A DNA stretch of 64,000 bases from Chytriomyces cf. hyalinus JEL632 (taxonomy: Eukaryota > Chytridiomycota > Chytridiomycetes > Chytridiales > Chytriomycetaceae). Positions 1-64,000 of the stretch are shown here, piece by piece; position 1 is the stretch's first letter, and the number at the start of each line of letters is the position of its first letter. The notes under the pieces were generated by a model, which worked only from the letters and a program-made list of their open reading frames with translations, did no database searches and was not told where the DNA came from. The stretch spans positions 159,461 to 223,460 of the forward strand of contig JAIWWG010000061.1 of assembly GCA_025435555.1 (NCBI GenBank), in the 5' to 3' direction. A program made the translations under genes and the position numbers.

Positions 1-190
1 TGAGAGTTTGAGTTGAGAGAGACGAGGATATAAACGGACATGTGGCACCGCTTTTGAAGATGGATGCATCGTTGTGGATCGATTGGACAATATCTGACAC
101 AGCTTTCCCGTGAAGGTCCTTGTAGTTTTGGACTTTGAGAAGAGTTGCAAGGTCGGTGGTGGCGTTAAGGGGGCCGAAGGTGTCAGCCAT
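1..190 (-). CDS. Hypothetical protein, N-terminal fragment cut by the window edge
   Basis: An open frame runs from an ATG at 190 off the left edge, giving at least 63 codons. The protein starts MADTFGPLNATTDLATLL and continues with a mixed polar/hydrophobic stretch containing KVQNYKDLHGKAVSDI. There is no signal peptide or transmembrane segment, and I do not recognise the family. The ATG is the first in frame, and the sequence upstream of it (191-300) is non-coding in this frame. An intron beyond about residue 45 cannot be excluded, because the last visible codons are Ser/Thr-rich and could be read-through. Downstream exons are outside the window. Confidence 0.5.
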   Translation of the reverse strand, partial: MADTFGPLNATTDLATLLKVQNYKDLHGKAVSDIVQSIHNDASIFKSGATCPFISSSLSTQTL

Positions 191-512
191 TGTTATACTG
201 GTGGTAGACTTTGGCGGTGGTGCTTGGTGGTCAGGTTGTGGTTGCTTGGTAGTAGCTAACTGGAGGTAGCTCCTTGGAAATAACTAACAAGACGAGAAGG
301 GAAATTGGCCGTGTTTTATACGCGCAGACAGTCTCTCGTTTGGACTATCGCGTCATCAGAAACGCGAATTTGTTTTGATTGTGTTGGATTGCGCAATCAT
401 TGACTTTATTTTATTTTTTTATTTAAGCTTCTTTTTCCAATTGCGCGAAAAGTTGGATCGACTGTTTGCGAGTAGCTATTGCATGCAATGCATTGGACGT
501 CAGCGACGCTGG

Positions 513-599
513 TTTTTTATTTTTTATTTTTTATTTTTTATTTTTTATTTTTTATTTTTTATTTTTTATTTTTTATTTTTTATTTTTTATTTTATTTTT
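513..599. repeat. Heptanucleotide tandem repeat (TTTTTTA)n
   Basis: About eleven near-perfect tandem copies of TTTTTTA lie between a GC-balanced flank and a T-rich flank. Two plus-strand reading frames stay open across it and would encode Phe/Ile/Tyr/Leu repeats; I treat those as artefacts of the repeat. The rest of 191-940 shows no gene I can support. Confidence 0.9.
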
Positions 600-944
600 C
601 TCACCTTATTTCTGCGAAGTTCCTAATTGTTGCCGTCGAGCGCTGTCCATAGTAGCAGCTGCATTACGCAGTACATTATTCCCGAAGCGAGGTTTTCATA
701 GTAGCAGCAACCCGTGAGCGAAAGTGAAAAGACTCTACACCCGTGGACGATGATTTTTCTCCGATCCCCTCTCAAGCTTCTACGCATCTGGTTTGAAGGA
801 TGGGATGTGGTTGTCCTGGTGAACTTTCGAGTTCCCAACTCGTGGGAGGGATAAACGCAGCTTCGAGTCCAAATTGTGTTCAAAGCTATGCTCTAATCAA
901 CAGCAAAGTCTGCCGCGTGTTTGGGACCGGCTGCGGGTAACTGG

Positions 945-1330
945 GTATTTACTGAACCGAGAACACAGCAAAACAGCAGGAACAAGAAGAGGCCCACCAT
1001 TCGGGAGCTACCATTCGATCCAGCACTGTACTCGGAAATGAGTTTTCGAGTGGTCTAACGGCGTTGCTACCTTGCGATTTTCGGCAACGTAGAATTTGGA
1101 CTCCAAGTCCGGGGACGGAAAAAAACAGGGTCTTGGCCCGGTGATGATATCTGCGTGTTTCTGAAAAATTGAAAAGGAGAGTTAGTGGCGCAGTGGTGGG
1201 ATATATGCGATACCAACAACTGCAGGCATTACGTGGTGTGAAGTGGCAAGCAATCGCCAGCGCGTGGGTGAATACTCGTGGTACGTGGCTGTACAACGAG
1301 TACTCGTTCTCGTGTATGCACTGGAGCAGT
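945..1330 (-). pseudogene. Copy A of the four-copy gene family, truncated
   Basis: On the minus strand, 1330-1240 keeps the exon-1 peptide motif of the intact copies (ENEYSLYSHVPRV... HFTPR) and 1125-1060 keeps the start of exon 2 (FFPSPDLE... KFYV... KTHF). Relative to copies B and C, exon 2 lacks about four codons after PDLE and loses similarity after KTHF. The intron-1 acceptor has changed from CACAG to CACCG, and no exon 3 (basic tail) follows. The best reading is a dead copy. The flanking 740-1080 resembles 4390-4700, so the copy lies inside a larger duplicated block. Confidence 0.6.
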
Positions 1331-1674
1331 GAACCTGTGGAAGGTACGTCTTGGGCATGGTCCAGCGGGTTTTTTGGGATTGGGAGGCGCTTGCCAACAA
1401 GTTTTGACCTTATGTTTTGATTTGGATGAGAGTTCTTTGATGTAGCTGCTTTTCATCTGGGAAGTTCAAGGGGTTATAGAGTATTCTGTGTGGGTGTGTG
1501 GGAACCGATCCTGAAACATGAGTAGAAAAAGAAGTCCCAGCCCCAGTTTAAAAAATAATACCCAGCCAAACGCCAGGTTGAATCGGAACTTCTTCTGCAG
1601 TGCCGTTGTCGATGGTCAGTTTTTTATCGTTTTGGACAGCCAGCTTGTGAGAAAATAAGGCAAAAACACAGGGC

Positions 1675-2790
1675 GCTACTGGGTATTTACAAAACCGAGA
1701 CAGCAAAATAAGAAGGCTCAAAAATCGCGCAGTACCATGCGATTAAGCGCTGTATTTTTTTATGCTATTGACGCCGGTAGAGCTTGGAGTGGGTGTGATG
1801 GTGCGTAGGGTAAAACTTGTCTGAATTCGTTTATTTTCTTTTGCACTTTAATTGTGCTTCCACTTTCTCAATAGCACATGCTCTTTCCTTCTTGTTATTC
1901 CGGGTTCTTTTTTTTTTTTTTTTCTTTTTTTTTTCTTTTGTTTCTGCATATACTTGTTTGCGGAGGACTTTCCGACTAGGTGCCTTTCAAAGCCTTGGCG
2001 AGTTTTGAAGCCTTGGCGAGCCTTTGTCCTCGGCTAAGCTTTTTGTTTGGACGCGCCTTCTTGTCCGCGTTTGCTAAAGCAGTGCAGCCAGAATGTCAGA
2101 ATGGATTCTATTGACTAAATAAATAGAAATGTACCTTCTTTCGGCACCGCTGCTCTCTTTACCGGGCCGGTGAAAGAGTGGAAATGCGTCTTTGAATGAG
2201 GCAGCGGATTGTCCACTGTGTGGTTGGACGCCACATAATACTTGGATGGTGAATCCACCACCAAGTCAGGACTTGGAAAAAAGGAGGGTTTGGGCCCTGT
2301 GATCGCAGCTGTCGTTATGATAGAGTTTTTGAAACGGAGAGTTAGGCGGAGCAGTGGTGGGGATACGAGCGAGAGGAGCAACAAACGGACTCTTACGTGG
2401 AGTGAAGTGGCTCATGATCGCCAGCGCGTGCGTGAGTACGCGAGGTACATGACTGTACAAAGAGTACTCGTTCTCTCGCACGAGAATCCTGGTCATCTTT
2501 CTGGGAGGTTTGGGCTGGGCAGTGGACTGACTGGGAAGTCCCTTGAAGCTGGAAGAAACTGGAAACAGTTGGACGCTTGAAGAAATCATTGCTGCAGTAG
2601 TCTGGAAAGTTGCGTATTTGTTTTAGTATCAGGGAGAGGGTGCGTATGTAAGCTGCGTTGAGAGGGGCCGAACCTGTTTCTTGAAGCGTATTTTTTGAAA
2701 GAGATTTGCAGGACTCCGCGAACGTTGACATTTTCTCAGACGATCTTTGTTTATTGCGCGTAATAATTTACGCTTCAGAGGCAGGTGCTC
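1675..2790. repeat. Segmental duplication unit carrying copy B
   Basis: This block is similar, at roughly 3 kb spacing, to 4597-5820. Shared stretches include the downstream flank (GGTAAAACTTG ... CTGAATT near 1811 and GGTAAAAACTTGC near 4776), all three exons and both introns of the embedded gene, and the upstream flank (GTGCGTATGTAAG near 2640 and 5673, then TGACGATCTT-like near 2740). Intron positions are preserved, so the copies arose by DNA duplication and not by retroposition. Boundaries are approximate because the ends are diverged. Confidence 0.6.
1976..2496 (-). CDS. Copy B: intact 119-aa protein of an unrecognised family
   Basis: Three exons, 2397-2496, 2135-2296 and 1976-2073, join in consistent phase to 120 codons ending in TAG. 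Both introns have GT-AG ends and sit at the same codons in copy C. The protein starts MTRILVRENEYSLYSHV, has a central Pro/Ser/His-rich part (FFPSPDL, KTHFH) and ends in a strongly basic, probably helical tail with KKLSRGQRLAKASKLAKA. There is no signal peptide or membrane segment. I do not recognise the family; the tail could bind nucleic acid or be a nuclear signal (inference). The start is the first ATG of exon 1, and in copy C the matching codon is GTG. Conservation of frame and splice sites between B and C, despite diverged DNA, supports real coding sequence. Confidence 0.55.
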
Positions 2791-3354
2791 GCGCCCGAAA
2801 TAAACGGGATGCCAGCCACCATTTTGGAAAAAATACCCGCCGAAAGCCAGGTTGGGAAAACCAAAGAAAGTGGCGAAAGCAGGTGCGGAAAGAAATTGCA
2901 CTTTTCAGAACTCTTTGTACGGAGCTCCACGGTTTCTTTATTCCAGAAAATGCCAACTACGAGACAAGCAAAAAAAATACAGCGTGACAAATAGTATGCT
3001 TTACTGGCTCTCGAACCTTCGAAAAATGTGCCACTCTGACAGTTTTCGAAGTCCTTCACACGCAAAAATCTGCGACAGCTGAAAAAAAACTGTGAGAAGG
3101 CTGAATAGAACCCAATCTGCCGGCGAAAATGAGGTGATAATGTCCGAAAGAGCCGCCGCAATCGATTCGACGCCGTTAGCCAAACATTTGAGATCCCCAG
3201 ACCCTGTAATCGCCGCCGGTGTCTCGATTCTGGACAGTAGGCAGTTCAGCGTTGCCAAGATTCAAAGTAGCGTTAGCACCTTTTCTCCTTTCAAACTCAA
3301 CTTCTTGGCGCTGACTGCAAAAGAAAATGAGGACGGATTCGAACTATGCTTGCG

Positions 3355-3660
3355 CCATTGGCTCGGCCGCTGAGGTTGTAGGCTTGCTGCAAAAAGCCCG
3401 CGCAGTTATTCCTGGAGGATAATTTGCCACTACAGGCATTCCATGTCTATAAGAAGCGCGAAGTCGTTCTTTTCGTTTCCCCTCAAGCTTCTTGGTTGTC
3501 TATGCTGGCGACCTCAATCCATTGACCCGGCCGCTGAGTTTGTAGGCTTGCTGCAACGACCCACATAGTTCTTCCTGGAAGATAATTTGCCGCTACAGGC
3601 ATTCATTGTCTTTAAGAAGCGCACAGTCGTTCTTTTAGTTGTCGTCAAGTTTCTTGGTTG
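3355..3660. repeat. Tandem duplication, about 143-bp units at 164-bp period
   Basis: Unit 1 (3355-3498) and unit 2 (3519-3660) share a long series of blocks: CCATTG..C.CGGCCGCTGAG, TGTAGGCTTGCTGCAA, a GATAATTTGCC..CTACAGGCATTC core, AAGAAGCGC.. and ..TTTCTTGGTTG-type ends. A spacer of about 20 bp separates them. I see no convincing gene in or around the repeat (2800-4380). Several short open frames cross it on both strands, but none has motifs or splice support. Confidence 0.85.
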
Positions 3661-4596
3661 GATTCCCGTTTGACCAAACGCGATGACAGTGGGAGGCGGG
3701 CGGTGAAAGTACGGTTGTTTTGATGTATATGTCATTGCGGAGTTGTCCGTGCCTGCGTTAGTTTGCATGGAGCTTATGGAAAAGCTGAGTGAATGGAGGT
3801 GTTTGATTCACTGGAACCATTCTGCAGACAGAGATTTCGGATTCAGCTTGTCATGAAGAAAACGTGGATATGGATTCTTAACTGTGCACATTGATCGTCA
3901 CTCCATGGACTCCCTGCGTTCGTGATTTGTGGAATCGTTGATACCCTGCTCAGGAGTTTAGTTAATACCAGTACTCTGCCTAGTTTTGTGATCTAATTTC
4001 GCACCAGAATTGACAAGCTACTGAACATATGGGCAGCTGCGGGGACATCGCAACTTGAAATACGGTGTCTCCATGCGCTTAATTGCATTGTCCGCGTTCA
4101 TATGCCAGCTTTGACCGCGTTCAGTTAGCAAAGTCAATCTTCCAGTTTGAGAGTAGAATTTGAAAAGAGCGCAAGCTGCAGTGTGGTGGGTTGCTTGATA
4201 GAGTAAAGGCAGTAGATGGAGATGCCATGCTCTTCTACCACGGTCCAAAGCTCAGAAACCCAGGCATTTAGCATCACCAGTCTTCGAAGCGTGCTGTGCA
4301 CTAAACACTGGGCGTATCGCAGTCGAAGAACTCCGTCAAGATCCGAAAGCCTCCGATTAACACGCAAGCCTTAGTTCGGTTAATGCGGTGAGTCCGTTCC
4401 GACCACACATCTAGCTTCTAAGTATCTGTTTAAACGATGGACGTGGTTGTAGTGGTTAGTTTTGTGTATTTTCGAGTTCCAAGTCGTGGGAAAACAAGAG
4501 AAAACACGGGTGCTTGCCAGACCTTCGAGTCCGCAATTGCGGTCACAACTTTGCTCTAATTAGCAAAGTTTGCCGTGTGTATTGGGCCGGCTGCGG

Positions 4597-5820
4597 GTAA
4601 ATGGGCATGTTAACGAAACCGCGAAGACGCAGAAACAGCAGGAACAAGGAGAGACTCACCACTCGTTCGGTAACATGCGGCCCACCAGCACTGCTCTCGC
4701 TGAAGCTGTTGACGCGTTGAAGGCAGTAGAGCTTGGGGGTCGGTAGGGGGCCAGACAGCGTGTCGTGTGTGTGGGGTAAAAACTTGCCGTTTTGAATTTG
4801 TTTATATCTTTGCACATTTAAATGCGCTTTACCAGTTCAATAACACGAGCCACCTTCTTCAAGTTCTCTCGCACTTCTATCCCAAGCTCTTTTTTTTTAA
4901 AAGTTCTTTTTTGTTCTAGCGCTGTTTGCCCCCCCGTTTTTCGGACTATTTTGTCTAGGGCTTCACCGCCTAGTGCGCCTTGGCCAGCTTGGAAGCGGCT
5001 GCCAGCTTCTGGCCGCGACTCAATTTCTTGGGTTTCTTGTGAGCTGCCTTCTCCGGGGTCACTGCGGTAATTCAGTCAGATATTAGGACAATTCCCCAGG
5101 CTATGGAATCAAATATCACCTTGTTTCGGGGCTGCTGATCTCTGCACCGGGGGTTTAAATGTGTGAAAATGTGTTTTATCATGGCCTAACGGGGTGGTGA
5201 CGGTGTTGTTGGACGCCTCGTAGAACTTGGAAGGACAGTAAACTTCCAAGTCCGGGGACGGGAAAAAACTGGGCTTGGGCCCTGTGATTGCGGCTGCACG
5301 ATTTGAGTTTTGAAACAGAGAGTTAGCCACGCTGTGTTGAATTTGTCTGAGAGCAACGATGGACACATACGCGGCTTGAAGTGAGCAGCAATCGCCAACG
5401 CGTGAGTGAGTACTCGCGGTACGTGGCTGTACAGCGAGTACTCATTCTCGCGGACGATGACCCGCGTCACCTTTTTGGTCCTTGCGATCTTGACGCTTGT
5501 CATCACACTGTACTCCATGGGTGCAGCGATAACTTTGACAGACTCCGTGGTCAGACCTTTACAAGTGGAATATTCATTTTCAAAGTTGGAGTTGGAAGTA
5601 CCTTGGGTAATCTTTTGAATCATTGCGGTGTATTCTGGTAAGGTGTGTCTGTGTTTAGTTTGAAGAAGTTGAGCGTGCGTATGTAAGGGATTGAGGGCGG
5701 CGGGACCTGTTTCTTCTTGAAGCGTTTTTGAATGAGATTTGCAAGAAAACGCGTTGACATTTTTTCTTGACGATCTTCATTTACAGCAAGCAAGTAAATA
5801 ATTTATCGCTGAAATGTTCA
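4597..5820. repeat. Segmental duplication unit carrying copy C
   Basis: Partner of 1675-2790 (see that entry). The similarity probably extends left to about 4390, where the sequence also resembles 740-1080 beside copy A (shared TTTCGAGTTCC..AA.TCGTGGGA-like and GGCTGCGGGTAA stretches). The array therefore appears to have been built from a unit of roughly 1.2-1.5 kb, with internal deletions in some copies. Confidence 0.6.
4970..5503 (-). CDS. Copy C: intact member of the same unrecognised family (about 128 aa)
   Basis: Exons 5371-5503, 5120-5281 and 4970-5061 join in phase to 129 codons. Exon 2 has the same length (162 nt) as in copy B, and both intron positions match. The start is uncertain: the codon aligned with copy B's ATG is GTG, so I use the in-frame ATG at 5503; another lies at 5518. 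Recognisable parts are RENEYSLYSHVPRVLTH in exon 1, FFPSPDLEV and KTHFHTF in exon 2, and the basic end KKPKKLSRGQKLAAASKLAK in exon 3. On the opposite strand 5458-5620 encodes a hydrophobic open frame, which I regard as a shadow. Confidence 0.55.
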
Positions 5821-6410
5821 TCAGCTCTCAGATATACGGTGCTTCTGCACCGTCCCCTTTCTGTGCTGGCTGGTTTCCGCCAGTCGCGTACTTATGGTGT
5901 GCTTTCAGATTTTATTTGGCAGAAGAGATTTAAGCGTTTGATCTGCACCCTCTGTTCATCCTTTTCTTGAAGGAGCTTTTAAAAACCTTCCGCAAACAAC
6001 TTGTCGGATGCCGTATGGACATGCTCACAGAAACTCCGGCATCCCTTCAATGGGATGTACACTGATTCTCAAAAAACAAAAAACAAAAACATCAATGTTC
6101 ACACCCCTCCTTCAAACGCAGGACCACAACCACGACTGTCCAACCCATCTTTCAAAATTTCGATAAAATACCACAAATAACACCCACAACACTGCAGCGT
6201 TCCGGCTCTCCACATCCGCTACCAAAGCCATTGTGGCAGCAGCAGCAGTAGCAGCCTTCCCAAAGTTCCCAATTACGATGTAGCAGCATTTATCACCTCT
6301 CTCTTGCTGCTTGGGCAAATCATTAATATGGTACTGTTGCGCAGTAACCTATTTCTGGGCTGTAGCAGTGGACACCAAGTTTTTTTGTTTACATTTTTGA
6401 ATGTATTATA

Positions 6411-6520
6411 CCCTCTCTCACTCTCTTACTCTCTCACTCTCTCACTCTCTCACTCTCTCACTCTCTCACTCTCTCACTCTCTCACTCTCTCACTCTCTCA
6501 CTCTCTCCTCTCTCCTCTCT
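6411..6520. repeat. Microsatellite, 8-bp unit ACTCTCTC
   Basis: More than ten tandem copies of an 8-bp CTCTCACT-type unit, ending in CTCTCCTCTCC variants. It lies between duplication unit C and copy D. No gene is supported in 5820-6540. Confidence 0.9.
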
Positions 6521-6770
6521 CATTACAAACGCTTTTAACGATATTCACGTCCTTTTTGATCATTTTGCTTGCAGGCTTGGGCTTCCTGGTCTGAATTTCT
6601 CCACCGCTTCAAGAATAGGTTGGTGTTGGCATCTTGGAAGCAGCGACCCTCTTTGACCCCGTGTCTTCTTGGTATTCTTCTCGCTGCTCTGTCCCAAGGT
6701 TTTTGTTTTGTTTTTTTCAAGTTCTTTTGTTCTTTTTGTTTCCACGCTTGAGCTTCCTGGTCTGCATTTC

Positions 6771-7330
6771 TCACGGCTTCGAGGCGGGCCCAGCTTTGGC
6801 ATGCTTGGAAGCAGCTGCCAGCTTCTGGCCATGGCTCAACTGCTTTGGTTTCTTGTGGTGGCAAGCCGGCTTGTCCGATATCTCTGTCGTAGTGTAGCCA
6901 GGTGTCAGAACGGAATCCTTGAGCTGTATATATAAATGGCGACCTTGTGTTGGTGTCGCTGATCTCTGTACCAACGGTTTAAACGTATGGAAGTGGGTTT
7001 CTGAATGGTTCAGTGGCTTTTCCACCTTGTTGCTCGATACGGTATAGTACTTGGATGTTGAGGCAACCACCAAGTCGGGCAATGGAAAGAAACTTGGTGT
7101 TGGGCCTGCGATCACGGCTGTTATGACAGAGTTTGGAAAGAGAGTGTTAACGGTCCAGTTTTTGTGCAATGTACAAAGCAACAAACAGACACTTACGCGT
7201 TACAACGTGACGCGCAAAAGTGAGGTCATATTTGAGCACTTTACGGTTTGTGGCTGTACAGTCAGTTCTCATTTTCGCTATTTTGGCACTGTGACGCGTG
7301 TCGGGCAGGGTGTCATGGACACAGCAAGCA
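6771..7330 (-). pseudogene. Copy D of the four-copy family: exons 2-3 open, exon 1 with stops
   Basis: Exon 2 (FFPLPDLVV, KYYTVSSN, KTHFHTF-like ETHFHTF) and exon 3 (KKPKQLSHGQKLAAASK) are readable from about 7110 down to 6771, even reading straight through the second intron. Exon 1, at about 7200-7290, keeps the LYSH core of ENEYSLYSHVPRV. However, the Ser codon before LYSH has become TGA and the Arg codon after it TGA, so two in-frame stops break it. Part of exon 3 is duplicated nearby (similar stretches at about 6550-6650 and 6725-6815). This is probably a pseudogene. Confidence 0.6.
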
Positions 7331-8365
7331 GCGAGTTTAGCCGGCTCTGTCTTTAACTTAACATGACCTTTGAAAGTGGAATCTTCACTTCCAGAGTCAG
7401 GTTCACGCGCGAATGCTGAATGGAAGCAGTAAACAACAGCTGATCACGGGTAAAGATTGCCCAGGCAAACAAAAGGAATCACGCGTTGACATATTGCCTG
7501 CCTGGGCAGGAACCTATTTTAAAATTTTGAATTTTTTTCTTTTGATGAAACAATAGTCGCGGGATTTATTCCATCAGTTGTCGGAGTGTAAAAACTGATG
7601 CCTTTCTCGTGCTTTGAAATGAGTTGAACCGCTCAAGGACCGGAAAACTCCAACATTCTTGACGCTTGGAGGCAAGGAGGCGTTGGATGCGTGCATGTCA
7701 TGCTTCAAGCTTGGGTCATGGATGGGTCCCACTTCTCAGTACGGCAAGAGACCTGCGTTATGTATGGTTCAGATGCAGTGCAGCCAAGCGGGTGACATTT
7801 GAGTCTGCACAGCCAGAGCGAGTGTGAGGCACGACGTGCTGAGAGCGAGCCACAGACACAACTTGAAAATTAATAAAATCGAATCTCCCAAAAAATGGTT
7901 TTAATTCAGTTGTTTGTGTCACTCGTTCGTGTGTTTGGTTTGGTCAAAAATCAGAAGCGCGGTCGGGATTTTTTCCATTTTAGCCGGCGATTGATTCAGA
8001 TTTTTCAGATTTTTCAGAATTTGAGGTCTTTGAGCGAAGCGGCAGAGCAAGACTTTGGCATCGTTGCTGCGACTGTGACAGCACGGACACGCACATCCAC
8101 CGACGAGCGACCTGCGCAGTTGACGTCGGATGCGCGGGCTCTCGATGCTCAGCACCGCCAGTCGAACCCTGTTCTTGGACTTGGCTTTGAGGGTGTTTAC
8201 TTGATCAGGGGACTGACAGCCACAGAATTTCTGGGTCTCGCAAATTGGCATTTTAAAGGCAGCGGCGAAGTGCGGAGTTTATTACAATTCGATCCCATAA
8301 AATACGAGCACACATCCATCCATCCCATAAACATCCCCATCCCTAATTACGCCCGCATTCTTCAG
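7331..8365. other. Intergenic region upstream of the first C2H2 gene
   Basis: No gene is supported. A small inverted repeat (TTGCCTGCCTGGGCAGGAA, about 7492-7510) could form a hairpin. From 7895 a frame is open into the C2H2 gene, but its first 150 codons are low-complexity (Phe/Ile/Gln-rich), and the stretch just before 8366 is CA-rich like a 5' leader. I therefore start the gene at 8366. Confidence 0.5.
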
Positions 8366-9733
8366 ATGAGCGACCTTGAACTCCTCCACGCGTTACTCTC
8401 ACCGGAACAGCCAAACGGCACATCTCCGGCTCCTGCCTGCTCAGATTCCGTCCCATTCTCCCTGCAGTATCTATTCAGCAACTTCAGAGACACTCCCTTG
8501 GAATCACCCGCCCTGGATATGCTGAAGGTGGTTGGTTACCCAAGCCCCTTCCTGCAGAACCCACCGGCATCCCACCTTTTGCACTCGCCCTACATCAATG
8601 AGACGCTCAGCCCTCTTGATCCAGTCTTGTTCCGCAACATGTCAGGCATAGTCGTGGAGTCGCCGTTGCAAACTCCAGCCCATCAAGCATGCGACTTCAG
8701 AATTGCCCAGGCACTCAACACAAACTCGTTCTTTCCCATCCAAGACGCCGACCTCAATTTGCATCTTGTGTACGAATCGGACAACAAGAATGAAGGCGCG
8801 GTGGCCTCAATGTTCCAGAACTATGCATGTTTGATGACGCATGGCAAGGATTTTGATCACCTGACCTCCTCGGGAGTGAACGACGTTAGTTTTGAAGAGC
8901 TCATGAGCCTTGCAATGCCCGTCCAAGTCGTCAACTGCGTTCCTTTCTCCGACTTTAATCCCGAGGTCACTCCGACGTGCGGTGTAACACCTCCCAGCAA
9001 TAGGCCTCACCACACCAACAGCAGTGTCGAACATTCCCCAACTTCGTGCACAATACCAGAATCCCAGTTGCCCGAAGAACATCATCCATGCCCGTACACC
9101 GGCACATGCTTAGGAGTCGTCTTCTCAAGCCTTGAACTGCTCAAGTCACACACCCAGAAAGTCCACAGCAACGAACTACGTAACCTCCTTGCCGCCGTCG
9201 CTCAGCCATCCGCCGCAGTTTCATATACGGCCAGTGAACAAGAATTCAGTTCCGGCATTCCACGGCCTTACAAGTGCACGTATCCTGGCTGCACGCGCGC
9301 CTTTTCGCAGCCAAGCAACCTGCGAAGCCATATCTGTACACATACTGGAGAGAGACGCCACCGCTGTAAAGTGGATGGTTGTTTCAGCTCGTACACCACT
9401 TCGAACCGGTTGAAAGTCCACATGCGGGATCATAGGTAGCCAGCCCCCCTCACTAGACACCAATGAACTTTTTATATTGAATCAAAACATTCTTGCAATT
9501 ACAGTGGTGAGAAGCCGTACGTCTGTGACGAGCCTGGCTGTGGCTACGCAGCCAAACAAATGTGCTCCCTCACCCAGCATAAATTGAAGCATCTCAGTTT
9601 CGACAAGAAGCAGGAAGAGTTTATTAAACAAGCACGAACGCTGCCGTGCAGTCATTGCGGTCGCAAGTACCGAAACCAAAAGTCACTTGACGCGCATTGT
9701 TGGCGAGAACACGGTCGTGCGCCAACCCCGTGA
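8366..9733 (+). CDS. C2H2 zinc-finger protein, probable transcription factor (432 aa)
   Basis: Two exons, 8366-9435 and 9505-9733, join in phase (433 codons with stop). The N-terminal two thirds are Ser/Pro/His-rich and unstructured-looking. The C-terminal part holds about five zinc fingers. The first, near residue 235, is degenerate (CPYTGTC...H...H). The next three are classical and linked by HTGERR/HSGEKP linkers (YKCTYPGCTRAFSQPSNLR..., HRCKVDGCFSSY..., YVCDEPGCGYAAK...). The last is CSHCGRKYRNQ...H...H. The intron falls inside the HSGEKP linker, which is good evidence that the join is right. TGEKP-type linkers are typical of DNA-binding fingers; the target is unknown. The start is the ATG at 8366 (MSDLELLHALL); an in-frame ATG at 7895 would add about 157 low-complexity residues. 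Confidence 0.8.
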
Positions 9734-9861
9734 TTTCTCAACCCAGCACCCCCCCAACTCATGGCCGCCCCATCTAATCCTCACATCCCATTCACCTTTT
9801 TCTTTTACGCTATTTCACTTCATCTTTTATATTCCCAAAATAAACGATGAAATCCTAATAA

Positions 9862-12800
9862 TTACAGCAAATTGGCGTTGCGCATTTTCATGCGACAGGC
9901 TCCGATCGCTTTCTCAACAGAGTCCAACTCATCATCCAACTGCTCTTTCCTGCGCCGGCGGGAAGCCCCTGAACTTGTGGGAATTCGTTGCAGCTCAGAT
10001 GTCAGCTAAACCGCAAATAAAAAATAAAGGTCAGTTGCTGCAAAGAATCATAACAAGGGCAGAGCCTTCATCTCACCGATGCTTTCCGTTCCATCAAAAC
10101 TTTCAACTGAGCGTCAAATTCTTCCCTCAGTGCAATATAATCCACGCTGCTTGCTCCTTCAATGCTGTCACTCCCAGTCGACATTCGCCGAAATCCGCCA
10201 TTCATTGTTCCGTTCTCACCGGCAGGATTCCTCCCCCTCCCACCGTCACCCCGATTACTCCCACTGCCCAACAACGCACCCACTTGAGATCCATCAAAAC
10301 TTTTAACACTTCGCCGCTCTTGCAGCGTGTGCTGATGTTGCTGTGGATGCTGCTTAGAACTGGTTCCATTCTCAAGCAGAGAAATTTGCGCATGCAGTTC
10401 GCTGACATCGTCGTCCTCTTCCTCTTCATACCTCCTCAATTTATCCATGAACCGTTCTCGATCCGACTGATTCGGCGTCGCTCGGAACCCGCCAGACACT
10501 CCATTCGGAAACCGTGTCGCCGATCGACTTGGCGATGAAAACGACGACGACGACGAAGAAGACCACGCGTGTTTTTTGACGGGCGGTGTAAACGTGCTGT
10601 TGAATTGCACGCCGTTCGGGGGTACACCACTGCCACGCAAGTTTGGCATGGATTGTTTTCTGCGGAACGGGCTTTCAACGTCGAGTGGCGCTGCTGCTGT
10701 TACTGCTGCGCGGAAGGGTAACGGGCTGTTGCTGTTGCTGCTTGCGCTTGAAGCGGGGCGAAAGTCAGTTCCGGACGCCTGCGTTGTCAGGGATGTGATA
10801 ACGGCCTAGCGTGTGAGTGCTCTTGTTTTAATAAACTGTTAAGTTTTTCGAAAATGATAGCAATACCCGCAAACTTTCATTGTCGAAACGTGCTTGCTCT
10901 AATTTGGACCGATAGTAGTCATCTCTTTCTGTCGACGCGTGTCCTTCGTATTGAAGTTTCTGGAAGCGGGAAAAATAAAGATGTTCAGAAACTTCAAGAA
11001 AAGAAAATAGCTAAACATGTTTTCGCTGCACCCTTAGTTCTGTTCGCAACTCATCGTTTTCGACTCGCAATTCCGAAATGATTTCTTGCAGGCTGCGCAT
11101 TTTTTTACTAAACAGGCGAAACTCTTCCTCGCTGCGCGCATTTTTGGCCTTATTTTGAAATAGATTTTGAGCCACCGAGAATGCATTTTTGAACAAAAAT
11201 CACCTTCTCCTGAACCAGCTGCTCATGAATAGTCGAGCGCTCCTCGTTTGATTGTTCCAAAATTGCGAGAATCTGTTTGATTTGGTTGCTTTGCACTGGG
11301 GGAGTTTTTAAAAGGCAAAACTTCAGGTGATCGAAGGAGAGAATAAAAAAAGTGCGCGTACTTTGATCACGATGCGTTGCTTCTTCTAGTTCAGTTTGAA
11401 GCTGGAGCATATGCTCGTCGCACGATTTCTTTTCGTCCATCATTTGCTGCATCTGTAACCAAACGAAAAAATCAACACGTCATGTCACGTAACCAAAACA
11501 TCAAAACACTCACTTCAATCTGCAGCGACTCAATCTTTTGCGCTTGCATCAAGTTCTCAGCTGCAGATATCGATGGACTCGCAACCACAACCTGCTGGTG
11601 CTGCTGCTCCATCCACTCGTCATGCTGCTGCTCCAGCTCCACCTGTCTGTCCTGATACTGCTGATGCAGCATTTCAACCGTTTCCAAATACTTTTCACGG
11701 TACTCATGCTCAATTCGAGTCACTTCTTCACCCACGGCCACATCAAACTTTGTTTGCATGGCGTCCACCTGGGATTCGAGAGATTGGATTCGGGCGGTGC
11801 TTTCTTGCAACCGTGATTGCGTTTTTTCGAGCTCTTGGATCAAGTCCTGGTGCTGCAAGCGGGCAAGGAGTTGTGTTTGTTTGTTGGCGTGTGGGTTTGT
11901 GCTCCATGGAAACGGTTTTGTGAAGCGAGATGAAGTGAGAAGGACGACGGGTGATGATGATGGCAACGGCATGTGAGCGTCAAGGGTCGATCCATCAGAG
12001 CCAGGTAAAGTAGAAGCGCGTGATCCTTCTGCGAGATTCGAATCCAACGCGGGAGAAGGCTCTGACGCAGGAGGAGGGGGTGCAGGCAGAAACCGCGATA
12101 AAGGTTTATGCCGAATGACTGGAGATCGTTGAACAGGATTTCTCCTTGATGATGACATGGCATCTGTTTCTTGGTCGGAAGTATCCGCCGCCTGCATGTC
12201 CAATTGTTCGAGCGCTTTAATGGTGGCTGTTGTGCTGACGGGTGACACTGACGATGCACTCTTTGGGTGATGTGAGACGGTGTGCAGAGGGAAATCGTCG
12301 TCGGGATCGAGGGAAACCGTGCGAGCATGATATCTGTGCTGCTCTGATGGAGAATCTGCTGCGGTTGAAGTAAATGATACGGCCAGCGGGGAAGAATCTG
12401 CGCATTCGGATTCGGCGATTGAGTTGACTGATCCATTGGGGCGAAGAACTTGAAGCGAGGAGGACAACGATTGGTCCGAGCGTGCTTTCAAGTTCGAGGG
12501 AGAGTTGTATAAACTGTTTTTTGAAGTTGCGACTGCGCTCCTCACAGGAGAAGCCAGCGCGGATTCCACATCCGTTGGAACAAGATCCGAGTAGTACAGC
12601 GTTGACTCAGCCTTGAGAGGGGTCCCTACTCGTGCGTCAGATGCAGAATCAGCAGTCACATCCAAACTATCATGAGCAACCGCTTGCTCAACAACATCCG
12701 TTGGAATCTGAGAAGAGCAATCAACCGGATCCACCACTTGCGCGGGCTCCCGCATGAGGCGGATTTCGCTTGAAGAGTCCAAAGGGGTTTCGACCATTGT

Positions 12801-13082
12801 GGGAGGAGGAGTCCGCGTCAAGCGCCGAGATCTTCTCAAGTTTGACAGCATCTCTCTTTCAAACTGGTTCAATGCATCCTTCTCGGGTCCTGCTTTGGTT
12901 TGCGGCTTTCGGGTCTTTAGTTTGGCTCTGCAAATAACACACGGTTGAGTTCCCCCATCGCTTATTTGCAAGGCATCTGCTGTTGTGGCTCTGATGATGC
13001 ATGCTTACCGGAACTCTTCTTCAAACTCGCGCACGATTCTCGCCGTCTCGTCCGTGTCCGTGTCAGTGTTGCAGCCCATCAT
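9862..13082 (-). CDS. Large coiled-coil protein (917 aa), unknown function
   Basis: Seven exons join in perfect phase: 13009-13082, 11514-12927, 11362-11452, 11204-11295, 11032-11148, 10867-10959, 10077-10805 and the terminal 9862-10005 (eight blocks, seven introns, all GT-AG). The N-terminal 330 residues are Ser/Pro-rich with an acidic/basic start (MMGCNTDTDTDETARIV). From about residue 355 to 590 there is a long coiled coil rich in Gln/Glu (QDLIQELEKTQSRLQ, LEQQHDEWMEQQHQQ, IISELRVENDELRTELR). A Ser/Asn-rich linker follows. The last 48 codons form a separate charged helix (ELQRIP... RRRRKEQLDDELDSVEKAI). Coiled-coil proteins ending in such an R-x-P plus charged-helix module occur among centrosome and cilium proteins; a basal-body or cytoskeletal role is only a guess. 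It converges with the upstream C2H2 gene (128 bp between stops). Confidence 0.8.
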
Positions 13083-13300
13083 AAATAGGAAACTTTTAAC
13101 TCGTATTTACGAGCACAGTTTTAGTTTGGTCCGAAACACTGTGTACCAGCCATCACTTCAAGGTGCAGCCGTCTTTGCGATGGCAAATTTCAGCTAGGCG
13201 GTCCACGCGAGCGTACCGACTTGAAGTCGCCCATAGTTTTTGATATTCAAAGCTTTTCCAACATAACAATACTTAACAATTATTTTTACATGAGATATAT

Positions 13301-13383
13301 GGGCAGATGGCCGAGTTGGTCTAAGGCGTCACGTTAAGGCCGTGATCTAGTAATAGGCGTGGGTTCGAATCCCACTCTGCTCA
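13301..13383 (+). tRNA. tRNA-Leu (anticodon AAG)
   Basis: The acceptor stem GGGCAGA pairs with TCTGCTC, followed by discriminator A. The D-arm carries the A box (TGGCCGAGTTGG). The anticodon stem TCACG/CGTGA encloses loop TTAAGGC, which gives anticodon AAG. A long variable arm typical of leucine tRNAs follows, then the T-arm GTGGG TTCGAAT CCCAC with the B box. There is no intron. It lies in the 5' flank of the coiled-coil gene, on the opposite strand. Confidence 0.95.
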
Positions 13384-13387
13384 TACT

Positions 13388-13395
13388 ATTTTTTT
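13388..13395 (+). terminator. RNA polymerase III T-run terminator of the tRNA
   Basis: A run of seven T residues begins a few bases after the tRNA 3' end, as expected for Pol III termination. Confidence 0.8.
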
Positions 13396-13675
13396 ATGTT
13401 TCTTTTCCGCTGAACCAAAACACATGCCCAACAAAATCGTTCCTTCTTGGGTAATTCTGATGCGGCACTTTGCGTGTAATAATATAGATACCCTTCATTT
13501 TCATGTTGATTAGAAGGAATTAAAAAAAAAAGGAAAAACGAGGGGCAAATAGGTCTAGAAAGATGTATGTTGGGGAAAACGAAACGAAAAATAAAAAAAA
13601 AAAAAAAGAAAAGAGACATCATCATCATTACGCCGCACTTGCTGCTCATCATCAAATTTACCATAATTCCCATTT

Positions 13676-15878
13676 TCAAGTCTGCTTCCAACCCAAACTT
13701 GATGACCGACCCGTAATACTCGCCGCCAAACTAACATTACTGGCCACCTTCCTCACCCCATCCGGCGCTACTAATAATTTGTTGTTGTTTCCAGGTGGTT
13801 CATCATCATCTTCATCAAAAAAGGAATTGATTGCATTCACTTCATGTTTCAGAAGATTCGGGTCAACCACTGCACTTGCCATCCCACCAGCAGCGTCCCG
13901 TAAAGCGACAGATTTACTGCTCGATCGCGCGGGGAAGGGAATTTCATGTCCGCCGGGGGGTTGCAGGTGGCCCGTTGTTGTAGTAGTTGTAGTTGGTTTG
14001 ACGGCATTCACGATAGCATTGCGACCTCTTCCTTCAATATGGACTTTGGCGAGCCCGTCCACGAGTTGATTGTCTTGTTGTTGTTGTTGTTGTTGTTCTT
14101 CTTGAGCAGTGGTGGTGGTGGTGGTGGTGGTGGTGGTGGTGGATTCGCCTTCTTGTTCTCCTTCTTCGGCGGCAGCGGCGGCGAGGAGCATTGTGCCGAA
14201 TCGTTTTGCGCTTGCGTCGCTGATTTCTCGTCTTCGTTTGGATTTGTCTTCTCCGTGGTACTCGCCATCAGGTTGTTGAATTAGAGATGCATCGCCGTCT
14301 AAATCGATTCCAGACCGTACAGGTCCGTTTGCACCAAACTGAGTAATTGGCGCTTTTGGTGGTGGACTAAACACGGCATTGTTGTTTGCAGCAGCAGCAG
14401 CAGCAGCAACTTCAGAAACAGCTGCATCCTCTTTATCTTCCACTTGCGTGCTAATCCCGACATAGGCACTCCCACGACGACTACTGATACTGAATCGGTT
14501 GCTGTTTTTGGACATGACGCTATTGTGCCTGCTAATATTGCTTACAACGCTGTCACGGTTATTGTTGGAGACTGTGCTTTCAATTAAGCTTAGACGCTGG
14601 TAATCGCTTAGAGATGCAATGCTTGCACGGTTTGCAGCTGCGTCGCTAATGAGAGATTGACGTGCTTGCTCGCTGAGGTAGGATGCTCGTTGGGACAAGT
14701 CGTTTCCGATTAGGCTTGCACGTTGAGATTCGCTGAGAAGGCTGTAGATGCTGTCGTGGCGCGAGTGTTGTGACAGTGTCTGCGATGCGCTTGTTCGGTT
14801 ATTGTTGCTGCTGGTGGTATGTGTGGGGATTGCTGGGTTTGAAGGACGGTGTTGGTGATGCTGGTGGTGGGACGTGATGGTTGATAAACGGCGCGTGTCT
14901 TCGAGGTCAGGGCTTTGAACGTAGTTGGTTGTAGAGTCCATGCTTTGAATCGAAGAGTCGCTTTCGTTTCGAGAAGAGAGAGCCGATTCGGCAATGATTT
15001 GGACGGATCCGTTGGGCGGGATCAGGAATACGGTAAGGTTGTCTGTGAATCCGTTTGCGATGCATTCGTTGAGGAATACTTGTAGTTGCAGTCGCAATTC
15101 TGCAAAAGCGTTGCGCATGAATGTTGGGTTGGATTGGTCAGCGACACTCATGGCGGGACGTGCGGGGAATTGAGGGACAGGTTGGGACGATGACTTTAAT
15201 TGAACGAGTGATGTGTGAAATCGGAGGAGTTGGCCGAGTGTTCTTTCCATACGGGCTGAAGCGTTGGAACCGTTTGCCATGGTCAAGTAAGCAGCGACGG
15301 AGATGGAGTATTCGTTGTTTGCTCGATGGAAACCGTCGACGGCAACAGAACCGACGGTATAAAGAGGAACCCTTGTGGGATTCGCAGTTGCGGCTGACAG
15401 AGGTGGGGATGGAATGGAAGCCATAGACAGTCTGCTTGTGTTTGCGTTTTGGGTGATGACGGCTTGTTGCTGCTGTTGCTGTTGCTGCTTCTCACTTTCT
15501 GTGGTGACGGGGACCTTTGTGCTGTCGCTAGAGTACAGATCAACGACTTCAAACAAGCGTGCAGGGACCAGTCCACATATGGCGTTTCGTCCAAAAGGGA
15601 CAGCGTACTGATTACTGAGAGAGGTGAAAAGGTTTAGTTTTTTTTGGAGCGGCAGGTCAGTTATGCATCTTGTCTCACCTGACGAAATAGGCCTCCAGAG
15701 CTGGATACTGTGCCAGGACATAGAATGCCTGTGTCCGTTTGAAACCAATGAATCCGAGTGACAGCTCCTTCTCACTCATTGGCCTGTGGGCTTCGATTGC
15801 CTTGATCTTGAAGATGCGCTCGCAGGCAACGCCGACGGATGATGCGGGAGGCTCGAGTCCGTGCCCGTGTGTGTTCAT
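13676..15878 (-). CDS. SH3-PX scaffold protein, Bem1-like (712 aa)
   Basis: Two exons, 15679-15878 and 13676-15614, join in phase (713 codons). The intron splits an SH3 domain: IFKIKAIEAHRPMSEKELSL...FYVLAQY in exon 1 and ...GLVPARLFEVVDLY in exon 2 (about residues 20-95), ending in the typical SH3 sequence. A poly-Gln tract follows, then a PX domain (about residues 140-240; VPLYTVGSVAVDGFHR... through the FLNECI helix). The remaining ~450 residues are low-complexity: Ser/Asn, poly-Ala, poly-Thr (from repeated ACC/ACT) and poly-Gln. An SH3 followed by PX is the core of Bem1/Scd2 polarity scaffolds, where SH3 binds Pro-rich partners and PX binds phosphoinositides. A second SH3 and a C-terminal PB1, present in Bem1, are not seen here. 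The start is the ATG at 15878; the frame is open further upstream through a Phe/Pro-rich stretch I take as leader. Confidence 0.75.
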
Positions 15879-16577
15879 TGGGCAGATGGTGGGTGGGGTG
15901 GGGGGATGGAGGGGGAGCAAGAAGAAGAAGAAAAAAGAGTCCGAAGTTTGTTCTGTTTGTTTTCTTTCTTTTTCCAACAGTGCCTGCCTGCCTGCCTGCC
16001 TGCCTGCCGCTGAACCAAGTCAAGTCAGTGAAAATTGTAATTCTATTTGGGTGTATGCAATATTAAAAAAGGCAGGAATTTATTTATTGTTGTTTCGATG
16101 TGTGTCTGTCTCCTTTTTGATGTGCGATGGATGGATCAGGTGTTTTGATGGCACTGTATCTGGTCTTGCTGTTTTGTATGCAGATTCAGTGACATGCATG
16201 CAATGCAGAGTGTGAATTCAGCGATATGTATGCAGAGTCAGTGACATGCATGCTGACATGCATGCAGAGGGTGGACTGACTGATCACAGGGTGGACAGAC
16301 GAGACGGATGAGATGAATGCCAAGTCTAACCAGGTTCAACTCCTGAAAGGGTTCAACCTCTTACTAGGTACAACTCCCTTGTCACTGATTTATAATTAAA
16401 CTGGGTTTGTATCCATCCATCCAAGCAAACAACCAAACAAATCTGAGAACCTGATCAATCCATCAATCCATCAATCTGATTGGCTGATATATCACATGTC
16501 AGTTATGCAGATCCTGTTGAGGTCATCAGGCATTGATACAAGAAAGTGTCAAGAGAGCTAGAGGGAGAGAGAGAGAG

Positions 16578-16614
<37 letters not shown>

Positions 16615-16906
16615 TGCGTTGGAAGTATCGATCGAGAGAGTGTATGTGGCACTGCAGATCTCGCGTCATGTCATGACTGGCAGGAGACATTGCTTCATGG
16701 ATTGACATTCGATTGATAACTGGACGGCAAACTGATGATCGCGTCCTGCTTGTCCTCCCTTTATAACATCTCGTCACTTTGCATATTCCCCATTCTCATT
16801 TTGATGGGGCATGAGTATATGAAACATTGACTGTAAATCTCACCCCATAAAACTCAACCAAAGAACAAGACACCCTGAAACCCATCTATACCCCCCACTT
16901 CAAACA
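15879..16906. other. Intergenic region rich in simple repeats
   Basis: No gene is supported. It contains (TGCC)n at about 15980-16010, a cluster of ATGCATGCA-like words at 16178-16268 (five GCATGC-type copies within 90 bp), CCATCAAT repeats near 16458-16475, and a (GA)n(GT)n tract at 16563-16612. It is the shared 5' flank of the SH3-PX gene (minus) and the second C2H2 gene (plus). Confidence 0.7.
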
Positions 16907-17759
16907 ATGAGCACCCGATGTGACGAGTGCAGCCGCGACTTTCCACACCCCCGTGCTCTCACCCAGCACTTTAAGAGCGCATCCATCCACATTGGCTGCT
17001 ACTGCGACGACTGCAACCGCATCTTTATACACCCCGCAGCTCTGCAGCAGCATTATGACATGTCCAGTGCCCACAGATCTCAAGTACGTATACCATCAGT
17101 CATACAGTGTCTGTGATCGCTTGCCATCATTTAAGACTCTTTTCTCCCAGTCAGTCTCGCCGCCACGCCATACCCGTTCATTCTGTCCGCAATGTCAGCG
17201 TGAGTTTCCAAGACACTCGTCCATGGCCAGTCATCTCGAAAACGGCGACTGCAGAATGGGTCAACCATCTCGTAACCAAGTAAGAGGTTTTGTCGAACGT
17301 ATCGAGGAAAATGCCGGTGTCCGTAACCTGGTTACGACGAGGGTGAATATCTAAAAAAAATTTTGTCATGCATTTTGGAAATTTGAAAACATTTCGGCAC
17401 ACCACATATCTTCCCCCCCCCACAAAAAAAAGATGCTCACGTACGGAGATACCAACAACTCCTCCTACGGCAACATTGGATCCCGCCAACTCGCTGAACG
17501 CTGCTACAACATGCGCGACAACTGCTACGACTGTCCACATCGAGGCTGCACCCGCGAATTCTCCACCTCACAAAACTTGGCTGCTCATTTGAATTCTTCC
17601 AAACACGTTTCGACTGACTTCAAATGTCCTGGATGTGAAAAAGAGTTTTACGCCGTCAATGGACTGTTTACGCATTGGGAGTATGGCTGTCGGAATATGG
17701 ATGTTGCTAGAAGAGCCGTGAATATTTTGGGTGGTGGGATGCAGCGTTTGACGTATTGA
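16907..17759 (+). CDS. Small protein made almost entirely of C2H2 fingers (210 aa)
   Basis: Three exons, 16907-17083, 17151-17279 and 17433-17759, each end at a codon boundary and join to 211 codons. It has about five atypical fingers: CDECSRDFPHPRALTQHF, CDDCNRIFIHPAALQQHY, CPQCQREFPRHSSMASHL, CPHRGCTREFSTSQNLAAH, CPGCEKEFYAVNGLFTHW. Most have the C-x2-C...H-x5-H or H-x4-C pattern with the SALxxHxxSxxH spacing seen in a widespread fungal finger family often annotated only as 'C2H2-type domain protein'. There are no TGEKP linkers, so these may bind protein or RNA and not DNA (inference). The start ATG follows a CA-rich leader. Confidence 0.75.
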
Positions 17760-17773
17760 GAGAAGTGTGTCGC

Positions 17774-17803
17774 TTTTTTTTTTTTGGGGGGGGGGGGGGG
17801 GGG
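17774..17803. repeat. T12G18 homopolymer pair
   Basis: Twelve T residues are followed directly by eighteen G residues, between the convergent 3' ends of the C2H2 gene and the first PacC gene. The G18 tract could form a quadruplex. Its exact length may be unreliable in any assembly. Confidence 0.85.
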
Positions 17804-17955
17804 TTCGCGGGGATTGCGATTGGATGGAAAGTGATCTTATGGTTTTGAGGTGTAATCTTGCTGAGGAGTATAAAATCCCGTTGTTTTTTTTGATGGGGTT
17901 TTCTTTATGGTGTGTTTTCTTCAATTTCCAACACAAAAAAAATTAAAAAAGAGAT

Positions 17956-19696
17956 TCAGACTGACGCGACAAACCCCAAAGTCTGATGCACTCGCGTCTC
18001 CATTTCCTCATGAATCAGTCTCTTGAGCGCATACACTGCTCGTAACCTCTGCTCCGCAATTTGCTCCAACACCTGTTTATCACACTTTTCCTCCGTCCAT
18101 TCTTCCTCGTTTCGCAAATGGTTTTCCGCGTATTGATTTGATTCGCTTTTCATATAAAATTCGTGCATACTCGTATCGCTGTCACGTCTCTTGCCTGCAT
18201 CGTAAGATGAATACTGCTTTGACCCTTCTTGCAGGACTCTTGAAAACGCGGGTTGTTGTTGCATCGTTGGTTGCATTAGACTGGCGAATTTATGGTGCAT
18301 GGGGAGGTTTGATGGGAGTGGGCGGAATGGCGTTGGATTGGATGATGAAGGGATGGTTGGTATTAAACGTGGTTGTTGTTGTTGTTGCGGGGTGTATTGA
18401 AAAAAGGCAGATTGGGAGGATGGGATCCATGGGGTGGATGAGATGGAAGGGTTTAATTGTGTTGCGGCCATAGCGTTGATGTTGTTGTTGTTGGTATTGT
18501 TGAATTTCGGTGCAACTGGTTGGTAAACTTGATGGGAGTTGAATGGAACCATGTCGCCCGAAGAAGGGTTTTGAAACATGAAAAACGAGTTGTCATAGGA
18601 TTGAAGGTAAGAGTTTGATGCGGTTGCTGCCATGGGTTCGTTTCGCAATCCGTGCATGAATGGGGATATACTTGGTTTCTGAAATGGAACTTGATCCAAC
18701 AAGTTTGTTGTAAGGCTGTTTAAAAAGTCGTCCACATTCGTAAGGTCTTGGTTCGTGAGCACGTCCAGTGACAGGCTTGACATGTTGTTTTGTTGAAAAC
18801 TCGATGAAGGGATTGATTGAGGGGATGGCAGCAGTGGAGGCTCCATGTCCAAAAATGATGGGAACGTGGACACATATTTTGAAATCTCATCCAAGTGCGC
18901 GCTGAGGTTGCTGTCCACGTCGCTCTGTGGAGAAGAAACAGTGGACGGGCAGAACTTGCTGCGCTTGACGTCCACGAGGAACTGCTTGACACATTCAATG
19001 CCAGCGTTTGTAAACTTTCTGTCTACTTTGAGGTCGGAGGGGTCCAGGTCAGAAATGCGGCGCTTATTGCTGCTGGTTGTGCTGCTGGTCAGGGTGGGAC
19101 GGATGGGTTTCGAGTTCTTTTGAGCACTGTTGTCGTCGTTGCTGTCGCCGCTTTCTGAGCTCGAACCAGTGTCGCTTTCATGTTTGCGTTCGGCGTCTTT
19201 GAAACAAAACTGGATTAGTAAAACTGCCAAGAAAACAAGCCCAGCCACCACCCAAAACACACACACCTTTCACCATTCTGGAACCGACAGCGGCTGACCG
19301 CTTGACGCTTGTCTGCAGCTCCAGAAAGTCTTCTTCCGAGTGAAGCTTCTCGTGCTTCTTGAGATCCTGTGGGCGTTTGAACGCTCGCTTGCACACCTGG
19401 AACAACAACGCTAATCAATTCTCGGCACTGAACGAAAAGAAAGAAGGACACTCAACTGCACACGGATGCGGCTTAAGCGGAACATGGATACGCAAATGTG
19501 AAGTAAGATGGTCCCGCTTGCCAAAACTGCTCGAACATGGGCTGTGCGATGAGTCTGTCCACTTGCATCGCAGGCCGTCAGAGTTGCCTCGACCAATGCG
19601 CTTTGTGACGTGGTCTGTTGTGAGATGATCGTACAGAGCTTGAGCGTCGCTGAAGGTGTCGGAGCAGTCTTCCCAGTGACAGTGGCTTGTACTCAT
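17956..19696 (-). CDS. pacC: PacC/Rim101 pH-response transcription factor, paralogue 1 (536 aa)
   Basis: Exons 19457-19696, 19267-19396 and 17956-19196 join in phase (537 codons). The N-terminus holds the three PacC fingers: CHWEDCSDTFSDAQALYDHL (finger 1), CKWTDSSHSPCSSSFGKRDH (finger 2) and [19 protein letters not shown] (finger 3), with the diagnostic [18 protein letters not shown] and [10 protein letters not shown] blocks of PacC/Rim101. Finger 2 has extra residues between its ligands. The rest is Ser/Asn/Gln-rich with an acidic/basic C-terminal helix (about residues 490-530, EEWTEEKCDKQVLEQIAEQR). In ascomycetes PacC is activated at alkaline pH by proteolysis and binds GCCARG. A matching site lies 14 bp upstream of this ATG. 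It diverges from a paralogue 820 bp away. Confidence 0.9.
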
Positions 19697-20516
19697 ATGT
19701 GTGTTATTTCTTGGCAGCTTCCTTTGATTTGCTTTTATATTTATTTATTGTTTAATAAAGTCATTGGATGCAAACAACCAAACAAACAAGCATCCGCATG
19801 TCCCACAATCCACAACTGAACAGCCAAAACCCACCCGGTCAAGGAAGATTGATTCGTTATATTTAGGAAGGAGGCAGGAAAGTCCGCCGCTCAATTCACT
19901 GCCACGTGCACAAGCACAAGCACAATGCAAAACAGCGGCTGAGATGGCAGCTGGTGATGGTGGTGTCTGCAGATTCAGAAAGAAGATGCGTTAGCTGTGA
20001 CACGCAGTAGTGAGATTGTTTGATATGAATTCCACCTGCCCATGCCATACCGATCGATGAGAGTATTTCGAATTACCGAGTTGTGTCCGACAGCATCCTT
20101 GCTGAAGTCCATCACGTCCATCGTGCTCGCGTGCCTATCGTGCGCATCGATATCCAGACTCAGCTTCACGTTGGTTGGTGGCTGTTGAACATCAAACACA
20201 GATGGTTTTTTTTCTTGGTTGCGATCCAGATTTTTTGCATCGCGGGATCGCAAAGTTTGAAACAGGCCCAACAGCATGGAAACGTGCTCAGCATCGCTGC
20301 ATACAGCATGCATACAGGTATGCATACAGACACGCAAATGCCACTGTACGCACGAGTCGCACTTGCCCGACCCTTGCGTAGAGCTCGATAAGGCACTGTT
20401 CGCCAGTCTGTCTCTTGGCAGGTTTTTTTTCAGAAATGTCGAAATGAGGGTTTGTTTGTTCGCAATGGGAAATAAAAAAAATCGTGCTCACAAAACAAAA
20501 CAAAACCCACCTCCCC
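19697..20516. promoter_or_regulatory. Shared divergent promoter of the two PacC genes
   Basis: The 820-bp spacer between the two start codons holds two exact copies of CTTGGCA, the reverse complement of TGCCAAG (the Rim101/PacC core), at 19710-19716 and 20414-20420, one close to each start. By chance about 0.1 copies on both strands would be expected in this length. Sites in 5' leaders also occur in known PacC targets, so auto- or cross-regulation is plausible but untested. No other gene is evident in the spacer. Confidence 0.5.
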
Positions 20517-22158
20517 ATGTCCCTGCAGTGCGAGTGGACGGACTGCCCCCTCCATTTCGACGATGCCGAGGCCCTCTACTCACACCTCACCAACGACCAT
20601 GTCGGCAGGAAGAGCGCACGCAACCTGAACCTCACATGTGCATGGAATCTCTGCGGCGCCTCCTTCTCCAAGCGGGACCACCTCACATCGCACCTGCGTA
20701 TCCATATCCCACTCAAACCACATCTTTGTCCTGTACGTACTGCCTCTGTCATTGTGCGGCGTCATGCGTCCGATTCTATTTATCTGTTTTTTAAGCTCTA
20801 ATGCATACGCCTTTACGCCCCCCCGTTTGAAGGTGTGCTCACGGGCGTTCAAGAGACCGCAGGACTTGAAGAAGCACGAAAAACTACACTCGGAACTAGA
20901 CCAGTCCGCAGCGACTGACACGGCGCAGGCCAACACACGGGCTGCTGCCAGGCGCCGCTTTGCCAAGGACTATGATTCTGCCTGTGAGAAAATTTTTTTT
21001 TTTTTTCAATGCCCACCAACAGTAAGCCTAATCTTGCTTCATTTGTTCTCAGCAGACGTTTTGGTGTCCATTCCAGCATCTGCCTTGCCATCCTGTGAGG
21101 CGCCAATGTCTATTCCCGTCGCTGCTGGACCACCATCTTCAACCAACACCAGCTTCGACCATCCGAACCAAAAGAAACTCGCTTCTTCCATAGGAGGTAT
21201 CCTTTCAGTCGCAAAGAGAAAACGCACTTGGGACGACGACGATGCCGAAATTGTTCGATATATGGAAGAAATCTCGCGCTTATGGACAAGCGTGGGAACA
21301 TCCCCACTACCCTCTGAACACAATCCAGGAACCATGCCTTTGTCTCCTGCCATGACTGAATCAAGTCATTTAGACCAAATTAGCAACCAAGACTTGATCT
21401 CCTTGCACGCATTTTTGCAAACTTTTCCCCACGCAACAACTACAACTACTGCTACTGCTGCTGTTGCTGCTGCTGCATCTCCTCATGTGCCTTTTTTAGC
21501 ACCGTTGCCTGTTTCCTTTCAGCAAAATCCACCGCCACCACAACCTTTAAATTCCATTCCTTACGGCAATAGTTACATGCCTCACACGGGCCAATTTGCA
21601 CAATACCATATCCAGCAACCAGCGCCGCCACCACCGCCACCAGCAGTATATCACTACCCTCCGCATTACCATTCGCAATACGCATATCCGTACGGATCAT
21701 ATCCACCGCCCCTTCCCCGCATCCTGCGCGATTCCGTGCTTCAAACTGCGGCTCCACCTTCGCATCATCAACCACAACCACCACCTCCAGCACCACCTGT
21801 CCGACGAGCAGCTGTGACGATCCGAGATCTTGTGAATGACGATGATATGGATGTTGCGCAGGATTTGTTGAGTCTTGGGACGAGTGATCGTGTGTTTCAA
21901 GGGACTAGTGTCGTGGATGACTGTGATATGGATGTTTGTATGGGGGAGGAAGGGAGTGGGAGTGTTGGGAGTTTTGGGGTGAGGCGTGTATCTGTGGATA
22001 GCGAAGCTTCGAGTGAGCGGAGTGGGAGTATTGGTGTACCGTGGGGTGGTGGTGCTAGTGTTGGTGGAGGGGGTTTAGCACGGCATGGGATGTTGGTGGG
22101 ATCCTTGCGGTCGATGCTTGTTGCAGAGTGCGCGAGGAGGAATATCGCAGTGATGTAG
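20517..22158 (+). CDS. pacC: PacC/Rim101 pH-response transcription factor, paralogue 2 (490 aa)
   Basis: Exons 20517-20732, 20833-20983 and 21053-22158 join in phase (491 codons). The fingers are closer to canonical PacC than in paralogue 1: [40 protein letters not shown] and [19 protein letters not shown]. Both introns sit at the same places as in paralogue 1 (before finger 3 and shortly after it), which confirms common descent. The long C-terminal part is Pro/His/Tyr-rich and ends in a Gly/Ser-rich acidic stretch. Outside the fingers it has little similarity to paralogue 1, so the two may respond to different signals or processing. The start is the ATG immediately before the first finger (MSLQCEW). 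Confidence 0.9.
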
Positions 22159-22263
22159 TCAAAAACACTGGTTCCCTTTTTTCTTCATGAGTTGTTTGAA
22201 TGAAAAATGAAGGAGACCCCAAAAGAAAAATAATTTCACCTTCCACGATTCAACAGACAGCAA

Positions 22264-23184
22264 ATGAATGCATCCGCTGACCCCGCCGCACCCGCTGCCC
22301 GACGCAGCTACATGAGTCCCAACTTGCTCCGAATGAGCACCCTAGTCGTCACATTCATTGCCACGCTGTACGGACTCGGTCTTGCCACAAGTTCAGGCAT
22401 TGGTGTGCAACGCGCCTTCTCCCCGGACGAATTCGGATCCCTCTTCAACATTCTGCAGCGAGTTCTTGGCGGATACTTTCTCCTTGCTGGGATAGCGAGT
22501 TTCACGCTCGTGTATCGGCGGGTTGTAAGGGGTGTTAAAGTTGTTGGTGCTGTTGCGGTTCTTGGAGCGCTTGCGCAGGTTGCAATGACGGTTGCCATCT
22601 TTGTTATGATATTTATGCCGGAGACGAAGGATGTGTTTAATCGGGACTGTTTGGAGGATATCAAGGGGACGGCGTTTCTTTCAGAGGATGAACAGAAAAA
22701 GGTGAGTTTGGATATGTGTGTGGGAATGAAATTTCTTTTTTTTTTTTTTTTTTTTTTTTTTTGGTTATTTTTTGCTGACTTTCGGACTTTTCAGTTTTGC
22801 GTGGATTACGTGGACCGGTTTGTTTTCCGGATTTGTTCGTCGCAGGTGTTGTTGGTGCTTGCTGCGGTATGTGTTTCATTTTCTGGAGCTTCATATCTGG
22901 CAACTCAACAACTTTGCACAAAACATAAACAGCTTGGCTCCACTTTCATTGTCGTAAAATTCACGCTCGAATACTCCAAAAACCCCGGCGCGTTTGCTCA
23001 AAAGGAAGTCGAACTGATGCCCATGTATACAAACTACGCGCCGCAGCAGTCAGTGTACCCACCACAACAGCAGCAACAGCAACAGTATCAACCGTACCCG
23101 GCTGTTAACCAAGAACAGAATGCGACGCAGTTGCCAACGTACCGGGAAAAGGAGGGGCAACAGCAAGGCGAGCACCGTGTTTGA
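22264..23184 (+). CDS. Four-helix membrane protein (253 aa), unknown function
   Basis: Exons 22264-22701, 22795-22866 and 22933-23184 each end at a codon boundary (254 codons). Reading without splicing inserts a poly-Phe stretch from a T27 run (22736-22762) in intron 1, so splicing is needed. Four hydrophobic segments are visible: about residues 22-45 (LVVTFIATLYGLGLA), 66-86 (VLGGYFLLAGIASFTLVY), 92-118 (GAVAVLGALAQVAMTVAIFV) and 155-178 (VLLVLAALGSTFIVVKF). The last spans the junction of exons 2 and 3. The cytosolic tail is Gln/Tyr/Pro-rich. The topology resembles MARVEL-like or tetraspan proteins, but no signature is decisive. Confidence 0.7.
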   Translation: MNASADPAAPAARRSYMSPNLLRMSTLVVTFIATLYGLGLATSSGIGVQRAFSPDEFGSLFNILQRVLGGYFLLAGIASFTLVYRRVVRGVKVVGAVAVLGALAQVAMTVAIFVMIFMPETKDVFNRDCLEDIKGTAFLSEDEQKKVSLDMCVGMKFLFFFFFFFFWLFFADFRTFQFCVDYVDRFVFRICSSQVLLVLAAVCVSFSGASYLATQQLCTKHKQLGSTFIVVKFTLEYSKNPGAFAQKEVELMPMYTNYAPQQSVYPPQQQQQQQYQPYPAVNQEQNATQLPTYREKEGQQQGEHRV

Positions 23185-23399
23185 CAAAAAAACGGGATGC
23201 CTTGAAACGTGGGCATTTAAGAGGAAAGGGCGCTTCATTCTTTGATTTTTCAGCATATTTGTTTGTGGTAATTTTGGAGCTTGCATTTTTTATTGGGTTG
23301 CTGCGAGGGGGGGTGGGGGCGTGAGAGTTGCAGCAGCCGTGTTGAGTTGATTTTAGTCATTGTAATTTTGGTAAATGCAAAGCACGTTTTTCATTCAAT

Positions 23400-24005
23400 A
23401 CTTCTGAGCCACCACTCCGTCATGCCAACAGATATCGCTTCCCTGCAACCCCATCCTCTTTTGAAACCATTCTTCCCATGTGAAGCAACTGAGTGCACAG
23501 TCCAGAGCGTTTCCCAATGTCCAGTTCTTCCAGCCCGTTCAAAACCCTGACGCGCTAATCGGAATCACAGCCAAGTTATCCGTGGCAAGTGTCGAATCAT
23601 ACGCGTTTTTTGCTTTACAAAGCCAGGATCAATCACAACTCGTTCCGGCAATGTTGGTCGCAAGAACCACTTTTCGGCTTCCTGGCGGTGTCGGCTCCAA
23701 GATTTTCGACTGCTGTTTTTGTGGGCCAGTGAAGCATATCCGGGTAAAATAGTTGAGTTTGGCAACCATGGGTCCCCGCGCTTTCATTCGCTTAAACAAA
23801 CTTTGGCCGCTGGTGTTCTTCGGCTCCGGTCAAAAACAGGAAAATATCGCCAGGAGGGTCACTCAAGGGAATCTGCATGACGGTAATAAAGCGCACGGTC
23901 GAGGTAACTGGTCTCGCTTGACGGTGAATCCGTGTGATTTGGACACAATCGTCTCTCTGCCCACCAACGCGTCGAGCTCATTGATCGCATTGCCAGCAAC
24001 CATTT
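23400..24005 (-). pseudogene. Relic of a DEAH-box RNA helicase (PRP22-like)
   Basis: On the minus strand, motif islands of the helicase core appear in the right order but in different frames. From right to left: YLDRAL then ITVMQIPLSDPPGDIFLFLT (about 23900-23810), KRMKARGP (about 23790), ILEPTPPGSRKVVLATNIAG (about 23720-23650, the PPGSRK.V.ATNIAETS region including motif V), then VVIDPGFVKQK (about 23640-23610) and ERAGRTG (about 23550, motif VI). The PPGSRKV and DPGFVKQK wording is typical of PRP22 within the family. Frameshifts and stops separate the islands, the N-terminal ATPase half is absent, and no splice arrangement restores one frame. The rest of 23185-24007 shows nothing else. Confidence 0.75.
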
Positions 24006-24007
24006 AA

Positions 24008-24633
24008 TCAGCGTCCACGTACATTCCTCCGTTGGACGCTTTCGTTGTTTTGGGGGTCTGATACAGCAGCACTAACATCGCTGTGACTTTTTTTGGAAGG
24101 AGTTCTTTTATTCTGACATTGCTCTAACGAAAAAAGTCTTGGAGACGCCGTACTGGTGAGTGTGTTCTGATGACACCGTATACACGCCGGAGTGGCCAGA
24201 GAAACTGCGACGTGGCGTTCTTGCGGCGTCCTGATTGCTTCTAGAGGCGAACTGAGCGAATACAAAAAAGTGTCTTGAGCTGTGCAAAATGTTACCGTAG
24301 GGGGCTCGGGCTGTCTTTCTCCACCAGAATGCATGTTGATTCGCTGGATCAGGGTTAGCTGGGTGTCTATGAGGTCTCTCATGTGAGTTGAGGTTGTGTG
24401 ATACAAGTGCATCAGCAGGTCCCGGTGACTCAAGTCAGTGGTTTCCCTTGCACCCAACAGCAGGCTCTCCATAGTTCTCTCCTTCTTTTTAATGTCAATT
24501 GCGAGCGCTTCAAGTTTAGCGCTGATGGTGTCCATTGTGCCAGTCGTTTTGCCTGGAAATGAACACCAATGAAACACAAAAAAACAAAGGAGGCACAGTC
24601 ACTTTCCAATTGTGTAAAGTCTTTAAATTCCAT
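24008..24633 (-). CDS. Hypothetical protein (191 aa)
   Basis: Two exons, 24603-24633 (only ten codons plus one base, MEFKDFTQLE) and 24008-24552, join in phase with GT-AG ends (192 codons). The N-terminal half is helical and charged (ISAKLEALAIDIKKKERTME). The C-terminal half is Ser/Thr/Gln-rich and ends in a basic VQRRNVRGR. I see no signal peptide, membrane segment or known motif. The very short first exon is the weakest part; an internal Met at about 24535 is an alternative start. The interval 24634-24810 contains no gene. Confidence 0.45.
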
Positions 24634-24810
24634 GGTCCACAATACGCTGATGCTGGTTTTTCTGATACACCGCAGCACTCTCAAACCACATAGAAACTCC
24701 AGCAACCACGCGAGGACTCATGTCAAAACAACTTTTTATGGACGAATATTTTTCAAGTGTCGATCAACGATACTTTTTATTTGGGAAGCAAGCTGTTTAG
24801 GAAAGTAGTA

Positions 24811-26397
24811 TCAAGCAATTGGCTCTACTCTAATGTTGGAGTACTTGGCTGGTTGGTTTCCAGCAGACTTGCACTTTGGGTTGCTGCTGCCTCCGTCCAA
24901 CCAGTCCATACCACCGTTACCAGCCTCCCAGTACGAGAGAATGAGAGTCATACCAGCCTGCTGTCCGCGTCCCATCTGCGCAACGTTTCCATAATCATTC
25001 ACGCAGTTACCCTTGTTAATGTTTCCAGTCTCAAACTTGCGACCTTCCTGCTCAAACACTTGCACAATGTTGGTCAACGTGCCTTGGTCCGTGTTATCGC
25101 TGGTGATGAATTTGGTCGTCACTTTGAAAGGTTTCAAAGTGTTGATGACGGCGCTGTTGGGGCCGACTTGGGTGGCGAATTTGGTGCTTCCACCGGCGGC
25201 GCAACCGTTGTGGTTGCAGTTGTTTCCGTTGACTTGGCCGAGGTTTGTGCACTCGTGCGTAGTCACTTGGGAAGAGGCAATGTTTCCCTCCAAAATGTCC
25301 ATCTCCATGCACGTGTTTTGGCCGTCGCAGTAGGTGGACCCAAGGTTCACGGGCATGGCGCTAAAGTAGAGGGCAGAGTTTTGGCCGCACTTGATTCCCG
25401 AAAGGTCTGTAGTGAAGGAGATTTGGCGGTTGTTGAGGTAAAACTGTTTGTATGTGGTTGCAGCAGCGTCGACCAAGTAGAAGCGTCCAAGACCGAATGA
25501 CATGTCGCCGGATTCTTGGATGTTGGAGGAAATGCCGCCCCATGCTGGGATCAAGAATGTGTTGCGCTTGTAGCAAGTTTTCGTCTTGTCGCATTCAATG
25601 ATGGGGAACTTGGTGGCGTAAGCGGGGGGAGCACCGTAGGCGGAGGTGACGGTTTTGCCTGGAGCAGCTGGCTGTTCTGGGACCTTTGGAGTAGTTGGGG
25701 TTACTGACGTGGTTGGTTTGGCTGCGGCGGTGGTTGGTTTGGCAGCAGTGATTCCTCCACAAAGGGCACCTAAACAAAGACAGTTTAGCAAGACGCACAA
25801 AAGAGAGAGTAAATGTTGAAAGTATTCCTCACCCTTGTTTGAAGAAGCGATCGCGTCACTCTTGCTCACAGCTCCAGCCTTCATCCAGCAGGTTCCTCCG
25901 TTGGCTTCGGTCCAGGAAAAGTGGGTGCATCCAGATGTCTTGGCACAAGTCTTTCCACATTGGCTACCCTTTCCGGTTGAGGTGGAAAGAACCGCGCCGT
26001 TCCAGTCACATTTTCTTGCCCAGTAAATGCCGTTCGATTCATCCTTAAACTTGATGGAAGTAGTGGCGGCAGCTGCAACGGGAGAAGGAGCAGGGGCGGC
26101 GCCAGCAGCAGCAGTCTGTTTCAGGTACCCACACATGGCCTGGTTTGCATTGTCAGCGACAGCGCTCGATGCTGAAACGACACCGGTTTTCAAGTAGCAA
26201 GTTCCGCCGTTCACATTGTCCCATGCAAAGTGGGTGCATCCAGAGGTGGAGGCGCACTTGGAACCGCACTGGTCTCCTGACATCTTTGCGGTACCAATGT
26301 TTGCGTCTTTCCAGGCACAGTTGAGGGCCCAGGCACCGCCGCCGTTGACCTGGTTCCAGGCAATGGAGTCTCTAAGCTGTAGGTTTGCTGCAGACAT
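24811..26397 (-). CDS. GH7-like (cellulase-family) protein with two PAN/Apple-like modules (507 aa)
   Basis: Exons 25833-26397 and 24811-25769 join in phase (508 codons). The intron also reads open, but encodes an implausible Leu/Cys stretch. Two N-terminal repeats, about residues 15-90 and 115-190, share W...C.W....G......GDQCG..CA.TSGCTHF.W...NGGTC..K, a PAN/Apple-like cysteine pattern. After a Thr/Pro/Ala linker, residues about 240-507 resemble glycoside hydrolase family 7: CGQNSALYFSAMP, then EMDILEGN, which keeps the E-x-D-x-x-E catalytic spacing of EMDIWEAN. Further on come GMTLILSYWEAG.GGMDWLD and the end YSNIRVEPI. GH7 enzymes cleave beta-1,4-glucan (cellulose). The protein is divergent and much shorter in the loops. 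No signal peptide is visible after the ATG at 26397, which is odd for a secreted hydrolase. A TATA-like TTAAAAGG lies 66 bp upstream. Confidence 0.75.
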   Translation of the reverse strand: MSAANLQLRDSIAWNQVNGGGAWALNCAWKDANIGTAKMSGDQCGSKCASTSGCTHFAWDNVNGGTCYLKTGVVSASSAVADNANQAMCGYLKQTAAAGAAPAPSPVAAAATTSIKFKDESNGIYWARKCDWNGAVLSTSTGKGSQCGKTCAKTSGCTHFSWTEANGGTCWMKAGAVSKSDAIASSNKGEEYFQHLLSLLCVLLNCLCLGALCGGITAAKPTTAAAKPTTSVTPTTPKVPEQPAAPGKTVTSAYGAPPAYATKFPIIECDKTKTCYKRNTFLIPAWGGISSNIQESGDMSFGLGRFYLVDAAATTYKQFYLNNRQISFTTDLSGIKCGQNSALYFSAMPVNLGSTYCDGQNTCMEMDILEGNIASSQVTTHECTNLGQVNGNNCNHNGCAAGGSTKFATQVGPNSAVINTLKPFKVTTKFITSDNTDQGTLTNIVQVFEQEGRKFETGNINKGNCVNDYGNVAQMGRGQQAGMTLILSYWEAGNGGMDWLDGGSSNPKCKSAGNQPAKYSNIRVEPIA

Positions 26398-27790
26398 TTG
26401 TGTATGTGTTAGGTCTAAGGGAGGGTGGTAGTTGGGGGGGTTGCTGAGACGTGCGGAAGATTCCTTTTAAGCAGAAGCGAGCTGACTAAATTTTTATTTT
26501 TAATGTTTTGGAATTAGATTTTTGTGCCTTTTGCGCAGCAAGCCACTTGTGGGACTGGGCTCGGACATTTCGTGGACTTTACTTTTCGGACAAGTTTAAA
26601 CAGCATAAAATGGGAAGACAGACCCTTCTCTGATCCCCTGACTTCCACTCCCTCAACCAAAAAGCACTGCACAACAACCACACTCGGTCGGACGATCAAA
26701 ACGTGCCGCCGAGTAATCTCCGCATTTTTGTCTTGTCCCCACCTCATCAAATAAAATCTCGTGCACAAAAAGCCATTCCGACAAATCTCATTCCGTCATT
26801 TTTTCCAATGGAAGCACAAATTGGTTTTCGAGTTGGAGAATCTCATTCGTGGTGTTGACAGCTAAGGAAGGGGCTTGAGTGAGAGGGAGCTGCTGCTGGT
26901 GACTGAGTGAGTTCCAGCACGGGCAGCCGGTGCTCGCACGTCGACGCCTGCCATGGGAGTTATCACCAACTTTACGAGAACTTGATTCATTTTTTCCCAA
27001 GTGCCTCGCCTTGACTAACAATCGACGCACTCCCTGCCTCTATTCTTAAAGCCCAGTCAACAACTAATGAACGCATCCATCTTGCTTGACAGAACTTGCA
27101 TCACTTGGTCACATGAAACTGAACGCGCGCTGCGCTTTCCGCAGGCGAGATGATTAAAGTCGTTTTTCATGTTTCTGATGCTCGGGGGCACGGCTGGCAC
27201 ATAAATCTACTGGGACTTGCGATTTTGTGTGTCATGTGTCGAAATATCAAAACTGAATGCGGTGTTCAGTTTTGAGACACGGGTATCGGCTACGGCTAAG
27301 CTACGGCTAAGCTGCGGCTATGGTTCCGACCTGGGTCCGTGTCGAGCGAGATTCGAGCTGTTGCAGGCTGAAACAAAAACCACCCAAAGCACTCCGTTTG
27401 AGAACACTCGGAAGTGCGGCAAAAGTTCGGTGTGATTCCAGCAAGCGCAGTTTCATTTTTGATGGTTCAAGACGCCGAACTTGATACGAGATTTTTTTTC
27501 TTGTCCACAGTTTGCAGAAGATAGATTTTTGTGGACTTGGGCTTGGCAGAAATTTTGAATGTTCACGCCTGTCCAGTGCCCGTTCAATTGCGAGAGTATC
27601 GACTTGTCAGGGCGCGCAGGTCAGATCTTGCACACGTTTTTATTGATGTGATGGGACCATGAACACTGATGGAAAAAAATACCAAAAAAGACAAAGAAGG
27701 GGCTTTTGACACACACAGGAAGAAAAATTTTAAACTTTTTTGCGCCATACTATATATCCACAAATTATACCACCAGCTAAAACGGTTTCT
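26398..27790. other. Intergenic region, no gene supported
   Basis: Short open frames occur on both strands (for example minus 27030-26788, ending ..LENQFVLPLEKMTE) but show no domain or splice support. A short direct repeat, GCTACGGCTAAGCTACGGCTAAGCTGCGGCT, lies at about 27289-27319. Confidence 0.5.
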
Positions 27791-30051
27791 TTACAAAACG
27801 TTTCCTTCATTCAGCCACTGCTGGGCCTCACCGCACGTTTGAGCAACGGCTCCCGGCTTCTCAAGCTGCTGAATGTCATATATGGACTCGACAAACGTGA
27901 TTCCAAGTCCAGCTTCGAGGTGGAATGTTATGTGGCAATGCATCAGCCAAACACTAACAAGAAAAGAAATTGGTGCCGTAGTTTAGGATTTCCATGCAGT
28001 GTAGGAAAAAAGTTTTGTTTTTACCCTGGGTTATTGGCGACAAATCGGATGACAGCGTACCCGAACCACACATCATCTTGCCCCGAAGGAATCGGGTACG
28101 GAGTCCCTTCCACAGACTCAGAAAACACGTGATATTTGGACATTGCCGCATCCACCGTCGCATTCGCAGGCAAACAAGCACTCGTCACAAGGTCATGCGG
28201 GCACGCGGCAACCGTCACAACATCTCGCCGCACAGGGTTCAAGCTCGACAGTGCCCGTGGAATTTTAGAAACACTGTTGGTCACGCCTGTCGAGAGGATC
28301 CAAAAATCGTGTCCGTGAATGTGGAACGGGTGTTCGCCAGGATCATTGTTGCGGATCATTACATCCACAACTTGGTTGCGCGCCAAGAAAATGGTGCTGG
28401 CTGCGGGATCTGGGTTCCAGCCGTGTCCCAGATCGTGCGCGCTCACGAGAAGGGGTTCCATTTTGGGAGCTTGGAAGGATGATGTGAAGAGAGGTGTCCA
28501 TGTGTTGTTTGTGCTTAATGTGTGAAGCGTGTTGTACGCCTTTTGATACAAGTCAGTTGCACGCGTTTCAAAGTTGAATTCGTAAAGGACTGTCACGTCT
28601 GCTGAAGGTTGCGCGGGAAACTGCACTAAAGAGGGTGTTGGGCTTAAGTTTGTGTCGTCCAAGATGCGTGGATGAGGTGGTGGGGTGACTCGCAGCGGTT
28701 TTTCGGCAGGGTCTATTGGGCTGTAGTTTAGAATGGCTGTCACGTGTGGATTGAATCCGATCGGCATTTCAGGCATCGACGTCCAGGTGTCTCCATGATA
28801 CATGCTTGCTCGGATCTGGAAATTGGACGGCGCACGGTTTGTTCTCACAATTACTCTGGACAAGAACACCAATTTAGTTTGAGATATGGGGATATGAAAA
28901 TGAAATCAAACGCACGAGTATCTTTGCGCAACATTGAGAGAGATCATATCGACAACATACGGCTCAACCGTAACTCCATCAACTTCGACAACCGTCAGTT
29001 CATGGCCATCAATGCTGAACAAAAACGCAGCAAACGTTCCCGTATTCATGACTCTCAAGCGGCTCGCAGTCTTTGGAGCAATCGTTAAAACATACGGCGT
29101 CTTTTGCGTGCACGGCCGACCCGGTATCGCTGTGCAATTAAACTGCCCAATTCCATTAATCAGTCCAGACTGAAAAACGGGTTCATTGCCATCCGGATTC
29201 GTTTTACTGCTGAGATACCAGTCCGACAAGCTCTGCGAAGGCTCATGATACCAGTCCGACAACTGAATCAAATGCTCCGTGTCGTATTTGGGCACATTTT
29301 CGTTCGTGTCGTGGATAATGAAGGGGCCTCGCAAACCGTCGATGCTTTGGAGTCCGTAATGCGCGTGCCAAAAGAAGGATCCTACTTGATCATCGATTGT
29401 AAAGTTGTAGATGTAAGATCTTCCTGGAGCGATTGGGCACTGGGTAACGCCAGTGGGGCCGTCCATGAACCCGGACGAGTTCTGAGACAGGCCGTGGAAA
29501 TGGAGCGCCGTTGGGACAGTCAGGTTATTTGTGAAGTGCAGTATAATGCGGTCGCCCGTGTTTGCGTCAATGACAGCATCGTGCCCGTTTCCGCCATTGA
29601 TGCCGTACGAATGAACAGTAACTCCGTCAAAGTTGACCCTTTGCGCAGTTGCTGTCCAAAACAACTCGACGTTCTTAGGGGTATTTAGAGCCGTTGATGA
29701 TGATGGATGGTTCAAAGGAACAGAGTGTGATGATGCGGGTTCAGCTTCCTCGTGTGAGTCATCGTCTGCTTCTTGTCGTTGTGCTAGGCAAAAGAGGCCC
29801 ACAAAGACAGCCACTCCAACGCACGCAAACGCTGCTGCCAACAGTTTCTTTAGTGGCAAGGATCGTCGGGGTACCTCGGCCCACTCCGTCTCGCTGTCTT
29901 CGTACACTCGCCAGTACCGCTCACCACCCCTCAACTTCTCCTTCTTTTCCTGCACGCCCGTCTTCCGGCTCACGTCCTTGTCCTCAATTAGTAGTGTTTC
30001 ATCGCTTCCTAGGCCCGTCGCTAGTTCTACCGGAGACACTGAAGTTGGCAT
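27791..30051 (-). CDS. Multicopper oxidase with N-terminal membrane anchor, laccase/ferroxidase type (709 aa)
   Basis: Exons 28916-30051, 28025-28855 and 27791-27953 join in phase (710 codons). All four copper motifs are present: ALHFHGLSQ (about residue 184), FFWHAHYG (about 228), HPFHIHGHDFWIL and, in the last exon, LMHCHITFHLEAGL. The residue ten places after the type-1 Cys is Leu, so the axial ligand is non-coordinating, as in many laccases of higher redox potential. Residues 71-90 (LAAAFACVGVAVFVGLFCLA) form a single transmembrane segment after a charged cytosolic tail of 70 residues, so the enzyme should be a type II membrane protein with its catalytic domain outside. Fet3 ferroxidases have a C-terminal anchor instead, so this layout is different. 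Substrate (phenols or iron) cannot be told; I did not see the Fet3 iron-site pattern. Confidence 0.9.
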
Positions 30052-30193
30052 CTGTTTTCGATTGTTTTTCTTTGACCACCTTCATAAATTTGCCGATTGC
30101 TTGGAGACATGCGTAAACAAGAAATGTCCCAAAATACGATCACAAACGCGTTACTGGGACTTCCCCTTCATTTTACTGTTTTTGTTTTTTACG

Positions 30194-32818
30194 CTAAAGC
30201 GATTCGATGTCTACACCAGCCTTTCCCAATCCAACCCACGGATCGCGTCCACCTCCCCACTGAAGCAACTCCTTCTTCAAAACCTCTCCACCTTCACGCA
30301 AACCATCTACCCGATACGTTTTCGACCCAACTCGAGCATTCTGGAATGCACGTGCACACACGGCATCGCTAACGCGTCTCGCCCAAAAGTAGCTGTAGTA
30401 ACTGGCTCCGTAACTAAACAAGTGCGAGAACTGGGTCTGCCACCTTGTTCCTTCTACGTAAGGAATGACGTCTGTCTGGTTTTGGACTTGTCGCAACATT
30501 GCGGTTGTGTCAAAGGAGACGTCTTCCATTCGTTCTAAGCACAATTGCGAATTTAGTCTGAAGCAGTGCAATATTGAATTAGAAAGTTATTACCCGAATG
30601 ATAGACTTGGTCCAGCATCGCCATCTTCAACTGTGCTTGCTTTTCCACAGCTTCGAGAATCACTGAACGCATTCGAACGCTGTCGACAAGGTCTCCTGGA
30701 ACCTTTTCACCCGTCGCGTAATGGATGCCGATTGCCTTCAACACGTCATTGTCTCTTGCAAAACTTTCCAAAATGTTGCTGGGAACTTCGACAAAGTCTA
30801 GCGCGCATCGTGTCCCGCTAATGTGCTGATAGTCCGTTCGAGCAATGACGCTGTGCATCACTGTAGAGAAAGAAACGAATTAAATTCGATGGCGTGTTCG
30901 AAAAAGGCGCCTCAAAAAAAACGTACCATGCCCCATTTCATGAAACAAAGTCTCCACTTCACCCAACCCCAACAGTCCTGGTGCGATTCCATTCGTTGGC
31001 CTCTCAAACTGCGTCACTAGTGTCACAATCGGTATCTGATACACCTTCCCATCGCTTCCCTTTCGTTCCGTTTCAGGACACCGCAACCCACCCCTCGGGC
31101 TCAAACACTCTGCCTCATAATCATCCAACCGCCTCGAACACCGCACAGTAAACTGTGCCGCACCTTCAAATTTATCAACCGCCACACTTTCTTCGCGTTT
31201 AAACAAGTCCATATACACGACCCCAATCACGCCATCATCTTCATCCACTACATGCAGTTTTCGAACATCCTTGTGCCATACTTCGCCCAGTTTGATTTCA
31301 TTGCAAGGTTCTAGACGGACACCATAGAGTTGTTGGAGTAACGAGCTGATTCCGGAAAGTGTGCGGCCTACGCTAAAGTATGGGCGTAGAGATTCGGGGT
31401 GTGCGGTGGTTCGTGTGTGTGGGCCTAGGAATTGTGAATAGAATTGTTTATCCCATGCATGGAGAATTGTTGGGGTGGTGGAAGATTTTTGATGCGTTTT
31501 TTTTGAGGGAAACGAGACGCGCGATTTCGGATTCGGCCATGGGTTTGTTTTGGGCGGATACTTGGGATAGGAACTTGAGAACGTTTTCTAGAGTAGAATA
31601 AAGGTGTTTTAGCTCTAAACCCTGTTTTTCTTTTCTCTTTTTTCTGGGTTTCCCGCGCTCACCTGTGGATCCGGCCATTTTGTCACCCAACCACATGTCG
31701 GCATAACTCCTTTTCCCAAGCAAATGCGCCAAATCTTTTCTTCGTAAAAGCAGACCCTCGAGAAACTGTACAGCCTCATCCGAACCTTCATTCATGCCCA
31801 TATACACGATTCGACGAACATCCTCATCACGCGCAGATCGAAGAATGTGATGCGCGTTTCCACTTCCGTCAATTGGAATCACTGCCAAATTCGGATCCGA
31901 TTTAGAAGTCACTGCTTGCACGATTTGTGGGTACACTCCTGCTAGCCGTTGAGATGGGTTTTCAATTTCGATTCCTTCGCAGTTGGATTCGCTTGAAGCG
32001 CGTACAAATCTGTATCCCAAGTTCTGTGGAACCATGGAATTCCAAATCGATAAACAAAAATGAAATAGGAGAATTGGGAGAATTTGGTTGTTTACCAAAA
32101 TGTCATCGCTGATTTCGACAAACTGGCGGCGCTCTTTTTGTCCAAGATGGATGCCGCTTTTTTGAAAGTCTTTGATGAGCAAATCGGCGACAACGCGTGT
32201 TTGTGTGGATGCGTGGGCGTGGGAAGGTGATGCGTTGTGAGCCAAGATGGAGCGGTTGAGTGACTGGCGGAGAAGAGAGCGGACCTTGTTATAAGTACAT
32301 GGGGATAAACACGGAATAGGTGGTTATTTTTCTTTTACATTGTATAGTCCCTGGTGCGTGTTGAGCTGATTCATGAATGATGTCAAAAGTGCGTTTCCGG
32401 CTTTCGCATCTTCAACAACGTCAGGGTCCGGATGAACATTTTGCACGAGTTCTGTTGCGTCCAAGACTGAGCACAATGAGTCCGAAAGGGCGTCGAGCCG
32501 CTTGACAGCTGTGGTGAGTGGGAGTGGGGGCAGACTGCTGCCTGCCGAGGCACTGCTGTTGAGCCCGCCTATCGATGAACCATCAACACAGCCATCAATG
32601 GAGCCAACGATGGCGCGTGCCCTCTCAACGGTATCTGAGGCAATCTCGGTCCATGTCCAACGCCCACTCTTTGCGGATAACTTGAACGGCTCAAAGTGGT
32701 AGCCAAACAGCAGGCTCGTGCTGTTGCTGGTTGCTTTGACGCTGTGCTGGAGCCCGGTGTCGAAGAGGGCGACGAGGGGTGACTGCGCTTCTTGCGCGAG
32801 ACGCTTCAAGTTGACCAT
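30194..32818 (-). CDS. OCT1: Mitochondrial intermediate peptidase (M3 metallopeptidase), one apparent frameshift
   Basis: Six exons: 32339-32818, 32096-32284, 31663-32023, 30927-31587, 30594-30860, 30194-30534. All junctions agree in phase except for one extra base in exon 4. The zinc motif HEMGH is split by the intron at 30926 and continues VMHSVIARTDYQHISGTRCALDFVEVPS, the MIP/Oct1 signature. The N-terminal block LDALSDSLCSVLD and HPDPD also fits MIP. Oct1 trims octapeptides from precursors in the mitochondrial matrix. At 31497-31504 a run of eight A (minus strand) puts the frame one base off; with seven, KK followed by ...HAWDKQFY is in frame and the total is 766 codons (765 aa). This is either a sequencing indel or a real mutation. 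The start ATG overlaps the end of the upstream F-box gene by 13 bp. Confidence 0.85.
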
Positions 32819-33763
32819 CTTTTGACAGAAATGAACAAGGAAGTCACCTCTCGGATTCCCTTTTTGCTTTTATTTTTATTGTTTGTTCTGCTCTCGCTTC
32901 GTGCATATAAAATACGCTGGTGCCCGCTTATTTGTTCTCTCAAGGCAGTTGCGTTGTTTGTGCCATCCATGTTCCACAGATCGCTGGGTACAAAGTTCCG
33001 CCTTTCCTTTGGCGGCGACATCTCCAGTTGTTGAATTGTGGTGTTGTTCACGATATCCATCACTTCCTGCACAAGTTCCCTGGGGCTTCCCATCCCTCCA
33101 AACACATTTGAAATCGACAGGTTCTTCAGCGCCTTGCACTCAGAAAAAGCAATGTCAGCACAGTCTTCCACAATTTGCAGGTGCAGGGAGGAAAGCTTTG
33201 GTGCCAGATGAAGTACGTCCAGTATTTGTGTTGGAATGTTATAGTGACTCGTGAATCGCAGCTCTTGAATTGGAAGGCTCACCAAAAACGATGTTGTCGC
33301 ATCGAGCAACAATGGGCCGGCGATGCCGTTTTTAAAGTATTCTTCCCCAATAGTAAGCATCCTTATGTTCTTTTTGGCATTGTATAGAGCACCAAAGAAT
33401 TTGCCCGTGATCGATGACTTTGAATTGTTGGCCAACACTTAAGACTTTCGGGGAGAAGGTCCAAGATGGCCTCTATTCCCAAAGATTTGCGGACAGTCAC
33501 AAATCCACCATGCATTGAAAGAATGCGCGAGTAGGATGCAAGTAAATCACGCCTTTCTGGTGGTATCGATTTTGAAGCGCGTGTGCATAGTCAAACATGA
33601 CCTGGGATATGTATTTGAAGTATCGAACAGCATGGCATAAGTGCAGAATGTCGGGGTGGGCGCTCATAAACAATGCGATTTGGCCAAGGATTTCCGGCGG
33701 CATGGATTCGAGCGTATCTATGGAGATCATTGCCGGTTTCGATGGTACAGTGTCGATGGGCAT
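32806..33763 (-). CDS. F-box-like / LRR protein (about 288 aa), model uncertain
   Basis: Exons 33509-33763 and 32806-33417 join in phase (289 codons). The first exon carries an F-box-like stretch (LESMPPEILGQIALFMS, then HAVRYFKYIS). The second carries leucine-rich segments (LPIQELRFTSH, LAPKLSSLHLQIVED, CKALKNLSIS). Such proteins usually act as substrate receptors of SCF ubiquitin ligases. Weak points: the intron donor GTGGAT is not strongly supported, and the stop at 32806 lies 13 bp inside the OCT1 start on the same strand. A further exon may also exist upstream at 33971-33850, encoding a coiled-coil start (CCKRHERRIQALEHANQALQ) in another frame; an intron with donor GTCTGC could join it. 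Confidence 0.5.
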
Positions 33764-34242
33764 GCGAGCTGTGGTTGAGACTGCAGTTTTCGACAGACAC
33801 GGAGAGCGTGGAGCTGTTGTCGATGCGCCTTAAGAGCGGCATTTGAAGCAGACTTCGGTAGGAATTGACTTCATTGAGCATCTGTTGCTGAAGCGCCTGG
33901 TTTGCATGTTCAAGCGCCTGAATCCTGCGCTCGTGTCTCTTGCAGCATGAACACTTTGCTCGGCATGGCATTTTTATTGTTCATAAAACTGCGCATGCAA
34001 CAAGCTGAACTCACGAATGCAACACGTGCTCCTGATTTTTGTCCATGTTTTTTGTATTTTTTTATTCATTCGAATCGTTGTCGGCAGCGTCGCGCTGAAG
34101 TTGCTCCGACTGTGTTTGCTCAAGTGCGTGTGCGTTCAGACTGGCGGCGTTCAGCGCGCCTTGCCTGTTTGCAAACAAAACAAGCAAGCAAGCATCGCAG
34201 TTGTAAGCTGACGAGAACGAGCTTCACGGCAAAGGACTGTAC
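33764..34242. other. Short interval between F-box and NF-YB genes
   Basis: Holds the possible upstream exon of the F-box gene (minus 33971-33850, see that entry). No other gene is supported. It contains a T-rich stretch near 34040-34075. Confidence 0.4.
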
Positions 34243-34843
34243 TTACATTGCAAACTCCTCACGCGATAACGGCGCTCCAGCAGACCGAGATGCCTGACAC
34301 AAAAAAAAATCAGAAATCAGAAATGCTTCAGATTCGAGCATTCCCCTCCCCAGTGAAGATAGAATGTAAATGGGGAAGAACCTCTTTATATTTCGCGAGA
34401 TAAATCTTGAGTGTCTCCGAGTAGTTGTCGAAGCCCAAACTTTGCAGGGCAAAGATGATGTCGTCTCCGCTGACTGTCTTTCGTTTCTCGAGCGTACATC
34501 GATCGGAAGCTGGGATATTGTTGTTTTCGTCAATGTTTTTTGATCGACGGAAGAAGGGTGAGTACCCTCCGACGTGACAAAGCTGATGAATTCCGACACG
34601 CATTCTTGGAGGCAGTCTTTTGCGTCTTTGGCGATTTTGGCGTTTTCCTGAGTTGTTTTTCGAAAATCAGTCTGAGGGGTGATCCCTGGTTTGATGTGTG
34701 GTTTTGGATTTTAGATGGCTCACGGGAAGAGCTCGTTTCATCAGGCGAGACACGTTAGCGATGGGAAGTAGTCGGTCCTTTTCGATGCTTGCTGCGCCGC
34801 CATCGTCTGCTTGGGTTGGGTCAGGCTCCAGCTGTTGCATCAT
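34243..34843 (-). CDS. HAP3: NF-YB / Hap3, CCAAT-binding complex subunit (126 aa)
   Basis: Exons 34724-34843, 34566-34647, 34382-34509 and 34243-34293 join in phase (127 codons). The histone-fold core is complete: RLLPIANVSRLMKRALP, then ENAKIAKDAKDCLQECVSEF, ISFVTSEASDRC, EKRKTVSGDDIIFALQSLGF and the end YSETLKIYLAKYKE. This matches the NF-YB family throughout. With NF-YA and NF-YC it binds CCAAT boxes in the nucleus. The short exon 4 adds a non-conserved tail. Donor GTTCTT of intron 3 is unusual, so the tail is less certain than the core. Two adjacent ATGs (34843, 34840) start the protein. Confidence 0.95.
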
Positions 34844-35012
34844 TGTTTTTTATTGGTTGGTTGGATTTATTTGTTTGTGCCGTAAATATTTACTTATGAG
34901 ACAAGTTCAGCGGCACAAGAGAAGAGCGGGCAACGAAGGTGCTACCGTTACAGCTGAACCATTGGTAGATATTCCATGACATTCTGCGCCCTTTGTTTCA
35001 CCCGGTGAAAAG

Positions 35013-35732
35013 ATGGCATCATCGATGGGAAGGAAAAAAAATGGAGGCGCTTCTTCCCTCACAAAACAAAAATATATTGAGCCACCACCATCCAGAACAA
35101 CACATTCAAGAAATGAAACAAAAATGGTCTTTACCAGCGGAACGATTGCAAAGTCTGGATCAGACACCAAAGTGAACACACCGCTGCCACGCTGTGACTC
35201 AGCTGGCGACTTGGACCCCACTACACGCGTTCAATCCCAAGCGTCCTTAGAAGTGGAGGCGTCCTCAGCGCCTCCTGACCTCCAACAACAAGAAATTCCT
35301 AATGCTAGCACCCCCCTTCTCAGCACCGTCCCTGTGCTGGTCGAGTCTCTAGATGCTGAAGACACTGATCAGCCATCCAACTTTCGCCGCATCAAAGCGG
35401 TGAGAATGAATTTGAATCTTCTAGGTCTTGAAGAACCGGCGCCGTTTATAGACATACAAGACGCCGCTACTGCTACTGAGCATCTTCATCGAGTCAAGGC
35501 CGTTTCCCGGCAGTTGAATAACCTCGCTCCTTTGCCACCGTTTCCGCTGGAGTCTTGCGCTGCGAGCAGTCTTCTCCTGTCGGACAAGGAGAAGGAAGAC
35601 CTCGTTGTTCATGTGCTTGACTATGGCTTTGAAGCGGTGCACAAGAAGCGCGAGAATGCGACGCGTGTTTGTGGTGATGTTGTTAGTGCGAGTTTTGTGT
35701 TGTCTGAGCAAGTTTGGTTTTTCTTCATGTGA
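35013..35732 (+). CDS. Hypothetical protein (239 aa) with an internal repeat
   Basis: A single open frame starts at ATG 35013, 169 bp from the NF-YB start (divergent). The N-terminal half is Ser/Thr/Pro-rich and basic at the start (MASSMGRKKNGG). Two related segments follow: FRRIKAVRMNLNLLGL and LHRVKAVSRQLNNLAPL, about 45 residues apart. After them comes an acidic helical region (LLLSDKEKEDLVVHVLDYGF). The end ..SEQVWFFFM may be intron read-through. I do not recognise the family. Nothing is supported between 35733 and 35981. Confidence 0.45.
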   Translation: MASSMGRKKNGGASSLTKQKYIEPPPSRTTHSRNETKMVFTSGTIAKSGSDTKVNTPLPRCDSAGDLDPTTRVQSQASLEVEASSAPPDLQQQEIPNASTPLLSTVPVLVESLDAEDTDQPSNFRRIKAVRMNLNLLGLEEPAPFIDIQDAATATEHLHRVKAVSRQLNNLAPLPPFPLESCAASSLLLSDKEKEDLVVHVLDYGFEAVHKKRENATRVCGDVVSASFVLSEQVWFFFM

Positions 35733-35981
35733 ACGAGCAGTTGTTTACTTTGTGGTCTATAATGAGCAGTAAATAATACGTGTTTTTATTGTGCTCTTGG
35801 TGCATTGATCCAGATGGAGAGCGCTTGGCAGTGACACTCAATCTGGAGTTTCGGCTACTAGCGCCTCATTTTTTAGTCAACCAACACTCACACGAGCCAG
35901 ACAAAACAGCATTCGCAAAGGCACAACAACAAGTCAACAAAACGAAGACTACATTCAGAAACTACAACAAAAAACAAAAAC

Positions 35982-36704
35982 TCATCTCTGCGTCACAAAC
36001 GACTTCCGAATCGCTCTCCAATTCGAACAAAACTCAACCAACTTTTTCCCAACCAGCAACAACTGAACCACACCCGCAATCGCTCCAAACCCAAGCGCCG
36101 CGTCAAACCCAACACATCGGATCGTATCCAGCTTTAACTCCTGCGCCGTGTTTATGCAGCTGCTGTTTTTGATTCCTAACGTTGCTAACGCGGCTAACCA
36201 TATAATCAGAGAAACGCTGTGGAACGCGAGATCCAATATCGCAAACAATGCGGACTTTTTGGAGACTGTAGTACGGCTGGGAGCTGTTGAGAATAGTAAA
36301 AGGTACGGCGCGTTGTAGAACTGCACCATGTCTTTTCCTTTAAAGTAAAACAGAACGAGCTGTAGCAATGTGAGGATGATGGAGAAGAGACTGGCTGTGA
36401 TGACGAGGTCGCAGGTTGCGCGTGGTGGTGCGAGGTCGGAGGATGATAGGCCTGCTAGAATTGATGCGCTGATTGCAGAGCTGATGATGATGATGTAGCT
36501 GAACCAAACGCGCGATTGTTTGATCCTAGAATGGATGCCGTAGGTTTTTTTTTTTTTTTTTTTTTTTTAATGCAAGGATGGTTTGAAGGAGCAAGGGGGT
36601 AGCAACCATAATGGGACCGTCAAATACGTGCTCGGGTCATTTTCAACAACTGGTGGGTTGTGTATTTTGACAGAGACTGGAGCCGGTGACTGAAAGGGGG
36701 GCAT
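35982..36704 (-). CDS. Four-helix membrane protein (213 aa)
   Basis: Exons 36607-36704 and 35982-36525 join in phase (214 codons). The intron contains a run of 24 T (plus strand 36545-36568). Four hydrophobic segments: about residues 42-62 (FSYIIIISSAISASILA), 76-98 (CDLVITASLFSIILTLLQLV), 125-150 (FAILDLAFHSVSLIIWLAALA) and 172-193 (FDAALGFGAIAGVVQLLLVG). A short Pro-rich N-terminus precedes them. The spacing and a Cys pair in the second loop resemble MARVEL-domain proteins, but this is not certain. 36705-36843 is non-coding. Confidence 0.65.
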
Positions 36705-36843
36705 TGCAGAATGTTTGGAAGTTTCTATTCAGGGATGTGGCACTATATTTTTTTTTCCAAAGTGGTTCTCCTAACAACATAGTTGCTTAAAAAAAGTATG
36801 CATGCTCCAGCCATGTTCCCCTGCTTCCCTTTACGAACCACTT

Positions 36844-39000
36844 TCATTTTTTCAAAGCAGCCGCAGCAACAGCAGGTCTCACCACAACATCCACACCCAA
36901 AGCCTTCCCCCCATACACAATCACATCCTGCAAACTTCTTTGAAACGCTCGCTTCACAACCTCCCACACAATTTTCACATTCAAGCCTTCACTCATCTGT
37001 GCACCGCCAAAAGCATTTGCACTGCGAGACGCAGCAACGCGTTTCGCAACTTCAAGCGCCTCTCGCGCTCCACCAAAGATGACAACAGCATACGCAAGCG
37101 CGCGGCGTTGAACTTTTTCGGCCATTGCTTTTACAGCCTTCGGATCTTTCACGTACCATGCTGCAATTAGAATGGCAGAGTACACGGATACCGCCTTCAT
37201 ACGGCTAAACATGCGGGACCAAAAGCTGGGTTTTGATACGATTGGGATACCTCCTGGGCTGATTGGAGACTTAACGCCGCCGGGGGCTGTTTTTGGGCTC
37301 GTCATGAGGTGTGCCAGGTGGTTTCGTTGCATGGCTGTTGCGCTTTGTTTTTTGATGAATCCAATGGGGTGGTTTGATGTATTGTCTGGTGCTTGAACTA
37401 GCTGTGGGTGAGTGTTTGTCTGATGCATTGTGTGGTTGAATGGTTCTCCAGTTGGTTGGTAACGATAACTGTTTGGTTCCGTCCTAATTTTACCAAATGC
37501 AATGGTGAATAAGGGAAATCTCTTGCGCAAAGCAATAAAGCTGAATCTATACTCAACTCGACGACATTCAGGTAACGCATGTGATCTCCACGACGCCCGT
37601 CTGGGCCTCGTTCAACAATATTCCCGTACCCATCTGCACCTTCAGTAGTATCCATTACGAGGAGGACTCCATTTTGCTCTTCATTCTGAACAACGGCCCA
37701 GTTTGCATTTTCTTCGGTTGGTTCATCAGGTCCACGGTGATTAGTTGCGTGATCTTGCACAGCCTGTGAAGATTCCTCGTATTTTTCAGGTTGCATGCCT
37801 CTGCGTTGCGCGTATTCTGGCATGTAATACTGTTGCTGTTGCTGCAAATGTTGCAAATGCTGAGCAGGAGTCATGGGCAAGTACGCCGTCGTCACCTCGC
37901 TCGGAGTATACCGCCGATACAAATTTCCCGCCTCATCAAGGAACGTTTCCGAGTCTTGCGTGTATGAACCTGGATTATGAACGCTCTCTGTGCTTGAAGT
38001 CAGTGTATTGCGGTGACTGGATGCATCTCGGGTAGGATCATACATACGCAAGGGGGTTTGGTAGATAGGGTGCTGGTAAGGTGCAAATTGGGATGGATAT
38101 GCGATTCGTTCGTAGGGTGCCTGGTTGTATGATGATTGGCTGAACATGTCGTTCTCGGCGTATGGAGCGGAGTAGGCGGCTGGATGAGGATAGTAGAGTG
38201 GCACTGGCTGCATTTGGCTCATTACTGGATTTGATGCGTAGGAAGGCCTCCGTGCAAACTTGTAACGACAGATGGTGAGAATTGGGGTGACATGGAGGAA
38301 AAGATAAAACGATGATGAAATATTACCTGCGGTCTTTGATGCATCGGTTCCGAACCTGCGACAGAACTGTTGCAGCATTATTTTACGCGTTAGTTGCTTG
38401 GGGAGCATTTTTTTGGAAATGATTCCAAACACCTTTGGTAGGGAGCTATTTTTGGACTCTTTCCCAAGCGCCTCAATTGCGCAACGGAGTTTGCGTCATT
38501 CTTTGAAAGAGCTGCGTTACTGTTGCTCAACTGGGTTGGTTGGCGTACAGCGTGGATCCGATGTGACGCCTGAAGTGCCGGGTGAGGCGAAGAGATTTGG
38601 GCGGCAGTGGTTGGATTTTGTACAGGTGGGTTGGAAGGGTTATGAACATTGGGACTGTAGAGAGATGGGTTGCTTCTTTCGCGCATGAGAAGTTGCGTGC
38701 GAATGAGACGGTTTCTTTCGTCAAGCGTGTTTGAATGAGGTTTTGTTGAAGTGAATGGATCTGTTTGGTAAGAGAGAGCGGGGATGAGATGATGTGGATG
38801 AGAAACAAGGAAGTGGGGTAGATACCTGGCGTGGGACCGTGCGTGTCGTTCAGTTGCTTCAGCGTGTTGAAGTGGTGGGCGTCCAGCGCGTCTTCAAAGA
38901 CGTCTTCTTCTCGATCCTTTGATGAGGTTTGGGTTGCTGGTGGTTGTGCTGGGGATGGGAATCCTCCGATCATGTTGGTGTTGAGGCGGGTGGAGGACAT
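36844..39000 (-). CDS. Large Gln/Pro/Tyr-rich protein of unknown function (about 627 aa as one gene)
   Basis: Exons 38826-39000, 38433-38760, 38327-38366, 37494-38258 and 36844-37419 join in phase (628 codons). The N-terminal 440 residues are disordered (Asn/Ser/Pro, then Tyr/Gln with a short poly-Gln near 37830). The C-terminal 190 residues are ordered: one likely transmembrane segment (VSVYSAILIAAWYV) and amphipathic helices rich in Ala/Val/Lys. The last junction (donor at 37493, acceptor at 37420) is my choice, because without it the upstream frame stops at 37398, 31 bp inside an ATG-led frame starting at 37428. The alternative is two overlapping genes (37398-39000 and 36844-37428). No family is recognised. 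Confidence 0.5.
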
Positions 39001-39793
39001 GGCAGTTCCAGATGGGTCTGGATGGAATATATTTTTATGGCTATTTTTAAGCTTCATAAAATCCTTTGAAATGCGATAAACAAACCCAGTCGCTATTGCC
39101 CAATGAAAAGCAGTCACATGAATTCACCAACAAGCACCCGCTGACACTCAACAGACTGTGCATCCACGGCGGCAGACTCCGCGTATGGCACAGGTTACAT
39201 GGGTGAAGTATCGCAGAACCTGTTACGGAAAATCAACGTGTCACATGTAGACACAACACGTTGTCCCAGCTGATACAATGTCGAGGAGGGCTGGAAAGAA
39301 AGAGACACCAAGGTAGAGAGACAGAGAGAAGCAAGAAGTACAGAGCGGGCAGGGGAGAGGGAAGATGTCCAGAAGAGTCATGTCCGGAAGGAGAAGGAAA
39401 CAGAAAAGTCCGAAAATGAGAGACACGCCTCAAAAGAATGTTCGGAAACAAGACAAGGAAGGAAGGGAGGCTCAGAGCACAGTTGTCTAAATTGCAGCTT
39501 TGTTCAGAAATCGTGAAAAAATTTATCAACAGGTCCGGATTTGCACCTTTTTTTTTTATGTGTGCTGGGAGCCATCTGCGACAAGAGCGATCGGCACAGG
39601 CGTGGATGCAGTGGAGCGGCAGGCGGGATTGCAGCTTACGAACCATCGCAGTGGCAGCGCCGTACTCAGGATACAGTGAAACAAAGCAATAAAAAAAGTA
39701 TGTTTTGAATGTGTTCAACAAACTTGAGAAGGAAGGGCAGGGTTTCCCTCTTCGCAAATAACATTTGCATCAATTTCAACCAACTCAGGAGCA
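39001..39793. other. Intergenic region, purine-rich
   Basis: Shared 5' flank of the preceding minus-strand gene and the RhoGAP gene. Between about 39280 and 39480 the plus strand is strongly GA-rich (GAGAGACAGAGAGAAGC and similar). No gene is supported. Confidence 0.5.
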
Positions 39794-41904
39794 ATGGATA
39801 CTGCGTCTGCCCAACCCACGGGGAGCAGAGCTGCTGCCCAAGAACGACCCAGCCAAACTACACAGCTCCTATCCCCTCAGGGCCCAGAACAGTCCCGGCA
39901 GCGCGGAGCCAGCGGCGTGCGGACTTCATCGTTGGGAGAAGGGTTGAACACTGGCGTGAACACCAACAAAGCCAGCGGCTACTTGGGCGCCAACCCCGTC
40001 AGCAGCAGTGCCGGCAATATCAGCAGCTCCAGTGTGAACAGCCAACCTGTGAACCTTGCCCACAGCGAAGCGAGTCCCCAGGCCCCGATCAACAGCAATA
40101 GTAACAGCAATCAGGCTCGCAACATCCAGCCTGCTGTCCAGAACCCACCTGTGGCCGTCCCAGCCAAAGGCATGTCGAGATTCATAAACATGTTCAAATC
40201 TCAGCCGAGCCCCTCGCAGCATGAAACCCACCAGTTGAGAAACCATGTTTGCCTCTTGCCACGTTTTCTAACAAGATTCCTGTATTTTGTGCTGCTAGAA
40301 CGGCAGACTCCCAACTGGCGAATCAGACTCTGACTCTGTCGCCATCCGCCCCCGCCTCACCGCAATCAAGAGTTCCATCGAATACCCCAGCCACGAAAAG
40401 TTCCAGGACTGACTTATTCAAACGTGCTTCCAACCCAAAGGCGCTGCAGCACACCAGCCAGCCCTCACTGGCATCAACATCTGTTGATGGCACCTCCATG
40501 GGTGGGAAGCAGCCCTCCCTCATCAACTTTCGCAGGCAAGGCTCGGGTGTGAACCCGCCAACACCCATGGTTTCACCGTCTGGCAGCATTGCGCTTATGC
40601 CAGAGTATCCGTTGCCCAGTGACATGCCAATGATTGCTTCTACCATCGCTGATCCGGCTGGTTTTGTGTTTGGAGTAACGATTGCGGAGGCTGCGGCGCG
40701 GGCGGGGAAGAATGGGATCCCTGACATTGTTGTTCAGTGCGTCGAATACTTGGAACGTAAAAACTTGATTGATACGGAAGGCTTGTACCGCATCCCTGGC
40801 AGCATTAAACGTGTAAAGGAGTGGGCTGCCAAATTTGATGCGTACGGCTACAGCAGTGGTGGTGGTGGTAGTGGGTACAGTGCACATGAGGCTGATTTGG
40901 GTCCTTCTTCGTTCTCGAGTTCGGCGGAGCATCTGACTGTCCCTGAGAGTCTTTCTGTGCTCACGAAGCGGTCATCATCACTGCCAAGCAATCGAGCTGT
41001 GACTGGTGTTGGGTTGTGGCATGCTAACGCGAATGGGTGTCCAAGTACGCCTGGATTTGCAGTCAACTTGGATAATGAAACTGCGCCAACTGTGGCGAGT
41101 CTGTTGAAAAAGTATTTGAGTTCTGTGAGGGGAAAGTTTGCGCCTCCTGCGCTGTGGGAAGTGTTGGACACTATTGCTTTGGGTATGTTTCCCCCCCATT
41201 AGATGATATCTGTAGTTCTTTTGCAGCTTCAAAACACAAACTTGTCTGAAATCCAATTCCATTTTTTTTTCCACATCGCAGACATCAAAATGGGACCCCC
41301 AACACCCGAAGTCGTGCACGGAATCCGAACACACATTGATGCCGTTCTTTTGTCAAAAGAGCACATGCACACATTTGCATACTTTATGCTCCATCTGCAC
41401 CGAGTCCAATCCTTGAGCGCAATCAACTTGATGACATCAAGAAACTTGGCACTCTGCATCTTTGTTCCAGCCAAAGAAGGCGCCGAGTACGTCGTTCGCT
41501 ATGCAGACGTCATTTTTGGAAACGTGCCCCTTGTTCCTGCCGAATTTATAGAGTTGCTGCCAAAAGCGGATCCTGTTGTTGCTGTGGATGTGGACCCATC
41601 GGGACTCATGACCCCACCGAAACGATGGCTCGACAGTCCTGAACCTGGAAAGAAGGGGGAAGAACATGGTGTTGAAGAAGGGCTGGAAGATTTGCAAATC
41701 GAGTCATCTAAACTGGTGGTGGGTCAGCACGCGGCGGTAGCGAGTTTGACGCCGATTGAATCGCCTGTTCATGACGTGAAACGGCCTGCGTTTGATGTTG
41801 CGGCGGTGACTCTTGCGGGGAGTTTGACTCAGGACATGCTTGCTGCGATTCCCAGTTTATCTTCTGCAGATTTGGCGCCTTCGGCGGCTGCAAAGGAAAC
41901 GTAA
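39794..41904 (+). CDS. RhoGAP-domain protein (648 aa)
   Basis: Exons 39794-40233, 40299-41182 and 41282-41904 join in phase (649 codons). The N-terminal 280 residues are Ser/Asn/Pro-rich. The GAP domain starts at FGVTIAEAA (about residue 290). It carries GIPDIVVQCVEYLE, then EGLYRIPGS with the catalytic arginine finger. After an insertion of about 85 Ser/Gly-rich residues come TVASLLKKYLSS, HTFAYFMLHLHRVQ and NLMTSRNLALCIFVP, the conserved Rho-binding helices. RhoGAPs switch off Rho, Rac or Cdc42 GTPases at the cell cortex. The long insertion inside the domain is unusual and may change specificity. The C-terminal tail is acidic. The donor of intron 1 (GTTGAG) is the same non-consensus type as in the PacC1 gene. 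Confidence 0.85.
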
Positions 41905-42257
41905 TGAATCAAATGGACAAAGACTGAGTGTTTTAATTTTTTTTTTTTCAAATTATTATTTCCCTGAGCAGCCAGCTGTTGCGCGAGCAAAAAAAAAAAA
42001 AGGCTGGTTACTCTAAAAACCTGTTCAGTTTTAGTTTTCACGTTGTTTTTCATGTGTTTTTTTTTCTTTGTCCCGGCCCCGCCTGTCATGGTCTCTCGGT
42101 GGGTTTTCGCGCTGCCCCGTGGCTTTTTGTGAACATAGATCTTTGGATTGGGGAACATATGTAGCGAGTATAGCCATTAAAATATGTGTAATGAGAAACT
42201 CCCTTGTTTTGGATGTTGTGTGGTAGCTTCCATATGTATTTTTGTTCTTTTCTAAAA
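41905..42257. other. Intergenic region before the P450 gene
   Basis: Holds a T9 run (about 41938) and an A12 run (about 41990). No gene is seen; it forms the 3' flank of the RhoGAP gene and the promoter of the P450 gene. Confidence 0.5.
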
Positions 42258-44112
42258 ATGAACTGTCTTCCGTGGTTGTGGCCGTGGAAACGGCTCGACG
42301 ACCAGTACAGCAAGATCCCGTCCATGCCGCAGTATCCATTCATTGGATCGTACCCTTCTTTCAAAGAGTTTTTGGCTAAAGACACGGTTAACCTGTATTT
42401 CAGAAAGGTTTGCCAATTATAAGCGGCGCGACTTTGGTTCAATCACTTACTCATTGCGTATTCACTTTAGTGCCACAAGGAACTGGGACCCGTGATTGAA
42501 CACAATTTATTCGGCAACAAGAATGTCAGCGTTGCGGATCCTGACATTTCCAAACAAATTTTGTCGGGACCGCATTTTGGGAGGCATGATTTCTTGATTG
42601 CGAATAGCAGGGATATCATCGAGTTTGGTATGTGTTGTTGTGTTGTTTGATGGGATGTGTGTGTTTTGGTTTGACTTTTCCTTGTTTTTTTGTTTTGTGA
42701 TGGGGACACCACAGCGTTATTCGGAATGTCCACGGGGCCAATATGGAAATCTCATCGAAAAGCAATTGTCGCGGGTTTAGGACCCCAGTTTGTCAAAAAT
42801 AGCTACGCGGCTTCTATTGAATTGATGCAAGATTTCGTACGTCTGCTGAACTTGAAAATCAACGACTCTGCAAGCGGAGAAACTGAAATCAACATTCGCA
42901 CGTATTTATCTGCCGTCACGTTGGATATCATTATGCGTGTGGCATGTAACACGGATATCCATTGCTTGGAAACATGTGGTGATGAAGTGAATGGTGATAG
43001 CGGAGTTCGAAAGAGTCAAGTGAAAGTTGCGGAACCGGATTCAGAAGATTACTTTGCAGCGTTACGCGTGAACATTGATAAAATCAGTCAAGTGCTGTTT
43101 ACGCGAGTGTTTGTGCCGCCGTTTTTGCATGGTTGGGTAAAAGTTGGGAGGAAGCGGATGAAACCGTTGGCAGATTTTTTTAAAGGGATGGCGGCGAGTG
43201 TTTTGGAGCCGAGGAAGGGGTTACGGGCGGCGCCTGATAGGGATTTGGTTTCTATATTGCTTGCGGAGGAGAAGGATGGGACGAGAAAGTTTAGTGATAA
43301 GGAGGCGAGTGATGAATTGGTAGCGTTGTTGTTGGCTGGGCATGAGGTCAGGCTGTTCCTTAAATTCTATTTTATTGAAGGGGCAACTGATTCTAACTGC
43401 AATAACAGACAACGGCAAACACGTTGACGAATGTGTTTTTGAGAGTGACTCAAGATGCGCGGGTGTTGAAGCGGCTTCAGGAGGAGATTGACGGAAAACT
43501 GGGACCCAATGAAAACCCACTGCTTCAAGATCTTGCTGAGTTCAAGTACCTGGATAACGGTGCTGATCCACCCGCCCCATTCTTACGAACTTGCTTCTAA
43601 CGCGCTTCTTTTAAAAACTACACAGTATTCCGTGAAACACAGCGCGTTCATCCAGTCGTGATGGGAGTCGGCCGTCTTGCCGTTGAAGACACTGAATTTG
43701 AAACGGGAGACGTCAAGTACAAGATCCAAAAGGGTACGGAAGTGTTTGTGAGTATCCAAGGCATGATGTTTTCTGAGGAGCTGTGGGGACTGGATGTGGA
43801 AGTGTTTAATCCGGATCGATGGGATAACCCAGTGAACGAGGCGGCTTTTTTGCCGTTTGGTGGGGGACCGCATAAATGCCCTGGTATGAAGATGGCGGTG
43901 ATGGAGAGCAAGGTGCGTTGCTTGTTTTTGATGCAGTTATGGATTTTTATTTTAAGTACGTGAGCGGACTGTGACAGGTGTCTTTGATCAAGCTGTTTCA
44001 AAATTTCAATTTCGAGCTGGTTGAAGGGCAGGATTTGGTGCATCGGGATGGAGTGACGGTGCATCTGAAGGACGGACTGAGACTGCGCGTGAGGAGGAGG
44101 GGCGAGCAGTGA
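42258..44112 (+). CDS. Cytochrome P450 monooxygenase (503 aa)
   Basis: Six exons, 42258-42407, 42471-42627, 42715-43346, 43409-43559, 43626-43912 and 43978-44112, join in phase (504 codons). Hallmarks in order: the I-helix AGHETTAN (split by intron 3), the K-helix E-x-x-R in FRETQRVHP, the PxRW-type FNPDRWD, and the haem loop FGGGPHKCPGMKMA with the Cys ligand. Total length is normal. The N-terminus (MNCLPWLWPWKRL) has only a short Trp-rich hydrophobic patch and not a full membrane anchor, so ER anchoring is uncertain. Family and substrate cannot be assigned from sequence alone. 44113-44398 is non-coding. Confidence 0.95.
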
Positions 44113-44315
44113 TGGTTGTGTTGTGCAAGAGGGGGTTGGTTGGTTGTTGGTAGGGAGTGAGGGGCATCGAGCATCGGGGGGGTATACGCATCGGAGGTAA
44201 GAGGGAGGGTAGTAGCGTAACCAGCACGTAGCTAGCACGCAGTTAGCACGCAATAAAAAGACGTGATTGGCGGTGATTCGGAGGCACCTTTTCTTGGTGG
44301 CTGAGCCACGTGGAG

Positions 44316-44324
44316 CATAAAAGG
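44316..44324 (+). promoter_or_regulatory. TATA-like box before the small Ser-rich gene
   Basis: CATAAAAGG lies about 75 bp upstream of the ATG at 44399, followed by a CA-rich leader ((CA)n at about 44370-44397). Confidence 0.4.
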
Positions 44325-44398
44325 TTCAATCGTCTTTCATTTTGAGCTAATTTAAAAGATAATAAAAACACACACACTCTCACACACACACACACACA

Positions 44399-44716
44399 AT
44401 GTCCTTCAGCAACAGCTCCTTCCTCGACCTCTACCGCTCTCTCACTGGCAGGCGCGAGTCAACCTCAGACGCTGACGAGCACCCTTCGTCATCATCATCA
44501 TCATCATCATCATCATCCGCCATGTCTGTCACTTCAAACACCCTTGAAACTACCTCAACAAACCCCGCCGATCACCACTCCGACACGGAGGACCACGACT
44601 CCATAAAAGGACTCTCCCTCGACCGATCATCACGCAGACGCGGGCGTCGTAGTCGTGCTACACTCACCATGCTGCCGCTCTTTCCCAACGATGTCCTTGT
44701 TGGAAAGTCGACTTGA
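44399..44716 (+). CDS. Small Ser-rich protein (105 aa), unknown
   Basis: A single-exon frame with an ATG in a good context after a (CA)n leader and a TATA-like box. The protein has a poly-Ser run (from TCA repeats), an acidic middle, a strongly basic RRRGRRSR stretch and a short hydrophobic end. There is no signal peptide. Nothing suggests a function. 44717-44945 is non-coding. Confidence 0.45.
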   Translation: MSFSNSSFLDLYRSLTGRRESTSDADEHPSSSSSSSSSSSAMSVTSNTLETTSTNPADHHSDTEDHDSIKGLSLDRSSRRRGRRSRATLTMLPLFPNDVLVGKST

Positions 44717-44945
44717 GCTTTTCTGGTTACCTTCTCATACTTTTTGCACACTTGAGCACACATACACACACTCTGTCATTTTGATCTGCATGCCATACAA
44801 AACGCCTTAGCTTGGTTGTACACTTTTTGAAATAAATACACACACTTGAATGGGAAAGCACGCAAAATGAATTTTTGGACAAAAAATGATACTTGCAAAA
44901 CTGGGCAACTCGGATTTCGCATCTTCATAACAAGGACAGGACAAG

Positions 44946-47188
44946 CTACAAACTCTCGAAGCGAGCCTGCGTCAACTGCACGTTTGTTTTCTCTACCACT
45001 TTTCCGTTCACTGACATGAACCACGGTTTGTCTATGCGCAGGTTCCAGTATTCAGCTTGACACTTTTAGAGGATTCGTTTAGTTTCCAAAAAGAAAGGCG
45101 TCATAGAGATGTCTTACATTCTCAAAGTCGACACGGATCTTGAAGAGGCACGGATGCATGACAATAATCTCATCGCCAGTCTTTATGGGAACATGAATAT
45201 TGAACAGGGACACGCAGAGACAGTTTCCAGTGACATCTTTTCCGATATACGTGCTGAGAAAGTAAAAAGTGAGTTTTTTTGTTCCCCCTTCAAACAAGAA
45301 ATGCATTTACCAAGGAAGCCCTGTCGAAACTGTTTCCAGAATTTGAAGGGTGATGCATTTTCCAGCGTGAAATTCATCCCGATCTACAAAATTGAGGGTT
45401 TCATCCACCGGCAACGAAGCCACATCCAATACATCTTCAATTTTGTTGCCACCCTTGTCGTTGAACGGATTCCGCGATTTGGAAGCAACAGACTTTTTTG
45501 TGGCGGCAGATTCGTTTTGATGTTTTTCCAGCGATTTGGCAACTGCGCTCACTGTTGATTTGAGTTCCACGATTTTTGGTAGGGCCGACATTCCGCTCTG
45601 AAATGGATCCAGTTGCGCGCTTTTGGCAAAATCTTGTAAACTTTTTTGGTACGATTGCATGTAAAAGTAAACGGACGCGCGGTTTCCGTATAGGTCTGGG
45701 TCTTTGCTGCTAAATGCTGTGTCGCGGTCCTGGCGAAGATATTTGTGTTCAGTAAATAAAAAAAAAACAAAAAACAAAAAAATTGAATTACCGCGTTTTC
45801 AAAAGCAGTCAATGCGTCTTGAAGCGTGTTCAATTCGAAAGGAATGCTGAAAAACTTTTTCAACAGCAGACAGCCCAACGCCCACCATGGCTTTCCGTCG
45901 TTGGGGTCCAATGCAATTGCCTCTCGACAAAGCTTTTCACTCTCATCCAACTTTGCTGTGATATCGAAGAAGTGATGAAGCCATTTAATAAATGGCTGAT
46001 TAACAGAAAGTTCAGTTTTGCTCACAGATATCTCTTGTCCGAATGACTTGGGCAAGGTTCAAGAGGCTGTCGCGATTCTTTCGGTTCTGAAGAAATGATG
46101 AAAATCGGGCAAAGTTCATTTTAACACATCGCGGGCATCCACGAAAAAATGAAACAAGTGACGCTCACCACTGCAAGACTACTCTCAAAACATTGCTCGC
46201 CAAGATCCCACATGTTCCCATGACAGTACCACTCTCCCATCATATTCCAGGCATCGATTCGATTCGGGTCCAGTTTAATGCAGCGGCCTAAATTTTCTCC
46301 AACACGCTCGTCTCTCCAAGGTAAACATGAATAAATGGACGCGCGAAGAAAGTGGTACTCGGCACGGCATTTTGGGTTTAGCGTAATGTCGAACGTTGTG
46401 TGGCTTGAATTTAAGGAATCAATGAGTGGTTTGATGTTGCTGCTGAAAGGGTGTTCGGATGTGGTGTTTGAGGGAACTGTGACGTTGATGGCGAATGGAA
46501 ACACGCATTCTGAAGAAATGGAGTCCAGAGGAAGCGCGTCACAACTGCTGCTTGCGGACATGGAGGCTGGGGTGGAACTGCTGTCTGTTGAAGGTCGGCG
46601 TTTTCCAAATTGGCGGGGCGGTGGTTTCGTTAAAATGTTAAACTGAGCAGTGGCGTCTGCGACGAGACGAATGCGCTCGAGATTTGCTCGCTTGGATGCT
46701 TGGATGAGGTAGTCTGGTTGGCTTTCATATAAGGGGCCGTTGACATTTGATGATTCGGACGAAGCCAGCTGCGCAATTCTCTGCTGCATCGACTCGAGGT
46801 TTGTGCGAATGAGGCCGGAAAAATGAGAAAAATCGAGTGAAGGAGTCGTGAACGAGGGCTGTGACTGAGTTGTGGTTTGTGTGGACGGTGCGCCCAGACT
46901 GTTTTCTCCCAGAGCGGGCAGCAGCGACTGAAGATGCTGCTCTTCCAGCTGGAATCTGAGGGGTTCCATGAGACTCTTGGTGGTTTCAGACGGTGGACGA
47001 AAAGAAGGGGGACTTTGTCCGGATTCTGAAGTGACGTGCTCAGCACTTGGGGCGATATCGGTCTGGCTCTGGACTGCCGCCTCGGGTTCTGCCGCGCGAC
47101 GCGTGGTACTGCCTCGTTTCTTTTTGTTGGCCTTCTTCTTCTTTTGCGATGCCGTCGGTTTGCTTCTGGCTGCGCAGTTGTTGTCCAT
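44946..47188 (-). CDS. TTC5: TTC5-like TPR protein with C-terminal OB fold (638 aa)
   Basis: Six exons, 46169-47188, 46026-46086, 45792-45955, 45311-45729, 45118-45253 and 44946-45062, join in phase (639 codons). A basic start (KKKKANKKKRGS) and a Ser/Pro/Thr-rich region precede TPR repeats from about residue 280: AEYHFLRASIYSCLPW, IDAWNMMGEWYCHG, RNKVSLQNL-like RKNRDSLLNLAQVIRT, GKPWWALGCLLL and LYGNRASVYFYMQSY. The C-terminus matches the TTC5 OB fold (VSLFNI, TGDEIIVMHP, and FMSVNGKVV, like the VVNGKP end of animal TTC5). In animals TTC5 (Strap) is a p300/p53 cofactor and mediates tubulin mRNA autoregulation by binding nascent tubulin at the ribosome. The last exon's acceptor was chosen because it restores the conserved end. 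Confidence 0.85.
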
Positions 47189-47235
47189 GTCTTTTTGGGA
47201 CTCTTTATTTTTTTACGGAAAATGTTAAATTTAAG
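47189..47235. promoter_or_regulatory. 47-bp divergent spacer between TTC5 and its neighbour
   Basis: Only 47 bp separate the two divergent start codons. The sequence is AT-rich (TTTATTTTTTTACG near 47207) and must contain both 5' leaders and any core promoter, or the promoters lie within the opposite gene. Confidence 0.6.
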
Positions 47236-48160
47236 ATGACCGCAACAGTTGAACTCACGATGCAGGTGGTCGTCAAGGACTTCAAGTCGCAACACATGCA
47301 CAAAGCTACGCTCGTGACACAGGAGGTCTTTCGGGGAAACTGGAGGGCCTTCAAGACAAGGCTTTGGGATCTTGCGGAACCACACATCAAAGGCTTTGCG
47401 ACTTATGACGAGGACGACAACGTGCAGATCGACTACACGAAGCCAACCGTTGAAGACTTTTCAAACTTTGTTATGGTGGCAAAGCATGGCAAGTATTACA
47501 CTTTTGCTGGGAGAGGTGAGAAGGTGGTTTTCTCAAATTTGCCACACGTGTGCTGATACGCCCTTCTTGGTCATAGATCCTTGGATCGAACCTTTAGTAG
47601 CGATCATGGATTCACACATGCCAATGATTGCATCGGGAGACGCGGTGATCCAAGTTGTGGTCTGTGCTTATGGGCGACACGTGGGAAAGCAGGCTGACTT
47701 TGGACGAGTGATGGCCGTGATTCAAAGGGACGGGATCCGAAGACTTGTTTCTCCCGAGCCGCGCCGAATTCGACTTGGAGACACGATCGAGAATTTACGC
47801 ATACGCCATCCCAACCTGAAAGGAGAATGGTCAATCTGGCATGACTGGGCTTTAAAACTTCATAAATACCCGGCCACGCTGAAGGCAACTGTGTTGCAGC
47901 CGCCTCCCCCAGATATTGCCGGTTTCTTTGAGGAAGCGCGTGAGCGCCGACGGCTTCTCGTAGTTCAAAGGTCTTTATCACTTTCCCTGAACGTTATTAG
48001 CGACAGCAAAACTTCTCTTCAAATCCTGAAGCGCAGTTTTCAAGAAATGCAGGCACAGTTGGAGAACTATGACGCCCGCCTTGATACTCAAGAGGAACGC
48101 ATTTCTCCGGTGCTTGAGGATGTGCGGCAGCGACAGCGAGAGCAATATGGCGAGGATTAG
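47236..48160 (+). CDS. Hypothetical protein with C-terminal coiled coil (287 aa)
   Basis: Exons 47236-47515 and 47577-48160 join in phase (288 codons). The N-terminal 90 residues look like a compact beta-rich domain (VELTMQVVVKDFKSQ, WRAFKTRLWDLAEPHIKGF, DDNVQIDYTKPTVEDFSNFV). The middle holds LVAIMDSHMPMIA, a basic RRLVSPEPRRIRLGD segment and WSIWHDWALKL. The end is a coiled coil (LKRSFQEMQAQLENYDARLD). I do not recognise the family. It shares a 47-bp promoter with TTC5. 48161-48402 is non-coding and contains a long G run near 48216. Confidence 0.7.
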
Positions 48161-48402
48161 TTGGGCGGGCAGGAGAAATCAATAGCATTACCTTTACTCG
48201 GAACGAAAGGGGAGGGGGGGGGGGGGTGTAAGAAGCGCTGTGCAATCCATAAAACACGCTCTCACAACCGGATAATGATATCTTCACATCGGACCTTTCA
48301 AAGCGCGTTCCGTCTCATTTTTACGCTATGCTTATCGGACTTTTTAAAGTAAACAGACTCGGGATCGTTTGTCAAATTGACGTTAAAAATTTGTTACAAA
48401 AA

Positions 48403-49856
48403 ATGAAGTGTGCGATTATTGGAAGCGGCCTCGTCGGAGCCGCAACGGCCCTCGCGTTGCACCAAGTCGGAATCACCTGCAACCTCTACGATCAGATCGA
48501 CCTGGCCCAGCACTCGAACGCGGACGGAGCCCAAGTTGCCGTTGAATTCGGCGAAACTGGCGGTAATTGAATTGACCCCCACACCACGTCGATATCTGTC
48601 CCAATTTAACCGTGCTTTTCTCTCCCCGCTGTCTACACCATTGAAAATAACAGGCTCTGTGCTCCTTGCTGCCAATGCACTGCGCGTGATCAAGGCTATT
48701 GGCTTGTTGGACGAGTTGGTTGCCAACAGCAGCCCTTCCCCCTTCGCAACATGGCACAACATTGACGGATCAGGGCCCTTGAAGCTGAACACGATTGCAA
48801 TCAATGCACGCATGGAAAAGGATCCCCAGTTGCATGCACCCCTCCAGATCTTGCGTTGCAAGGTGACTTTTTGCGTTTCAATGCCCCAATCAACCGTTCT
48901 TGGACCTAATTTACCCCCGTCACTCACAGCTTCACTCTATTTTGATGAGAGCATGTCACCAAGCTGGAATCCGCACATACACGAGCAAGAAGTTGGTTCG
49001 CGTTGATGATACGCCAGGCTCACCAGTTGTTGCTCATTTTGCTGACGGAACTACGGCGTCGGCTGACTTCATCATTGGCGCCGACGGCATTCATTCGAGC
49101 ACCCGTCGTGCAGTCTTTGGAAGCGAGCTCAAGGCCCAATACACTGGCGTGACGGGCTACATTGGTGTTGTTGACACTGCCGCTCACAACATTGAGGTTG
49201 ATGGTACCTGCGATTTCTACTTGGACCGTGTCAAGAAGCAGCTTGTTTGCACGTTTAAAATCTCGGAGCAAATTTCGGCGATCCAAGTCATGACTCTTGG
49301 AGAGCCAGACGAGGAAGAGACTGAAGGTTGGCGCCCTCTGTCAGACCTTCCTAAGCATGCAGCAAGGCTTGCTGATGTTTTGAAAGGTTGGGGTGTCCCC
49401 AAGAGCCTTGAACAGATGATGCGCCATGCGTACCGTATCTCTCCTGCAACCATCTACGACTTGCCAAACCTGAAAACGTTCCATCAAGGCCGCGTGGCAA
49501 TTGCTGGTGATGCTGCTCATGGAATGGTGCCAAATGCGGGTCTTGGTCTTGGAACCGGTTTGGAAGATGTTGGAACTATTTTGGAGTTGTTCCGCCACAT
49601 GCCCAACCTGGAGAATCTGAACACTGTCCTGTCGCTGTACTCTGAGTTACGTGTTCCAGCTGCCACAAACAATGCGCAAAAGAGCCGAGAAATGGCGCAG
49701 CAGTCGTACTCTGTCTCGTTCTTTGGACCGGGACTCAACAACTTCCTTTTAAAGATTGCAGTGTTTGCGTTTAATCGCAGCTGGCTCCCGTTTTACGACA
49801 TTTTCGACTGCCCGGCTGAAGTTGCCAAAAAGATGGAGAGCTTGAAGCACAAATAG
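48403..49856 (+). CDS. FAD-dependent aromatic-ring-type monooxygenase (431 aa)
   Basis: Exons 48403-48562, 48654-48862 and 48930-49856 join in phase (432 codons). It has the three motifs of group A flavin monooxygenases: the N-terminal Rossmann fold CAIIGSGLVGAATALAL, the DG motif IIGADGIHSSTR, and the GD motif GRVAIAGDAAHGMVPNAGLG. GDAAHGMVPN replaces the usual GDAAHPM.P, which is a small variation. Length fits salicylate hydroxylase/UbiH-like enzymes, which hydroxylate using NAD(P)H and O2. A hydrophobic C-terminal stretch (NNFLLKIAVFAFN) might bind membrane. The substrate is unknown. Confidence 0.85.
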
Positions 49857-49984
49857 ATATTAGAAGCCTTGGTGATACTTAAACAACATGCAACTGGGAG
49901 TAAAATAAACGTTGGTTCAAGAGGATGATAAGCCATTTTATTATGAATTGTCAAAGCCACAGAATCCACAGGCCAAGTACGGGC

Positions 49985-51358
49985 TCATTCGTCTTCCGAG
50001 TCTTCAGATTCGGAACCAGAGAAATCTCCCGTATATGGAATGACGCCATGCTCCTCGTAACATTTGTGAAATCCTTCCCGTACCACGTACGTTCTTTGAT
50101 AGTCACGATCCAAGCACATTGTCATCTTGACATCCCTTTGCGACATGTCCAGTATTTCGCCCCCAGAGAACCGATTCCCAACTAAATGCAATGCTTCCAG
50201 GTCCTGAAAGTTCAAGATTTCCCGGGACGGTAACTCGCCACTGAACAGATTGTTGGACGCATCCAAAGTCTGAAGGTTGCCCAAGTTACCCATACCAGTA
50301 AGGGATCCTGACATGTTGCAACCGCTCATCTCCAAACAAATCACGGCTGTCAGATTCCAGATTCCGGACGGTATTTCACATGAGAATGCGTTCTTACTGA
50401 TGTGCAGCACCAGCAGGTTTGTGAACTGACAGATGGAAGCCGGAAGAACACTGAACAGGTTGTGGTCAGCGTGCAAAAATTCCAACTTGAGCGGATTGCC
50501 AAACACAGTCGGGACGGGGCCCGTGAAATAGTTATGGCCAATTGACAAGGTCACGAGATGATTCAAATTTGGCAATGCAGGAAAATCTCCGATCAGCTGA
50601 TTGTTGGCCAGATCAAGGTGCTGCAGGGCGGACAGCAGGTTCAACGAGCTCGGAAGCGCGCCCGTCAATGAATTGCTCCTTAAGCGCAGAATAGTCAAGT
50701 TCTTCAATGCACCAAATACGTCCGGAATGTCGCCTGTAAGTGTGTAGTTTTCGATAATGATTTCCTCGACTGAAGTCAAGCAACAGATGGAACTTGGGAG
50801 ACTCTTTACGACATGTTTATATTCGACTTGCTTATAGATGCCTGCGAAAAAGGTTTTGACATGTGGGCTCAACGCCCGGGCAACGGCAGTTTGATAAGAC
50901 TGAGGGAGAACGAGCCATAGCCCACCAATTCCGCGCTTGGATCGTTTTTTTAAACCCGATAATTGCATATTGAGCACGGCAAATTGGCTGGTCAACAGGC
51001 ATTCGTTTATCATCCTTGAAAGGCGCCTGTATTTGAAGACGCTTCGGACAGGGATCCAAGCAAAGATCTGGATAATGACTTCGAGGGGGAGGTCCTGAAG
51101 GCCAGCAAAGAACTTTTTCTTGTGGTTTTGCAGATCCAGGACTTGGTTCGATAGATGCCGCTGAGCGCTGACGAGGGACAGTTGGGTCTCGTTGATGTTG
51201 GTGACTTGGGCTTGCACCTTTTCGAGAGTGCGGAGGATGACGGAGAGGGTGGCAGTGATTGCATCTAGTGACGGCATGGCGTGCGCATCTGATGCAGCGT
51301 CTAGAGCAGCTCCGTTTCCTTCGCTTTCTGTGTTTGGCTCAGTTCGTTGGCGCTTCAT
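49985..51358 (-). CDS. F-box protein with plant-type LRRs (457 aa), single exon
   Basis: An intronless frame, unlike most neighbours. After a Ser/Ala-rich start, residues about 35-80 form a coiled coil (ILRTLEKVQAQVTNINE). Residues about 88-130 are an F-box (LQDLPLEVIIQIFAWIPVRSV...RRLSRMI). From about residue 190 there are nine or so LRRs with the N.LTG.IP.. signature (LTGDIPDVFGALKNLTILRL, SLTGALPSSLNLLSALQHL). The tail is acidic Ser/Glu/Asp. It should be an SCF substrate receptor (family knowledge). The same LRR type occurs in the membrane protein gene that follows, so exchange between them is possible. Confidence 0.85.
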   Translation of the reverse strand: MKRQRTEPNTESEGNGAALDAASDAHAMPSLDAITATLSVILRTLEKVQAQVTNINETQLSLVSAQRHLSNQVLDLQNHKKKFFAGLQDLPLEVIIQIFAWIPVRSVFKYRRLSRMINECLLTSQFAVLNMQLSGLKKRSKRGIGGLWLVLPQSYQTAVARALSPHVKTFFAGIYKQVEYKHVVKSLPSSICCLTSVEEIIIENYTLTGDIPDVFGALKNLTILRLRSNSLTGALPSSLNLLSALQHLDLANNQLIGDFPALPNLNHLVTLSIGHNYFTGPVPTVFGNPLKLEFLHADHNLFSVLPASICQFTNLLVLHISKNAFSCEIPSGIWNLTAVICLEMSGCNMSGSLTGMGNLGNLQTLDASNNLFSGELPSREILNFQDLEALHLVGNRFSGGEILDMSQRDVKMTMCLDRDYQRTYVVREGFHKCYEEHGVIPYTGDFSGSESEDSEDE

Positions 51359-51858
51359 TGATCATTTTTAACGAAACCGAGTTTGATGTTCGCGAAGCCA
51401 AGCTTTGGAGTACTGGCATTCCATTGCAGACAACGACTGTGATGGACACCTCCTGAGGGCAATTGGCAAAAATGTTGACTCCTGCAAAGTAACTTTGAAA
51501 TCAGACTTTGGGATTGCAGATGTGCGCACTCGCACACTCCTTGCAGACAGTATTTGCGCACGCAAAATCAGGTGACTGGGTATGGTACTTCTTCAGGGCA
51601 TGGCTCTTTGTCGAGCGATCAGCTGCCGCCCGGGTATGCTGAGTTCTAACTGGTCTGGTTTCGGGTTTCCTCGTTTTTTTTTTGTTTTTTTTTGTCACTC
51701 ACACATGTCACTTTTTCCTCTTCCTTCAGTGTTGGAATACGCGCGCCGCGTGTCGATAAACATATTCTCTCGGCAGCTCTTCTCGATCCAACGGCGTTGA
51801 ACAACTGGGATTGTTTGGCAGTGCTAATATTAATGTCACATTTTCAGCTTTTCTTGAA
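51359..51858. other. Intergenic region between F-box/LRR and LRR-TM-SAM genes
   Basis: I searched it for an upstream exon carrying a signal peptide for the LRR-TM-SAM gene and found no convincing one. An acceptor-like TTTTCAG precedes 51848 and a T-rich tract lies at 51675-51695. Confidence 0.4.
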
Positions 51859-54193
51859 ATGTCGACTGCGAGCTTGTCACCCGACTGTGTGATCCTCACA
51901 GCATGGCAGCCCACAAGGTACAGAGGCGGATGCTGCGTTCCCAGTTCGAATTGCAACAGTGCCGGCAACGTCCAAAGAGTGTAGGTCACTCTCATTCCTA
52001 ACACGATCGGACGCTGACCAAAGCATCCAGGGAACTCTCCAGCAATCAGTTGCAGGGAATCATTCCGACAGAGTTCGGCCTGCTTACAAGTCTCACGTGG
52101 CTGTGAGTGTCATGCAATGGATGAATTCATCAAGTATTTAACATGGCATCCAGGTCTCTCTGGGGGAACCAGCTGACCGGAACTATTCCAACTGAACTCG
52201 GCCGTCTTACCAGGCTGCAATACGTGTTGGTATCTTGCCTCTGATGTACTCATCCAGTATTGAACACATTATCCAGGGATTTGTACAACAACCAGTTCAC
52301 AGGAACCATTCCGACGGAACTTGGCCAGCTTACGAGTCTCACGTGGCTGTTGGTGTCTTGCGTTGGATGATTCCTCACTGTTTAACAAACTTCCAGTGCT
52401 CTATACAACAACCAGCTCTCAGGAACCATTCCGACTGAACTCGGGCGACTCGCCAGTGTCACGTGGCTGTTGGTGTCTTGCATCATGAGCTGAATTCATC
52501 AAGCATTTAACACGTCATCCAGGAGTCTTAACGGAAATCAGTTGTCAGGAACCATTCCGACTGAACTTGGCCAGCTTACCGGCCTTACAAATTTGTTGGT
52601 GTCTTGCAACTGATATATCTATCTAATACTCTGCCCATCGCCCAGGGAACTCAACGTGAACAGGTTGACGGGAACCATTCCAACGGAACTTGGCCGGCTC
52701 ACCAGGCTGCAATTTTTGTAGGTGTCTTGCATTGTGGTCGATTCGTTTTTCTGATTGATTTCTTTACAGCCGTTTAAATGCCAACAACCTCAGCGGGAAA
52801 TTCCCTTGCGAACTTGGCAACTTGAGATCTTTAACTGTTACGTTAGTTTTTTGAAACGGCAGCTTTATATTGTTGTTTTCACACCATACCAAGCAACTTT
52901 GCAGGAAACTCCCTTGAGTCAACCAACTTTAATACTGCACAGCTGTCTCAGGTGATTGATTTTTGACGCTATCCAAAGTTTGCACTAAATGCTTCCAATA
53001 GTCTTGCGCAAGCACATTAATTGCACCGGCCGCAACCGCTTCATCTACTACCACTGTCGCCGCTTCAAACCCAGGGATCACCACCGTGACGAGTTTTAAT
53101 CCAAGCGTGACCTTTCTCGACACTGTCACGACCCTTACCAGCTTCAATCCAAGTCTGCCCTCTCTCAAAAGTGTCACAACCGTTACCAGCTTTATTCCAA
53201 GTGTCGATGACAAAAGTCCAACTGATCAGCAGCAAACTAGCGCTCCCATCATTGGTGGAGTTGCGGGTGCAGCTTTCTTTGTTTGTCTCATTGTGACAGG
53301 CTGCATCTGGTTCCGTCGACGAAGCGTGAAGAAGGAATCTCCTCCACGTGCGTCTGCAATGAATGAAGAGGAAGCGACGTAAGACAAGAACTTCTTTTCT
53401 GGCTTTTTTGCTGCAAGGATTGACTTTATACGATACGATCAGCTTTGGAACCGCTGTTGAAATTGTCGAACCTTTCGTACCAGCTAGTATTCCTCCTCCG
53501 CCTGCAACCATATATGCTTCCGATAAAAAAGCGGCTGTCGGTGCGGCGTTGGGTGATTTCTTGGTTGCAAGCAAAATTGCAGCACCACCTGAAAAAGTCG
53601 GTCTCTTTGATGGTCTTGGGGAACTGTCGCATGATCGAAAACATGATCGCAATTTTGACGCACCCAGCAAAGGACCTGCTCCGGACAGCAAAGTTGGTAT
53701 TGTCTCCAAACCATCTGGAGGCGTGTCAGATGAAGGCCAACCCTCTGCATGGATCTCAGCAACGGGCCTTCCATTAAAGAAATTTCCAATCAATCAGCCA
53801 TCTGAATCTCAACCGGTCGCGTTTGCTGTGTCGAATGACATTAATTCAAGTTCCTCGCATCATATCGCATTGCCTATGAATCCGAAAGACTGGAGCAAAG
53901 ATGAAGTTGGGCAATGGATGCTTGAAAAGTTTGAGGATGCAGAGCTGTCTTCGCTGGCATTAAGTACGACTTGAAGTGTTCAAGGTATTCTCAGCTTAAC
54001 ATAGTTATTCGAAACAGGTCAAAGGATCAATGGAAGAGTGTTGTTGATGCTGGAGAGGCCAGATATCGTATCTTGGCTAAAGATTGATACTGTGGGACAA
54101 ATTCTTTTGCTTGAAGAAGCGATTGCGGAGTTGCGAAGACAAAGCGCGCAACAAAGCGCGCTGGCTCAAGAAAACCCACCATCGTACGAGTGA
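51859..54193 (+). CDS. LRR - transmembrane - SAM protein (585 aa)
   Basis: Twelve exons join in phase (586 codons): 51859-51980, seven 72-nt exons (52031-52102, 52154-52225, 52277-52348, 52397-52468, 52523-52594, 52646-52717, 52770-52841), then 52894-52951, 53002-53378, 53443-53963 and 54018-54193. The N-cap has the PDC..L..W / CC..S.NC pattern of plant-type LRR proteins. Each 72-nt exon encodes one LRR of the L..N.L.GTIPTELG.L..L type. A Thr/Ser-rich stalk with a thrice-repeated TSFNPS unit leads to the transmembrane segment IIGGVAGAAFFVCLIVTGCIWF-like (about residues 311-332) and RRRS. A Pro-rich cytosolic region ends in a SAM domain (about 495-560: WSKDEVGQWMLEKF, INGRVLLML, LKIDTVGQILLLEEAI). 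No kinase domain and no signal peptide are seen. A surface receptor or adaptor is the likely role. Confidence 0.85.
52031..52841 (+). repeat. Tandem exon-intron repeats, one LRR per unit
   Basis: Seven units of about 120 bp, each a 72-nt exon plus a 48-55-nt intron, all phase 2. Exons share GGAACCATTCC.AC.GAACT. Several introns share a 5' start GTTGGTGTCTTGC (after 52348, 52468 and 52594; GTAGGTGTCTTGC after 52717) and a 3' ..TTAACA..TCATCCAG-type end. Introns are thus duplicated together with exons. Confidence 0.9.
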
Positions 54194-55056
54194 TTTAGGT
54201 GCTTATTTATTTTAACATGAATGAACTCAATGGCAAGCAGCGCCACGAGTTGCTTTTGAATCTGATATAACTGAGTAAAGAACACGTTTCTGGTAACTCT
54301 GACCAAACACATTTGTTCGCTGTTCAACCATTGTCGCGTGCTTCCGCGGCATCCCGCAACCGTCAGGCCAAAGCAAGAGTCAGGGTCTTTGTCGATTGCT
54401 CATATCGTGTTTTGGAATTTCAACCTGGTTGTACGACAGTCTCGATGATATCTTTGAAACGACCGGTGGCCATCCTGGATTTTCCATGTGGTCACTGAAC
54501 AAAAGCGCTTCAACATTCTATTGCACATGAATGCCCGTCAGTTTCTGAATGGAGAAATGCCAACAATATGCGTATACAATAGAAGAACACAATAGTTGGA
54601 ACTTCTCGCCATTCTCAAATCATCGAAAAACCTCGAAAGTAGTATGTGACAAATGACCCAATTTGCATCGGTTAGGACACAGTAACTGATGACAATACCA
54701 GCCTGCGTTGTTCCAGTCTCGTTGACAGCACTGGCTTATATTACGCGTGCGGTAATTCTCACACGGGTGAAAAGGTTAACGGAGCGCGCGTTCTTAAACC
54801 AGAATAAAAAGTTGACGGAAGACGGTGATGATGGCTTGCACGCTTCTCTTGAAACCAGCAGTGGGTTTCTTTCACGAAGATAATTGGTTTTTTTTTCTCT
54901 CCATCATATTCCTGCCCTTGTTTGAGGCTGATGAAAATCGAATTTTCTGTGGTTGGTTTCATTCAAGACGAAACATCAGTTTGTTTCATCTTTTTCTGGC
55001 AAGGTGAACAGGTTTGTGGTTAAAAGCAGAACTGTACAAGACCTCAAAAAGATTCA
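54194..55056. other. Intergenic region between the two LRR genes
   Basis: Several short open frames but no recognisable motif or splice pattern. It contains T-rich stretches near 54888-54900. It may hold the promoter of the second LRR copy. Confidence 0.4.
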
Positions 55057-56160
55057 ATGTCTTCACTGAACGTATCACCGGACTGTGTTATCCTTGCTTC
55101 CTGGCAACCAGCCATAGTCAACAGCAGCTGCTGCCTGTCCCCTGTCGTCACCTGCACTGCAGACGGCAAAGTTCAATCAATGTGAGATTTGCTTCAACAA
55201 ATGTGAGAAACGAACAACATAAGTCATGCGTCTACACAGCAACATGACCAGCTCTGATCTAGTGGGAGCAATTCCAACCGAAATTGGACTGCTTGCCAGC
55301 CTGAAATCAATGTTTGTGCATTTATCCGATTTTCAGTTTTTTAACAAAAATTCAGTGCTCTCTCTGGAAACCGGGTTGACAGGGTCTATTCCGACGCAAT
55401 TTGGTCGTCTCATTAACCTGTATCACCTGCTGGTTGCACACTTCGTAAAAATTTCTGCCTCATAAAACTTTACTTAGGTGCGGAGGAAACTAGAATTGGA
55501 GATGCTTCTACCACCTTTCTTCCTTTTGACGCTCAAGAAGGGAGTGCCTCCAGTTTGAATGATATCCTTGTCTCAAATAATGGGCCTTCAAAGGATTAAC
55601 CCAACAGTGCAACTTCGAAATTTTGTCATCTGTGAGCATGCCACCTTCTGACAGTGACAATCGTGCTGTCTCCAGGGCTTTGCCTGTTGTCAGCAAATTT
55701 TCAACTGCACACATTCAATTTTCTGCAACCAGTCATTTGTCAGCAGCCCCTGAAGGGCATACTGTTGCATTCTCTAACGCTGAAATAGCTACAAAGGCGC
55801 TTTCTGGAAATCTCTTCATTGAAATTGCACCAACTCAAAGGCAATTAATTGCCTACCAACCCCAAGGAGTGGACTCAAGATCAAACTGCCCAGTGGATCT
55901 TTGAAAAGTTTGGTAATGAATACCTCTCGTCACTAGCTCTACTTGCCCTTGTACCCAGACTTCAGACTGGCGGACCCACGATTAAAAGTCGCGATGGCTG
56001 CCCATGGCACGGTGGCTCTGGTGCTGCGAATATGACTGCGGGTACTTCTGGCAAGAAGGACAATGATCCAGCATTTAATCGATTCTCAAACTTCTTCTTT
56101 AGCAGGGTCGGTAGAAGCTGCTATGGAGGGGCAAGCTGCTATGGAGGGTTACTACTCTAG
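55057..56160 (+). pseudogene. Degenerate paralogue of the LRR-TM-SAM gene
   Basis: The N-cap exon (55057-55181) matches the upstream gene (SPDCVILASWQPA against SPDCVILTAWQPT) with the same phase-2 end. A 72-nt LRR exon follows (55240-55311, DLVGAIPTEIGLLASL). The next (55356-55428) is 73 nt long: one extra G in GGG near 55373 breaks the frame before LTGSIPTQFGRL. Its donor has also changed from GT to GC (GCTGGT at 55429). No stalk or transmembrane exon is found. A SAM N-half (PTNPKEWTQDQTAQWIFEKF) is readable at about 55850-55935, but the second half of SAM is missing. The copy is therefore most likely dead. Confidence 0.7.
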
Positions 56161-56433
56161 AGAAGACGCGGGAGACACCCTTGACTAATAAAGTTTGCAC
56201 ACGTTACTTCATTCTCCACACGGAGGCACAGGAAATGCAATTTACAAAGTTTTGGAGCATTTTGGATGCCCACTTTGGTCATGAACTCCACATAATCCCT
56301 TCCTTGGCCAGGTTATGAAAACCATCACCTCTTTTCACCATTTTATTCGTTCTTTGTCCCCGCGCACGAGCTAGTTCATAATTTTTTTTGGGAAATCCCT
56401 TGTTTGTGTCATTTGTCTCACCACTGCCTCATC
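56161..56433. other. Promoter region of the adenylyl cyclase gene
   Basis: Contains TTTGCACACGTTACTTC at about 56193, a 12-mer core (GCACACGTTACT) that recurs twice at 62155 and 62212. No gene is seen. Confidence 0.35.
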
Positions 56434-59400
56434 ATGAGCGCACTCTCTTTTGTACCTCATCAGCTAAGAAATACGCCGGAAGGATACCAAAAGATATTTC
56501 CAAAAGCCTTTGGTACTGAGACAGGCATTGTCGCCATCATTGATATATCAGGTAAGTGGCCCCGATAAAATGAAGTCTCTGACAGTTTCAACAAGAAGTA
56601 CACCATTTCTTTGCTTTACAGGTTATTCAAAACTTTCATCTCATCTGCAAGAAGTCCTTGGCTCTGACAGTGGTGCAAAAATCAAAGAACTTTTGAACCC
56701 GCCAATTGAAATTATCATTCGCGAGGTTCATCTTACAGGAGGCTCCATTGTCAAATTTGCCGGAGATGCTGTGATTGCGATTTGGTTCTTAGACTAATAT
56801 TTGGAATGTTTCATTTTGTCCGCCTCAGGTCTGACCACCTATTTTGACAGGGCACACACCTCAAATTCGGAAAGCATGACACAAAAAATGATTTGTGGCT
56901 CGTTAGTATGCTGCCTCAATCTGCTGGATACATTCCGGAGTTATTTCATTTCGTACGAAGCGTCGGTAGTTGGGCAATTGAGACAAAATTCCTCCAATCA
57001 CGGCCCCCACAACAACTCGAATCGCAATACGACAGTAAATGACAAAATTCATACTGATAGATCCCTTTCAAGAGGACGTGCGAGTGAAGGGCGGCCTTTC
57101 AATATAAAAAAAAACGCCGATGTTATGAAAAAGCAGGCTTTGAAAATTCACATCGGACTTGGGTTCGGAGCCGCTTATCAGGTGCATTTAGGTGTCCATC
57201 AAAACTCTACACTAGTTCGCGCAGAAATGTTCATTGCAGGTCGGGCACTTTCTGAAAGCGGAATTCTATTGGGGGAGGGGAAGGAAGGAGACCTTGTTTT
57301 TGGGCAGCATTGTTGGGATGGCATCAAACACCTCGTTTCATCCGAAATCGCAACTCATTTCCGTCAGAAACAAACCGAGAACCAATTCAAAGTTACAACT
57401 ATCAATGAAAAGGATTCATCATTGCATGAATTCATATCCGTGTTAAATCACGAAATCAAGTGCTTCGATTTTTCCACACTGGACTCTGGCTCGGAATGCA
57501 TGCCTCGCACAATCAGAGAAAACTTCGAAAGTCAGCTGTCTTTTGTTTTGCCTTACTTGGATGATGCTTTGAGCAAGACGATTACCACGGCAATCTCAAT
57601 GGTGGACAAAAGTGTCGAACCTGCGCACTTTGAGGAATTGTTGCAAGTGCGATTGAATTACATGCTTAGTAGCTACGATCAGACAAGAAGCGTGTGCGTT
57701 ATATTTATTCAGTTTCACAATTTTAGCGTGGATTCGGTTTATGAGCCATACAATCTGCAAAAACTTCAATCTATCATGAAGGCGATTTTTGGGGCGATTC
57801 AAACGTACCAGGGGTGCTTGAGACAAATCAACTGCGATGACAAATCTCTTACTGCGCTGCTAGTGTGGGGTTTACAAGGTTTTGCACACGAAAAGAAAGA
57901 AGTTGAGTATGCGCTTCCCGCCGCCCTGGAAATTTCATCAAGACTCAAAAATATAATTGGTTCCATGTTTTCTATCGGCATAACAAGTGGGAGCGTTTTC
58001 AGCGGAATCGTTGGGAATGCAAATCGAGCAGATGGAACAGTCCTTGGGGTGGCCGTAAATAATGCAGCAAGAATCATGTGTCTTCCACTGTCGAGAGGAA
58101 CAGTTATTTGCTGTCAAGAAACGTTTCAGAATGCTTTGGATTTGTTTGAGTTCGATCAATCGATTCCGCCCGTTCATTTGAAAGGTACGCACCAATTTTC
58201 GAAGTCTCACCAATCTGTTTTTCATCAATTAGCATGCGCCCAGGTGTCCCGCACCCAGTAAAAGTCTATGAAGTTATCGGAAGCAATGAAAAAAGGCGAA
58301 CCTTTCTGAAAAGAGTTGTCGAAAGCATTGGAGGCCGTGATAAGGAAATCGCTCAAATCACCAACTCATATTCGCGGTGGTTAATGTCACAACGCGAGCG
58401 TCTTCTCATAACAGGTCGTAGTGGAGATGGAAAGACTACTTTAATGGCTTACTATCAGTCTCTGATGGAGAAGAATAATTCTGTCATCGTTTGGTGCGAT
58501 ACTAATTTTTTATGATATACTTTAATCGTGGCGCTAAATGACAGTCAGCATTGACAAAGGGCAAGAACACCATCAGAACACAATGCTATTCTGCAACTCT
58601 CAAATCTTAGCTGATCTTTTGAAAGCTATCAGAGACAGAAATTTTGCCCTTTCGCGCGAATACCGGCAGTCTTCCATTGTCAGTGGGCAATCCAAATCTG
58701 GAATGCAGACTAGATCTAGTTTTAAAAATTGTCGAAGATCAGATTCAATGAACCAAAGTAGCACATCTTTTAGCGGTGAACACCCGCTTCATGAATTCAT
58801 CACGGAAAGCTTCCCTGCGGCAACATGGGATATTTGGAGTTCTATTCCAGGATTAATGCGGCCTAAGAAAAAAAAACCTGTTGTCAGCGATTTTGTCTCC
58901 AAACTTGCAATGATTCTCTCGAGAGTTTTACACGTTGTTTCCAACAACGGCATGCGAGTCTGCATTATCCTGGACGATATGCAATGGACCGATAGTTACT
59001 CCATTGAATTGACTCATAAGCTCATGCAATCATCCCCACAAGCTCTGTTCTTAATTGTTTCCAGACCAAAAGAAGTAATTCAATTCAAGTTATTCGGAAG
59101 ACATATGACACTCACCTACCATGAATGATAGGAATTTAAAGCGTCCCTGAAATTGGAATTTCAAAAAATAATGGATTCTTCTGGTGTGTCGCACATTGAT
59201 CTAAAGCCTCTTGGGAGCTCTGGCGTAGAAGCGCTGATACGAAGTACTTTCGAAGGAAATTTGACCCAGCCATCACCAAAACACTCTTGCACCGAACTCA
59301 TGGAAATTCAATGCTGCTGACGTCCGTTCTGAAAATGATGAAAGAGGATGGCGATGCAGTACTCCGAGACGGTGTTTTGTCCGAGGTGCAGAAACCAGAC

Positions 59401-61847
59401 TCGTCAAGACCAGCGGCCAGCAACAGCAACTCAATCATTGCACAGTAAGTATCCGGCCTTATGGGGACATGTTATTTATTTGATCCTGATGTCAGGTTCG
59501 ACAAATTGGCGGTAGATATGCAGGATATCCTACGGGCAGCATCCGTCGGTGGACAACACTTCCGCATTGAAATACTCGCGAAGATAATGGCTCAATCAGC
59601 GCAGCCAGGAAAAGAACCATCAGAAGATGAAATAACAGCCACTCTAGAATCAAGTGACACATATCTGTTCATCAAGCAAACAGAGAATTCTTCGATAAAA
59701 ATGTTTTCGCATTTCCTCATTCAGAAGGCAATCTTGGCCACAATGGTTCCAACCAGGCGAAATGCGCTTCATGAATTATATGCCAATTATTATGAGCAGA
59801 CGCTCAATTCTGAGAATCAGTCTGGCCATCTTCAATCTCTGATCTTCCATTTGTTAAAGCTTCCCGGCTATGAAGACCGAAAGCAAAGGCACGTTTACGA
59901 TGCTTTTATCGATTCTGCAGAGTCTTTTAGAAGCAAAGAGGCCTTCGAGTTCTGGGAGATTCTGCAATCTTTTGAAAACAAAATTGAGTTTGCAAAGACT
60001 CCCCTCCAAAAATTCCACCAAACGAGACTCATTGCACAATTGCACGTAGAAGAGCGGTACTTATATGCATTTGTCTTCATATCTTTCAATTTCTTATCCG
60101 CTTGTTCAAAACTTCACAAGGAATCTTGTGCAAGGAATCGAAAGCTATTTTGAAGGTTTATCTATTTTCGGTTTCAAATGGCCACGAAGCGAACTAGGAC
60201 AATTTCGAGCGTTTTTAACAGCCAATTCGTTCATCAAAAAGCTCATGCAAACTGGTGAACCGGCAAAGCTAACGTTGGCTCGCAAGTACGCTTTAAAAAC
60301 TTTCCCTGTCGCTTTTCACGCCTGGACGAAGAAAACTGCATTCAAAATAACCGATGATGCGTTTTGGGAATCAGATGCGTTCTATGAGATTGTTGAAGAA
60401 ATCGTGCAATTTTACGAATTTGCCATCACTCCTATGATGATTTTAAAACCGGATATGAACTCCGTTTTCCTATGTGCGATGCAGACAGTTATGTCACACC
60501 TAACCAGGCAAGACAGAGATATTCGACTCAGTCTTTGCTGGGCAAGCATGGCTGTCACGTTCAGTGCCATCGAATTCAAAAAGTTGTCTCTTGCCTCAGA
60601 GAAATTATCTGTTCGCCTAATTGAGGAAAAAGGCTTTGTTTACGAAGAAGCGCAGCTTTCGACTCATTCGGCAGAGCTTTATTCTCATATTTTTGGTGCT
60701 CGTGCTATACGTTTATGGGGTGAAATGTTGCTCATGGATGCGTTTGCCAACTACCGAATCCAAAACCAAATCGTGGATGAAATCGGCTTGGGAAATCACA
60801 CAAAGTCGTATTTCAATCGCTGGATATCTCACATGGTTGCAGCTATGTAAGTCTTTACCGAACATAAATACAAAAAATTTTGATTGCTTGTCACCACTGC
60901 CAGATGCGGTTCATTTGAATCGTATGTCGAAGCGATGGAAGAAGATGCGGAATATTTAGAGCAGCTTGAAGGTCAAGAATTTGATGCTGCGACGCTTCAA
61001 GCGGTGAAGTCGTATTATCACATGACCCAGAATGCACCAGAGACCGCGGCCAAATATTATGAGGAAAGCGTTCGACACATTCGCTCACAACACGTATTTC
61101 GAGTTTCTTCTTCGTTCAAGAAAAGTTTTTTTTAATGGATTCACTTCAGGGAATGCTTGACGAAAACATGTCCAGAACTCAGTTCAACGAAATGTTTCTC
61201 TTCCTAGTATCACTTTCCCTTGCTCATACAGATTCTCTGAGCTATGAAGCGCCCGTATGGAATGAACGATGTGCTGAAAGCTGTCTTCAAATGGTTCGAG
61301 GATTCGAAAAGGCTAATTTTGTACAGGTATTATCCCCGTCAATTCTTCCAGTCGTAGACACTGGGTCACTCATGCAAAACCTCAGAAGCGTTACGCAGTA
61401 CCGGCGTGCATTCCATTAATTCCAGCTCTGGTGGACTGTTTTTTGTTGCGAAAACAAGGAGCAAAATTAGAAAGGGCGCATGAATTGCTTCAATTGCTCA
61501 AAAAAGTGGTTCCAAAGCGCATGAGAAAAGATCCCATTTGCACATACATTTTCTGGATGCATCAAGCGTTGAATGACCTATTTGCGGGCAGCATATGCAA
61601 ATTTAACAAAAAGGCTTCAATTGCACTCAAGTGCGCATCAAGAAAGAAGTTCTTTAACGAATACCTGGAAACACAGATGCGCGCTAGAATACTGGAGGTA
61701 CGGTTGGCGAATGGTGTGGACTCGAGGGCTCCTGCAGTGAAGATGGAGATCGATGAACTGTGTTCGTATTTTGAAAAACATTCATTCCTGCTTGAGGCAG
61801 CCCGGCTGGCCAAGTATCAGGAAAAAAGCATGGTATCGCTTCCTTGA
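56434..61847 (+). CDS. ADCY10: Soluble adenylyl cyclase (ADCY10-type), about 1606 aa, one apparent frameshift
   Basis: Eleven exons: 56434-56551, 56622-56784, 56851-58184, 58244-58493, 58549-59074, 59132-59444, 59496-60056, 60121-60846, 60904-61093, 61150-61326, 61386-61847. All junctions agree in phase apart from one missing base in exon 6. Cyclase domain 1 has both metal aspartates (VAIIDISGYSKL and IVKFAGDAVIAIW). Domain 2 has DDKSLTALLVWG, GIVGNANRADGTVLG and VNNAARIM, so the usual ATP-lysine, Thr and Asn/Arg positions are present. Then follow a P-loop NTPase (GRSGDGKTTL; Walker B VCIILDDMQW) and a long helical C-terminus, exactly the ADCY10 order and nearly its length (1610 aa). The animal enzyme makes cAMP in response to bicarbonate and calcium. 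Near 59262 the frame shifts by one base between EALIRSTFEG and KFDPAITKTLL-like sequence. Confidence 0.9.
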
Positions 61848-62528
61848 ATTCCTTCTGAATAAATATAAATAGAGCTCTTGATTGTTTCAATATCCGAGCA
61901 GGTTTTGGATTCCTTTTTACCTCACACGATCACACTTCCAGCACCGCCAGAAACGGCATCAGCCGAACCCGTTTTGACAGTCAATGGGCGGAACCCGTGT
62001 TGACAGTCAATGCGAATGCGCCGGTGCTGTTCAGACAGAGAACGGTGGACGATGCGTGACATCGTAAATTCACCACCAGACTGGAAGCAACCTTTAACAC
62101 AATTGAACAACTATGATGGATGGTAAGTTTTCGAGGTTTTACAGTAACTATCTGCACACGTTACTGGTTAAAGCCGGTTGGCTTATTAAGAGGTAAGGGT
62201 AGCATACATGCACACGTTACTGTTTCAAATTTTTGATCATCCCGCCTGACAGGTGGAAATTCCTCGAGATGTTGAGGACACTAAATTTTTCAGGCAATCC
62301 ATAACTATTATTGACTGGTTCGGGGTGGTTCGGGGTGGTTCAGATTGATTTACACAACGAGTGGCTGCTGATACGATTGAGATCGACTGCGGGAACGTAA
62401 TATGAGTGTATGGTTGAAGAAGGATACTGATTTATTGGATGCGGAGAGGACAAAGGAAGGCGAAGAGACAATCGAAAAAAAAAAAGAAACATGACAAGAA
62501 AAAACAGAGAGACAGAGCGACCGACCAT
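61848..62528. repeat. Intergenic region with several short direct repeats
   Basis: Two 22-bp copies of GAACCCGTKTTGACAGTCAATG lie at 61965-61986 and 61991-62012. GCACACGTTACT occurs at about 62155 and 62212. A GGTTCGGGGT repeat sits at 62317-62342. These cluster between the cyclase gene and the recombinase-like gene. No gene is supported. Confidence 0.6.
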
Positions 62529-62915
62529 TCAGAACTGCCCGCATGGAATGCTGTCTTTTCCCTGACATTTCGCAGTCTTGAAAGAGGATGTAGCAATCTT
62601 CGTATAGTGTTGAATAAACTCATCCACATCCCCAGAGAAGTGGTGCTGTAAGCAGCCCATGATTGGGCAACACTGGTTAACAAACGAGCGGGCACCTTCA
62701 GTGAGATCGGAACCAGAAGGTGTGCTGGCCAGAATTTCGCTGATCTTTCGCACTTTCGCAGCTCCTTGTAAACCCTTCACTGACTCTCGCTCCTTCAGAT
62801 CATTCTCACCACCTCGCTTTCGCTTCAAAGGAAGAGCCACTGTTGGCTGCACAAGCGGGGTGGATACAGTTCTCTGAACAATGATTGTCTGTCTGCGAAT
62901 AATCCTTCGCTCATT
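62529..62915 (-). CDS. Possible exon of an unknown gene, no ATG
   Basis: A frame without an ATG is open from about 62915 to a stop at 62529. It has a basic start (PLKRKRGGENDLKERE) and a Cys-containing end (FVNQCCPIMGCLQHHF, AKCQGKDSIPCGQF). It may be a 3' exon of the recombinase-like gene on the same strand, but I could not find a splice pair giving the right phase, so the link is unproven. 62916-63084 holds a Pro/Ser/Thr-rich frame that may be a further exon. Confidence 0.3.
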   Translation of the reverse strand, partial: NERRIIRRQTIIVQRTVSTPLVQPTVALPLKRKRGGENDLKERESVKGLQGAAKVRKISEILASTPSGSDLTEGARSFVNQCCPIMGCLQHHFSGDVDEFIQHYTKIATSSFKTAKCQGKDSIPCGQF

Positions 62916-63084
62916 GAAACAGGTGGCGGAGAGTTCAATTGTGCAGTTGCAGTTGATGGCGTTGGGTTCATTTCACTGCTCTGTGGAGATAAACGCGGCA
63001 GATTAATTGTGCTTGCATCGGTGTTCGTGTTGGGAGCCGTTGCTGCTCATTTTAAACATTTTAAATATAACTGCAATTGAATAA

Positions 63085-63927
63085 CTAACTGTCATCACCT
63101 TGTTGCTCATGCGTGTGTTGTTCCAATCCAACTGTTGAGTGTCCCGATTGGTGGTTGATTGTTATTGTGTCCATCTGGCTGACATACTCACCATCTCCAT
63201 CCTCCTCCTCATCATGATCAAACTGAATTACAACTGGCTCAACCTCTGTGTTCCGATACGTTGCCTCTGTCAAAATTCGCGAATACAGAACATTTAACTT
63301 TGCTGCAGTTGATGGATCCACAGTACTCAGAAGCTGATTCAGTTCTTGCCTCAGTGTTTTTGTTCTTGATGCGTTCAAAATGGCATTTGAAATGTAAATC
63401 GGCATGACAACAGGATTATCCATTGCAACCTTGCAATCGTGATTAATAAACTTGATTGCAACTGAGCAGATGCTTTTGTCAGCAGGAATTCCCAGATCAT
63501 GAGCTCGATTCACACTGCGCATAAGCTGAAGATCTTGGACAAAAATGGGCCTGAACTTTGGTGCCACAAGTGCTCCCTCATTTCCATTTCGAACGTTTAC
63601 AACGGCCATCAAGCTCAGTGCATCTCTTTTGTAGTGTGCACCCATGGCTGCAGATTTGTGTCTTGTGCATTTGAACATGTCACTGTCTTCTCCTCCTCCC
63701 CAGTATGACAGCAGATATCCAGTTTTCCTCATGGTATGTGTGCCAAATGGCCCACTCCGGTAAGGAATACTGATGGCACATGTGGACTTGATTCGACTGA
63801 GAACAGTTTCATATGAAATCCCCTCTTTGCAGTGGATGCGGCAACTTGGATCATCTTTGCGAGCTTCCACAATACGGTCCAGCTCATTGCGTGAAGGAAA
63901 TAGATATCCACTTGTTGCGGATCCTGG
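63085..63927 (-). CDS. Tyrosine-recombinase-like protein, C-terminal catalytic part
   Basis: The minus-strand frame is open from 63927 (stop just upstream, so an intron must join earlier exons beyond or near the window edge) to a stop at 63085. It reads GYLFPSRNELDRI..., then GTHTMRKTGYLLSYWGGG, then CTRHKSAAMGAHYKRDA. This gives the H-x-x-R box, a second His in RHKS and a Tyr seven residues on, the arrangement of tyrosine recombinase (phage integrase/Crypton-like) active sites. The box-I arginine would lie further upstream. The tail is acidic with Gln/His-rich sequence. Eukaryotic relatives are usually transposon genes (Cryptons) or domesticated ones; which applies here cannot be told without termini. 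Confidence 0.55.
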   Translation of the reverse strand, partial: PGSATSGYLFPSRNELDRIVEARKDDPSCRIHCKEGISYETVLSRIKSTCAISIPYRSGPFGTHTMRKTGYLLSYWGGGEDSDMFKCTRHKSAAMGAHYKRDALSLMAVVNVRNGNEGALVAPKFRPIFVQDLQLMRSVNRAHDLGIPADKSICSVAIKFINHDCKVAMDNPVVMPIYISNAILNASRTKTLRQELNQLLSTVDPSTAAKLNVLYSRILTEATYRNTEVEPVVIQFDHDEEEDGDGEYVSQMDTITINHQSGHSTVGLEQHTHEQQGDDS

Positions 63928-64000
63928 TCAAGGTGGACCAGCAGTCTCCTCATGTACTCAACATAAAGGAGAGCTCAAAATCTCTGGAATGCATGAAGAT

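Follow-up and report, generated by a model that had tools for sequence, protein, structure and literature searches.

An ADCY10-type tandem cyclase gene and its family in a fungal genome, apparently lacking the mammalian bicarbonate switch

Does the gene at 56434..61847 of the window, the whole stretch of 64,000 nucleotides that was analysed, encode a soluble adenylyl cyclase (sAC) of the ADCY10 type, as the original prediction held, and is it intact, active and controlled by bicarbonate? In human ADCY10, which is about 1,610 aa long, the cyclase domains C1 and C2 are followed by a P-loop ATPase, and in yeast and Candida the class III cyclase is Cyr1, with an LRR part. Unlike the tandem enzymes, Cyr1 works as a homodimer (PMC2987819, available text). 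We found no description of a fungal multi-copy ADCY10-type family in the open-licence literature, among the matches listed, and the papers joining soluble adenylyl cyclase and chytrid were, among the matches listed and as far as their available text goes, about rhodopsin-cyclases.

The gene lies on the + strand, from the ATG at 56434 to the stop codon at 61845-61847, limits that had been predicted exactly to the base. It has 11 exons and 4,823 coding bases (~1,607 codons), which agrees with the expected closeness in length to the animal enzyme, and it encodes C1 and C2, then the P-loop ATPase, then a long C-terminal half:

56434..56551, +, exon 1: start codon and N-terminus up to DIS(G)
56552..56621, +, intron 1: GTAAGT..TTACAG; resolves one frame change, joining DISG to YSKLS
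56622..56784, +, exon 2: C1 core; KFAGDA (K95 and D99 equivalents) at 56753-56770
56785..56850, +, intron 2: GTTCTT..TGACAG; contains an in-frame TAA at 56795-56797
56851..58184, +, exon 3: remainder of C1, linker and C2
57143-57160, +, KIHIGL in exon 3: His at the K144 position
57233-57262, +, IAGRALSESG in exon 3: Gly at the R176 position
57818-57844, +, LRQINCDDK in exon 3: Gln at the K334 position
58031-58072, +, DGTVLGVAVNNAAR in exon 3: T405, N412 and R416 kept
58185..58243, +, intron 3: between LK and GVPHPVKVY; common to 8/8 other copies
58244..58493, +, exon 4: P-loop GRSGDGKT at 58414-58437
58549..59074, +, exon 5: further part of the ATPase; VCIILDDMQW, Walker B-like, at 58958-58987
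59132..59444, +, exon 6: the sole frame break without an explanation falls here, between 59200 and 59318
59496..60056, +, exon 7: C-terminal half
60121..60846, +, exon 8: C-terminal half
60904..61102, +, exon 9
61103..61149, +, intron 9: 47 bases, with a run of eight T
61150..61320, +, exon 10
61386..61847, +, exon 11 and stop codon

The ten introns, of 47-70 bases, are of the GT-AG type and account for all frame changes but one, and most of their positions are common to paralogs. The frameshift of the original prediction was thus for the most part introns, and what is left of it is one real frame break, between 59,200 and 59,318, that no intron of ordinary size explains. Introns occupy shared positions among the copies: introns 1-4 have the same place and phase in 7/8, 8/8, 8/8 and 8/8 other family copies, C177 being the one without intron 1, and intron 2 having its place in at least one model of each copy. 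Intron 9 sits where C200 and C205 carry 48-base introns and is absent from the C44 model, against which the alignment has a frame step there instead; the eight-T run near 61125, being inside this intron common to C200 and C205, therefore makes no frameshift in the coding part. A frameshift in C1 was likewise ruled out, since an intron explains the frame change, as was a premature stop at TAA 56795, which falls within intron 2, shared by the paralogs. An additional 99-base intron proposed by the aligner (56962-57060) was discarded: the frame stays open across it, and conservation there is poor.

On the strength of its sequence, the window gene almost certainly belongs to the tandem class III cyclases of the ADCY10 type, in which C1 and C2 are followed by the P-loop ATPase and the C-terminal half. 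Its product begins with a tandem pair of two different class III domains and continues with a P-loop, a Walker B-like motif and a long C-terminal half, and the ATPase motifs GRSGDGKT and VCIILDDMQW follow the cyclase domains in that order, as had been foreseen for the P-loop ATPase. Against solved structures, the large exon matched human ADCY10 best (E 1e-11; next cyclase 0.03), and so did a profile of nine copies (8e-22; next 5e-6); both matches lie in C2, and for the window C1 the assignment comes from the alignment and the tree. The nine-copy profile and these best PDB matches, together with the domain tree and the collinearity with bacterial relatives described below, corroborate the predicted ADCY10-type architecture. 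With Pfam, the large exon scored 16.9 bits for PF00211 (cut-off 21.9), the ATPase region matched AAA_16 at E 1e-5 and 26.2 bits, under the cut-off of 32.6, and the C-terminal half had no match above cut-off. Two fungal copies were compared with NCBIfam, and neither had a relevant match.

Genome-wide searches show, at the level of sequence matches, that ADCY10-type tandem cyclases form a multi-copy family of ten loci, the window and nine others, in a zoosporic fungus. This status of the host is supported indirectly by its rhodopsin-cyclase genes, which as family knowledge belong to zoosporic fungi (PMC12264004, available text), and the host probably has swimming spores. The family is easily missed, because the PF00211 genome search gave 55 matches and none of the ten loci was among them. 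Integrity over the whole length was seen for C200, C205 and C44 only; among the matches listed, the models of five other copies fit the C-terminal half loosely, and some of them contain a stop or frame step. In the alignments, the models behind two rows carry a defect within a linker stretch, a single frame step in L027 and a single stop in L029; both loci have other models free of them. C90, whose exons were joined by hand, is a divergent second lineage of tandem cyclase within the same genome, and both of its cyclase domains have ADCY10 as best PDB match.

In a tree of 32 domains (149/318 columns kept; long branches; eukaryotes represented by this genome and human ADCY10), 14/14 C1s formed one clade (support 100/98) and 14/14 C2s another (99/97). 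The C1 clade holds ten fungal domains, human ADCY10 and three alphaproteobacterial domains, and the C2 clade, also of 14, corresponds. The fungal domains therefore do not fall outside the ADCY10 group, an outcome that would have spoken against the original prediction, though the bacterial tandem cyclases share the group with human C1 and C2. A further protein, L054, has one cyclase domain and was included in this tree and left out of the C1-C2 alignment (483/672 columns kept; human C1 row without residues 110-138).

The active site can be read residue by residue. D47, K95, D99, D339, N412 and R416 are kept in 10/10 fungal copies and T405 in 9/10 (Gly in C90), while K334 is Gln, K144 is His, M337 is Cys or Val and R176 is Gly or Ala in all ten. 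The mammalian enzyme (PDB 4clf, 4oya) shares with the window protein the C1-C2 tandem, a similar length and D47, K95, D99, T405, N412 and R416, and differs at R176, K334, K144 and M337 (Cys in the window protein) and in the ten loci of the fungus. The metal aspartates D47 and D99 are found in C1 only; C2 has Gln at the position of C1's first Asp, as expected for an enzyme with one site. The expectation that both domains keep their metal and ATP residues thus stands for the C1 metal pair, N412 and R416 and fails for the C2 metal pair and for K334. The C2 base-recognition pair is half present (T405 9/10, K334 0/10), and the mammalian-type bicarbonate pair is not intact (K95 10/10, R176 0/10).

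Could the window copy be a recent pseudogene, close to the end of a contig and with a mobile element adjoining, in a family that otherwise works? The frame break and a multi-copy element at 62301-63912 make this a real but lesser possibility, against which stand 4,823 coding bases with no other stop or break, and the break itself may stem from misassembly or from a tiny intron (by eye, a 26-base GT..AG fits the frame). Moreover, identity to C44 falls from 0.53 before the break to 0.41 after it in the window copy, and from 0.56 to 0.38-0.39 at the same point in two unbroken copies, a similarity that leaves no clear excess decay past the break. In comparisons of the window copy with three others, the fraction of differing sites was 0.24-0.40 at second codon positions and 0.63-0.67 at third ones (counted on an earlier window model, from which the 99-base stretch was omitted and in which a frame step stood for intron 9); this comparison shows a protein under constraint, as far as substitutions record it, and gives no support to an old pseudogene. 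A separate gene transfer from bacteria, instead of descent shared with animal ADCY10, seems unlikely to us. It would draw on the alphaproteobacterial tandem cyclase-AAA_16 proteins of Microvirga (L051), Rhizobium jaguaris (L052) and Ensifer (L053), which have the same C1-C2-ATPase order, are collinear with the window protein over much of their length and also have no R176, and which differ in K95 (S, M or L), in having no introns and in being shorter (1,317-1,366 aa). The Microvirga protein is collinear with residues 6-970 of the window protein (20% identity, E 1e-31 in a search of three proteins), and identities are 84/326 (26%) for window and human, over the C1-C2 parts present in PDB chains, 90/413 (22%) for window and Microvirga and 94/321 (29%) for human and Microvirga, so that human is at least as close to the bacterial protein. 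On the other hand, the shared intron positions and the divergent C90 lineage in the same genome mean that any transfer was old, and the domain tree cannot tell, a grouping of human and chytrid copies against bacteria being neither favoured nor rejected (AU p 0.24 for C2, 0.42 for C1). A scan of genome contigs for bacterial relatives (query A1) gave 84 pattern matches and none confirmed.

With respect to function, the Gln at K334 and the His at the pyrophosphate residue K144 count against an active cyclase in 10/10 copies, and they could mean that the tandem cyclase part has degenerated into a regulatory scaffold and leaves the work to the ATPase and C-terminal half. Gln at the base-lysine position has a precedent in mycobacterial Rv0386. 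The K334 lysine has been called essential for substrate binding in class III active sites, and a Candida strain whose Cyr1 has Ala at the equivalent position behaved like the vector control (PMC2987819, available text). We nevertheless judge the scaffold improbable, since D47, D99, N412 and R416 are unchanged in ten fungal and 3/3 bacterial tandem proteins, and the bacterial set also includes Gln at K334 (L052) and His at K144 (L052, L053), its base-recognition residues K334 and T405 varying too. An active cyclase is thus the reading that we moderately favour from the residues. Bicarbonate sensing by an ADCY10 orthologue that would power zoospore swimming, in the way sAC does in sperm, was part of the original prediction and is compatible with the shared architecture, with K95 in 10/10 copies and with the clades with human C1 and C2; the unsettled human-chytrid grouping and the changes at R176 and at M337, which we take to be part of the bicarbonate site, make it rather improbable. 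R176 is the switch residue of human sAC (PMC12250328, available text). According to the available text of PMC12867704, neutral residues at K95 or R176 accompany loss of the bicarbonate response and also greatly lower the activity of human sAC; in non-mammalian sACs with such losses, control by bicarbonate is held to be absent; and sea urchin sAC, where R176 is likewise lost, is under direct pH control with no bicarbonate response. The same source mentions that earlier work had described stimulation by bicarbonate in trout, sea urchin and others; the trout enzyme, without the mammalian residues, had been reported as bicarbonate-sensitive and pH-insensitive, which the later authors dispute. Because R176 is lost in 10/10 copies, bicarbonate sensing is argued against, and these sequences are better read as those of an active cyclase that has no bicarbonate switch. 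That the enzyme is not bicarbonate-gated we hold to be reasonably probable, a little less so in view of the conflicting trout report, and pH gating, by analogy with sea urchin, is a tentative suggestion.

The explanation that we prefer overall, with moderate confidence, is therefore an ADCY10-type family member that is an active one-site cyclase, has no bicarbonate switch and is set by another signal. Its single active site would form at the C1-C2 interface, with metals on D47 and D99 of C1 and with T405, N412 and R416 of C2, and would presumably make cAMP in the cytosol. With Gly or Ala at R176 the bicarbonate switch would be absent, and some other signal would have to set the enzyme, in the simplest case cytosolic pH, as with Arbacia sAC, which keeps K95 with a neutral R176, the type shown to be pH-controlled, and differs in keeping the K334 and K144 equivalents (Table 1, PMC12867704, available text); alternatively, the ATPase and C-terminal half may take this role. 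In Cyr1 the CO2 response was assigned to the K334-equivalent lysine, where the fungal tandem copies have Gln. The cAMP would be read by the genome's many cyclic-nucleotide-binding proteins; we counted 123 cNMP-binding exon matches as possible targets and 26 phosphodiesterase exon matches as possible brakes. The genome also has 13 exon matches to PF00999, among which there may be a sperm-type Na/H exchanger partner (SLC9C1), and exchanger loci made up five of the six loci whose frames were read in the PF00999 and rhodopsin-cyclase searches. A genome search with PF08509, presumably the Cyr1-specific G-alpha-binding domain, gave no matches, the controls likewise being without a match.

As a long shot, we hypothesise that zoosporic fungi radiated tandem sAC-type cyclases without the bicarbonate switch and with an invariant His at K144 into a cAMP system through which swimming spores sense pH in a graded way, the Gln-Thr pocket widening or shifting nucleotide choice; pH gating, as in animal sperm sAC, would then be older and bicarbonate gating a mammalian addition. 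If our preferred explanation is true, it would give fungi a multi-copy family of ADCY10-type cyclases and would offer a test of which signal is older, pH or bicarbonate, in organisms that swim like sperm.

A gene model of the window copy, built with a purpose-written spliced aligner and with paralogs as guides, runs from an ATG at 56434 to a stop at 61845-61847, which bears out the originally predicted location, and comprises 11 exons with 4,823 coding bases and 10 GT-AG introns of 47-70 bases each. Introns 1 to 4 share their place and phase with 7/8, 8/8, 8/8 and 8/8 of the other family copies, the copy on contig C177 being without intron 1. The frameshift noted in the original prediction dissolves mostly into introns: one frame change is explained by intron 1, an in-frame TAA falls within intron 2, and a run of eight T falls within intron 9, which is common to the copies on contigs C200 and C205. 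One break is left over, between 59,200 and 59,318, where the window copy has eight residues fewer than those on C200 and C205; a genuine lesion, a mistake in the assembly and an intron of very small size are all possible causes.

Other features of the window are:
13300-13384, plus strand, tRNA-Leu (AAG) gene
24814-26466, minus strand, GH7 cellulase with PAN domains
28909-30081, minus strand, multicopper oxidase
49988-51361, minus strand, LRR-rich ORF
62301-63912, multi-copy element, with copies on C210 (99%), C33 (97%, part) and C12 (89%, part) and weaker or partial others

The cellulase and the oxidase together suggest that the host is a plant-litter degrader. The ORF of the multi-copy element, at 63085-63927 (minus strand), looks tyrosine-recombinase-like by eye and gave no Pfam hit at E 0.1 or better. 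Stretches within 52000-54200 are repeated on many contigs at ~67-86% identity. The window ends where its contig ends (position 223,460), and its last 89 bases (63912-64000) recur at 94-100% identity at at least 15 places on 14 other contigs, among the matches listed; TTAGGG-type telomere repeats were absent from the 64,000-nt window.

With the window exon as query, a search of the genome that the window comes from (242 contigs, 37.8 Mb in all) gave 14 matches on 10 contigs: that of the window, C200, C205, C44, C177, C14, C169, C172, C208 and C90. The C200, C205 and C44 models are free of stops and breaks over their 1,579-1,595 codons, and intactness is stated for these three, the C-terminal halves of the remaining five family copies being modelled loosely. 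Of the 8 kb compared, C200 and C205 have only the gene stretch in common (86% identity). C14 and C169 run collinear across 7.6 kb at 90% identity, and their copies may be allelic or homoeologous. C90 (L031, G000:C90:79500-87500, minus strand) carries a more divergent ADCY10-like member, found once. The contig pairs C14/C169, C31/C112, C182/C215 and C186/C207 are ~87-92% identical and collinear (~8 kb for the former two, 3.4 kb compared for the latter two), and the genome is perhaps highly heterozygous, hybrid or duplicated.

Identity and codon-position counts, which use an earlier window model with a 99-base stretch omitted and a frame step instead of intron 9, compare the window copy with unbroken ones. 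Window and C44 are 0.53 identical ahead of the break and 0.41 past it, against 0.56 and 0.38-0.39 for the control pairs C200-C44 and C205-C44. Against the three copies, second codon positions of the window copy differ by 0.24-0.26 ahead of the break and 0.34-0.40 past it (0.28-0.29 and 0.36-0.37 in the control pairs), and its third positions by 0.63-0.67 throughout. On these counts, the protein of the window copy was constrained up to its end until recently.

The assignment to the ADCY10-type family is correct. The best PDB match of the large window exon is human ADCY10 (E 1e-11; runner-up a photoactivated cyclase, E 0.03), and a profile of nine copies gave 8e-22 for human ADCY10 against 5e-6 for the next, both matches lying in C2; in C90, both cyclase domains match ADCY10. 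The Pfam cyclase model scores the window exon at 16.9 bits, under the required 21.9, gives 20.8 bits, 20.5 bits and no match on three other copies, and has none of the 10 loci among its 55 genome matches. The domain order of the fungal gene is also found in three plasmid-encoded proteins of alphaproteobacteria, 1,317-1,366 aa long (Pfam was run on two). In a tree of 32 domains (C1 and C2 from nine copies, C90, human and three bacterial proteins, plus two rhodopsin cyclases, a single-cyclase bacterial protein and a GAF-cyclase), the 14 C1s group together (support 100/98), as do the 14 C2s (99/97), with the last four domains outside both groups. The fungal domains thus fall with human ADCY10, as predicted, and the bacterial tandem domains lie inside the same clades too, so that the C1-C2 tandem is old and shared. 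With human and this genome as the tree's eukaryotes, and long branches meeting flagged by the tree tool, neither human with fungus nor human with bacteria is preferred (AU p 0.24 and 0.42); the human protein shares at least as much identity with the Microvirga protein (94/321) as with the window copy (84/326). A concatenated tree groups C90 with the nine copies (95/96), the alternative of human with C90 alone not being rejected (AU p 0.066).

Elsewhere in the genome, rhodopsin matches adjoin cyclase matches at four loci, and one cyclase exon finds its top PDB matches in rhodopsin-cyclase domains (E 1e-61) of fungal chains; these rhodopsin-guanylyl cyclase genes point to a zoosporic fungus. Cyclic-nucleotide-binding and phosphodiesterase exons are many. 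Rhodopsin, cyclase and cNMP-binding exons are adjacent at G000:C186 ~29080-30704 and C207 ~150743-152334, a layout like that of a rhodopsin-cyclase next to a cyclic-nucleotide-gated protein, and four or five contigs (C21, C33, C42, C53, C62) carry clusters of cNMP-binding exons that match one another in score and spacing.

Residue states were read from one alignment of ten fungal copies, in human numbering. M337, part of the bicarbonate site, is C or V in 10/10 copies. D47, K95, D99, D339, N412 and R416 are kept in 10/10 and T405 in 9/10, whereas R176 is G or A, K334 is Q and K144 is H in all ten. The C90 copy has Gly for T405, with R176, K334 and K144 changed as in the others. At the K334 site the bacterial relatives carry R, Q or E, at the R176 site A or Q, and at the K144 site R or H, so the fungal states there are not peculiar to the fungus. 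The prediction that both cyclase domains keep their metal and ATP residues holds for D47 and D99 of C1 and fails in part in C2, where K334 is lost. The first metal aspartate is Gln in C2, so that a single active site is expected. Roles of D47, K95, D99, K144, R176, K334, N412 and R416 follow Table 1 of PMC12867704, and that of T405 a passage of PMC12250328.

The predicted bicarbonate sensing fares poorly, and the state of R176 makes bicarbonate regulation of the fungal cyclase unlikely. In human sAC, according to PMC12250328, R176 keeps D99 inactive until bicarbonate releases it; the loss of R176 would take the bicarbonate switch away. Sea urchin sAC resembles the fungal copies in that it keeps K95 and is uncharged at position 176; PMC12867704 describes it as switched on by alkaline pH, bicarbonate having no such effect. 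Against this, the same source mentions older work on trout sAC, lacking the mammalian residues, that reported sensitivity to bicarbonate but not pH, which slightly lowers the odds of a cyclase without bicarbonate gating, and notes that neutral residues at the K95 or R176 sites also reduce human sAC activity. Against activity altogether, PMC2987819 describes the K334 lysine as essential if substrate is to bind, and reports that a strain of Candida in which the equivalent site is Ala was like the vector control; the residue in the ten copies, however, is Gln, which also occurs in a Rhizobium tandem protein. In the simplest reading, the fungal enzyme would be a cytosolic cyclase that has no bicarbonate switch and may be controlled by pH.
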